Below the pieces are notes generated by a model. It ran no database searches and was not told where the DNA came from. It saw nothing but the letters and a program-made list of their open reading frames with translations. A stretch of 64,000 nt of DNA from Zoroaster sp. YZ-2022 (Eukaryota; Echinodermata; Asteroidea; Forcipulatida; Zoroasteridae). This document shows positions 1 to 64,000 of this stretch, piece by piece; the stretch's first letter is position 1, and the number at the start of each line of letters is the position of its first letter. A program made the translations under genes and the position numbers. The stretch is from assembly GCA_029582265.1 (NCBI GenBank), contig CM055816.1:27076366-27140365 (forward strand), given 5' to 3'.

Positions 1-1839
1 CATTTTTGTTTGGTCATATAGAAAAATATATTTGGTGTTTAAAGTTTGTCTGAATGTAATTGTAATTATAAATGTATGCACTGCACTGAACATGACACAA
101 TATTTGTAAATGTAATCATATTAGTATCGTAAACACTGGCCCGTAGACTGGGGATCTGTATTTGAGAATGAACCCCCCCCCCCACGCCTTCCCAGACATG
201 TTGCACTTGCTCTGGTGTTAAACCTAAATATACTTTGAAACATCATTGCGACAAATGTGTAATGAGTTCCATTGGAAAACAAATCTGCAATGTAAGTGTA
301 CACGTTTGCAAATAACACCCGATTACATGATTACTAAAATATAATCTAAAAACTTACTTTATGTGAAGTTATTTGCTCGTACCAAACATCTAGAGAAATT
401 ATTCAATGTGAGATTCTGTAAAACGTGAGAAATGTATTACAAATTTGGAATGGATCCATTTTCTACATTTGAATACATGCAAACAAATCTGATAACGTGT
501 TCGCTATTTTCTCGTTAACGACGAGAATAAACTGAAACTTTCACATTTATTTTATTGTATAAATATCTCTTCATTCTTATAAAGTATGGATGCATTTATA
601 GACATATTACTAATAGTGTTGTATACAATCTCTTTAAGCCATCCCATCCCTTATTTTCAAACTAGTCTAAGGGTCTAAATCATATATGAATGGTGTGTTT
701 AGCTTTGTTTAGTGGATTTTACTTACTACAGAAAAAGGTTAATACTAAAATGTGAACAAATAACAGACCATGTAAACAAAATATTAATTAAGGTGATCGT
801 CCTTGCTCAACCTAATGGATTAGGCCTAACTTGATTTCTGTTATATATTTTATATCCAATAATTGGTTAAATAATTGTCTAATAATAAAAAATAGTTCCA
901 ATTGCATCTTCCTCCCAGCATATTCACGATGGATATGAACGGTAAAATAATCCCAGTTGAGTTCAGCCGGACGGTAATTTTTCCCCAAACGAGATTACAG
1001 TGAAAGCAGCATCGTTGTATCTGTATGTGGTGAAAATAAATAAATAAATACAATGAATCAACCCGACCTAATTTTTCGATTTGAAAGGACTATCACTAGT
1101 TTATTATTTATTACATGGTCTTATTAACAATTAATAATAATAAATACTTTAAAAAAACTAAACAAATACAAAAGTACAAAAATTCAAACGAAAAAAAATA
1201 CGAAAAAATATGTATATATACAAAAACAAATAAGAGTAATAATACAAAAATTATTTCACATTCTATTAGCCAGTAATTGTTAGCCAGTGACTCAGGCAAA
1301 ATGTTGTGAAATTATATGTCAGCATATCTCTGTCTTAGAAATCTTGACTGAAATCTTTTAAATGAATATTTGAATGTATTTGTAGAAGTTACATATATCC
1401 TAGTCTCTTGTCAACAATTACAATCTGTTGAATTCTTCAGACTTTGAAATGTCCTTGGCAAAGCACCCGTCAATTGATGTGTTTTCTTTTGTACTCTGAT
1501 TCACGTGAGTGTACATACGGGGAAAATGACTGATGAAAAACAAAACATAAGCAGTCTGCAGAATTTAAGCTGTCTTTGTTGACAATGGATTTGAATTGTT
1601 TACAATTTACTTAATTTTTATAATTAAAGTCATTAAAAATATTAATATATTCCATGCTCAAGCGATAATGGTCACTAAAGTTAAACATGTGATTTTAAAT
1701 GAGAAACCATTATAAAATAATTATGAATTGATGACGTAATGTCATAAATTCATTTAAATTTTATATAACCATTCTTATTACCAAACTAAAACAGCATTTC
1801 AAAATTGAAATATATTTTCCAGGTAAACTCACTTTGAGC
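1..1839. other. Non-coding AT-rich sequence, no gene seen
   Basis: There are no recognisable coding frames or RNA genes. A C-run lies at about 169-183 (a matching G-run is at about 56,716-56,729) and short AAAT repeats lie near 1,040. The partner sequence is 55,070-56,897. Confidence 0.6.
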
Positions 1840-2339
1840 ACGGAATATCAATCTTTGAGAACAATCGTTGTAATTAAAGAAAATTGCCTGTACATAACGC
1901 ATTGATGTTATTAATTAGCTGTCAGAGGCCATCCACAATTTCAGACATTTTCAAAGGAGAATAATGGACGTGTTTGGCAATTTTTGTCTTGAAAATGCTG
2001 AGTACTCAAATGTCAAAAATGTTGGATAGCCTCAATTAAATTAATACTGTTGAAAAACCTGGTTCGAATCAAGTGCAATAAACTGAGTGATAGGAACCGA
2101 ATACAAATGTTTTCTTTCATTTCTGAGTTTGTGTATAAACGAAGTCTTCTAAACTTGACCACGTGACCTGACATATGAGGACAAACGGCGGTTTACAGAG
2201 ACTATAGATAACTAAACCTCTCTCTGACATTATTGAAGGGACATCTAACATAACATTACAAAGGGACACTGTTTAAAAAAATATTTTTCATTTCCAGTAT
2301 TAAGTCGATAATTTAGTGGACCAGAATAAATGTTCACTA

Positions 2340-3040
2340 AATTTCGACTTGATGCTGAATAGGGAGAGGCGTTGGGTTGGGTGGGAGGAGGAGGAGGTGG
2401 GTGGGTAGGAATGGGGAGGGGTGGGAAAGGGGGAGGGGAAAGGGAGATGAAAGGGAAGGAAGGGAGTTATATGGGTAGAGTTTGGGAGGAAGGGAGGGGA
2501 GGGGTTTGGTGGGAAGGAGAGGGGTTTGGTGGGGAGGAGAGGGGTTTGGTGGGGCATCCTACGTCCCAGCTACTCATTTTGGGGGTATTTATTTCCCCTT
2601 GATATATCGTATTACACGGCATTTGCTCCCCTTCCTCTCTCCCCGCCCACCCCTTTCCTCCTCTCCGTCTCCTCACAAAAAGAGGGCGCTGTTTAGATTG
2701 GGTGAATTCTTGCAGTTACACAAGATTTACCCATTCTGAAAAGCGCCCTCCTATGTATGCCACACCTCAAAAAGTCCAATGGGGTTTCAACGTGTTTCCA
2801 CATGGTCTGATCATTATAATTATCATTCGTGCCCCAATTTGGAAGCAGCAGTGTTAAACCAGTGTTGGATTCCGGCCAAGATCTCTTGGGGGTGTCGGGG
2901 GGGGGGGGTGGTAAGCACAATAGGAAGGCGCTTGACCCTTCCTCTAGCTACAGGGTATATACAATTACTTCCTAACCCCTTCCCTGACCTAGGCAGAGAC
3001 AAGGGACGACTGTGATCCAGGTGAAAAGCCCGCCCTCTAT
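2340..3040 (+). repeat. GC-rich dispersed repeat with internal hairpin
   Basis: A G-rich stretch (2,370-2,560), a C-rich stretch and the hairpin at 2,682-2,750 are followed by a segment with GTTAAACCAGTGTTGGATTC. The same organisation appears in the right arm at 53,860-54,600 and, more diverged, at 49,987-50,608. The G/C-rich parts create long but meaningless open frames. No transposase is present, so it is probably a non-autonomous element. Confidence 0.65.
2682..2750. repeat. Imperfect hairpin inside the GC-rich repeat
   Basis: GAGGGCGCT at 2,682 pairs with the last nine bases, AGCGCCCTC, ending at 2,750. Between them AGATTGGGTGAATT pairs imperfectly with GATTTACCCATTCT, giving a stem of about 27 bp. 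Equivalent hairpins are kept at 54,125-54,195 and, more diverged, at about 50,246-50,312. Confidence 0.75.
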
Positions 3041-4318
3041 CGATGGATAATTGTATTGGTCATCCCCCGTCAAATCTTTACGGGATATATACCCCCATCC
3101 CTCATGAAGATTTGGGCTCCTGCCCATTGTTGTAGATTTTGTTTATCCTAATCGTCAACATTCCAATGACTACCCTAAACGGATCTTTCTGTCCTAACCC
3201 TTCCTGGCCCAACCCACCTCCACCTGCATAAATCAAATCATTTGGGTTTGAAACATTAAAAATATTGTTGTAAAGAAATTATGAGAAATTAGAAATCATT
3301 TTGGACATTTTGAAGGAAATTTCTGAAAATATTAATTAATTTATTTTAAAAAATATCGGTTTGAAAGATTTGTAAATAATTTGGAGATTTTGAGATTTAA
3401 TAATTTACGAAAATCTTTCACTCAAAGCTCAAAGTAGGGAGACCAAGTCCTTTTTAAAAGTGATGGTTGGGAAGTGCCCTCCCCCTCACGGTGCGGGTTT
3501 GTCACTTTGAATGCCTGCTATAAACCTTAGAAATGCTACCAATGATTTGCTTTAACGGTACCCTTTGATGGCATCGGATACGGTCGGATAGATCCAGTAC
3601 AATAGGCTGAGCCACATCGGTGAGGGCGCCAATTATTCACTTTTACCCCAATGGAACCATTATTGCCCACTGTGTATTGTTTGTTCCCCACACACGTCTA
3701 CCATAGTCACGTTCCCTATCTACAGGCGGTATCATTATGATTGAAGCCATCACATTGTAAGGAACCTGTCTACTGGTTCAGTTGTACATGTGCCTCATTC
3801 TGATTCTCATAGACTCATTCTCAAAACCTATTGCAACCTGAATGATGGAAAGATTAGGTTGAGAACGGATATGGATGTGTAAGAAATAGTAATACTTTTT
3901 GCATTTTCCAAGATGTTTTGGTTAATTGATGTTTGAAGGTGTTCAAATAAGCCTTGCTATAGATGCAACAAAAATCCCACGTCAGAAAAGTGTTAAGCTT
4001 GCTACTGCTGGTCGCAACTAAATCTATCAGCTAGAACAATTATGTTTCTTTTGTTTACTACTGTGGGCAATATCATCCATTATAATGTTAAAGTTTTTGT
4101 TGAATTTAAGCATGGTTAGGGATAAGCCCCATCTTATCAGTCATTCTGACATCTAGCCCTTAAAACTGCATGAAAATATTACAGCTCAACAACTTTGGTT
4201 TTAACTTATGATCATGTGTCTGCTGACAGTTGTATGGAGAAAGTTTGATCATATTATACACTGATAATCATATCAAGTCCAGTTAAACTTACACTGCACT
4301 AATGCAACTAGAGGTATT

Positions 4319-4339
4319 GAGTTTGTTAACAACAAACTC
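4319..4339. repeat. Short perfect hairpin
   Basis: GAGTTTGTT and AACAAACTC form a perfect 9-bp stem with a 3-base loop. It is conserved in the right arm at about 52,528-52,548. Confidence 0.7.
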
Positions 4340-4367
4340 GAGGTGTTCGAGTGTGCATCATATGTAC

Positions 4368-4383
4368 GTGATGACGTCATCAC
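4368..4383. promoter_or_regulatory. Perfect 16-bp palindrome containing a CRE-like TGACGTCA
   Basis: GTGATGACGTCATCAC is self-complementary and includes the full CREB/ATF consensus. It is conserved in the right arm at 52,484-52,499. No gene is visible nearby, so regulatory function is unproven. Confidence 0.3.
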
Positions 4384-4420
4384 CTAAATTTGTTAAAAGA
4401 CAAGAGTTACTTCAGGAGAT

Positions 4421-5967
4421 ATTTCATTTCATTTCATTTCATTTATTATTTCACAGGGCAGAAACAATCACAAATACAATGGCAAAAAAACAATTAGAGA
4501 AAAAAATTAAATACATATACATGATGAAAATAAGGTAAACATGACAAAATGTTGACAGCACCCCTGTAGGATTACCAAAATGCGAACCAAATCACAATCT
4601 AGTGGCTCTCCATAATGCTGCCAAACATAATCAAACAATATAATAAAATATAATATAATATAAAAAGCCAAAATAAAAATCAATCCAAGAGATTAAAAAA
4701 CAAGTACAAACAAAATAAAACGACAAAAAGGAACATAAAGCATTAGCACAAAGTGTTATGTTGGCAAGTCTAAATTTGTACCTGGGGACAGGATATGTTT
4801 ACGCAGTTCAGTTATGAAAGGTGATAAACCTGATAAGATTAACTCCTTAACATTTAAAGGCAGACCTTCCCACAATCTAGGAAATCTGGAGAAGAGTGAA
4901 TGATGTAAAGCATTTGTTCTTGATCTCTGGTGATGAAATTTAATAGTTTCGATATGTCTAGTGTTAACTTTAATATACCTGTGAACATCAATATCAAAGC
5001 AATTATACAAACACTTTATAACAAATGAAATAGAAAGAAAATGAATTCTGTTAAGTAAAACGGTAATCCTAATTGAATACATCTAGCTGGATAACTTATT
5101 TCATTATCAGGGTTAATAGTGGTTCTTCTTGGAAGTCCAAGACAAGACCGAGTGAAACGCCTTTGAACTCTTTCTAAAGTTTCCTGGTGGGTGCGAAGGC
5201 ACGGACACCAAACAGGGGCTGCATACTCAAGAATTGGGCGACAAAGAGAACAATATAATTTAACAAGTATGTCAGGATCTTTGCTCTTAATAACCCTTCT
5301 AATAAAACCAGATAATTTGGATGTTTTACATACAATACTATTAATATGAGGTTTCCAGTCAAGATCACGTGAAATAATGACACCGAGGTATTTATAACTA
5401 TTAACAATTTCAAGAGTATCAGACCCTATTTTGTAAATAGGTTGAAATGGATGTTTAGACCGTGTTACTGTCATAAGTTTACATTTCTTTACATTAAGAG
5501 ACATATGATTGAGATTACACCATGTTAATATGCTATTTAAATCATTTTGAAGAATAACTGAGTCTGCCTCATGTCTAATAGCCCTGTACAAGACTGTATC
5601 ATCAGCATATTGTCTCAGGTGAGACTGAACACAAAAAGGAAGGTCAAATGCAAAGATATTAAATAACAAAGGTCCGAGAACTGACCCTTGGGGCACTCCA
5701 GAGTGAACTGGTGCCCAGTCAGACTGGGAACCTTGAAAGATAACCCGTTGTGATCGATTACTTAAATATGAATGAAACCAGTTTAAAACAGATCCACAAA
5801 TGCCGTACTTATGTAATTTATCTAATAATATTTTATGACTTACACGATCAAAAGCTTTAGACCAGTCGAGAAAGATGACATCAATGCGGGGAGGTTTGGG
5901 AACATCAATAGTTTCTGCCCATTCATGGTATAAAGTTGTTAATTGAGTGATACAAGAACGTTTAGGT
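4421..5967 (-). mobile_element. 5'-truncated non-LTR retrotransposon (CR1/L2-like), present in the left arm only
   Basis: The insertion is exactly bounded by comparison with the other arm. There the flanks GGAGAT and ATGAG are directly joined (52,448), so the empty site is intact. The element reads on the minus strand. Its 3' end is a short (GAAAT)n tail at 4,421-4,444, preceded by an A-rich untranslated region (4,450-4,755), and its 5' end is cut off inside the reverse transcriptase. Any target-site duplication is 2 bp at most. Truncation at the 5' end with a simple-repeat tail is typical of CR1/L2-type target-primed insertion. Confidence 0.9.
4756..5967 (-). pseudogene. Non-LTR reverse transcriptase, 3' part, frameshifted
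   Basis: This is the RNA-dependent DNA polymerase of the retrotransposon, which would copy element RNA at a nicked target. From the truncated 5' edge the minus frame reads through FLDWSKAFDRVSH (first catalytic aspartate, about 5,850), VPQGSVLGPLLF (about 5,690), and QYADDT with the double aspartate (about 5,610). It continues through LNVKKCKLM and YKYLGVIIS to the thumb-like region with WCPCLRTHQETLERVQRRF. It then shifts frame near 5,050, after which RFPRLWEGLPLNVKELI and the C-terminus end at 4,756. The endonuclease and the 5' half are missing. The order of motifs fits the Jockey/CR1/L2 group; the exact clade is uncertain. One frameshift and the missing 5' part make it a dead copy. The apparent methionine start at 5,696 is not a real start. 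Confidence 0.88.
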
Positions 5968-7319
5968 ATGAGTTTTCATAATATATAATTAAAATACCAC
6001 ATATTGTGTTATACTGAATACATTAACTTCCTGTTCAGTCATCCCATATAATTTTAAATTATTTTAACCGTAACTTCCGGTTCAATCATGTGACGTCATT
6101 CATACTTCAGAAAATATTTCCTCATAATATGGGTGTCAATTGTGCCAAATTTGGTAAAATTCTGTCTAATGTTTTCTCAAGACAGTAAAAGGTGACTTTT
6201 TTAAACCTGCCACTTGTTTAAAACTTGAACTTCCAGTTTGGACCGGAAATAAGAGTCAATAAGGTCATGTCTTTGTATCAAATGTCGAGTTCTCCATGTT
6301 CTGTATGATTATGAATGAATCAAGAAATTATCTATTGTGATTCACAAGATATAAAATATATTGTTTTATTATAATTAATTACGTAATAATTCATTAGATG
6401 ACCTCACTATGACGTCACAACGTTACCTGGAACTATATGCTAAAATCTAACGATTTGTTAAGCTTTAAGGTTCTTTGAACTCCGCAACTATGTTTTGACT
6501 GTACAAATACATTTACAGATTAACAGTCCATTTTCGTAGTTTACAGAGAGCCTACGTTCGTACAGACAAGGTACAACAATGAAATGTAACATGGTGAACA
6601 TATATTCATGAGCAATCGAATAGCCAATAAGAACAATATAAATTTGTTATGATGCAAATATATCCAATCACGATGCGCAGAAAGAGACACGTGATCCTCA
6701 AACACAGCCATCATCAGCACCACTCGGTCTCACAGCTGTGAATATAAAGTCTAAAAGTATAACAATAATACACTTTGACTGGTGTAAAAATAAGTCACGA
6801 AGGATTGTACACTATGAGCTAGCATTAAGTATCTGGAAACATCAACACTAAACTATCGATTACTGTCCATAATGACACAATTATTCTTCTTCATGATCAT
6901 GACAAAATAACATTAATAGTTTGGTTCAATTTCTGAGGTGGGGGTGCTGTGATCTGTGATGATGTCATGAAACATTTTTGGAAAAGTCACTAGTGACTTT
7001 ATGAATGAAGAAAAAACTTACTTTTACAAACACCACAATAATACTTAAATGTTTAGGCCTTAATCTTTTTATTTATTTATTTGTTTTTGCTGTTTTTAGA
7101 TTTCTATCAAAGACAAAAAATATAATGAAACATATCATTTGGTTTTTGCATAAATTAAAATGAAAAAAAGACCTGCACTAACCATTTAGAAATTTGCTAA
7201 CCGGCTAACCAAAACCAATATCTAAAAATAAACACCCAACAATTTTGGAAAACGTTACTAACCATTTTGTTGTTCTAGACGCTTTTTCTGCCACATTAGT
7301 TATTATAAAACAATCATTG
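5968..7319. other. Non-coding sequence between duplication units
   Basis: AT-rich and without recognisable genes. It is matched by 51,090-52,447 in the right arm. Short open frames here are not conserved in a coding manner. Confidence 0.6.
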
Positions 7320-8149
7320 TTGACGGAATATCAGTCTTTCAGAACAATCGTTGAAATTAAAAGAAAATTGCCTGTACATAACGCATTGATGTTATTAATT
7401 AGCTGTAAGAGGTCATCTACAATTTAAGACATTTTCAAAGGAGAATAATGGGCGTTTTTGGATAATTTTTTAGTGTTTTCTTGAAAATGTTGAATAACAA
7501 TAAACGCGCCATTTCAAGGGAGGTTAGAGGTATGTCGAAAATGTTGGATAGCCTTAATTAAAATCAGTAATATTGTTGAAAAAACATGGTTCGAATCATA
7601 TGAAATAAACTGAGTGATAGAAACAGAATACTTTTATGTTTTCTTTCATTTCTGAGTTTGTGTATAACGAAGTCTTCTAAACTTGACCACGTGACCTGAC
7701 AGATCAGGACAGACAGTGACAGGAGGTTTACAGAGACTATAGATAACTAAATCTCTCTCTGACATTATTGAAGGGACATCTAACATAACCCTTTCAGTAC
7801 CAAGACCAATTTTTCAATTATGCCTTGGGTACCACACTCATTTCTTTTCATGTCTACTTGGTTACCACATGACTTTTGGCAAGTTTCATTGTATAGCGCC
7901 CTCACATGTTGATACAATGCAAGGCAATTTCTCTATTGTTAACATAGGTGTCATAATGAATTACTCTCACAGCCATGAAATCAACTTTATAATAAAAGAC
8001 CAATTATGTTGACCTACATTAAAATGGCAAAACACTGTTATTGGGGTTTATTAAGTATTATGTGACTTATACAGAAAGGAAACTGAATGTACAATTTTTT
8101 AATCTATTTTGTTTGAGCAAAAGACTGAACAGGGACTTGAACCCATTCC

Positions 8150-8250
8150 TGAACCCTTCCCCCCCCCCCCCGTTCAATGTTGGAAAATCTGGGCTTGCGG
8201 TGTGCGTGCATCACATCAACATTGAAGCGGGGGGGGGGGGAGGGTGGAAT
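8150..8250. repeat. Inverted repeat with C-run and G-run arms
   Basis: A C-run followed by GTTCAATGTTG (8,158-8,184) is mirrored by CAACATTGAAGC followed by a G-run (8,218-8,241). The loop is about 30 bases. It lies in the 3' untranslated part of the piggyBac remnant. Homopolymer lengths may be unreliable. Confidence 0.65.
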
Positions 8251-8298
8251 TAAATGAAATCACATGCATACAATCAAAAGTAGTTGGGCACAGACAGA

Positions 8299-9967
8299 TC
8301 ATTGGGTATGAAAATTCTCAAAACAGGAAACAACACACATTGGCTTATTACACTGTTTACAGATCATACGCGTTTGTGTTCTCTTTGCCCTCGTACTGCA
8401 AACAACACAGTCACGTTTTTTGCTAGAGACATTTTTTCCAGGATAGTGTTGACATGAAAAGGGCCTGGACGAACATGGAAGTTGGCTTGCATGCTGTACG
8501 GGGTTGTACTTCCGGGTGGATAAAAGTCCTTCGATGACCTTTACCCTAAAATCCAAATTGGAAAGGTGATGGTTTGTAGGTATGGTGTTGTATACCACAG
8601 TAGCATTCAGAAAGCAGATGTCAAGAATGTTTACGAATACTCTTTTCCACCATTTCATTGTTCTGTGCGGATGAGAGTAATACTGCACAATTTGTGCTGC
8701 CAGATCAGTTCCTCCCATGTATTTATTGTAATCGCAAACTATAGAAGTTTTTTTAAATCTCGCGATGTCCGGTTAAACTGTTTTACTACGAATCTGCTTA
8801 GTGGTGACACTGCAATTCCCGTAATTTGTCAAGAGAGTTACGCGCTTTGTGTCTTGCCAGACGACGCAAAGTTGGCCTGCCTTTGTATAAAACCGGGGGT
8901 CTTCTGTTTTTTTCATTGGGAACTTTTTGGGATGAGCAAAATCAGGAATTCCTTGTGTGGTGTAGCGCACAGTTCCACAAACTTCAAATCCTAGCTGTGA
9001 TAACTTGGAGACCAGAGCTGGGCTATTGTACCAATTATCCATGAAAATGACATGACTCTTGTGTTCCAGTCCTTTCACTAGATCCAAGACAACCTGGCCT
9101 GGTGCATGAAGAACGGATGGATGATGTGTTGCCATGGTTGCAGCATGCACAGTGGAGGGTTGAATTGTTGCTGTGCTTGGCCGAGACCCTGTGAACATCT
9201 TCCAAGCACACGTATACCCGGATTCGGACTCATTTAAAGAGAAGCATTTCAGTCCCCACTTGTTGGCCTTTCGCGGTAAGTACTGCTTAAAGCTCAGTCG
9301 TCCTTTAAACTTCACCATACTCTCGTCTGGTGAGAGGTTTCGTCCAGGGCTGTATATTTTGAGAAAGGTTGGCAGTACAATGTCGAGTAAAGGGCGAAGT
9401 TTTGCCAGTTTGTCGGCAGGGCTGTCGACTTGAGCTCTGTTGTTGGCTAGGTGAAAAAATCTAAGGATTGCAGTGAATCTGTTGCGGGACATAGATGACG
9501 GATATACCGGACTTCGAAGGACATCCGACATGGACCAGTGCATGCTGTATTGAGGCCTTTTGTTGATGCCCATGCAAAGTAATAATGCCACGAATGCCAT
9601 CATTTCGGGAATATTTGTTGGAGTCCAAGCAGACTGACGATTGGTTGGGTTTGCAGGCAAAGTTTGCTCAGCATATCGATTTGTCTCCGTCACCATCAGC
9701 TCCCAGGTGGCTTGACAGAAGTACAGTTGAAAATTTGTAAAGGTGTACAGTTACTCAAATCTTCAGTAGTTCCCCTGTTTCCACTGAATTGCATGGGTTT
9801 CTTCGTGTATGCGTTAGTTTCACACCAACCAGACCGGTAGTTTGGCTTTTCCGATGATGATGATGATGTCGGGACGCATTCCTCTTCACTATCATCCGAT
9901 TCCAGTGTAGAATGCTCGTCAGAAGACATATCTGACCCACTATCTGCGAAGATTTCTTCCAAAATAT
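8299..9967 (-). pseudogene. piggyBac transposase, frameshifted and 5'-truncated
   Basis: The transposase would cut and paste the element at TTAA sites. On the minus strand an acidic, serine-rich N-terminal piece (SGSDMSSDEHSTLESDDSEE) runs to about 9,745. A frameshift leads into the DDE core (9,730-8,780), which holds VTETNRYA, LRFFHLANN, SPDESMVKFKGR (first Asp), FMDNWYNSP (second Asp) and WQDTKRV (third Asp). A second frameshift near 8,780 leads to DYNKYMGGTD and TMKWWKRVF. The C-terminal cysteine-rich zinc-binding tail has CVVC, CKQC, CVVSC and a final FHT (8,420-8,300). All three catalytic aspartates and the cysteine domain remain, so the loss is recent on a family scale. Two frameshifts and the missing 5' end make an active product unlikely. 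Confidence 0.9.
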
Positions 9968-10749
9968 GTTTGTTTAGGTCTGAAAAAATACATAGATTTG
10001 CATATTCCTCAAAATATAAATGTACAATGCAATGGATCTGCGCATGTCTCGTCCACACTTGTATATTACGTTTAAACAAATATTTGTCCCGAGAATAGGT
10101 TGAGACGAGAAGACAGTGAACGAGGAGAAAGACCGCCCTCTATCGCCGTCGTCGTTTCATCAGTTATCAGCATCTCTCACTGTAAAACAGTACCCGGATC
10201 TAGGTAGGGATGCAAAACGGGGTAGGCGTAGGCTCGGTAAAACATGGGGGATGGGTGATGATTAGGTGGTTGCCCCCTCTCCCCCCCCCACCCCAGTGTG
10301 GTACCTGTTTGAGTTTTTTTTCTTTTTTTTTCAGACCAGATACAACCGCCTATAAAGTATGCACATGCACATGCAAAACAGATTTTGGACTATATTTTTA
10401 TTATTTTCTTTAGAAAAAATATCCACAGCCGTGAAGTGCTGTTATGCTAACCAGTGTTACCTCTGACTTCATTTTTTAACAACAAAGTGAAGAAAAAAAA
10501 ACTTCACAAACAATGAAACAAAATCTACCTCCAAATCGATCTCGGTCCAAGGCGAACGTCTCTGTCACTATACTGGGCAACTACACTAGCTATAGACGAC
10601 CGGCAATCGGTGATTAATTAGATATTAATTCCTTCTTATAAACAGGGGCTGTCCTTAACACCTGTCTGTCTGCCAGGGGCAGGTTAATTTGGTATAACCT
10701 TCTAAATTCAGTTATCTGGCCAATTGGTTCAAACTTTCCGACCTGTTTT

Positions 10750-12624
10750 TGTCAGGCTACAAACAGTATTATGTTGGGTTTGTCAGTTTGAAGACATGCT
10801 TATAAACCTATAAAATTCGCGACAATAGGCTGAACCACGTCGTTGAGGGCGCCAATTATTCAATTGTTGTTTTATCCCCAATGGAACATTATTGGCCATT
10901 TTGTATTGTTATTTTCCTCACATGCTTCTGTCATAGTCACGTATCTACAGGCGGTACTGTTATGACTGGAGCCATCACATTGTAAGAAACCTGTCTACTG
11001 GGTCAGTTGTACATGTGCCTCATTCTGATTCTCATAGACTTGTGTACAGAAAAGCAAAGATGGCTTCGGTTTATTAATTTAATAAAAGTAATTACACCTA
11101 TAGGATGGAATGGAATGATTCGGTTGACAAGGGATATGGATGTGTAAGAAATATTAATATTTTCTAAAATGTTTTGGCTAATTGATGTTTGAAATAAGCC
11201 TTGCTATAGATGCAACAAAAATCCCACCTCGCCTGCTGCTGCTCGCAACTAAATCTATCAGCTAGAACAATTATGTTTCTTTTGTTTACTACTGTGGGTA
11301 ATATCATCCATTATAATGTTAAAGTTCTTGTTGAATTTAAGCATGGTTAGGGATAAGCCCCATCTTATCAGTCATTCTGACATGTAGTCCCTAAATAACC
11401 GTCTGAAAATATTACAGCTCAACAACTTTGGTTTTAACTTAAAATGCGTCTGATGACAGTTGTATAGAGAAAGTTTGGTTATAAAAATACACACTGGTAT
11501 GTGATATCATTTCCAGTTAAACTTACACTTCTCTCCGTAATATAATGCACAGAAAATACCAATATAACATAATAACAATTAATTGATCATAATTTGCCAT
11601 GGGGTGACAACTTGAGTGTATAAAAATTATAAACTTCCAAACAGCGCCACCTATTTCGCAACTTTATTTGGAACTCCACTGTGAGCGAAACAATCTAGGT
11701 CAACTTTGATCAGTACACGTTAATTGACTGCCGCAATTACAGCTGGTCTGGGTTCAAGCCACGGTCAAACTAGTGCCATATTCCAACCTGAAGCTACTGG
11801 GTAATTCAATACGTCTGCTATGTACATGTACATGGAATACGAAAACAGGGTCAATATTGATGTCACTTTAAAAGGGAAATCCCCGGACAACATCTGGAAA
11901 TATGAATATTCATAAGGATAGCTATGTGCTAGCCAATCAAACGATTCGTTTGACATGTACATGGTTGATCGTTTGACACGCGCCACCAGCAGGCACTGTC
12001 GACCTTCCGTAGTGTAACTGTAAGCCTTTCATTCTGTTTTTGCCGCTGGCACAATTTTGTAAAAGGTTTCTTCCGGTTTGAAAATTCTAGGATGATCTTC
12101 TAACCCTATGTTCTAACTTTACGGGCAAAGCTGGGAGGAATATATCAGGAAAAAAGACGTGACTGAACACCTCCGAAGAGTACCGGAGCAAGGATTAAGA
12201 GTACACTACGTTGTAGTCTACAGTGTGTTGTCAGAGTCCCAGCTTGCCCAACTAAGTCTAGAATTGTTCATGCTTTTTTTCAAATATTGTTGTGTACTCA
12301 AATTTTAAGTTCTATGTTTACTTATGTATATATGTATATGCGCCACTTGTACTGCTATTAGTATTATTAATGACTCATGGCCACACTCTAGGGGCCATTC
12401 TTTCAAGGCGATTCGATCCGCTGTTTAAAATCTGTTATTCTAGATGGCTCACTTTCCATGAAAGTTTGTAGAAACATTTTTTTAATTTTTAAACAAAAAA
12501 TTCATAAAATTTAAATTTCATCAAAGTTACCGACCTCACAATAGCTTAACTAAATCACAACATTTTAGATTGTATTAATTAGCATTGTGATTAAAAATCA
12601 CACCTTTTTGTACATGTGTGTTAG
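10750..12624. other. Non-coding sequence, no gene seen
   Basis: The first 770 bases belong to duplication unit B. The rest is matched closely by 47,153-48,191 in the right arm. The frame at 11,765-11,986 (minus) is kept in the right arm at 47,736-47,933, but the arms are nearly identical there, so this does not show selection. Confidence 0.55.
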
Positions 12625-12845
12625 TTAGGACCGTCCATACAGAGAGAGTCGGAGTGTATTTGACCTTGGATACAGCTAACAGCTGTTATAGCAGTGGTGG
12701 TTCTCGTCGTATATCCACTATACTATAAAGAAAATTACTAATACATGGAGCTGTACCTGTATAATATAACTGGCACTAGAGTAATGTACATGTACTACGA
12801 GGGTAGTCACTTCACAGTATGTACATGTACATACTGCCATGCGTT
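12625..12845 (+). repeat. 220-bp direct repeat, copy 1 (left arm)
   Basis: Starts TTAGGACCGTCCATACAGAG and contains GTGGTTCTCGTCGTATATCC. It recurs in the same orientation at 13,719-13,947, 1,094 bp downstream, with small indels. Such a pair flanking about 870 bp could be the termini of a short LTR-type (TRIM-like) element or a plain duplication. I cannot see a primer binding site or polypurine tract. Confidence 0.75.
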
Positions 12846-13316
12846 TTTATTGCTCGTCTTGGTCTTAGTGGTTTTGTTTTGTACTTTTAGCCATTTTTTG
12901 TGGGTACTTCGTACTGGCACATCTTGTCCATTATTTGGTGTGTCATATAGTTTATTGACCGCGCGCGACGTTTTGTACTCATGCATCCTGCATGCTGCAT
13001 ACAAGTGGTTATGTGTACACACACAGTCAATACAACATAATGATTACTGCGTGCGTGCGCGCCCTCATAGTCGCTGTCATCGTCACTATACCAACTAGCA
13101 ATCACACCATTCTTCTATTACCTTTCATTTAATTCTTGTTGTAGTTTCATTTACCAACACTAACTGGTACCACTCTTACTCTGTGTTTATTTTATATAAA
13201 CTTCATCAACATTTGACCTATTACTTTACTAATAACACAATTGTATCAATTTCAGTTTCGGTAACCTTCTTTTTAATCAATATAAACATCACATATTATT
13301 TTCTTTTGACCCATGT

Positions 13317-13358
13317 CATATTTTATTTTTTTATTTTTTTATTTTTTTATTTTTTTAT
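13317..13358 (+). repeat. (ATTTTTTT)n microsatellite
   Basis: About five units of A plus seven T. The partner at 46,438-46,472 is the reverse complement with a slightly different unit count. Confidence 0.8.
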
Positions 13359-13718
13359 GTTATTCAGAAATAAATACCTGCAACTTAAAAATAAATGTAT
13401 TTATTACTATCATTTTCCAATCATTTTTAACCTTCTTAATCGGTTTTAAAAAATTCATATAATAAATCATACAACACATCTAGCATCCACAACCTCTCTA
13501 TATATTTTTTTGTATAAATTTTCTTCCTTTACGTGCCGGAGTTTGACAAAGTCTGAATCTTTATAATTAGTCGTCACTCTCATATCTACTTACTTGGAAT
13601 AGTTTTAATCCATTTTGTCCACGGTGATACTAGAATTAACGTTCTTGCATATCGTAGAGATATGTTTAGGGCTAAATAAACCTTATGTTTATTTATAAAT
13701 AAAAACAACAATGTGTGG

Positions 13719-13947
13719 TTAGGACCGTCCATACAGAGAGTCAAGTCAAGTGTCTAAGTGTTTGACCTTGGATACAGCCTAACACAACAGCTGTTATATA
13801 GCAGTGGTGGTTCTCGTCGTATATCCACTATACTATAAAGTACTAATAATACATGGAGTTGTACTCTGTATATAATTAACTAGAGTAATGTGTAACATGT
13901 ACTACGACGTAGTCAGCCGTACTTATGCACAACTGCCATAAGCATGG
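13719..13947 (+). repeat. 220-bp direct repeat, copy 2 (left arm)
   Basis: Diverged second copy of 12,625-12,845, with insertions such as the doubled TCAAG near 13,741. It ends at the shared word AACTGCCAT. Confidence 0.75.
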
Positions 13948-15117
13948 CGGATGCTATGCATAACGTAAACTGCATAACTTTCCAATGCGCTAAAGTTCAA
14001 AATGGGATTGAGGGTCATGAACATGTCCAGATCCAACTCTTAATGGTCAGCATTAGCATTTCGATTTGTAGTACTAGTGCAGTCGATCATCACGCACTAA
14101 GTCGTGAACATGCACAGCAGGCAATGATCATCAACTGCACGTGACATAGCAGCCACAGCGATGATGTCATGGTGACTGTGTCTGGGGTATGTATGGGTCT
14201 CATGGGACGTATGTTATGTTTTTGTTTAGCCCATCGTTTGATGTCCCCCCCCCCCCTCCTCCCATCGGGCACCCAGGATCTGTCAGGTTCATCTTCACGA
14301 GCTGATTGCGACTTTTGTGTCTTGGTTTTATACATACACTATGGCTATACAATGGTGTTTTTTTTTTTGGGGGGGTATAAGGATTGAAGATGGACGAATT
14401 AGGAATAAATTTTCCAGTTATAAAAAACTCCTAGGCAATTACAAATTAGGCGCCCAGGAAATCCTTTACCGCGATGTTTTTCTGTCGCATGGTAGCCATT
14501 AAATCTTTATCAAAAGTACAACTATGTTTTGTGTTCTTCAATACAAATACATGTAAGGCTCGAAGAAAACCAGTCTGGTCCCTTGTGTGTACATTGGTAG
14601 TAACCTGACAAAGATGGGTGGATACAGTGTGATGAAGGTCTACATATTTAGACCACATGGGACGTACTACCTAAATGTCTCTAGAGTGCATCGGCGTAAA
14701 TCCCGGGATGGGGATACGTCCCCCACGTTTTTTTTGGACCGAGGGGATGTGGTCCATAGGGATCATCTCCCCAGAGGAATTTTTTTCATGCGTTGAAAAA
14801 ATATATAGGCCTAGTTGTAATCTGTTCTGCAGACACAAGATTCTGAATAGTTTGCCGACTGCCCAGAACTTCAAGCTATACCGTTACCGCACTCAAATTT
14901 CAAAATCACCCCATTTTTCATCATCGGGATTTACGGCAGTGCTAGAGTGAGTTTCGTGCTTTTCACCGTGGTAGTGATCGATGAAACTCTACAACGTGAT
15001 ATTTCGGACATCCCCTGAACATTTTTGGTTGTGCTCCCCCTTGCCAAAGGTGACCGTTTGAGAGTAACTTCAATCTCAAAAATTTGGTTGGGGCGGAATA
15101 GGGTTTCATTCAATTGA

Positions 15118-15360
15118 ATATAATTATGTTTTATATACTATATGCTAGATTATTATGTTTTATATACTATATACTAGTTATTATGTTTTATATACTATAT
15201 GCTAGTTATTATGTTTTATTACATACTATATGCTAGTTATTATGTTTTATATACTATATGCTAAAGGTTATTATGTTATATACTATATGCTAGTTATTAT
15301 TATGTTGTATATACTATATGCTAGTTATTATGTTTTATATACTATATGCTAGTTATAATA
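15118..15360 (+). repeat. AT-rich minisatellite, 26-31 bp unit
   Basis: About eight units of TATGTTTTATATACTATATGC plus CTAGTTAT with small length changes. The matching array in the right arm is at 44,518-44,752. Confidence 0.85.
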
Positions 15361-15759
15361 CAAGACGTGTTTATTAAATCATATAAAACAGACAACATGG
15401 CAGATCAAAGAGGAATCCACTTCTTTCTTTGAAAATCACCCAAGGTTTATTATCTCTTTACACATGTCAGAAAATAAGGTCCATGTACACACAATTTTCT
15501 TCTTTGTATGAAGTATTCCCATATTCCCATATGAAATCATTCCCATCAGCCTTTATTCCCTTCTTTTCCTTTTGTTTTTCATCGTTTTCTTTTTACATTT
15601 ATAATTGTTGCCTGAAACATTTTCAAAGAGATATTTCAAAGATGTTTACTTGTTATTAAAGCCTATAAAACAGACGACATACAGGGGGTCAGAGTGGAAT
15701 CCATTCCCTTTTGAAAATCACCAAAAAATTAAATTATAAAATAGCGAATTTTTCTCTTT

Positions 15760-16300
15760 GCATGGTGGAATATCGATATCGTTTCGGTTTTGCGGTAACA
15801 TGTGTTTATCTCCGTATCATGAAGCTGGGTACTGATTTCTGAAAAGGAGCATATCACACAACTCGTATCGCGACATTCACGCAATTTGCTCTCAATATAC
15901 TTCCCTAAAGGAACCAACTTCAAAACAGAACTGGGGTGATAGGTGTTTTTCTGTCACTTGGCTCCCGAGACTCTGAGATCATCTTCCAGCTAAACTCAAA
16001 TCTTGTCATGAGTATAACTAGATTTAAGTCGCTGCTTAAAACTTTCATCTTATGTCATGAATTCTTCCAAAGATGATGTAGGCCCTATTAATTGCATTGT
16101 GTACATACATCTCGGTCCATAATTTTTTCCTATGCTATCATTGTATATTGTTTGTATTCATGTTTTATCTTTGTTTCCGCGCCTTGCAGGCACTTAGCAG
16201 GAATTGGATATGTGCGCGCGCCACAAATCTTTATTGTTATTATTGATATTATGCTATCCATAATTGGGACAGACATAGAACAGCCAACTTGGGAGGACAG
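15760..16300 (+). pseudogene. Fragment of a non-LTR retroelement 3' end (left copy)
   Basis: The plus strand at about 15,960-16,050 reads TRFKSLLKTFIL in a broken frame. This resembles the FKS-LK-hL motif that ends many CR1/L2-type polyproteins. It is followed by a 3' untranslated-like stretch ending near GCGCGCCACAAATC. The right arm (43,600-44,110, minus) has a cleaner copy with CGGAACTGGGTGATAGG and GAGACTCTGGAATC. It is too short to classify, and the coding assignment rests on one motif. Confidence 0.4.
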
Positions 16301-16587
16301 GACGGCAGACTAAAAAAAACTGACCAGGTTTTTCTGTCATCATCTAACGTAATACTCAATCCTTTATTGACAATAGTACTGTTAAGTTATTGACCAGTTA
16401 CTCAACTATCGATCGTATTTAGTCTTCAGCACCCCTGTCAGTCTTGTATGAAGTCATTGGTCGTCTGGAGTCTAGCCCACTGATCTCCTATTATACTGTA
16501 GCCCCATCCTTACTACAAACATTATGTATACAGGTGATCTGTGATGTATGAAGCTGTATTAAGGAATAACTGATGTGTGTGGAGATT

Positions 16588-16920
16588 TCAATTACAATCT
16601 TTACGTTCTTGTCTTATGAAGAGCACGTTCCTTATCGTATTGTGAGCGTCTTTAGGGATATGTCTAGAAGGTCTACGACCGAAGTGGAAGATTCTCATCA
16701 ATGACACAACTATGGAATTTAATCGCAAGGTGAGTGCGATTTCTGGCCCGAGAAAATTCCAGCACACACATGTAGCCTTGGCCATATATACCTTGACAGA
16801 GAGGCTGTTGCCGTAGTGCGCACTACTACGATATCCCCATCCCGTACCGATTTTATTCAGCACACATATTCGGTGCGCTGTCCGGGAGGATTAAACTTGC
16901 ACCTACAGCGAGATCCAATA
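16588..16920. repeat. Unclassified repeat fragment, also seen near 57.45 kb
   Basis: ATCCCCATCCCGTACCGATTT and GATTTCTGGCCCGAGAAA occur here. Similar words (TCCATCCCGTACCGATTTCTG, GGCCAGAGAAATTCAGCA) are fused together at 57,464-57,503 outside the paired region. An open frame on the minus strand (16,588-16,863) shares its last 40 residues with a frame at 43,017-43,319 in the right arm but not its first half. I do not regard it as a gene. Confidence 0.4.
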
Positions 16921-17716
16921 ACGGTGCATTAATGTGTATACTGATGTGCATTTCGAACTGTTTTCAATACAAAGTGAACAGGCTAATGTATTAGAGGTTT
17001 ATATGTATTGTGTGCATGCCAATGCACTACACCAATGTATTTAATTATTGCATAATGTACTTGCACTGTGTCAAATGATGAGATTTAACAGCTTCTAATC
17101 CCAGTCAGAGTCTGCTCTAATCAGGAAGAACTCAGTGACTGTAAATAATACCCCTACGAGCATACACTGGCCTAACAGGGCACTATAATCCAATAGTTAC
17201 TGCATATAAATAGAAGTAATAAGCCGGTGACTGCATAATACCTGCAGTTTATATTGTACCGATGAGAAAGGACTATCTTTTTCAATGTGGTGTGACTATA
17301 CTGATTCTCAAATTGCAGATTCATATTAGAAGGGGTAGGATGGACACATATTTGACTTCTATTACAAAAAGGGAACACACAGTTTAGAAATATGAAGATA
17401 AAATAATATTTACAATTAAGTTTCATTGGTGATTTTCGGGGTGGATTCCCTCTGACCTCTGTGTCGTCTGTTTTAACACATAACAAGTAAACATCATCTC
17501 ACTGTAATGTTTGTGTGGTAACAGTTATAAATATAAAAACTAGAGGTTAAGCTTTTTTAAAACCTTGTGTGGGTTTCGGATGTATTGATAATATTGGGCA
17601 CTGACGTGCCAAGTTCTTTGTTTAAGTGTTGAAGAAAGTTATATGATATACGTAAGACTAATTGCGGTGACACCATGTGAAATTCTCAATTGAGTAGTAA
17701 TTAGTTCTGAAAAGAA

Positions 17717-17772
17717 CTGGAGGTTACAACTCGACGTTTCGATCAGTATGCTCTGATCAATCCTCTTGAAAA
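17717..17772 (-). ncRNA. Decayed hammerhead-ribozyme-like motif (Penelope-like element remnant)
   Basis: The minus strand has GATCA-GAGCATAC-TGATC (a 5-bp stem with an 8-base loop) followed directly by GAAAC and then GTCGAGTTGTAACCTC. In Penelope-like elements the terminal repeats carry hammerheads of the form CTGATGA, stem II, GAAAC. Here stem II and GAAAC are intact, but the CTGATGA core is altered to a CAAGAGGA-type sequence, so self-cleavage is not expected. The right-arm copy (42,184-42,232) keeps CATGAGGA but has lost a G from GAAAC. Confidence 0.4.
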
Positions 17773-18414
17773 TTTGTAGTATATTGAAATGAACTGAAAA
17801 GGCGCATTAATTGTAGTCATTGTGTACAAAAGTTGCATTATTATTGTTCATATTGGGCGTCCAAGTGGTACTAACTCGTCCAAACGTTGTTTAGGCAAGC
17901 GAACCCGATCGACACGGGATGGGTGGGTAGATGAGACTGTGACTTTTTTTTGGGGACAGTAGGTGGCAGAGAGCTAGTGAGGTGTTTACATTATTGTTCG
18001 AAATTGACATTGTTGTTTGCAGTATTGTCTGTACAGATATTACTACAATAGTACAAAGTTGCAATGAAGTGTTCGATGAAAACTTGAACACAGGAATTCC
18101 TATGAGACCCCCGGCTGCATGTATATTGATAATTATTGGGACACTGGGTTCTTTGTTTAGTATTTACGATATGTTGAGGTAAACTTAAAACACATGAACT
18201 GTAATCATTGTACTCTACAAATTTCATTATTTGTCCCCTACGTTTGAGACAATTTGATGTAATAGATCAAGTTAATGCCCTTCCATTAATCAATGTGTAC
18301 AACGATTCTCAAACAATTCAAACATACGAAAACAAAGAACATCGTATTGTAGAATCAACCCATATGCCTAAACCCGTAACCAAAATGTTATTCAGGATGT
18401 CCTAAAGATAATTT

Positions 18415-18700
18415 GGAAGAGTTTTCATCGACTTCTACGGTGAAAGAGCACAAAACTCACTTTCTAGAACATTTGGTAGTACGTCCCATGTTATTCAGGA
18501 TGTCACAAAGATCAATTTGGATGGTTTCATCGACTACTACAGTGAAGAGCACAATACTCACTTTCTAGAGACATTTTGGTAGTACGTCCCATATTATTCA
18601 AGATGTCCTAAAGATCAATTTGGGTGAGTTTCATCGACTACTACAGTGAAGAGCACAATACTCACTTTCTAGAGACATTTTGGTGGTACATCCCATGGTC
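18415..18700 (+). repeat. Three ~100-bp tandem units
   Basis: Each unit has TTTCATCGACT, ACGGTGAA or CAGTGAA, GAGCACAA, ACTCACTTTCTAGA, ACATTTTGG and AGTACGTCCCAT. Units start near 18,422, 18,520 and 18,629. The right arm repeats the array at about 41,325-41,560, where the transition from scrambled to clean sequence occurs. Confidence 0.8.
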
Positions 18701-19262
18701 TAAAAAGAAAATGAAGTGTCAAAGTGCGTAAGAGTAAATAAATAGACGGAATCAATTCCACGGTGAAATTTGGAACCATGTTTCTACTTGATTTTAAAGA
18801 ATTGTGTACCAGGATTAGTAGATGTAGAGGCATATTTAATGATTATTTGTAGTGTTATCAAAAGTAAACTATGTGAAGAGCATTTACATAAGGTTCATAA
18901 CCTTTATAATCCAGTAGATTTGACAAAGGATATTGAACATTTTTAGTTAATAACCGAGATTTGGTGGTAAATGGTTTGCATTTTACTCCAACATTAGGGA
19001 AAGGCGAGTCTAATGTCACACTGGAGGTTGTTAGCTTTCTTGACTGCTATCAGTTGCAACCACAACGCTGATCTTCTGCTAGATAAACCTCGTATCCATG
19101 GCTAACCGTTATTGGCTGACCACAGAAAGTGTCCAGTTCATAATTATGTCAGTCATTGTGTGCATTAAACCATGGAGCAATGCAAACAGTCCTTGAAGGT
19201 GGGGAGTCAACCCCAAGCTTCCGTCCACACTAGCACCCACACCGCTGCGCCTGTACATGTAT

Positions 19263-19783
19263 GTAGATGAAGATATTGGCCATTTCATGTTTTATTGTAC
19301 AGCATTGAATCACATTCATCCAGTAAAGGGAATTCATAGCCCTTGAAAATAATCTTTTGAAGCAACAATATGGTTGTTTGGGAAATATTTATTTCAAACA
19401 ATATCGACTTAAACTTATACACATGATGCTGGGTAACATGTATGAATTCGATAACCTGATGGAAACATTCTTGATACATCATGTAAGAATCTTTTGACCA
19501 ACCTTTGGGATGAGCGTAAGATGTTGTTGAATGCTATAAACTGATGAATTAATTGCCAAATTTTCTATTCTATCTATATGTCACGCTGCATGTTTTTTTT
19601 TTTTCCTTTTCTTTTCTTTCCTTTTTTATTATTGTGTACTTTGTACTAGTCTTTTTGTATTTTAAGTCTTAGTTTATGTTGTGTTTATGTTTATTACTAT
19701 GTTTAAGGATGCACCGTCTTTGACGTGTGCCACTGATTTAAAGTGTAACTCCAATAGAATTGATTGATTGATTGTACCAGAAC
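19263..19783 (+). pseudogene. 3' end of a degraded non-LTR retrotransposon
   Basis: Near 19,268 the plus strand encodes EDIGHFMFYCTALNHIHPV before meeting stops. The E…HF…C spacing matches the cysteine/histidine-containing C-terminus of many non-LTR polymerases. A stop-rich, T-rich 3' region leads to AACTCCAATAGAATTG followed by GATTGATTGATTG (19,771-19,783), a simple (ATTG)n tail typical of such elements. Only the last few hundred bases remain, so the clade cannot be given. Confidence 0.5.
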
Positions 19784-22700
19784 GGATGGGTGTAAATTGT
19801 ACGCAATCCTGTTGGAAATATGATCATGTCTGGTCCTTGCTCTGTAGTTGTACGCAGTTGGAGCTGGAAGTGCAGTGTAAACAGATGAGGGTTCACATGA
19901 GCACGTTCCTTCACATATCATGCAGACCATTCGCCTTATTCTACAAGGTAACTGACAAATTACTGGAAAATGACTGTATTTCTCACAGCCACACTGTAAC
20001 TTATGTTTCATCACCAATTGTCCGATAGTTCCACAGCAAAGGAATAAAGAAACCGATCATATATTTCATTAGCATTTGAAAACAGAGTTGCCCTTCAAAG
20101 ATACAAAATAGTCTGGTTACTCTGAATGAGCGTCCACTCAAACAAAAAGCTCTTGTATTCAGGGATTAAGACATGAAATGACTGAACATGATTACCAGTA
20201 TGCACTCTAAAGTTTAACTGGAGGCCTGTAATGATTGCCATTATGATTGTACAAATAGTTTTAAAAAGTTGAGAGGGAGCTGGAAGTGGCACGTGGTAAA
20301 AAAATATGAGGTGTTTCTTTTATAGACCTGTATGTCCATCTCAATATATAATAAACTAGTTCAAGAGACGCTGTATTTTTGTAAGTTATTTGCAGTGGAA
20401 GAATTTCTTCTGAAGGAATTATGCCCCGGAAAATAGAAACTTACGTTATTTTATTTTGAAGAAAAGAGTACTGGAAAGGGAGTTGGAAGGGTCAGTCATA
20501 AGCACTGCGCCAGATTCCGGCTATATATTTAAAGGTGTGAAATCGGCCGGGATCAACTGGAAGGCGGGCTAGTTTTAAAACGCTATCTTATGATGCTATT
20601 TAAAGACCCTGCGGTAAGTGATGGTACAGAACAAAGACGTGGACCCACAGTTTAAGTTCATGAACGTTTCCTTCATTATCTTCGTAAAAACAGTGAGGCT
20701 CGTAGAACCTTCAAAATGTTTACACACAAAATATAATTTTTTTTAAATTTGTTATTATTATGTGTCACACAGTGTGTGTCAGGGGATGAATTTTTTCTCC
20801 GTTGGGGTGGGGCGGTAGGCCCTAATGGGTGACAGGAAAAATCTGACATGTCCCCCGGCCTATCGTAACAATTAAGAAATAGCAGCTGGTGTTCCTGGAT
20901 GGTTCATTTTCTTAATTTTGTATGATAGATTTATTGATGTATTGGGCCCTATACTCTGATATATTAATTATTCCTTCCCTTCATTCATCTCCCCGCTCTC
21001 AGACATTCCTTTTACTCCTTTATTCTTGCAATTTTACTTTCTACACGAAAACATGAAACAAAGAAACAATGGTCATCAATCATAATGGTCGCAATCATAA
21101 TATCTTGTCATTTCATTATTGTTATTTCAAACAAACACTAATTATTATTTACAGAATTCGGATTTACGATTTACGTTTAGATTAACATGCATACATATTA
21201 TTGTCGTCCTATTGGTTTTTGTCTGTTGAAACAAGACGCATTACACTTTAAAGGCATGATACATCAATTTGGATTTTGGAAGAATTACATCAATTTAATT
21301 AGTTAAAAAATAAACATAAAACTATACCACCCTGTGAAAAAATTCATCAAATTCGATTATTGCATGTTTTTGAGAAAACAGCAGATGATGGAGGTCTTCA
21401 GATAAATTTTCTCCTGGAAATATTTCTCCAGGAGGATTTGTGCTATAGTATCGCAACTAATAGTCCTGAGTAAGTGACTTCCAGATTGAAACTGGTATTG
21501 CAGGTATATACGGTAGTAATTTTGTTGTATGTGTGTCAATGATAAATAAATCACTGTTATATTCACCCATTTCACCCTACTGCGACAAAGTTATATACAC
21601 TACAAAACACTAATTATATATGAACACAATAGCCCGTTATTATTTTTGTTTTGTCCCAAAAGAAGTCCCTATTTTTTTTTAAAACTGACTATAAAATAAA
21701 TCAACAATGTTTGTATTTTTGTAGTACAACCTCTAAATGTATAGTATGCTTGAAATTTCCATTGGTTGTCTCACTAGATTTTAAAAACGATGGGAATCAG
21801 TGAAACAAATCTATGCAACCTCAGCAGATAACAGTAAATGGGCATCCTCAAACCTTGATCGCCGGGTCCCCAGTGATGGGTCGGGTCCCGAGGTCATGGG
21901 TCCGGGTCGAATCCGAGTCACGAGTCACGAAGGTCAGTCCGGAGTCGAGTCACGAGTCGCACTTATAAAATTCTAACGAAAAAAAACTTATACATATATG
22001 CAAAGGTTCCGAATTAACTGGCCGCTCGAGATATATGAATTATCTCATGTTCCCAACAATTTCCCAACATTGATTTGAAAATGGTTTAAAATTTCTCAAA
22101 TCTTTCGTAATAATGTTTGGTTTTACTAAATCAGTGTGTTCGAACCTGAATGATATATTGTCATTTATGCTCAGGTAGAGTTGTTGGTTGGCCTGGAGAG
22201 GGTTAGGACAACGTTTAAATTGGAATTTGGCATCATCCTTTGAAATTTACGTATTTTGTTGCATACATTATTTTTTGCAGTGTGTAATAATAAAGAAACC
22301 CTGACCAAGTTAAGAACACTTGCTAATTCTCACGACCCCACGCCGTTGTACATTTATTACGTACACTTTCTCGCATATGATTCGAATTTCCGACTAATCC
22401 CACGTTGGATGTAGCAAAATGTTTTCCCCATATTTCGTGACCTGCAATGCCAATTGCTAGAATAACATTAATAAAACAGTAATGATATAGCTACTATAAT
22501 GTGCCCAAACCAATTCACCATAGGCGTAATCAGATGCATTAAACACAACTCTTTTTGAAAAAGCCATAAAAATAGATGTTTACGACATGTGTTGGTCTGA
22601 CGACAGCTACGACGATATATTATTCAAAACATGGTAATGAGCGGCATTTTAACAAAAGATAATTTCGACAACCTGGCCTATATGTCAGCCCTAATCTTTA

Positions 22701-24295
22701 TGTTGGAGAGAATTTGCATATTCATCTCCCATCCTCACTCCCAAATATATTCGTCATAGTTTATTAAGGCTAGAATTTGTGTTTCAACAACAAAACGACC
22801 TAAATATTGATTTAGCTTCGTCTACATATGGAAGATCATCACTATCACATCTAGACAAAAAATTGTTTCCATAGAACTCTATAAAATCAAACTTTATACA
22901 CTTTGAAATAAGCTCCAAACAATACCCATACGGAGCCTCCTGGATACAGAGTTTTCAAGGGTGTTCATTCCACATTTCCTAAGAATCGACACAAACACCA
23001 TGAAATTAAGAGACCAGTGTTTGTTTTGGACAATAATGTAATAGTCGTGCCCATCATTATCGTGCTTTTATTCCACGATATTTGAACGCTGAAACTTGGG
23101 TACATAATTTGCTGTAATCAATTTTGCAGAGGCATACTTTGTTTCCTTACCGGCCACCACGCCTGTAAAGCGATTCCAGTGCATTACACAAACAGAAGAA
23201 ATTTTTAAGTTGTGTAAAATCTTACCCTGTTTTGGTGCACGGTGCCTCCTAATAATTAGTAAAACTTGACTAAACAGGCGTTGGTAAAATGTTACCTAAC
23301 GGTTGTATAACGTTTTTTCTGCGATATTAGGTAATTTCTTCTAACTTGTAGGTAAATGTTGGTTAGGTAAAATTTTTATACTTGTGGTATAAAATAAAGT
23401 GGTTTACCTCTATTATGAGTAAATTATTATTATACTTTTTAATAGGTATTTTGTTTTCTTACATTACCGGTATTGTTGGTATTAGGCCTATGGGAGTTCT
23501 GTTTGTACCTGGCCCATGCAGTTACAAATATAATAGGATTCCTGGTTGGTGTTAAACGGAAATGTTGAGTTTTTAATAATTGTGTGTTCTTCTTATATGG
23601 TTCAGGTTAAGCCTTAGTTGTTTCCGAGAAGGCGAAACTGTATCGATTGACAGCATGGGCCAAAAATTTGAGTTGCCCTCCAGTGAAATATTTAGATCTT
23701 TGGTTTTCATTCTTATAAAGGTGCTTCAGAATAAAGTATCCCAAGCATTTTTGTTGTACTCTTTAGTTGACATAAATTCATCCACATGTTGTGCAATGTC
23801 AGCATACAACGTGTGGTGGCCGTCGATTTGAAAACGTGTAGATCAGTCGCAATCGTTGACACATACAGTGCGGGGAGCCAGTGCACAACATGTAAGGGCC
23901 ATTTGAGTTTGAAAACGTGTAGATTGGTCGCAATGTTGACATTCAAAACGGTGCGCGAAGCCAGTGGAAAACATGTGAGGCCATTCGATTATGACTTCGT
24001 GTAGATTTGGTCGCAATCGTTGGCACACAATTAGCTGCACGAAGGCAGTGCATGTGAGGCCAGGGCCATTCGATTTGGAAATTGAGTCTTGGGTACCGGT
24101 AAAAAAGTGGAAAATTTCACAAATCAAATGTATTATGTTTTATACAAAATTGGTAAAGTTTCATTATTAAAATGAGCCCTATGGACGACGGGAAAAAAAA
24201 AAACCGACCAGTTTCAGCACTTTTAGGGTCGGTCAATGGAGAACTTGTCAACACATCTTTTTTTGGGTGGGCCTAATAAAGGCAGCGACATTACA
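19784..24295. other. Non-coding, gene-free stretch
   Basis: I see no coding frames with recognisable domains and no RNA genes. The stretch is AT-rich and includes the GAGTC-rich patch at 21,845-21,962. Its partner is the scrambled sequence at about 36.5-40.5 kb. Confidence 0.5.
21845..21962 (+). repeat. Degenerate GGGTC/GAGTCAC repeat
   Basis: Short irregular repeats of GGTCCC, GGGTC, GAGTCACGAGTCAC and GAGTCG. The scrambled partner at 38,850-38,935 still shows CGTGACTCGG-type words, which supports the pairing of the inner arms. Confidence 0.6.
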
Positions 24296-24759
24296 GGTAC
24301 CCAACTAAATAAACTTCCATAGTAAGCAATTAATTTAAACACAAAATATTCAAAAATCATAAAAAATACTTAAAAAGTCCCACAGTTTTAAAACAAAAGA
24401 AAATGATCGATATATAACCTTTTATTTTCTTTATATTTACTGTCTAAGTCCGGGTTCAGGAGGTTATCCTCATCCCAGCGAAACCACCTTACAGTAGTGA
24501 AAACGTCACACTGAAAAGCAGCCATTTTGGAAAAAGGCCTTACGCTTGAAATCAAATTGGGACCACTTTTTGGGGCCTAGTGTGTTAAGAAATACTCACA
24601 GTTGGAAACCAAGGACCCCAGGTTATGATAGTGGGCCATTTTACACATCCATCAATGAATGAACTCAAATCTTTGTTTTCAAGAAGAATTGAGGGGCATA
24701 CACTTCTATGATAAATAGCTCGGCACTTGAATTCCCTCACTATTTAGTGGGGTGCACCC
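24296..24759 (+). mobile_element. MITE-like element, copy 1 (464 bp)
   Basis: The element starts GGTACCCAACTAAATAAAC and ends TATTTAGTGGGGTGCACC, whose complement is GGTGCACCCCACTAAATA. The ends therefore form a terminal inverted repeat of about 18 bp. The whole 464 bp recurs at 25,955-26,419. There is no coding capacity, and no clear target-site duplication is seen. Confidence 0.75.
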
Positions 24760-25254
24760 TTTAAAGAGATGATTTTTTCTAATTTGACTTGGAACCACAC
24801 TGAGTACATCAGTATGTTGCCGAGATAACATTTCTGAAAAAATTGAAAATATTGCTCCACTGAAAACTGACAGCTTTAAACATACTTTTGTGCATCTATC
24901 CTTATATGTTACATGCACTTTATATAACCATGCATCATGCATGTACGTATCCTGTTCTAGGTTCAGTGTTTTCCTTCCAATGATTCTAAAACAAAATTGG
25001 TTTTGCTCCATGAACATTTCAACAATACTTTTATTCCTTATTATGACAATGAGAGTTTACAGTTACCCTGTTGAGGCGGATCAGATTGACAGAAAGGGGC
25101 CTATATTCATATACAATAAAACATATATCAACTTTCCTCCTCATAATGTGAGACATTATTCTCTTGGTAAAACTTCCTTAAAATGTGACTTGTCTATGGC
25201 ATAAATGGACTACAACCCTGCATCCCCCATATGCAAATACTTCCCCAATAGAGG

Positions 25255-25300
25255 GTATGGGTTAGGGTTAGGTTTAGGTTTTGGGGTTTTGGGGTTCAGG
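25255..25300 (+). repeat. Short telomere-like (TTAGGG)-type patch
   Basis: GGGTTAGGGTTAGG followed by TTTAGGTTTTGGGG. It amounts to two near-perfect units and degenerate neighbours, so this is a minor interstitial patch and not a telomere. Confidence 0.5.
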
Positions 25301-25954
25301 GCAGGAGTTAGGGTAATGCACAAATTTCCTACCGGCTGCCTGGTGATGCTTTGAAGAAAGTTAGAAAATGTCAACAAAGAAGACGAGTGTCTCAAACTAA
25401 CGTTACTCTGGTGGACACTGATCGGACAATATGCATGGAGGAGATTACTTTACCAGCACTCTAAAACTGAATTTATTAATCAAGCAGGTTTTCTTCATAA
25501 GGTGATGCATTTGTTTGCTTTTAAGCCTAATGACAATTGATCACATAATAAATAATTGGTTATAAGTTTACCTCAGTTCCTATGTACCCTAGTCATCAGA
25601 TTATAATAAAATTCTTAATTTAAAGGGAAAGAGCTTGTTTAAAAATTAGTTTCAAAACAATATTGGAAATAGGTAAATGAAGATAAAACAACTTTGTAAA
25701 TGCAAAACAAAATGACATAAAAACATTATCCCAAAGGGTATGTAACTAGGGTATTAATGCCGCCATTTTGTAACTTATTACATACCTTTTATCGTAATTA
25801 TATATAAATCTGTGTTTCATCAATAAGAACTGAAATGAAGGGTATTCAATGAGTAAATTTTCTGTTTATAAATTTTCCATTTATCATCAGGCTTACTGAA
25901 GTTGTAAACAAAAACATCCTCTGTCTCATGGACGCTGCCATTCTGACTATATGA

Positions 25955-26419
25955 GGTGCACCCAACTAAATAAACTTCCATAGTAAAGTGTTAAACACAA
26001 AATATTCAAAAATCGTAAAAAATACTTAAAGTCACAGTTTTAAAACCAAAAGAAAAAATATTGATGATATATAACCTTTTATTTTTCTTACTCTATTTAC
26101 TGTCTAAAGTCCAGGTTCCAGAGTTATCCTCATCCCAATGAAAACCACCACTCTACAGTGGTAAAACGTCACACACTGAAAAGCTTATTTTGAAAAAGGC
26201 CTTGCGCTTGAAATCAAATTAGGACCACTTTTTCCAGGCCTAGTGTGTCCAAAATACTCACAGTTGGAAGCCAAGGACCCCCAGGACATGATGAGTGGGC
26301 CATTTTACTAATCCATCAAATGAATGGGCCTCAAATCTTTGTTTTCAGAAAAATTTGAGGGCATACACTTATGATAAATAACTCGCGCATGAATTCCTCA
26401 CTATTTAGTGGGGGTGCCC
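25955..26419 (+). mobile_element. MITE-like element, copy 2 (465 bp)
   Basis: Starts GGTGCACCCAACTAAATAAA and ends ATTTAGTGGGGGTGCC. It aligns along its full length with 24,296-24,759 in the same orientation, with small indels and roughly 90% identity by eye. A further GGTGCACCCC word at 26,732 may be another fragment of the family. Confidence 0.78.
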
Positions 26420-27897
26420 TGCATGCACATACTTGCACAATGACTTGTACAATGCCAGTGATCGTGCTGGGCGCCTCATGTAATGTATGGTATGACTGTG
26501 TCTCGAACAGTATACGCTGATATTTCATCCCTAGGTGATTCAGGCTTAATCTTAACTGAGAACAATATAACATAATACTCAACAATTGTTTACCAACTGC
26601 CTCAATCACAGTATGGCGTAAATATGGGGGCACGGGGAACATGCCCCAGCCAAGGTCCATTTTATTCAAATTTGAAAAATAGGTCCCTATTTGAGATGGG
26701 TTTAAGTATTGACATGCCCCCCTAGAAAAGAGGTGCACCCCTAGTTCCCCTGAAAATTGGACATAGTTACGCCACTGCTCAATCAGTAAAATTTGACGAT
26801 ACTCCCACTGCTGTGACATTATTCACCTTCGTGTTCTCCATCTTGAATTTGACGTTGAATGAGACACAGCACCTCGTCAGAGGGACTTGACGATAAATCA
26901 TATCTTTTATACACTTTCATAGTAAATTCTACTAAACAAATGTATAATTTTTTTTATAACATAAATAAAGCACACTTTTACGTTGTCACGCACAACCAAT
27001 AATCACACCTGCTGAAGTCATTAACTCTTGTATACACGGCGAAATTGACCACTCAGTGACGATCAATACAATGGTATGAAAAGAGACATCTTGTTAACTT
27101 GTGGATACCCCAAGCTGGGAGGACTGCAAGGATATCACACCTCGAATCGGGGATTGGCGACCGTGGCATTAGACTCACTGGACTCGTTTCCCTTCAGAAT
27201 GAAATAATTATATACAAACATATATTACATAAATTTTGTTTTAATGCATTGCTTTTTTTGTTTCCTAAGAAACAAATCAGCAGTGCCTGTCTGATTACTC
27301 AGTGCTGCAGATCATGTTGTAAATCTTAAAGGGCAGTATCGTCCAACAGGACATGGAATCAGGTGCTTGTTTTCGATTAACTCAGTGACTAAAATAATTT
27401 CCCACATGATAAGGTCATATTGCTGCTACATAAATGAGCCCGGTAATTTGCGGTCACTGTGTTCGCGTAAATTGGACATCGTTCCATGCCCTGACCGAAT
27501 GTCTCTCTGATCGTGACGATACTGCCCCTTTAAAATATAATATGCATAAAGAAGCATAAGCTTTTTACCAATAATCAAATGTATCATTACAGGATATCCT
27601 AAAACCGTCCATGTCTAAGGTTGCAAATTAAAAACAAACTACAACATTTATATCCACAATTTTCGACCATGAATGGTACCCAGTTATTTGTCTAGGTTAT
27701 GTTAAATACGTGGCAGTTTCTAACACGTTACATTGCAGCGACCAAGTTTCACCTTGAGGCATATTCTTAATTGTTATTATATTCATTGTCGTGTAAACAT
27801 TACACTCTATAAATTATGACGTTCAATAACCCAGTGAAGTATAGATTGCCATTTGCAAGAAATATGACAATTTAATTAAGTGTTCATGCTCTACTTG
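26420..27897. other. Non-coding sequence
   Basis: The 162-codon minus frame at 26,331-26,819 crosses the end of the MITE and an unclassified repeat with GGGGCACGGGGAAC. It has no recognisable domain and is not called. Confidence 0.5.
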
Positions 27898-28548
27898 GAT
27901 ACAACCTGTCAATGGTGGACAACCTGTCGTGTGAGTGGGCAACCTGTCAATGAGTGGACAACATCATCAGTAATTAGACAACCTGTCGATAATTGGACAA
28001 CCTGTCAATGAGTGGACAACCTGTCAATGAGTGGACAACCTGTCGGTAGTGGACAACCTGTCGGTAGTGGACAACCTGTCAATGAGTGGACAACCTGTCG
28101 ATAGTGGACAACCTGTCAATGGTGGACAACCTGTCGATGAGTGGACAACCTGTCAATGAGTGGACAACATGTCAATGGTGGACAACCTGTCGATGGTGGA
28201 CAACCTGTCAATATGAGTGGACAACCTGTCAATGGGTGGACAGCCTGTCGTAGGTGGACAACCTGTCAATGGTGGACAACCTGTCGATAGTGGACAACCT
28301 GTGTTATTAGTGGACAACCTGTCAATGAGTGGACAACCTGCCTCGATGAGTGGACAACCTGTCGTGGTGGACAACCTGTCAATGAGTGGACAACCTGTCG
28401 ATGAGTGGACAACCTGTCAGCCGGTGGACAACCTGTCAGCCCAGTGGACAACCTGTGGGTAATTGGACAACCTGTCAATGGTGGACAACCTGTCGATGAG
28501 TGGACAACCTGTCAATGAGTGGACAACCTGTCAATGAGTGGACAACCC
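27898..28548 (+). repeat. Minisatellite, 18-20 bp unit, ~34 copies
   Basis: The unit is GGACAACCTGTCAATGAGT, with variants ending in GATGAGT, GGTAGT, AATGGT or ATAATT. Units follow one another without spacers. The array is open for long stretches in several frames because of its composition; those frames are not genes. Its scrambled counterpart is at 33,661-34,207. Confidence 0.95.
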
Positions 28549-28918
28549 GGGCTGTGCGTTTTCCGGATATTTTGGAACCGGATACGAAATCAAACTTCGG
28601 ATTACCGGATACCCGTTTTCATTTTGTTGAAAACATGCCTCCGGTGGTGTACAAATACATGTACTGTAAATGGTAACAAATTGACTTTTATAATACAGAG
28701 GATGCCATACTATCGATCTTTTCTTTATTGGAGTGTAATATCTTGAATTTAAAGATAATTGTCTGTACAAGTGCATTGTTGAAAGAGTCACAGATTTCTG
28801 TTTGCACTGCTCAAATGTTAAGTCCGAGTTTAAAGTCAGATTTTACGGGTAATTGGAACCGAAAAATGGGACGGGTAATGACCGTTTTCGGTCGGTATCC
28901 GAATGCCAGATACAACCC
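28549..28918. mobile_element. hAT-like MITE nested inside the minisatellite
   Basis: A 370-bp non-repeat segment interrupts the 19-bp array, which resumes at 28,919. Its start, GGGCTGTGCG…TTCCGGATA, and the complement of its end, GGGTTGTATCTGG…TTCGGATA, form imperfect terminal inverted repeats of about 20 bp. Flanking octamers GACAACCC and TACAACCT agree at 6 of 8 positions, but both also resemble the array unit, so the target-site duplication is not decisive. No transposase is present. Confidence 0.6.
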
Positions 28919-28976
28919 TACAACCTGTCAATGAGTGGACAACCTGTCACTGGACAACATGTCAATGAGTGGAGCA
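28919..28976 (+). repeat. Remainder of the 19-bp minisatellite
   Basis: Three further units (ACAACCTGTCAATGAGTGG, then shortened ones) follow the nested element, showing that it split a pre-existing array. Confidence 0.85.
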
Positions 28977-30174
28977 AGTAATCAAGACAGCAAACACATT
29001 CAGTCTTATTGATTCTGAGAACGAACAAACAAAAGTATGAATATTTAATTGATTTGTTTTATTTGGTGTTAATGATGCTTTACTTCGAAAATAAAACTGC
29101 AATACATTCTGACTAAAAGTACAGCATTTGTTTAATGTTTATAATAATGCGATCACATAGCTTGCCATGTTGTTTGTATGCCATTCCAGGTTGGGTGAGA
29201 CACTGAAAGATTGGTAGTTGGGCATTTTTCAGCATAATTTGAGCAGAATTCGGGTTTTAGTGGCATAAAATACGTTTCCCCACGTGGAGGAAATTGGTTG
29301 AATGTTTTTGTGGGTTCATGACAGCCAGGTTATCTCAGCACAAATTTGGTTATTAAATGTCTGGGTTCCGGTTATTCTCCTGTCAATTCTTACTGGACTA
29401 TTAGTATTTTGCACTTAAATTATTTGCAGTCTTTCTACTGATCCTTAATAATTTTGCATGGAATCGGAACAACTCACGCACAGTATACATACATACATAT
29501 ACATGCTCGGAGACTGTTTATCGTGTCCGCAGCCCCTGCATTGACACTGACCGACCTCATATAGTATTTATACCGGTACTTCAAGTCATGTCCAATTGAT
29601 ATATAGTGTGTGCATATACAACATACAAGTAACAATGTAGGGAATGTGGTGCGACCTGGGTTTCTTTATTATTACGCACAGTTGAAAATAATGTATGCAA
29701 AAATATGTAAATTTCAAAAGAATGATTCCATTCCATTCTAAAAATTGTCTAAACGGCCTCCCCGGGTCACCCAACCTCAACCTAGGCAAACATAATACAA
29801 AATCAATTTAAGGTTCAGAAACATTAATTTGTATAAAACTTAAAAACATATTATTACGAAGATTTGAGAATTACAAACCATTTTCGAATAATGTTGGACA
29901 TTTAACCAAAATATTTGAACATTTAAGGAACTTTTGGGCCAATGTTGACATTATTTGTTATATATATATATTTTGCGAACTATCTCCACTGTCTTGTAAC
30001 AGCAATTCTTTTAAGTTTGAAATTGAACGAAATATTACTCCATAAGTATTTTCAATTTCATGACGCAAGTTAATTAAAATAAGAAAAGTAAATCAATAAT
30101 GTTGATTTTGGAAAAGAAATATTTGGTTTAATGCAAAATTGATGAGATAATAGCCCAGTATGAGTATTTCTCCT
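28977..30174. other. Non-coding AT-rich sequence
   Basis: Nothing recognisable apart from a short (TA)n at 29,958-29,970. Open frames are short and lack domains. Confidence 0.5.
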
Positions 30175-30305
30175 TTGTAATTGACTCGTGACTCGGACTC
30201 CAGTTCGAACTCGGACTCGACCCCGTGCCTCAGACTTGGACTTGGACTTGGACTCAACACTGGGGACTCGAACTCGGATTCGGACTCGAGTTTGAGACTC
30301 AAATG
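30175..30305 (+). repeat. Degenerate (GGACTC)n repeat
   Basis: Irregular runs of GACTCG, GAACTCGG and GGACTT. On the minus strand these give a spurious Ser/Glu-rich frame. Resembles the patch at 21,845-21,962. Confidence 0.65.
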
Positions 30306-30702
30306 ACCAGTTAATATGCCATTTATTTATTTTGTCTTCCGTCCGTTTGTAATTGCTGGTATTCGCTTGAATGAACGATGAACGAAACATTTTATATACA
30401 GCACCATGGTTGAATATTTACAGTAAAGCCAGCCTGTTTAGAAACATGAGTTGTGTTTCTTACTCCGTGCTTTAATTACTGCGTCACAAAACATTCTAAA
30501 AGCCAGACCTGTACTGTAACTTTTTCACAGGAAATTCTGAAACAGCGATTTCTGCTAGATTTTTCTCTTTTCTTGAAAACTACTTCTAACTCACCATTTT
30601 TTTGCAATTATTGGTTTCAGCTATTTTCGTGTCAATTCTTAATACTGGACTAGTATACACTTAAATTATTTTGAGTCTTTGAGCCCCTATAATATAAGTG
30701 CT

Positions 30703-31062
30703 GCATGGTTGACGGTTTAGTGCATCGGATTTGTGTTCTGATGGCTGGAGTCGTCAGAATGTGGGTTCAGTCAACCGCGACCGTGGTGCTTGTATCCTTA
30801 ATGAGCAAGACACTTTGCCATAATTACTTCTCTCAACCAGGGCTAAATGGGTACACCTGTGAGGGGCAAGTTGGTTGTTGTGTTTAGCCCTATATATGCG
30901 CTGTAATGGCGGCAACTGAGCTATATACTCCCAGGGGCTGAGATGGTTTCAGAAATGATTTATATGACTATAGCCTGATGACGGGATAATAATATATGCC
31001 AGGCACCAGTTTGGTGGATGCATTATATATAAGTCCACATTGAGTATTATTATTATTATTTT
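30703..31062 (+). mobile_element. tRNA-derived SINE
   Basis: A tRNA-like head carries an A-box-like GTTTAGTGCATCGG (30,715) and a B-box-like GGTTCAGTCAACC (30,764). The body contains AGCAAGACACTTTGCC and AAATGGGTACACCTG, and the tail is a short (ATT)n run (31,044-31,060). This arrangement is that of a polymerase III SINE. The body resembles conserved SINE cores I recall from marine invertebrates, but I could not check this. The counterpart in the scrambled arm (about 31.92-32.15 kb) keeps only GCATCGGAT and ACCTGTGAGGG-type words. Confidence 0.65.
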
Positions 31063-31522
31063 GCATAAAATCGCAACTCTCAACATTGATGGAATCCCTC
31101 ACGCCTAGTATACGTACATGCATACTCGGAGACTATTATCATACACATGACCCTGTATTGACACTGTGACAGACCTCTAGTATTTATTTATATAAGTCAT
31201 AACAATTGATAAGTGTCTGCATATACAACGCGTACTTTAATAGGGAATGCAGGTACTGTTCTTCTGGTTCATTAATAGTTGGTATTTTGTGTTGCATATT
31301 ATTATACTATAGAGTTACAAAGATTGTGTTGACTTTGTCCTTCCACGCAAGGGCAGTTTGCATGCAGTGTACTGTATTTAAGTAGTTCTAAGTTTTCTTT
31401 TAAACTGACTTGAGGACTTTATGAATTGTATATGTTCCATTTTAGGCTATTGTTATGCAAATGGTATGTAAATGTTTTACAGTGTAATGGTTCGTCTTTA
31501 TGTCTGGATGGATGGTTGGTGG

Positions 31523-31533
31523 ACTGTTTCAGT
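31523..31533. other. Axis of the giant palindrome
   Basis: The two arms meet at ACTGTTTCAGT, a 4-bp stem with a 3-base loop. Homology can be followed on both sides to within roughly 100 bases of this point: 31,319-31,420 pairs with 31,628-31,700. There is no obvious unique spacer. Natural inverted duplications often keep a spacer, whereas fold-back molecules do not. Confidence 0.7.
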
Positions 31534-34500
31534 TTGCGTGGTGCTGTGTAGATGAACGGCTAAAGGACAGACTGTTACGTAAAATGATTACGCCTGTGGT
31601 CATCAGATATCCTGATGCATAAATCAGGTCAGTTTAAAGAAACTAGAGCTGCAAATACAATGCACTGCATGAAGGCAGGTCAACACAATCTTCTTAAGCT
31701 ATGGTGTAATAATGTGCTGCGATAAGGCATCACCGTTCCTGAACCGGAAGGTCGCTGCTCGCATTCGATGCGTTGTGCGACATGCCGGTGACATGACCTC
31801 CTCTCGAGATCTATGCAGTGCTGAGATGCCGTGACGTGTGTGATGACGTGCTCGGTGTGTTGCTGCTGGGCGATGAGGATTCCATCAATGTTGAGTTGCG
31901 TTCATGCAAACAATAATGTGTGGACCTGCTTGCATCAAGCTGTGCTCAAACGTGTGTCTACTCATCCGTATAGTCTCAAGTATTCTATCTGAAAATGTCG
32001 CTCAGCACCACTGTCTCGCTAATCAAAAAACGACAACCCTCACAGGTACTGGCCTGGTTGGAAGAAGCGATGAGGTGCTCTGGACTGCTGCGGGCGGTTG
32101 GTCAGGCCCGTGCGGGCGACTCGGCCATCGATCCGATGCGCAAACCAGCGTTCGGCGGGATTATGGTTTTCTGGGTGAGAAAATCAGCGAGCTCGCTGTT
32201 TTCGGGGAATTCTGATGAGGATTACCGGCTGGTCTGCTGCGTGTTTGCAATGACCAAGCAGATGGCTGACCTGCTGTTTCTGAGCGGCTGTCTCTGGGCG
32301 TGTTCGGCCATGGTGCTGTGTCTTTAAAATCGTTTCGTTCATCGTTCGAAATGCTCGCTGACCACAAACGGACGGAAATAATAAATGGCTGTTGGGGCTG
32401 GCTATGTTCAGTCCTCAGGCTGCGAGGTCCGTCAGTTCGAATCTGTGTTAGTCGAAGTCAGGTCAGCACATAGTCGGTCCAGTTAGTCAGTCGAGTCTGA
32501 TCAATACAAGTGGCCTCGTTTATCTGGTAATATCTCATCAATTGCTAGTAAAATGTTTCTTTCGAATCGGCATTGTTGGGTTGCAGTCGGCGGGTGCGTG
32601 AGTGAGGCTCTTGTGGTGTGTTGTTCGGTTATCAGGCAGAAGGATTGGTTTGGTCGAATGGTTCGCAGGCATATGTATATGATGTCGTTGACCCAAAGTT
32701 CGTAAATCGTTCAGATGAGCCACGGGGTTGAAATCGGCGTGCAGTCGAGTGGTTTGAGGCCTCGGAAGTCTCATGTCATGCCGTGTGTTTCGAGACGTTG
32801 CAGTACGTTCGCTCGGGTTGGTGGTGGAATTTGGAATCATTCTTCAATTGCATGTTTGCATGCGACCGGCGTGCTTGTGAAGGCGGGTCTGCCACGTTGA
32901 GAAACAGCGGCAATAATGTGCTGCGCTGTCGGTCGGGCGTGACGAGCAATGCAGAGGTCGATGTGTCGTGCGGTCATGTTCCACGATAAACGTCGGTAGC
33001 CGTATGTGGTGCTCGATCGACTTGGAGAGTTCAGTGGTGGCCAGATTTGTCAGCTGTCATGGTCAAAACGTGTGCTAAAACTCCAGTTCTGCTCAGGTGT
33101 TGAGCGCGGCCTGATGTCTCGCAGCAGGTGCTCTGGCTGACATGGTGGTATGGTCGCGTTATTCGACGTTGACCGTGCGCTGTGCGGTCAAAATGTGCGA
33201 CAGTGGCGTCATTGACGCCAAATGGGCGATCGATTAAATATTCATGCTGAACTGTTCGTTCTCCGAGATCAGACTGCTGTGTTCTGCTCGCGACCGGTTG
33301 TTGATCGGGACCGCTCCGCTCGTGACAGGTTATGAGGCTGCAATCGAGTGTCAGATCCAGGCCGAGGCGGAATCGTACCGGTTCACCACTCGATTTCCCA
33401 TGCCGTGAAACTGTTTGCAAACTTCCGGACAACGTTGAGGCGGTGCTGGCTGAAAATCAGCGATCTTCGGCAATGCGCTTGGCCGGACTTCGGCTGGTGC
33501 AGGTGCGCTCAATGAAAGAAAGATCGATAGTGCTCGGTATCCTCTAATTATAAAAGGTCAATTCATTACAGCTGCGTGACTATACACCGCCGGAGGCATA
33601 TTTTCAGCAAAAATGAAAACAGGCCATCCGAGTGATTTCAGGTATCCCGGTTCCAAAAATCCGAAACGCAACCATTGTCACTCGTTGACGGGTTGTCACT
33701 CGCCGACGAGTTATCCTCGTGACGGTTAATCGCTCGTGTTGGTTCTCGCTCATCGACGAGGTTATCGCGTTGACAGGTTCACTGGGCAGGTTGTCCGCTC
33801 ATCGCGGGTGTCCGCATTGTTGGGTGATCACTCGTGGGGCCAATCGCCATCGCTTTGGTATCGCGGTGATCCTCATTGAACAGATTGTCCGCTCGTCGGC
33901 AGAATATCGCTCGATGACGGGTTGATCCCTTCAGGCGGAACCATCCCACTCATTGACAGGTATCGCTCATTGGCTGGTTGACTCCCACTGCATCGCGGGT
34001 TATTCACTTCGTGTTATGTTAATCACTCATTGACGGGTATCCGCATCGACTGGTGTCGTGCTGGGTGTCACTCATCATTTGAGTTATCCGCTCTCCGCTC
34101 ATTGATGGATATCCCTCGTGTTTGGGTGGAGTTGTCCGCGTGTTTGGGTAACACTCATCGACGGAACCACTCATTAAATATTCCTCATTGACAGGTGTCA
34201 CTCATCATTTTGGGTGTCCTCGTCGACGGAGATGGCATCCAGTGAGCGTGAAGTGTTGCAGGTGTCGTGACTGCTGCGGGTGACGTCTGCTCTTTCAGGT
34301 GGATGATGAATGTCGCCAATTTTATGGGTGTGGGCAGTGAATAACGATTGGGCTGACTCGTGGCGGGTCATGCAAATATAACGTTGAAATCCGCCGCATT
34401 GTATAACCTGGACAGGCTGGGTGCCGGACTGCATCAGCCGGTTCGTTGCAACTGACGCAAGACATGTTCGTTGATGTGCTTTACGTTTATGCGGTATTAT

Positions 34501-37500
34501 ATTTTAGGGGGCGATCGTCACGATCGGGCGGGCGTTCGGCTGGCGTAGGATCGATAATCTGTTGTGAACGGTGACGCAGGTGCGGCTCATTGGCTGGCCA
34601 GCTGGCGGTATTTTCGGTCACTGAAGTGTCGGCTGGCTGCTCGATCGCTCTCCTGATCGTGTCTGCCCATGCCTTGCGCCGATCACGGTATGTTGGTGAT
34701 CGAATTTCGGGCCTGCGGTTGTTCTTAGAGGCTCACTTCAATACTGTCGCAAAATTTATGCTCGTTGCATATAAATATTTCGTTCTGACACGAAGTCATG
34801 CCGTTATGATCCCGATTGGTGTGGGCGATCGCAACTGAGGTCACAGGATTGGCTGAATAAACTGCGCTGACAAATCAGTGTTTGCGCAGGCTGCGATGCA
34901 GTGATGCGTGTTTTAAAAAGCGAAGACTGCTTATCGTATAAAAATTATACATTGTTTAGTGAAATTGCTGTAGTGTATAAGGCTGTGGTTGATCCCGGTG
35001 CTGTGTTCGGCGATCGATCAGATGGTGAAGGTGAATGCGGCGGTGGGGTATCGTCAGGGTACTGGAGAGCGATGGCGTAACTATGGTCCGGTGAAGTGCA
35101 CCTCTTCTGGGGGTATCATCTTTCGTCTCGTTCAAAATTCAGATGAGGAAACCCGCCGTTTACGCCACTGTGATTGGGCGGTTGAAGGTGAAGCAATTGT
35201 TGGTGTTATGTTTATGTTGTTTAACACCGGTTAAGATTAGCCTGAATCTTCGTGAGGATAGTATCGCTCGTTCGTTTGATCATCGCTGCCGCTTGATATG
35301 CGTTATGCGCCAACAATGACTACCGACTTTCATCTGAAATCGTACAATGTGCGTGCGGGTGCGCCCCGCTGGGTGGTGAGAATTCATGCGCCCGGCATGA
35401 GGGTGTGCCCTCAGTTTTTCGGCGGATTGACCGTTGGTGGTTGTGAAATATTTTATATAACCTCAGAGAGTTTCAACGTGATATTTGGACATAGGCACGA
35501 AAAATGATTCTTCGTTGCCGCAAGGTGGCTGCTTTCGGTGGACGTTTTCGCGAGGCGGTTTCTGGGACGAGATGACTTCGACGGACTTAACGGTAAATGA
35601 AGGAAGTGAATTGTCGTCAATATTTTCAACGATTTCGGGTTTCGTGTTTTGCGGAACACCAGTGTTTGTGTTGGCTGCTGTTTGTGGTTGGTGCGCCTGT
35701 AGTCGGGAGATGGCGTGATCATGAACGGAGGATGTTTTGTTTAATAGTAACGATGATGAAGGTTATAAACGAAAAATTACTCCGTTGAACTCTGCTTCTG
35801 GCTCGGTGCTGATGAATGTTTGAGACGTTACAGGGGTTTGTTAAGAGCCGTAGCCAATAAGTTACAAAATGTGCCTCTGGTGCCATGCTATCGCTACGAG
35901 ATAATGTTTCGCGTCATTTTGTTGCGTTACAAAGAGACCAGCACAGCTCGTTTGCCTGTTGTGTTGCAGGCTCGGTGCAGTGGCTCTTCACACAGGTGGT
36001 TTATTAATCTGGGCCAGGGCACATGGGGAACACAGTGGGCATGACAGTCGGTTTGATATGTGGTGTCGGTTGTCGTTAGTTTTGATAACCCATCGTGCGT
36101 CGCGTAATAAATTCGGTTGCAAGTAACTGTTAGTAATCTCCATGGCGCTCGTCCGATTTGTCGACGTCTGAAGTAACGTTGGTTGGACACTCTTCTTTGT
36201 TGACGATTTTAACGTGTGCGCCTGCCCGGACAGGCTTAGCTAAACAACCTAACCTGCCTCTTCGTTGAAGAAGAGGCTGTTGCATGTGAGGATGCGAAGG
36301 TTGTAATCCATGGAACAGAATGCATTTTGGTTTGCCAGGCTGTGTTCATGAAAAGCGGATGCTCGTGTGTGTAGGCCTGGATGCCAGGCGGCTTTGTGGC
36401 TCTCGCTGTGTCGCCAACAAGGAATAAAAAAGCTGTTGACGAAAATGTTCGTGAGTGCTGGTGTGTTTTAAATCATTGAGCTGCTAATCCCAGATAGTGG
36501 GCGTGCATGCATGATGCGCGGATGCTCACTGAGTGCGTGACATGCTGAATGGTGCAATGGCTGTCGATGCGGCGGCATGCTCAGTGGTTCAGGTCAGAAA
36601 TGTAAAGGGTGCGCCGTGGTGGGGGCGCCGGCTGTTGTCATCAAAGTCGCTGTGCCTCGGAATTTTCTGAAAAACTGGTTGAGGCCAGCCGGATGACCCG
36701 CGTCGCTGGCAGGGGTCCTGTTTCCAACGGTATTTTGAACCTGAAAAAAGGTGGTCTGGTGATTTCAACGTAAAGACCGCACCAAATAACTTTCTTTCGG
36801 TCGGACGTTCGCACTGGCGGAAAGATGATTTCGACGGGATGAAGATAACTTCCTGAAACGGACTGGCGATAATGGGAAAACAAGGTTAACATATCGTCGT
36901 ATTTTCTTTGATTTTAAAACGTGGGTTTTAAAGTATTTTTTACGGTGCGAATGTTTGTGTTGCTATATGGAGTTTGACGGTGCACCATCGTCGCCGTGGG
37001 CGGTTGCCTCACCGCCGACAAGATCAAATCGGATCAGTTTTCCGTCATTCAACAGGCTGTTATGTGAGCACCAGTTTTGTGGGCATGTGCGATTTGATTC
37101 CGCTTTGCCGCGCCCAGACTCGGGCCTGAATCGAATGTTGACCATGGTGCTGCTGTTCGTGCGCGGCGGGTGGGCTCAAATCGTTTTTGTCAGACGAGCG
37201 CACTCCGCTGACTCGCGCGCTGACTGTCGTGTGGTGCGACTCGGTCACGTTTTCAATCAGGTGGCCCTTGCGTTACGCCGTGTCGGCGACGCGATCGTTT
37301 CAATCGAATGACCGCCACGTTATCAACGTGCACGCAACTGGACAATTTGTCGGTCTGGCGGCTGCGTCGCGGGATGCTGTTCTGAAGCAAAATCGCGATG
37401 AGCCTGCTGTGAACAGCGTGTGTTTCAATTCAATACATTCAGCTCTTAAATGACGATCGGAAAACCGTGCGACGCTGATAATGCACCGCGGGCGGCTCAG

Positions 37501-40500
37501 CACGACGCTTATGCGCTGTCAGCTCAGATATGGTTCGCCTTTCTTTCGGAACAACAGGCAACCTGAACTTTATATAAATTTATAACTCTGATTAAAACGT
37601 TCTTTAATCGACCGGAGATCGCTGTTATGGGCCTGACGTGGGCCGGTGGGTGAACTCCCGTAGACCTGGTATAGTACCATTGATGTGAGAGGCAAAATGC
37701 CGTTAAAGTGAGGACGCTGATTGCCTGATGGATGAGCCGTTGTTATGCCTCTGGTATCAGGTGCCTGACAGCGTTTACGGGTTGGGTGAAATGGGGCCCG
37801 CCTGTCGCGATGGGCGGTGTGCAGCTGGTGGGTGGGCGTTGCCAACGCCTGGGCTGGTCAGTTTTTGCCAGTGGGGGTGCGCGAACTGAAACGAGGGCGG
37901 GTGCACCCGGCTTGTTCTGTTCAGCGTAGTGGACGGGTCGTGACTGCGTGGTGAGGTCGATGTCCAGTGGTGCAGTGATTGTGAGCTTCGGCGGATGGCT
38001 GTCGTGAAGATAAACGCGATGTGATGAATTCCGTACGACGATACGAAACAAACGCGGTCTCTTCAATTTTCGTGATTGGTTTGGTGCTGAAATGGAGACG
38101 AGAGAATTTTTGAGAACCCCGTTCACTTATTGACTGTTCAACGTATAAAGTTGTGGGTTCATAAACAATTTTTGTTCGGGCATGACTAATGTGAACGAAG
38201 CCAAATCATGTTGGGTTTGTTGTTGGCGGTCGGCAACATGACGAGCTGTGGGAGTGAAGGATGAGGAGGATGATGTGGGTGCCAAGCCTGGGTAAATTTG
38301 ACATATGTGGGTAATCGAGTAGCCTGTTTTGTTGAAATGCTGCTCGTGTGTTTTAGTAATGCGCCGTAGCTGTTGGTTCAACACGTAGTATTTTTGTATT
38401 TTCAAGGACAGCTCGTTACGCTATGGTGGGGACGTATGGCGACGTTACGGGCACGGTAATGTTATTCTAACGGTGGCGCGAGCAGTATCGGGGGCTATTT
38501 TGCTACATCCCGTCGTGATGAGGGTCCGGGCGAGGCAATGTGCAATATTGCAACGGCGATAAACGGTATAAAGTGTTAACAGTCGGGGATTTCTTCGACC
38601 ACGCTGTGTAATATGCGGCTGTGGTGGATGGTCAATTCTGGCGTTCTGGCTCTCCGGAAGCAACCAACAACCTCTACCTGAGCAAAACGCTAAATATATC
38701 ATTCGGGTTAAAGCGTGTTAACAAAAACGAAAACGATATGCGGAAGATTCAGTGACCATTTCAAACAATGTTGAGGAGAACGGAACGTGAACCATGTCGG
38801 TATTTCGGTTAACGAACCTTGACATATGTATGGTTACTGGATGAAATTGCTCGAGTGACTCGACTCGGTCCGGACTGAACGCCGTGAACTCGTGACTCGG
38901 GTCAGACCGCCAGTCAGGACTCTTGCTAACTCAGACTGAGGATCGCCATTATCATGTTTATCTGCTGACAATTAATGAATTTGTTTCGCTGATTCCCAGC
39001 AGTCAGTTACAAAATGGTGGTTTCGTCAATAAATTCAACAACGCTCTGGCTGGTGGCGTAAAATACAGGCGTCGTGATTGCGATCGGTTAAATGTGGACT
39101 TCTTTGAGCAAGGCAAAATGACCGTGTGTTCATGTTATGTTTTACAGCGACGCGTCTTTTCGTGGTGGCATGGTGGTGGGGCAATGGAATTGTTGTCGTG
39201 TCGTTAAATAAAACTCTTACCGACCGCTGGCCTGGTTTCAGCTCTGGGCTGCAGGTAGGTTGATGCTATAGTACAAATCCTCCTGACTTCCGGGAAAAAT
39301 TGTCTGAATTACTCCGTCGTTCGCTGTTCAGGCAGCGCGCCGGTTGATGATTTTTTCGCGAGGATGTTGTGTTTGGTACCCGGCGCTGGGTGATGTTCAA
39401 AATCAGTGATCGTGTAGAATGTCTTGTTTGGACGGACGTTGTGAACGACGACCGTGGCGCATCGTTAATCTGGAAACAAATCATGGTCAGATTCTGTGTG
39501 GTGTTTCGTTCGGTACGCGAATGACAGACTGTTGATTGCGGGCCGTTATGATTGATGACCGGTGTTTGTTTCATGTTCGATGAAGCGGGTACGGAATGGG
39601 GAGGTGCGAGAGCGGGGATGAAGGAAGGGAAGATGAATGTGTCGGGCTGGGGAACCCCAGCCGTCAATAATCCATCATGCAAGGTGAAAATGACGTCAGC
39701 ATGACTGGTGTTACGACAGGCCGAAGGATTATCGTTTTCACGTATTGACCTACTGCTTCCATAACTGAAAAATCGTCTGTTTACCGTGTTGTTTACAATG
39801 GTAAAATTATTTTGGCGTGACCTGATTCATTAGACTACTGTTCGAGATAATGAAGGGTTATGGGAGCAGGCAATGGGGTCCACGATGCTAACCTCTTCGC
39901 AGATCTTTAACGTCGTGAGCAGCCCGCGCTTCAGTGATCCTGACCATTCCGCCTTCAAGTATGTGTGCAAACATGGTTCCGGCGCCGGTCGCACTGTTTC
40001 GGGGTAAAATAACCGCGGACCGGCATCGCTCGGAGATATATCGCAAAAATGACACAAAATAGTTGTTGGTATATGATGAGATCGGACGTACGGGTCTATA
40101 AAGACGCCTCATATTTTTTTGCCGTGCTGCTGGCCTCGGCTTTAAGGCTGTTGTGCAATCGCCAGTAACGATAAATACGGGCCTGACCAGGTTACTGATC
40201 GCTGTTCGGCCGTCTTCCTGAATGCGGAACGTTTGAGTGGTTGCTCGTTCGACTGTTTTTGTATTTGAGGCCGCAAAAATGCTGATAATGATCGTTTTCT
40301 TTGTTCGCTGGCAGATCGGACAGTGGTGTGAGCAACCACCGGATGACGTATTTCGGTTGTCGGTTGCAGCGTGAGCAAGCGAATGATCTGCATGATATCG
40401 TGAAGGGAACGATAACTCATGTTTCCATTCGTTACCTACGCTTCAGCTCAACTGCGACTCTGAACAGGACCAGTTTGTGATCGCTGCTCAACGGGATTGC

Positions 40501-41320
40501 GTGCAATTACCGTCCGTTCTGGCAATCGATCGATCGGTTGATGATTGCCTTTCCGTCGATGACTGCGATCGAGACGTGCGTCACGCAAACGCGGTATGGT
40601 TTATAAACAATGAATATGAACTGGACAAAATACTGAACGCGGTACCAGCGCAAAATAAAGGAAAAGAGATGAAGGTTTGACGATTGTCGTCGGTTTATGA
40701 CGTTCGGCGCTCGTTGGTTGATCAGTTACAGCCAGACGTTTCCGGTGGTGTCGGTGGCCATCGACGCCCGCGTCATCGCTCGGTTACGGGTCATTGACCG
40801 CCTGAGAATGTTTCTGAAACGATCATGTTACCAGACGTTTCGAGAACTATGCAGATGTGATTCAATAACTGTGCGATAAACGTGAGAATGTCTGCAATGT
40901 TTCACGTGTGCGGGCTGCGGCGGGTGGTCGCGGGGTGTTCCGCCTTCCAGACTGTTGCGACTGTCGTGGTTCAGCCTGTTGACTGACATGAATATGAACT
41001 GGTTTGCCCTCGTGTTCGGCCAGCGACAGCCGGTGATCGGGCCCATCTGGCAAAGATCAACTGTGCCTCGGTGTTTCCCAATGACGGGTAAAATGGTTAC
41101 CATAATCTCGGTCGTAACAAAATGTCGCAGATGTGATCCTGCGGATATGAGTTATGAACTGCTGTAATCTTCACATATTGCTGATAACACTGAAGCATCG
41201 GCGTCTGCAATCCTGTTTTATTCTTTAAAATCAAAGTGGCTGTCGTTCAAATTCACCATGAAGATGATTCAGGGTCTGTTGTTATTTCGATGCCCTTGTT
41301 CTTTCGCCTGGGATGTGCTA
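31528..41320 (-). repeat. Inner right palindrome arm, scrambled and GC-shifted copy of 18.7-31.5 kb
   Basis: This stretch is about half G+C, against about a third elsewhere, and is rich in CG and in words such as GATCG, GCTGG and CCGGC. Reverse-complemented, it still aligns in order with 18,700-31,527. Shared words include CAACATTGATGGAATCC (31,881 against 31,083), GATGAACGAAACATT-like sequence (32,335 against 30,369), TGCCTCCGG (33,590 against 28,635) and TTGATTTTAAAGAAT (41,221 against 18,790). It is 9.8 kb against 12.8 kb in the partner, so it has lost length as well as identity. Stop codons are depleted, which produces many spurious open frames of 60-138 codons. I see no independent gene here. 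It is best explained as low-accuracy sequence, not as an island of foreign DNA. Confidence 0.85.
33661..34207 (-). repeat. Degraded reverse-complement copy of the 19-bp minisatellite
   Basis: Repeated words such as CTCATTGACGGGT, CTCGTTGACGGGTTGTC and CTCATTGACAGGT are the reverse complement of the unit at 27,898-28,548 (GGACAACCTGTCAATGAGT). The array is about 545 bp against 651 bp in the partner, and its units are corrupted irregularly. Because the unit is known, this is the clearest place to see how the inner right arm has been altered. Confidence 0.85.
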
Positions 41321-42183
41321 CCAAAATGTCTCTGAAGTGGTGTGCTCTTCACCGTGGTAGTCGATGAAACTCACCCAAATTGATCTTTGGGAATCTGGTT
41401 ATGGGACGTACTACCGTGTCTCTAGAAAGGTATTGTGCTCTTCACCGTGGTAGTCGATGAAACTCATCCAAATTGATCTTTGGGACATCCTGAATAACAT
41501 GGGACGTACTACAAAATGTCTCTAAGTAGGTTTTGTGCTTCACCATGGTAGTCGATGAAACTCACCCAAATTGGTCTTTAGGTTGTCTGAATAACATTTT
41601 GGCTACGGGGTTTGTACATATGGGTTGATTCTACAATACGATGTTCTTTGTTTCCGTATGTTTGAATCGTTTGAGAGTCGTTGGCACACATTTAATGGAA
41701 GGGCATTAACCGATTCATTACATCAATTGTCTCAAACGTGTGAGGACAAATGATAAATTTGTAGTACAATGATTACAGTTCATGCGTTTAAGTTTATTTC
41801 AATATGTCGTAAATACTAAACAAGAATCCAGTGTCCCAATAATTATCCAATATACATGTGGCCGGGGGTCACACAGGGGACCCTGTTCGTTTTCATCGAA
41901 CACTTCATTGCAATTTGTACTATTGTGGTAATATCTGTACAGATAATACTGCAAACAATAATGTCCAATTTCGAACAATAACAAACACCTCGTGATCTCC
42001 TGCCACCTACTGTCCCAAAAAGTCACAGTCTCATCTACCCACCCATCTGTCGATCGGGTCTTGCCTAAAATAACGTTTGGACAGTTAGTACTACTTGGAC
42101 GCCTAAGAACACACAATGCAACTTTTGTGCCTAATGACTACGAATTAATGCGCCTTTTCCGTTTATTTCAATATATCATAATT

Positions 42184-42232
42184 TCTCATGAGGACGATCA
42201 GAGCATACTGATCAAACGTCAGTTGTAACCTC
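42184..42232 (+). ncRNA. Decayed hammerhead-like motif, right-arm copy
   Basis: CATGAGGACGATCA, GAGCATAC, TGATCAAAC, then GTCAGTTGTAACCTC. Stem II is intact. The core has CATGA where CTGATGA is expected and AAAC where GAAAC is expected. It complements the left copy at 17,717-17,772: each arm keeps different parts of the ancestral core. Confidence 0.4.
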
Positions 42233-43599
42233 AGTTCTTTCAGTTAGTACTACTCAATTGAAATTTCACATGGTGTCACCGCAATTAGTCTTACCTATAT
42301 CATAACTTTCTTAACACTAAACAAAGAACTTGGCGTCAATTTAATATTATCAATATCCCGAAACCCATGTCAGCGTTTTAAAGCTTAACCTCTGTTTTAT
42401 ATTTATAACTGTTACCACACAAACATTACAAAGAGATGATGTTTACTTGTTATAAAAGCCAAAACAGACGACACAGGGTCAAAGTGGAGATCCACTCCTG
42501 AAATCACCAAACTTAATTGTAAAATGGCTATTTTATTCTCATATTTCTAAAACCTGTGTGTTCCGCTTTTGTGTAGTCGTGGTCACGTGTCCATCCTACC
42601 TTCCTTGTGAATCTCTGCACCTGAGAATCAGTGTTGTGATCCAAGACCACATTGAAAAAGATAATTCTTTCTCAGTGGTACAATATAAACTGCAGGTATT
42701 ATGCAGTCACTGGCTTAATACCTTTCTATTTATATGCAGTAACTATTGGATTATAGTGCCCTGTTGGGCCAGTGTATGCTCGTGGGTATTATTTACAGTC
42801 ACTGGCGGTTCTTCTGATTGAGCAGACTCGACTGAGATTAGGAAGCCGTTAAATCTCATCATTTGACACAGTGCAGTACATTATGCACACAAAATGTACA
42901 GTGTAGTGCATTATGCACCTGGCTACATAAACCTAATACATTAGCCTGTCTACTGTGCAAACAGTTCGAAATGCACATCAGTATACACATGCCACATTGT
43001 TATTGATCTGTATACAGTGTTTAACTTCGGGACAGCGCACCGAATATGTGTGCCGAATAAATCGGTGCAGGATGGGGATATCGTGTTAAAATGCGCACTA
43101 CGGACAACAGCCTTCGTCAAAGGTATTATATATGGCCAAGGCTACGTGTGTGCTGAATTTCTCGGGCAAATCACGCTCACTGCTGCGATTAAATTCATAG
43201 TTGTGTCATTGATGAGAATCTTCCACTTCAGTCGTAGACCTTCTAGACATATCCTTAAAGACTCACAATACGATAAGGAACATGCTCCCATAAGACAAGA
43301 ACGTAAAGATTGCAATTGAATCTCCACACACACATCCAGTGTTCAATACAGCTTCTTGTCTGGTCACTGTATACATAATGTTTATGTGGTGGGGCTACAG
43401 TATAATAGGGTCAGTGGGCTGACTCCAGACGACCATGACATACAAGACTGACAGGGTGCTGACTAAATACGATCGATAGTTGAGTAACTGGTCAATAACA
43501 ACAGTACTATTGTCAATAAGGATTGGTATTACGTTAGATGATGACGAAAAACCTGGTCAATTTTTTAGTCTGCCGTCTGTCCGTTGGCTGTTCGTCTGT

Positions 43600-44110
43600 C
43601 CCTAATTATGGATAGCATAATAATACTAATAACAATAAGATTTGGCGCGCACCTTATCCATGCTGGGCGCTCAAGGCGCGAAACAAAAGATAAAACATGA
43701 ATACAAACAATATACAATGATAGCATAGGAAAAAATTATGGACCGAGATGTATAACACATGCAATTAATGACCTACATCATCTTTGAAGAATTATGACAT
43801 AAGATGAGTTTTAATGACGACTTAAATCTAGTATACTATGACAAATTTGAGTTGGTTGGAAGATGATTCCAGAGTCTCAGGCCGCGACAGAAAAATACCT
43901 ATCACCCAGTTCCGTTTTAAGTTGGTTCCTTTAGGAGTGACATGTTGCTGGAGAGCAAATTGCGTGAATATTGAGATACGAGAGTTGTGTGATGGGTTCT
44001 TTTCAGAAACTGTACATAGCTTCGCGATACTTGAGATAAACATGGTGTTACCTGAAACCGAAACGACCTCGATATTCCACCATGCAAGAAAAATTGCCAT
44101 TTATAATTTA
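43600..44110 (-). pseudogene. Fragment of a non-LTR retroelement 3' end (right copy)
   Basis: Partner of 15,760-16,300. On the minus strand a frame reads WVIGIFLSRPETLESSSNQL before a stop, and FKSSLKTHLM follows in another frame. It is disrupted in both arms. Confidence 0.4.
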
Positions 44111-44261
44111 TTTTGGTGATTTTCAAAAGGGCGGGTTACTCTGACCCCTGTGTCGTCTGTTTATGAAGCTTTAACTAGTAACATCTTGAAATATCTCTTT
44201 GAAATGTTTGTGTGGCAACAATTATAAATGAAAACAGTAAATGTGCTGAAAAGAAGAACCA

Positions 44262-44375
44262 GGTATAGGAATACTTCATATAGAATACTTCATGTAGGAA
44301 TACTTCATATGGGAATACTTCATATAGAATAGCATATGGGAATACTTCATAGGAATACTTCATATGGGAATACTT
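44262..44375 (-). repeat. 14-15 bp minisatellite, expanded in the right arm only
   Basis: About seven units of GGAATACTTCATATG with small changes. The left arm at 15,505-15,545 has barely two (ATGAAGTATTCCCATATTCC). This is a length difference between the arms that must have arisen after they separated. Confidence 0.8.
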
Positions 44376-44517
44376 CACTTACAAAAGAAGAAATTGTGTA
44401 CATGGACCTTATTTTTCTGACATGTGTGAGAATAATAAACCTTGGGTGATTTCAAAAGAAGAGTGGATTCCTCTTTGATCGCCATATTTGTCTGTTTTTA
44501 TATGATTCAATAACACG

Positions 44518-44752
44518 TCATATTATAACTAGCATATAATTATATAAAACATAATAGCTAGCATATAGTATATACAACATAACTGGCATATAGTATATAA
44601 CATAATAACTAGCATATAGTATATAAAACGCAATAACTAGCATATAGTATATAAAACATAATAACTAGCATATAGTATATAAAACATAATAACTAGCATA
44701 TAGTATATAAAACATAATAACTAGCATATAGTATATAAAACATAATTATATT
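44518..44752 (-). repeat. AT-rich minisatellite, right-arm copy
   Basis: Units of CTAGCATATAGTATATAAAACATAATAA, the reverse complement of the array at 15,118-15,360, with similar unit number but different unit variants. Confidence 0.85.
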
Positions 44753-45869
44753 CAATTAGATGAAACCCTATTCGCCCCAACCAAATTTTTGAGACGATTA
44801 CTCTCAAACTGTGTCACCTTGAGGCACAGCCAAAATGTTCAGGATGTCAAAATATCACGTTGTGAGAGTTTCATCGACTACCACGGTGAAAAGCACGAAA
44901 CTCACTCTAGCACTACCGTAAGTCGTGATGAAAAATGGAAATTGATTTTGAAATTTGAGTGCACGGTATAGCTTGAAGTTCTGCAGTCAGCAACTATCTG
45001 TCAAATCTTGTGTCTACAGAGACAGATTACAACTAGGCCTATATTTTTTCAACACATGAAAATTCTGGGAAATGATCCTATGGATATCCCCCGGTCCAAA
45101 GCTGATAAGGGGACGTATCCCCATCCCCCGGGATTTACGCCTGCGTACTCTAGAGACATTTAGGTAGTACGTCCCATGGTCTAATGTAGACCTTCATCAC
45201 ACTGTATCACCACCATCTTTTGTCAGGTTAATACCTGTGTACTGAGGACCAGACTGGTTTCCTTCGAGCCTTACATGTATTTGTGTTGAAGAACACAAAC
45301 ATGGTTGTACTTTGATAAAGATTTAATAGCTACCATGCGACAGAAGCATCATGATGGTTCCTGGCCTGTGTAATTTGCCTAGGAGTTTTTATAACTGGAA
45401 ATTTATTCCTAATTCTCGTCCATCTTTCAATCCTTCATATCCCCCCAAAAAAAAAACACCATTGTATGGTGTATGCTGTAAACCCAGGCTAAAGTCATAT
45501 TCAACAAGTGAAGATGAACCTGACAGCAGATCCTGGGTGCCCGATGGGAGGAGGGGGGGGACATCAAACTTGATGGGCTAAACAAAAGGAAACATAACAT
45601 ACGTCCCATGAGACCCCGCCACATACCCCAGACACAGTCACCATGACATCATCACTGGCTGGCTGGCCAAGTTCACGTGCAGTTGATGATCATTGCCCTG
45701 CTGTGCATGTTCACGACTTGTGCGTGATGATCGACTTTCATCACTGTACTACAAATCAGGAAATGCTAATGCTGACCACAGAGTTGATCCTGACACCATG
45801 ACCCCAATCCCATTTGAACTTAGCGCATTTGGAAAGTTATGCAGTTTACGTTATGCATAGCATCCACCA

Positions 45870-46076
45870 TGCTTATGGCAGTTGTACATGTACGACTACC
45901 TCGTGGTACATGTACATTACTCTAGTGCAGTTATATATACAGGTACAGCTCCATGTGTGGTACTTTATGGTATAGAGTGGATATACGACGAGAACCACCA
46001 CTGCTATATAACAGCTGTTGTGTTAGTTGTATCAAGGGTCAAATACGCTTGACTCTCTCTGTATGGACGGTCCTAA
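45870..46076 (-). repeat. 220-bp direct repeat, copy 2 (right arm)
   Basis: Reverse-complement partner of 13,719-13,947, ending at GGACGGTCCTAA. Confidence 0.75.
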
Positions 46077-46939
46077 CCACACATTGTTTTTTATTATAAA
46101 TAATAAACATAAGGTTTAATAGCCTAAACATATCTTCACGATATGCAAGAACGTTAATTCTAGTATCACCGTGGACAAATGGATTAAAACTATTCCAAGA
46201 AGTGCGGTAGAATGAGTGTGACGACTAATTATAAAGATTCGAACTTTGTCAAACTCGGCACGAAAGGAAGAAAATTTATACAAAAAAAATATATAGAGGG
46301 TTGTGGATGCTAGATGTATTGTATGATTTATTATAAGAATTTTTTAAAACCGATTAAGAAGGATTAAGAGAAAGCAGTTGGAAAAATGATAAAATACATT
46401 ATTTTTAAGTTGCAGGTATTTATTTCTGAATAACATAAAAATATAAAAATAAAAAAATAAAAAAATAAAATATGACATGGGGTCAAGAAAAAATAATATT
46501 GATGTTTATATTGATTAAAAAGAGTTACGAAACGAAATTGGATACAATTGTGTTATTAGTAAAAGTAATACAAAATGTTGATGAAGTTTATATAAGAAAT
46601 AAAACAGAGTAGAGTGGGTGCCAGTTAGTGTTGGTAAATGAAACTACAACAAGAATTAAATGAAAGGTAATAGAAAAGATGGTGTGATTGCTGAATTCGG
46701 GTATAGTGACGATGACAGCGTATGAGTGGCGCGCACGCAGTAATCATTATGTTGTATTGACTGTGTGTGTACACATAACCACTCTGTATGCAGGATGCAT
46801 AGTACAAAACGTCGCGCGCGTTAATAAACTATATGGACACACCAAATAATGGACAAGATGCTTATAGTACGAAAGTACCCACAAAAATGGCTAAAAAGTA
46901 CAAAACAAAAAACTACCAAGACGAGCAATAAAAACGGCT

Positions 46940-47152
46940 TGTAAAGTTGTACATGTACATGTGCTGTAGGTGACTACCTCGTGGTACATGGGCCATTACT
47001 CTAGATGCAGATTATATTATGCAGGTACAGCTCCATGTATTAGTACTTTAGTATAGTGGATATACGACGAGAACCACCACTGCTATAACAGCTGTTAGGC
47101 TGTATCCAAGATCCAAGGTCAAATACACTCGTCTCTGTATGGACGGTCCTAA
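46940..47152 (-). repeat. 220-bp direct repeat, copy 1 (right arm)
   Basis: Reverse-complement partner of 12,625-12,845. The spacing between the two copies is preserved in this arm. Confidence 0.75.
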
Positions 47153-48191
47153 CCACATGTACAAAAAGGTGTATTTTTAATCTGCTAATTAATACAATCT
47201 AAAATGTTGTGATTAGTTAAGTTATTGTGAGGTCGGTAACTTTGATGAAATTTAAATTTTATGAATTTTTTGTTTAAAATTAAAAATGTTTCCTAAACTT
47301 TCATGAAAGTAAACCATCGAGAATAACAGATTTTTGCGGATCGAAAATCATGTAGAATGGCCCTAGAGTACATGAGCTAATAATACTAGCAGTACAAGTA
47401 CGGCATATATACATCATAAGTAAACACAGACTTAACAATTTGAGTACACAACATTTGAAAAAAGCATGAACAATTCTAGACTTAGTTCGACTGACTCTGA
47501 CAACACACTGTAGACTACAACGTAGTGTACTCACCAACTTGCTCCGTACTCTTCGGAGTGTTCAGTCCGTCTTTTTTTCCTGATATATTCCCAGCTTTGC
47601 CCGTAAGTTAGAACATGGGTTAGAAGTCATCCTAGAATTTTCAAAACGGAAGAAACCTTTTACAAAAATTGTGCCAGCGTAAAAACAGAATGAAAGGCTT
47701 ACAGTTACACTACGGAAGGTCGACAGTGCCTGCTGGTGGCGCGTGTCAAACGATCAACCATGTACATGTCAAACGAATCGTTTGATTGGCTAGCACATAG
47801 CTATCCTTATGAATATTCATATTTCCAGATGTTGTCCGGGGATTTCCCTTTTAAAGTGACATCAATATTGACCCTGTTTTCGTATTCCATGTACATGTAC
47901 ATGGCAGACGTATTGAATTACCCAGTAGCTTAAGGTTGGAATATGGCACTAGTTTGACCGTGGCTTGAACCCAGACCAGCTGTAATTGCGGCAGTCATTA
48001 ACGTGTACTGATCAAAGTTGACCTAGATTGTTTCGCTCACAGTGGAGTTCCAAATAAAGTTGCGAAATAGGTGGCGCTGTTTGGAAGTTTATAATTTTTA
48101 TACACTCAAGTTGTCACCCCATGGCAAATTATGATCAATTAATTGTTATTATGTTATATTGGTATTTTCTGTGCATTATATTACGGAGAGA

Positions 48192-48408
48192 TTTTCCTGA
48201 AATTGATACTTTAAGAATACTTAAATTATTATATCTAACAAATATTATATCTAACAAATATTATATCTAACAAGTATCGAAATGAGTTTCACTGACAGTC
48301 TGGGCTGTGTGTGCTCTGTATATAGCTTTCAAATATAAGCAATTATACAAATGAAATACAAACAATTGAAAATAAAATCCATCACATGTTTGTAGTTGTA
48401 TTAGTGCA
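48192..48408. repeat. Right-arm-specific 217-bp segment
   Basis: In the left arm the flanks are joined at about 11,533 (GGAGAG next to AAGTGTAAG). The segment has three tandem copies of AATATTATATCTAACA (48,226-48,275). It could be an insertion on the right or a deletion on the left. Its outer edge (TTAGTGCAGCGTAAG) resembles the equivalent place in unit A (52,564), which favours a left deletion. Confidence 0.75.
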
Positions 48409-51090
48409 GCGTAAGTTTAACTGAAAATGATATCACATACCAGTGTGTATTTTTATAACCAAACTTTCTCTATACAACTGTCAGCAGACGCATTTTAAGT
48501 TAAAACCAAAGTTGTTGAGTTGTAATATTTTCAGACGGTTATTTAAGGACAAGATGTCAGAATGACTGATAAGATGGGGCTTATCCCTAACCATGCTTAA
48601 ATTCAACAAGAACTTTAACATTATAATGGATCATATTGCCCACAGTAGTAAACAAAAGAAACATAATTGTTCTAGCTGATAGATTTAGTTGCGACCAGCA
48701 GCAGCAGGCTTAACACTTTTCTGAGGTGGGATTTTTGTTGCATCTATAGCAAGGCTTATTTCAAACATCAATTAGCCAAAACATTTTAGAAAATATTAAT
48801 ATTTCTTACACATCCATATCCCTTGTCAACCGAATCATTCCATTCCATCCTATAGGTGTAATTACTTTTATTAAATTAATAAACCGAAGCCATCTTTGCT
48901 TTCCTGTACACAAGTCTATGAGAATCAGAATGAGGCACATGTACAACTGACCCAGTAGACAGGTTTCTTACAATGTGATGGCTCCAGTCATAACAGTACC
49001 GCCTGTAGATACGTTACTATGACAGAAGCATGTGAGGAAAATAACAATACAAAATGGCCAATAATGGTTCCATTGGGGATAAAACAATAATTGAATAATT
49101 GGCGCCCTTAACGACGTGGTTCAGCCTATTGTCGCGAATTTTATAGGTTTATAAGCATGTCTTCAAACTGACAAACCCAACATAATACTGTTTGTAGCCT
49201 GACAAAACCAGGTCGGAAAGTTTGAACCAATTGGCCAGATAACTGAATTTAGAAGGTTATACCAAATTAACCTGCCCCTGGCAGACAGACAGGTGTTAAG
49301 GACAGCCCCTGTTTATAAGAAGGAATTAATATCTAATTAATCACCGATTGCCGGTCGTCTATAGATAGTGTAGTTGCCCAGTATAGTAACAGAGACGTTC
49401 GCCTTGGACCGAGATCGATTTGGAGGTAGATTTTGTTTCATTGTTTGTGAAGTTTTTTCTTCACTTTGTTGTTATAAAATGAAGTCAGAGGTAACACTGG
49501 TTGGCATAACAGCACTTCACGGCTGTGGATGTTTTTTTCTAAAGAAAATAATAAAAATAGAGTCCAAAATCTGTTTTGCATGTGCATGTGCATACTTTAT
49601 AGGCGGTTGTATCTGGTCTGAAAAAAAAAACTCAAACAGGTACCACACTGGGGTGGGGGGGGGGAGAGGGGAAAACCACCTAATCATCACCCATCCCCCA
49701 TGTTTTACCGAGCCTACGCCTACCCCGTTTTGCCTCCCTACCTAGATCCGGGTACTGTTTTACAGTGAGAGATGCTGATAATTGATGAAACAACGACGGC
49801 GATAGAGGGCGGTCTTTCTCCTTGTTCACCGTCTTCTCGTCTCAACCTATTCTCGGGACAAAATTAATGTTTGTTTAAACGTAATATACAAGGGAGTGTG
49901 GACGAGACATGCGCAGATCCATTGCATTATACATTTATATTTTGAGGAATATGCAAATCTAGGTATTTTTTCAGACCTAAACAAACGTTTGGGGGTTATT
50001 AGCCCCCCATATAAACCGCAGGGCAGGGGATGGTAGGAAATTGTGTGTATGGAGCTGGAGAAAGAGGCAAAGCGCCCTCATAATTATGCTAGCCACCCCC
50101 TCCACCTCCCAAGGATTTATGGGGTCCAACACTGGTTTTAACACTGCTGGTTCCTAAATGGGGCACGAAGGATATAATGGTCAGACCATGTAGGGGAAAC
50201 ACTTTGTAACCACATTGGACTTTTTGAGGTGTGGCAGACATATAGGAGGGTGCTTTTCACAATGGGTAAGTGGAAAAGAGTTTACCCACTCTAATAGCGC
50301 CCTCTATTTGTGCCTGTCGTACATCGTCAAAATTATGATGTATTTGTTGGCTCGGAATGCATAGGAAGGGAGGGGAGGACGTAGACAACCCTTGATATGT
50401 ATTGGGTTATTGACATTTGATCTCCATCCCCCTCCCCCCCGCCTCTATAATCTAACTTCACCCCTTCCTTTTCCTCACCTCCCCTCCCATATCCAACGCC
50501 TCACCCTCTCCAGCACCAAGTCTAAAATTTAGTGCAAAATTACTCTGGCGCACTGAATTTGATACTGAAAATGAAAAGGATTCGTTAAAAACAGTGTCCC
50601 TTTGTAATGTTATGTTAGATGTCCCTTCAATAATGTCAGAGAGAGGTTTAGTTATCTACAGTCTCTGTAAACCTCCTGTCGCCGTTTGTCCTCATCTGTC
50701 AGGTCACGTGGTCAAGTTTAGAAGACTTCGTTATACACAAACTCAGAAATGAAAGAAAACATAATTATGTATTCTGTTCCTATCACTCAGTTTATTTCAT
50801 ATGATTCGAACCATGTTTTTTCAACAATATTACTGATTTTAATTAAGGCTATCCAACATTTTCGACATACCTCTAACCTCCCTTGAAATGGCGCGTTTAT
50901 TGTTATTCAACATTTTCAAGAAAACACTAAAAAAAAATCCAAAAACGCCCATTATTCTCCTTTGAAAATGTCTTAAATTGTAGATGACCTCTTACAGCTA
51001 ATTAATAACATCAATGCGTTATGTACAGGCAATTTTCTTTTAATTTCAACGATTGTTCTGAAAGACTGATATTCCGTCAACAATGATTGT
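48409..51090 (-). repeat. Unit B of the segmental duplication (right arm, ancestral form)
   Basis: Contains both shared blocks and, between them, the hairpin repeat at 49,987-50,608. It therefore has the same organisation as unit A. Confidence 0.75.
49987..50608 (-). repeat. Diverged hairpin repeat at the piggyBac-equivalent site
   Basis: A relative of 53,860-54,600. It shares CCAACACTGGTTT, GACTTTTTGAGGTGTGGCA, a hairpin ending AGCGCCCTC (50,246-50,312) and C-rich stretches. The left arm has the piggyBac remnant in its place. Confidence 0.75.
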
Positions 51091-52549
51091 TTTATAATAA
51101 CTAATGTGGCAGAAAAAGCGTCTAGAACAACAAAATGGTTAGTAACGTTTTCCAAAATTGTTGGGTGTTTATTTTTAGATATTGGTTTTGGTTAGCCGGT
51201 TAGCAAATTTCTAAATGCAGGTTTTTTTTTCATTTTAATTTATGCAAAAACCAAATGATATGTTTCATTATATTTTTGTCTTTGATAGAAATCTAAAAAC
51301 AGCAAAAACAAATAAATAAATAAAAAGATTAAGGCCTAAACATTTAAGTATTATTGTGGTGTTTGTAAAAGTAAGTTTTTTCTTCATTCATAAAGTGACT
51401 AGTGACTTTTCCAAAAATGTTTCATGACATCATCACAGATCACAACGCCCCCATCTCAGAAATTGAACCAAACTATTAATGTTATTTTGTCATGATCATG
51501 AAGAAGAATAATTGTGTCATTATGGACAGTAATCGATAGTTTAGTGTTGATGTTTCCAGATACTTAATGCTAGCTCATAGTGTACAATCCTTCTTGACTT
51601 ATTTTTACACCAGTAAAAGTTTATTATTGTTATACTTTTAGACTTTCTATTCACAGCTGTGAGACCGAGTGGTGCTGATGATGGCTGTATGGGCAATGTG
51701 CCCAGGAAGTGTTTGAGGATCACGTGTCTCTTTCTGCGCATCGTGATTGGATATATTTGCATCATAAAAAATTTATATTGTTCTTATTGGCTATTCGATT
51801 GCTCATGAATATATGTTCACCATGTTACATTTCATTGTTATACCTTGTCTGTACGAACGTAGGCGCTCTGTAAACTACGAAAATGGACTGTATAATAATC
51901 TGTAAATGTATTTGTACAGTCAAAACATAGTTGCGGAGTTCAAAGAACCTTAAAGCTTAACAAATCGTTAGATCTTAGCATATAGTTCCAGGTAACGTTG
52001 TGACGTCATAGTGAGGTCATCTAATGAATTATTACGTAATTAATTATAATAAAACAATATATTTTATATCTTGTGAATCACAATAGATAATTTCTTGATT
52101 CATTCATAATCATACAGAACATGGAGAACTCGACATTTGATACAAAGACATGACCTTATTGACTCTTATTTCCGGTCCAAACTGGAAGTTCAAGTTTTAA
52201 AAAAGTGGCAGGTTTAAAAAAGTCACCTTTTGCTATCGAAAACATCAGACAGAATTTTACCAAATTTGGCACAATTGACACCCATATTATGAGGAAATAT
52301 TTTCTGAAGTATGAATGACGTCACATGATTGAACCGGAAGTTACGGTTAAAATAATTTAAAATTATATGGGATGACTGAACAGGAAGTTAATGTATTCAG
52401 TATAACACAATATGTGGTATTTTAATTATATATTATGAAAACTCATATCTCCTGAAGTAACTCTTGTCTTTTAACAAATTTAGGTGATGACGTCATCACG
52501 TACATATGATGCACACTCGAACACCTCGAGTTTGTTGTTAACAAACTCA

Positions 52550-55070
52550 ATACCTCTAATTGCATTAGTGCAGTGTAAGTTTAACTGGACTTGATATGAT
52601 TATCAGTGTATAATATGACCAAACTTTCTCCATACAACTGTCAGCAGACACATGATCATAAGTTAAAACCAAAGTTGTTGAGCTGTAATATTTTCATGCA
52701 GTTTTAAGGGCTAGATGTCAGAATGACTGATAAGATGGGGCTTATCCCTAACCATGCTTAAATTCAACAAAAACTTTAACATTATAATGGATGATATTGC
52801 CCACAGTAGTAAACAAAAGAAACATAATTGTTCTAGCTGATAGATTTAGTTGCGACCAGCAGTAGCAGGCTTAACACTTTTCTGACGTGGGATTTTTGTT
52901 GCATCTATAGCAAGGCTTATTTGAACACCTTCAAACATCAATTAACCAAAACATCTTGGAAAATGCAAAAAGTATTACTATTTCTTACACATCCATATCC
53001 GTTCTCAACCTAATCTTTCCATCATTCAGGTTGCAATAGGTTTTGAGAATGAGTCTATGAGAATCAGAATGAGGCACATGTACAACTGAACCAGTAGACA
53101 GGTTCCTTACAATGTGATGGCTTCAATCATAATGATACCGCCTGTAGATAGGGAACCTGACTATGGTAGACGTGTGTGGGGAACAAACAATACACAGTGG
53201 GCAATAATGGTTCCATTGGGGTAAAAGTGAATAATTGGCGCCCTTATCGATGTGGCTCAGCCTATTGTACTGGATCTATCCGACCGTATCCGATGCCATC
53301 AAAGGGTATCGTTAAAGCAAATCATTGGTAGCATTTCTAAGGTTTATAGCAGGCATTCAAATTGACAAATCCGCACCGTGGGGGGGAGGGCACTTCCCAA
53401 CCATCACTTTTAAAAAGGACTTGGTCTCCCTACTTTGAGCTTTGAGTGAAAGATTTTCGTAAATTATTAAATCTCAAAATCTCCAAATTATTTACAAATC
53501 TTTCAAACCGATATTTTTTTAAATAAATTAATTAATATTTTCAGAAATTTCCTTCAAAATGTCCAAAATGATTGCTAATTTCTCATAATTTCTTTACAAC
53601 AATATTTTTAATGTTTCAAACCCAAATGATTTGATTTATGCAGGTGGAGGTGGGTTGGGCCAGGAAAGGTTAGGACAGAAAGATCCGTTTAGGGTAGTCA
53701 TTGAAATGTTGACGATTAGGATAAACAAAATCTACAACAATGGGCAGGAGCCCAAATCTTCATGAGGGATGGGGGTATATATCCCGTAAAGATTTGACGG
53801 GGGATGACCAATACAATTATCCATCGATAGAGGGCGGGCTTTTCACCTGGATCACAGTCGTCCCTTGTCTCTGCCTAGGTCAGGGAAGGGGTTAGGAAGT
53901 AATTGTATATACCCTGTAGCTAGAGGAAGGGTCAAGCGCCTTCCTATTGTGCTTACCACCCCCCATCCCCCCCCCCCGACACCCCCAAGAGATCTTGGCC
54001 GGAATCCAACACTGGTTTAACACTGCTACTTCCAAATTGGGGCACGAATGATAATTATAATGATCAGACCATGTGGAAACACGTTGAAACACCTTTGGAC
54101 TTTTTGAGGTGTGGCATACATAGGAGGGCGCTTTTCAGATTGGGTAAATCTTGTGTAACTGCAAGAATTCACCCAATCTAAACAGCGCCCTCTTTTTGTG
54201 AGGAGACGGAGAGGAGGAAAGGGGTGGGCGGGGAGAGAGGAAGGGGAACAAATGCCGTGTAATACGATAAATATCAAGGGGAAATAAATACCCCCAAAAT
54301 GAGTAGCTGGGACGTAGGAGCCCCTTGATATTATTTGGTAATTTGACATTTGATCCCCATCCACTCCCCACCCCAGAAGTCTCCCCTCCCTTCCTCCCGA
54401 ACTCTACCCATATAACTCCCTTCCTTCCCTTTCATCTCCCTTTCCTCTCCCTTTCCCCTCCCCCTTCCACCCCTCCCCATTCCTCTCCACCCACCTCCTC
54501 CTCCTCCCACCCAACCCAACGCCTCTCCCTATTCAGCATCAAGTCGAAATTTAGTGAAAATTTATTCTGGTCCACTAAATTATCGACTTAATACTAGAAA
54601 TGAAAAATATTTTTTTAAACAGTGTCCCTTTGTAATGTTATGTTAGATGTCCCTTCAATAATGTCAGAGAGAGGTTTAGTTATCTATAGTCTCTGTAAAC
54701 CGCCGTTTGTCCTCATCTGTCAAGTCACGTGGTCAAGTTTAGAAGACTTCGTTTATACACAAACTCAGAAATGAAAGAAAACATTTGTATTCGGTTCCTA
54801 TCACTCAGTTTATTGCACTTGATTCGAACCAGGTTTTTCAACAGTATTAATTTAATTGAGGCTATCCAACATTTTCGACATTTGAGTACTTAGCATTTTC
54901 AAGACAAAAATTGCCAAACAAGTCCATTATTCTCCTTTGAAAATGTCTGAAATTGTGGATGGCCTCTGACAGCTAATTAATAACATCAATGCGTTATGTA
55001 CAGGCAATTTTCTTTTAATTAAAACGATTGTTCTCAAAGATTGATATTCCGTGCTCAAAGTGAGTTTACC
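52550..55070 (-). repeat. Unit A of the segmental duplication (right arm)
   Basis: Reverse-complement partner of 1,840-4,300. Shared blocks lie about 4.0-4.15 kb from those of unit B, which gives the period of the original tandem duplication without the left-arm insertions. Confidence 0.75.
53860..54600 (-). repeat. GC-rich hairpin repeat (right arm, unit A)
   Basis: Partner of 2,340-3,040, nearly identical, with the hairpin at about 54,125-54,195. Confidence 0.75.
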
Positions 55071-56897
55071 TGGAAAATATATTTCAATTTTGAAATGCTG
55101 TTTTAGTTTGGTAATAAGAATGGTTATATAAAATTTAAATGAATTTATGACATTACGTCATCAATTCATAATTATTTTATAATGGTTTCTCATTTAAAAT
55201 CACATGTTTAACTTTAGTGACCATTATCGCTTGAGCATGGAATATATTAATATCTTTAATGACTTTAATTATAAAAATTAAGTAAATTGTAAACAATTCA
55301 AATCCATTGTCAACAAAGACAGCTTAAATTCTGCAGACTGCTTATGTTTTGTTTTTTCATCAGTCACTTTCCCCGTATGTACACGCACGTGAATCAGAGA
55401 ACAAAAGAAAACACATCAATTGACGGGTGCTTTGCCAATGACATTTCAAAGTCTGAAGAATTCAACAGATTGTAATTGTTGACAAGAGACTAGGATATAT
55501 GTAACTTCTACAAATACATTCAAATATTCATTTAAAAGATTTCAGTAAAGATTTCTAAGACAGAGATATTCTGACAGATATAATTTCACAACATTTTGCC
55601 CGAGTCACTGGCTAACAATTACTGGCTAATAGAATGTAAAATATTTTTTGTATTATTACTCTTATTTTGTTTTTGTATATATACATATTTGTTCGTATTT
55701 TTTGGTATGTTTGAATATTTGTACTTTTGTATTTGTTTAGTTTTTTTTTATAGTATTTATTATTATTACTTGTTAATAAGACCATGTAATAAATAATAAA
55801 CTAGTGATAGTCCTTTCAAATCGAAAAATTAGGTCGGGTTGATTCATTGTATTTATTTATTTATTTTCACCACATACAGATACAACGATGCTGCTTTCAC
55901 TGTAATCTCGTTTGTGGAAAAATTACCGTCCGGCTGAACTCAACTGGGATTATTTTACCGTTCATATCCATCGTGAATATGCAGGAAGATGCAATTGGAA
56001 CAATTTTTTATTATTAGACAATTATTTAACCAATTATTGGATATAAAATATATAACAGAAATCAAGTCAGGCCTAATCCATTAGGTTGAGCAAGGACGAT
56101 CACCTTAATTAATATTTTGTTGACATGGTCTGTTATTTGTTCACATTTTAGCATTAACCTTTTTCGGTAGTAAGCAAAATCCACTAAACAAAGCTAAACA
56201 CACCATTCATAATATATGATTTAGACCCGTAGACTAGTTTGAAAATAATGGATGGGATGGCTTAAAGAGATTGTATACAACACTATTAGTAATATATCTA
56301 TAAATACACCCATACTTTATAAGAATGAAGAGATATTTATACAATAAAATAAATGTGAAAGTTTCAGTTTATTCTCGTCGTTAACGAGAAAATAGCGAAC
56401 ACGTTATCAGATTTGTTTGCATATATTCAAATGTAGAAAATGGATCCATTCTAAATTTGTAATACATTTCTCACGTTTTACAGAATCTCAGATTGAATAA
56501 TTTCTCTAGATGTTTGGTACGAGCAAATAACTTCACATAACGTAAGTTTTTAGATTATATTTTAGTAATCATGTAATCGGGTGTTATTTGCAAACGTGTA
56601 CACTTACATTGCAGATTTGTTTTTCCAATGGAACTCATTACACATTTGTCGCAATGATGTTTAAAAGTATATTTAGGTTTAACACCAGAGCAAGTGCAAC
56701 ATGTCTGCGAAGGCGGGGGGGGGGGGGGTTCATTCTCAAATACAGATCCCCAGTCTACGGGCCAGTGTTTACGATACTAATATGATTACATTTACAAATA
56801 TTGTGTCATTTTCAGTGCAGTGCATACATTTATAATTACAATTACATTCACACAAATTAAACACCAAATATATTTTTCTATATGACCAAACAAAAAT

Positions 56898-58170
56898 GCG
56901 CACAACATTTCCAGCGGCCAAGAAAAGCAAGTGCGGAATTTTACGAAAAACAAAAGGAATTCTTGTGTTATCGCTGAAAGGTCGAAGCCTTTTTCATGAT
57001 TCCTAGCTTTGAAAACTTCATTAAGTGAACTAACAAGACAAATATCTCAAGTTCATTCAGTGTTATGTATTTCTGATGATATAATGTACCGTGGCAAACA
57101 TAAAATGCTTTCAATTCAGTCAAGATAACTTTATATTTAAACTTCTATCTTAATGTCCAAAGTGATGAGAACATTAGTTTTTTTTAATATACGTGTCCCA
57201 AATGATTCGCTATTTTACCGGCAAGTCCGGTACAGTTATATTTTCCTATTTAGTAAGAAATGTATCAACCTTATTGTTAGTGACATTGTAAAACCACTGA
57301 CATTGTAAAAACCACTGTTAAACAGTCTATCGTAGGTGCCATTATTTTGAAGAGCAATGAATCCAGCTGCATCATCAATGCAATCATTCACTTAATTTCT
57401 TGTTATTCATATCCAATCTTTATCAATTATATAGCGTTGACCAAGGCTGTTATCGTACGGTATCTCCATCCCGTACCGATTTCTGGCCAGAGAAATTCAG
57501 CATACACTGTGTATTTCATTTCATATAATATACATAACACACATACATTGTACAGGACACGTACATGTACATCTATCCAACGAGTGGTCATTGTCGGTAT
57601 TTACATAATTATGTGTGTACATACAGTGTGTATACATATGGATTCGTGTACTGTGGGGCAAAATTACGCGACCAAACCGTTCCGATGCGACTTGGTCAAG
57701 GCTATCAATTATATTGTTAATCTCAAGAGATTTAATTTTCCGAAAAGGTGAAACAGTTTATTAAGTCGTTTTTTTTTTAATATTAAAAATAAATACATAA
57801 ACTGAACTAGCTTTCAATATGAGGTTTTCAAAATTAAGACCAAAATATTAAATGTTTCCATTTATAATTATAAAATGTAAGGTGGGTATAAATGGATACC
57901 CTTTTCAGCTCCTGTTATTATTACTTTTATTATTATTATTTGTAAACAAATAATTAGGGTAAAAACACACCTTTTTGGCCTTAACACAAAATATAAGGCC
58001 TATAATAACATATGTTTTATTTATTTATAATTATTTATAAATAAATGATAAAGGTATAGCCTATAGGCGTGATGTGTTTGGTGATTGCGGGTAGATGGGA
58101 AACACACATATTTATGTTTTTGACCGCCAAATAAAGCTACTATTTTTTGTTCTGTTTTTCCAGCATGTTT
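56898..58170. other. Sequence beyond the paired region, no clear gene
   Basis: Its expected partner would lie upstream of the window. A 134-codon plus frame (57,347-57,751) overlaps the repeat words at 57,464-57,503 and has no recognisable domain, so it is not called. A TTTATTTATT stretch at about 58,017, AATAAA on the minus strand, could serve as poly(A) signal for the lectin gene. Confidence 0.45.
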
Positions 58171-58179
58171 CCCGTAATG

Positions 58180-59232
58180 TTAATTGGTGTACTTACATGT
58201 CTGTTCACGCATTTTCATGCTGGATGCTTTGAGAGGATTGTAGTTGTTATGCCAGTAAACCCACACAATGCCTTTGTTACCCTGATACTGCCCATCTGGG
58301 TAATAACGACCATTTAAGTCAGAATGGTGACAGTCATTAAACCACCAGGCTCCTTCATGGTATTGTGCACAATTGAATCCGGAAAACAGATCATTGTCAT
58401 TAGCCTTTGTTGAGAAGTGCATTCCCTTCTGAGTCACAAGAGAGTCACCAGCAGTGCTGCTCACATCGTAGTCGCCATAATTCAGTGTGTACTTCTCTCC
58501 AGTGATTTGGAAATCCGTGTATTTCGCGAATGCCGTATCGTCACTCCAATCTGTGAGATCTATGCGGAGATCCCATGTCCCGTGTGATTTATCAGATGTC
58601 AGACCCACCAAGTTATCATTCCCTAACCAATGCTCCCCGCTTAGATCACCGAAGCCGGACTTATACTCACTCCAGCCACGATAAAAGTCAATATTGCCGT
58701 CCTCTCTGCGCTGAAACACAATCCATCCGCCGCCGTCAATGTCCATTTCACAATAGACTTGGAGACCGTTGCTGAATCCGTCTGGGTAGATCTTGAAGAC
58801 ACCACTTGTGCGGTAACCTGCCTCCATTAGCCCTTTACAACTTCTGTTGTGAGCAAAGGAGATATCAGGCAATGAGAAGAGAGGTGTATTTTCATTTTCA
58901 TCGAAGTACACACTCTCTTGATCTTCAACGAATGATTCAGGATACTCAGCCCTTGTGGAGTTATTTAACTCACACAGTTTATTGCATTTATAGAAGTTAA
59001 ATGACTTACAGTTCTTATCCATGTTACAGTCTCGTCCGCACATGACGTAATAGGGTACAGTTTTCTTGGCATACGTTAAGTTTTTGAGTGCTCGGTTATC
59101 TGCGGGGTGATATTCATTTGCAAGCCCACCACATTGACTTCCCAAGCTTACCGCTTGTGATATCAGTGGTACTATAAACACGAACATCATTTTGAAATGG
59201 AGTACGCACATCAAGAGTACTTGCCGCGTCAT
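58180..59232 (-). CDS. Secreted PAN/apple + fibrinogen-C domain lectin (FREP/ficolin-like)
   Basis: Fibrinogen-related proteins of this type are secreted pattern-recognition lectins that bind acetylated sugars on microbes. The ATG at 59,232 is used; the upstream open frame has only a TTG, and an A sits at -3. The product is 350 residues in one exon. Residues 1-27 are a hydrophobic signal peptide. Residues about 34-114 form a PAN/apple-like module with cysteines 34, 65, 69, 75, 83 and 87 and the phrase KLCELNNSTR. Residues 132-346 are a fibrinogen C-terminal domain with cysteine pairs 132/161 and 288/301, GGGWIVFQRR, the calcium-site DND (279-281), and the hallmark GAWWFNDCHHSDLNG. All key residues are present, so it looks functional. 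The frame stops after KMREQTCKYTN. The codon before has a strong splice-donor look (ACAT|GTAAGT), so a short further exon is possible. Specific ligand and gene name are unknown. Confidence 0.93.
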   Translation of the reverse strand: MTRQVLLMCVLHFKMMFVFIVPLISQAVSLGSQCGGLANEYHPADNRALKNLTYAKKTVPYYVMCGRDCNMDKNCKSFNFYKCNKLCELNNSTRAEYPESFVEDQESVYFDENENTPLFSLPDISFAHNRSCKGLMEAGYRTSGVFKIYPDGFSNGLQVYCEMDIDGGGWIVFQRREDGNIDFYRGWSEYKSGFGDLSGEHWLGNDNLVGLTSDKSHGTWDLRIDLTDWSDDTAFAKYTDFQITGEKYTLNYGDYDVSSTAGDSLVTQKGMHFSTKANDNDLFSGFNCAQYHEGAWWFNDCHHSDLNGRYYPDGQYQGNKGIVWVYWHNNYNPLKASSMKMREQTCKYTN

Positions 59233-59417
59233 CTTCAATGTATTGTTTGTATATGGGTGAAAACGTTTCAATGTAAATCCAATTAAATAAGTAGAACTAT
59301 CAGTTTTTATTCAATCAAGTATTTCGGTATCATCGGTCTACCAACTGTTCGATTGAAACACGACTATACTGCACACGGCGTAATGTAGAAATGTAACACA
59401 GCTTCGACCGATGAGTG

Positions 59418-59423
59418 TTTATA
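59418..59423 (-). promoter_or_regulatory. Possible TATA box of the lectin gene
   Basis: The minus strand has AATATAAAC about 185 bp upstream of the ATG. It is the best TATA-like word in the first 300 bp upstream. In such AT-rich DNA it may be chance. Confidence 0.25.
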
Positions 59424-59429
59424 TTGAAT

Positions 59430-60084
59430 GTTTGTGATCCAAAGGATTGCATGCGTAAAGCACTGATTGGTCAAAGTGAAGTCACTGCTGAATGGTGATT
59501 TACCATGTATCACCTGATTGGTTGACAGAAACTTGATTAGGCTCAGCTTTATCTGTTTTTTGGTTTCCTCAAAAAGATAAAATTATTCACTAATAGACAG
59601 TCCCAACCTGAATTGTTTTAATGTTTCGAGGAAACAAAATACAAAGTTTGCCTTTATGAATTAATGCCTATATCTATGAATTTGTTTAGCACATAAAATG
59701 TTTGGATGAGTGATTTTACTGAAATATTAATGAAATAAATTAAATAGCCTAGTCCTGGCCTCCCCACTGCAGCTAACACAATTCAACAACAGTATCAGTC
59801 TATCACCTAATTTGCATATCCAATATTTTTGTATATTGAAACCGTCCCCTCACAGGGCGAGAGACCAGTGGGTACGAGGTATACATAAACTACAGGAACA
59901 TCCTGGGGACGATGTTGTCGTTCATCATACTGAACATCATACTATTAAGCCTAACTTTCATATACGTGACCAATTCAAAACTTGATAATTACTATGGCAT
60001 TATTCGTTTTGTGTTTATTTAAGTTTATTACTTGGTGACCCCCCAAAAATAGCAATTCTAATTTATTTCTCTTTAGAATGCCAG
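59430..60084. other. Non-coding flank of the lectin gene
   Basis: No coding frame, RNA gene or transposon is recognised. Confidence 0.5.
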
Positions 60085-60605
60085 GAGTGTTCAATGATTG
60101 TAATGGTGTATTAGCTGAAGACAGTGTGAATCCAAGCTGTAGGGTAAATGAGTGTTCAATGATTGTAATGGTGTATTAGCTAAAGACAGTGTGAATCCAA
60201 GCTGTAGGGTAAATGAGTGTTCAATGATTGTAATGGTGTATTTGCTGAAGACAGTGTGAATCCAAGCTGTAGGGTAAATGAGTGTTCAATGATTGTAATG
60301 GTGTATAAGCTGAAGACAGTGTGAATCCAAGCTGTAGGGTAAATGAGTGTTCAATGATTGTAATGGTGTATTAGCTGAAGACAGTATGAATCCAAGCTGT
60401 AGGGTAAATGAGTGTTCAATGATTGTAATGGTGTATTAGCTGAAGACAGTGTGAATCCAAGCTGTAGGGTAAATGAGTGTTCAATGATTGTAATGGTGTA
60501 TTAGCTGAAGACAGTGTGAATCCAAGCTGTAGGGTAAATGAGTGTACAATGATTGTAATGGTGTATTAGCTGAAGACAGTGTGAATCCAAGCTGTAGGGT
60601 AAATG
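60085..60605 (+). repeat. 65-bp minisatellite, 8 copies
   Basis: Units start at GAGTGTTCAATGATTG every 65 bases (60,085, 60,150, 60,215 and so on). Units differ at only one or two positions, for example TTAGCTAAAG in the second and GTACAATG in the last. The high identity indicates recent expansion. Minus-strand frames over it are spurious. Confidence 0.95.
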
Positions 60606-62140
60606 AAAGGGGGAAACACGGTACAAAATGAGCTGGAGGGATTGAATACAAACATGTATCCACCAATGGTAATACCGTGGTGACATACTGCCTAAAACAT
60701 AGGCCTAAAAGTAGGGTCAATTTAAAGCCACTAACTTGCCCCCTGCCAACTAATGCACGACATGAAGCTACGAATAAACGCACTAAATGTGCCTTTAAAG
60801 AAGATCTGATGAGGGGATGAGGTTAGTGGAGACGATTTATGTTGACGAATGGAAAGGTAAGGAGGAAAAATATTGTATTTGTATAGTGAAAAAACACTAT
60901 TTCTATTTGTTCAGCTGTAGGTCCCTAGTATAATATAAAGTAATACCCGTAACAGAACCCAGAACACTTATCGTGCAAGAGTAGGGGATTATTCCGGTGT
61001 TTCTGGTTCACATGACAAGCGCCCTTGTTTATAGGTTTCCTCAGGCTTATGAGCTGCAGTGCGTTTTCAAAAAAATTCATCACATATCTCACATGGACGT
61101 ACTCAGTTATTATCTGCACACATTTGTCATGCATTCAAAAGAAGAAATTAGATATTTAAAAATGAGAAATTCGTTGAATTTGCAGATGTAATGCACCCAA
61201 ACTTCGATTTCGTTTTAGTGTGTGCGCCCTCACTAACCCCACGCCCACCCGGGGCTTCGACTCCACATACCGAATACGTGTTCGCTAAACTCCAGATCAT
61301 TTTTCAAAATCGAACACCCCTGAGAGAATCCCGGTGGCACGCATACATGTATATCCACAATTATTTTAGAGTAGGTGACTAATACAATAAACCACCTAAT
61401 ATTTCTAACCAGGTATGTTATATAAATTCTGTCATATTTGGTGCGTCAATTCTCAACCCTGCACAATAATAAAGACAACATTAAGCCTCAGAGTGCATCA
61501 CATACCGTTATGGCTTTGCGCTGTCCTCTCGTTAGCCTTTAGTCAAAGCGCACGCAGCAGCCTAGTCCGAATGCCTCTTCCCTTCACATTCCTACTTTTA
61601 ACATAATTCCGTAATTGTCGCTCTTCTGTCATAAGAATAATGAAGTAACTGTTGCTGTAGGCCTACTGTCATTATTATAAGAAATAGTATACTGTGAAGG
61701 GAAGGCAACCCTGAACACAACACAAAGACCAAACAAGACCACGCACGCGATATATTTAATAGTCAATGAGACCCTCGAAGCAAGTCATTCAAGAGGAAAT
61801 AAATCTTTTCATAAGCTTCTGCTTATCGTTCTTATGCCATATACGCAATAACGACAATTGATATTGCATATTCTATTGTGTTTGTGAGAGGTACGATGCT
61901 TGTGCAGTGTAAACACATGACTACTGTCAGAGAACTACTTCCTCTCCTTCTCTATTGTCTATATGGCATCCTATCTGCCCACGTATCTCTTCACGTGACT
62001 GTACATTGTACTTGACTCTTAAAGTTTGTATGTAAACACTAAGTTATGAAACAAGTTTTAGAGAGATTCTTCCTTTACACTTTGTTGTCTTCTTGTCATA
62101 TTGGTCTGACTGTCAGTTGTGGCAATTTTTTGTTACTATA
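60606..62140. other. Non-coding sequence between two minisatellites
   Basis: Short frames only. No domain, RNA gene or element was recognised. Confidence 0.5.
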
Positions 62141-63175
62141 GGGGAACAGTAGAAAGCAGGACCCATGACACACCACACACCCAACCTATGGACTCCCCGA
62201 TACTTTCTTGTTACTATGGGGAATAGTAGAAAGCAGGACCCATGACACACCACACACCCAACCTATGAACTCCCCGATACTTTCTTGTTACTATAGGGGA
62301 ATAGTAGAAAGCAGTAGCCATGACACACCACACACCCAACCTATGAACTCCCCGATACTTTCTTGTTACTACGGGGGAATAGTAGAAAGCAGGACCCATG
62401 ACACACCACACACCCAACCTATGAACTCCCCGATACTTTCTTGTTACTACGGGGGAATAGTAGAAAGCAGGACCCATGACACACCACACACCCAACCTAT
62501 GAACTCCCCGATAATTTCTTGTTATTACGGGGGAATAGTAGAAAGCAGGACCCATGACACACCGCACACCCAACCTATGAACTCCCCGATACTTTCTTGT
62601 TACTATGGGGAATAGTAGAAAGCAGGAGCCATGACACACCACACACCCAACCTATGAACTCCCCGATACTTTCTTGTTACTATGGGGAACAGTAGAAAGC
62701 AGGACCCATGACACACCACACACCCAACCTATGAACTCCCCGATACTTTCTTGTTACTATGGGGAATAGTAGAAAGCAGGACCCATGACACACCACACAC
62801 CCAACCTATGAACTCCCCGATACTTTCTTGTTACTATGGGGAATAGTAGAAAGCAGGACCCATGACACACCGCACACCCAACCTATGAACTCCCCGATAC
62901 TTTCTTGTTACTATGGGGAATAGTAGAAAGCAGGAGCCATGACACACCACACACCCAACCTATGAAATCCCCGATACTTTCTTGTTACTATGGGGAACAG
63001 TAGAAAGCAGGACCCATGACACACCACACACCCAACCTATGAACTCCCCGATACTTTCTTGTTACTATGGGGAATAGTAGAAAGCAGGAGCCATGACACA
63101 CCACACACCCAACCTATGAACTCCCCGATACTTTCTTGTTACTATGGGGAACAGTAGGAAGCAGGACCCATGACA
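62141..63175 (+). repeat. 77/78-bp minisatellite, ~13 copies
   Basis: The unit begins GGGGAATAGTAGAAAGCAGG and contains CACCACACACCCAACCTATG and CCCCGATACTTTCTTGTTAC. Units with four leading G are 77 bp and those with five are 78 bp. Over the 78-bp units both strands stay open (26-residue protein repeats at 62,208-62,642), but the frame breaks in the 77-bp units. The array ends at CATACCCCATCCACC. Confidence 0.95.
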
Positions 63176-63184
63176 TACCCCATC

Positions 63185-63235
63185 CACCAATCCAGGCGCG
63201 TAGCCAGCCCTGTCGGTCCGGGGGGGCAAAATTAA
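63185..63235 (+). repeat. Fragment with GGCGCGTAGCCAG and a G-run
   Basis: The words CAGGCGCGTAGCCAG and GGTCCGGGGGGGC resemble the edges of dispersed repeats common in marine invertebrate genomes. This assignment is from memory and unverified. Confidence 0.3.
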
Positions 63236-63724
63236 GATGATCGTCCCGATTTCATGGTTTAAATTTAATTGCGAAATACTGAATAATATTGAATCAAAAC
63301 AATCGATATATTGAACGAAACCTGACCGCTGTCATTCATACATGTGGACGTGGTATTGTGGTTACTTACACTGCATACAATGTACATAACGTATGATGAG
63401 ATCAATTTGGCGGCCAGTTTGAAGTACATGTACGTTCTTCCTGGAAGTTGTGAGGTAATGCAATGCTATACTGTATATTCAACAGTGTCAACAGACAAAA
63501 CAATTTAATTTCACGGCAACTTAATTTAGAGAATTGGCATTTCTTCACTTTTTGGAGGCAATTTAATTTCACTAATTTACATTCTCTTGCTATATAAAAC
63601 CATAACAAATATTATATTTGGCAGCAATTTAATTTAGCGAATTGGGCCTCTAGCGAAATTAAATTGCTAGCGAAATTAACTTGTTTTACAGTATTTGATA
63701 AAGTGATTTCCGGGTATAAAAACT

Positions 63725-63965
63725 TCAGATCTAACTTCCCTTCCTCAATCCTCCCTCTCCCGTCTCCCTTTATCAATTATTCACTCCCTTTACCATTCCC
63801 TAAATCATCCTTTCCTCCCTCCCTAAATCTGCCTGCCTCTGCATCCTTCGTCCCAGGTCCGTCCTTCCCGCCCTTTCCGGTCCCTTACCCTCTCCGGCTC
63901 CCTCGGCTCCCTTCCTTCCCTTACCCCTGCCCTACCGCCGTTTACACCCGCCCTAACCTTGCCTG
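63725..63965 (+). repeat. Pyrimidine-rich low-complexity tract
   Basis: A long run of CCCTCC, CCTTCC and CTCCCT words with few purines, continuing near the window end. Confidence 0.7.
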
Positions 63966-64000
63966 CCTTAAGTTAGGCTGCCTTGGTACTCGTCCCAACG

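Follow-up and report, generated by a model that had tools for sequence, protein, structure and literature searches.

A probable nanopore fold-back artefact joins two inverted arms in the chromosome-level assembly of the starfish Zoroaster

The stretch of DNA analysed here (the window, 64,000 nucleotides, C1:27,076,366-27,140,365) belongs to the genome of Zoroaster sp. YZ-2022, and coordinates below are positions in the window unless C1 (CM055816.1) is named. C1 has 107,181,989 bases, and the genome has 1,001,958,528 bases in 616 pieces. The published assembly of Zoroaster cf. ophiactis (1,002.0 Mb, 616 scaffolds), a species for which a mean heterozygosity of 0.32% is given, was built with wtdbg2 from nanopore data of approximately 60 Gb (PromethION, LSK109), polished in three NextPolish rounds using Illumina reads, and scaffolded with Hi-C; the only polishing in that description of the pipeline is Illumina-based, and long-read polishing is not mentioned there (PMC10394057). 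The same paper names the read sets SRR22953576-SRR22953579 and SRR24759671, deposited under BioProject PRJNA891479. The window contains two palindromic arms, which in the BLAST comparison extend from -3,307, beyond the window, to 31,527 on the left and from 31,528 to 60,151 on the right. On the plus strand, a polished left outer arm (1-12,040, continuing to -3,307 outside the window) is followed by a left inner arm (12,041-31,561) of unpolished nanopore sequence resembling a single read, which would be the first pass of a fold-back. A turn point at 31,561/31,562 was placed by alignment, with a precision limited by read error. Beyond it, on the minus strand, lie what we take to be a misread return strand (31,562-41,320; low identity, loss of bases, A called as G or dropped, raised G+C), its continuation (41,321-47,680), which has recovered to ordinary raw-read quality and is also unpolished, and a polished right outer arm (47,681-60,151), which is a diverged copy of the left outer arm.

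The two outer arms are 95-97% identical over the BLAST stretches and differ by symmetric substitutions, at approximately 1.5-2.6% in four stretches. The left outer arm carries a reverse transcriptase stretch (4,423-5,963) and a piggyBac-like DDE_Tnp_1_7 transposase (within 7,790-9,967), both recognized with Pfam, that have no counterpart in the right outer arm. The symmetric divergence together with these two left-only transposon stretches indicates that the outer arms are real DNA and distinct copies, either two haplotypes (alleles) or two paralogues. An uninterrupted open reading frame of 363 amino acids on the minus strand (58,180-59,271) encodes PAN and fibrinogen C-terminal domains and is ficolin-like. 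Its product is 82% identical to one unnamed protein, has many named starfish relatives, which are also the closest named ones among the best 120 of 593 matches, and looks like a member of an expanded starfish lectin family. Between 62,124 and 63,182 there is a tandem array of units of approximately 78 nt that are 95-96% alike. Furthermore, a second, older inverted relation, in roughly reverse order and at approximately 77-95% identity, connects positions -42,033 to 11,394 with positions 101,905 to 123,782, which suggests that this region has been inverted or duplicated repeatedly.

The original prediction had described the block at 31,528-41,320 as a scrambled, GC-shifted and shortened copy of the inner left arm that retained its order, and the alignments bore this out. 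The block has 9,793 nt, while its left counterpart has 12,832 nt (a ratio of 0.76, or 24% shorter), and a global alignment of its reverse complement with 18,696-31,527 scored 2730, compared with 979-1034 for the same alignment with six dinucleotide shuffles. Control scores were 1042 for the unreversed block, 1002 for the block reversed only, and 927 for another 12.8 kb. When determined per 500 bases, the identity of the block to the left arm was 0.47-0.66, and since 0.517 was reached even after mononucleotide shuffling of the whole stretch, identity alone is no proof of homology, which is proved instead by the order and the shared words. The block and the straight copy of the locus described below had 63 16-mers in common in inverted orientation, 62 of which were collinear, and none on the same strand. 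When 1 kb of the block (31,600-32,600) was used as the query of a genome-wide search that skipped very common words, no match other than the query itself was found. The sequence at 31,562-41,320 is the adjoining left sequence misread in reverse complement, with collinearity kept and bases lost.

A genome-wide search with 25,501-31,527 gave at least 41 matches (40 of 17,396 candidates were scored), and among the matches listed the one full-length match besides the window was C1:4,579,793-4,586,026, at 90%. The straight copy of which this is a part, C1:4,566,690-4,586,058, aligns to 12,469-31,561, and it extends past the turn locus without folding back. Its contig starts at 4,566,690 after a gap of 500 N, within approximately 430 nt of the start of the raw stretch in the window. 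The straight copy and the raw stretch of the window lie on one scaffold at a distance of 22.5 Mb, and one of the two placements may be wrong. In a three-way alignment of the left arm, the right arm and the straight copy (6,240 columns, a ragged last bin of 335 columns being omitted), 58 differences were unique to the straight copy, 613 to the left arm and 572 to the right arm. Therefore, the left arm and the right arm at 41.3-47.3 kb each contain errors not shared with the other sequences, at approximately 9-10%, and the straight copy is the only accurate one of the three.

With the straight copy as the yardstick, the error was approximately 9-10% on the left (12,469-31,561) and approximately 9%, which is ordinary for raw reads, at 41,320-47,680. 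When the left arm was compared with the right arm, identity was 99% in the step at 11,530-12,029, 81-90% in 12 of 13 500-nt steps and 74% in one beyond left 12,041/right 47,681, and 47-66% beyond left 18,700-18,800/right 41,200-41,300 (both approximate), with 68% in the step that crosses this last boundary. We infer from the left-right boundary that the raw stretch begins at 12,041 on the left, because the straight copy covers the left arm only from 12,469 onwards. The block ends with a sharp recovery at approximately 41,170-41,320, which corresponds to approximately 18.7-18.8 kb on the left. Thus, the abrupt end noted earlier at 41,320 is real, but the sequence from there to 47,680 is unpolished raw sequence as well, and the low quality that had been ascribed to the right block alone, and that does apply to it, extends to the left inner arm (12,469-31,561), at the error given above. 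As a consequence, accurate short reads should match C1:4.567-4.586 Mb rather than 18.7-31.5 kb, where the original prediction had expected their matches. Accuracy, which a genuine genomic palindrome would be expected to show throughout, was found in the outer arms and in neither inner arm. The style of indels shifts at approximately 23.1 kb on the left and approximately 45.0 kb on the right, and the sequence may derive from more than one read. In addition, 12,469-15,000 is rich in insertions with very few substitutions, in contrast to the remaining raw sequence, and is perhaps from another read.

The block had been taken to begin at 31,528, but the turn itself lies at 31,561/31,562, from where the alignment is degraded in the very next bases, and approximately 65 nt of the locus (C1:4,585,994-4,586,058) are unduplicated, being absent from the return strand. 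The second segment lies on the opposite strand, with C1:4,586,058 followed by 4,585,993, and thus within the 200 bp limit used for foldback reads. No straight continuation was found after 31,561 (local score 25, compared with a mean of 20.2 and a maximum of 30 for 200 shuffles), and no 8-mer pair that could represent a short inverted repeat seeding the turn was found within C1:4,585,960-4,586,159. The turn is located at 55% of the raw stretch 12,041-47,680, or at 49% if the read is taken as 18,700-45,000, the ends of the read being assumed.

Real mutations hit duplex DNA, and A<->G and C<->T changes are therefore expected to be about equal. The two kinds of change were counted in the reading direction, with seven polished homologous pairs as controls. 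The ratio of A<->G to C<->T was 243:79 in the left inner arm (p 1.5e-20) and 96:24 in the right raw arm at 41,220-47,286 (p 2.2e-11), while all seven polished control pairs were symmetric (p 0.18-1). Both excesses hold for the plus direction of the window, even though the two arms represent opposite strands of a single locus. The A<->G excess was present in seven of eight sub-segments, the exception being 12,469-15,000 (3:7). Confusion tables against the straight copy were nearly alike for the left (23.7-31.6 kb) and right (41.3-47.3 kb) raw arms: A to G 2.6% and 3.0%, G to A 3.9% and 3.6%, C to T 1.7% and 1.4%, respectively, and T to C 0.6% in both. We read this A<->G bias in two opposed arms as a one-directional reading error, a pattern that evolution does not produce.

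Within the block, the A of the straight copy, taken as the true base, appeared as G in 22.9% of aligned cases and was missing in 36.6%. The base kept best was G, with 19.5% dropped; these rates are approximate, as an alignment at low identity inflates matches. An alignment to the wrong strand gave 13.3% for A to G and 40.9% for dropped A, and hence the A-to-G excess is informative, while the loss of A alone is uninformative. For 13,058 template bases (C1:4,572,936-4,585,993) only 9,659 bases were called (31,562-41,220), approximately 26% fewer. The loss was found in all 13 kilobases, with 602-831 bases called per 1,000 template bases and the minimum in the kilobase beside the turn, which includes the 65 nt that are not repeated. 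The A-to-G calls, the preferential retention of G and the loss of bases lead to the higher G+C and the shortening of the block.

The composition of the block differs accordingly from that of the left arm in G+C (0.50 compared with 0.37) and also in the observed/expected ratio of CpG (1.22 compared with 0.66). Stop codons per codon (plus/minus strand) were 0.045/0.035 in the block and 0.058/0.056 on the left, where 0.049/0.043 and 0.068/0.067, respectively, were expected from composition; the depletion of stop codons that had been noted is thus present, at the level that base composition predicts. The strand skew of the block (GC +0.16, AT -0.13) lies outside the values seen in 22 background pieces, each 10 kb long. 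With a word model of E. coli built from two 50-kb stretches, the log-odds of E. coli versus starfish words was +0.042 per base in the block, which is closer to E. coli, compared with a mean of -0.085 (s.d. 0.0115, maximum -0.066) in the same 22 pieces. Under the E. coli model, the block scored above its own 2-let and 3-let shuffles with z of 9.6 and 7.3, compared with 0.2-2.9 for four other stretches of the window and 21-24 for real E. coli, which was part of the training set, and so the bacterial-looking words are real. Under the starfish model, the block likewise exceeded its shuffled versions, with z of 4.4 and 3.6, a remnant of starfish words that is expected from a misread starfish template, unlike pure base-caller noise. 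The words had been attributed to a base caller or polisher biased to bacterial sequence. A base caller presumably falling back on bacterial training data would be sufficient, and a polisher is not needed, as the polishing described for this assembly used Illumina reads (PMC10394057).

These results point to the origin of the block that the original prediction had proposed. The nanopore, wtdbg2 and NextPolish pipeline (PMC10394057), the strand-specific errors, and the way in which bases are missing from the junction onwards, of a kind described by Spealman et al. 2020 for nanopore inverted duplications (PMC7229812), make it very probable that the block arose as an artefact of nanopore fold-back sequencing and assembly, most likely from a single fold-back molecule. 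A nanopore molecule would have been read on the plus strand through the locus at C1:4.567-4.586 Mb to the turn at 31,561, and then back on the complementary strand. The returning strand would have paired with the strand that had already been translocated and would have been pulled through the pore too fast, so that approximately one base in four was missed, A was often reported as G, and the base caller put in words characteristic of the data on which it had been trained, until calling returned to normal raw quality at approximately 41,320. The assembler may then have joined the two polished outer arms via a path of low support, and Illumina polishing would have been unable to repair the raw stretch, because accurate reads fit the straight copy better. 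For such a course there are reported precedents. Spealman et al. found low-quality, shortened sequence after the inverted junction in nanopore reads, attributed it to the paired strand pulling the DNA through the pore, and described a recovery over a distance about equal to that read ahead of the junction (PMC7229812). A study of rDNA (Genome Res. 2021) reported artefactual palindromic nanopore reads with a drop in quality just past the inversion (PMC8559705), and Heinz et al. 2026 reported that foldback reads make up approximately 0.55-0.6% of ONT genomic reads and can tangle assembly graphs (PMC12870357). Some observations do not fit this course in every detail. If one read covered 12,041-47,680, the length rule predicts poor calls to approximately 47,680, against the recovery at 41,320; for the rule to hold, the bad read would need to have started near 18,700. 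The changes in indel style and the missing bias at 12,469-15,000 also count against a single read. Furthermore, in the eight raw signals (direct cDNA) inspected by Heinz et al. the turn was undisturbed, which counts against the proposed mechanism (PMC12870357).

Alternatively, a real inverted duplication, either in the germline of one haplotype or somatic, might exist at this locus, with its second arm misread by the same effect in the pore because the assembly took in reads of one direction only. Spealman et al. describe this very failure for real inverted duplications (PMC7229812), the outer arms consist of real DNA that is inverted and has diverged, and the return strand past the misreading has normal raw quality, as it would for a read starting at approximately 18.7 kb in a longer palindrome. 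If this were the case, a large inverted duplication would lie beside a starfish fibrinogen-lectin gene, hidden by nanopore misreading of its second arm. However, both inner arms are of single-read quality despite approximately 60 Gb of nanopore reads for a 1-Gb genome (approximately 60-fold), and a real palindrome should yield many good reads that start within the right arm. The accurate straight copy also continues past the turn, and we consider a real duplication quite unlikely.

Explanations in which the block itself is inherited DNA fare worse. Mutation, gene conversion and C-to-T hypermutation are rejected on account of the strand-specific A<->G bias and the loss of bases, as the original prediction, which had held them inadequate, supposed. 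More generally, an inverted copy that is genuine and ancient, and that mutation, gene conversion or a repeat-induced mutation process had scrambled, would explain the collinear homology across 12.8 kb, but it is hard to reconcile with an A<->G bias that follows the reading direction in both opposed arms and is found in none of the seven polished pairs, with a rise in G+C accompanied by the loss of a quarter of the bases, with the abrupt tiers, or with an A-to-G change on one strand; we give it practically no credence. Insertion of, or contamination by, bacterial or phage DNA appears just as improbable. It would account for the bacterial-looking words, but no match was found for the part of the block at 31,562-35,500 among 20,395 E. 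coli records, or for the part at 31,562-39,500 among 50,697 phage records, and no Pfam domain was found in the three block open reading frames scanned, out of five of at least 110 amino acids. Moreover, the block is collinear with starfish DNA. The block is therefore not a biological feature; as a fold-back artefact it is of a known kind and well explained.

The fold-back artefact proposed here would represent a known nanopore failure that survived into a chromosome-level reference, in which two arms are connected by approximately 35 kb of sequence that is raw or false. Testing for strand bias, with polished pairs for comparison, was enough to recognise it in the assembly itself, with no need for reads. 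The locus also warns against inferring inversions in gene families, G+C islands or bacterial transfer here.

Compared with the reported cases, the block shows both similarities and differences. Heinz et al. likewise describe a second segment on the opposite strand close to the turn, here approximately 65 nt from it and in their definition up to 200 bp, although the eight direct-cDNA reads inspected there had no disturbance of the signal, whereas here the return strand is heavily misread (PMC12870357). The palindromic reads of the rDNA study share the drop in quality just past the inversion; those were judged as individual rDNA reads and the palindrome was absent from other molecules, while the present case is known from an assembly alone (PMC8559705). 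Spealman et al. studied real yeast and human junctions with phred and current data, in contrast to the consensus of a published assembly used here, and the two cases are alike in the onset at the junction, the wrong and missing bases, the shortened second strand and the later recovery (PMC7229812).
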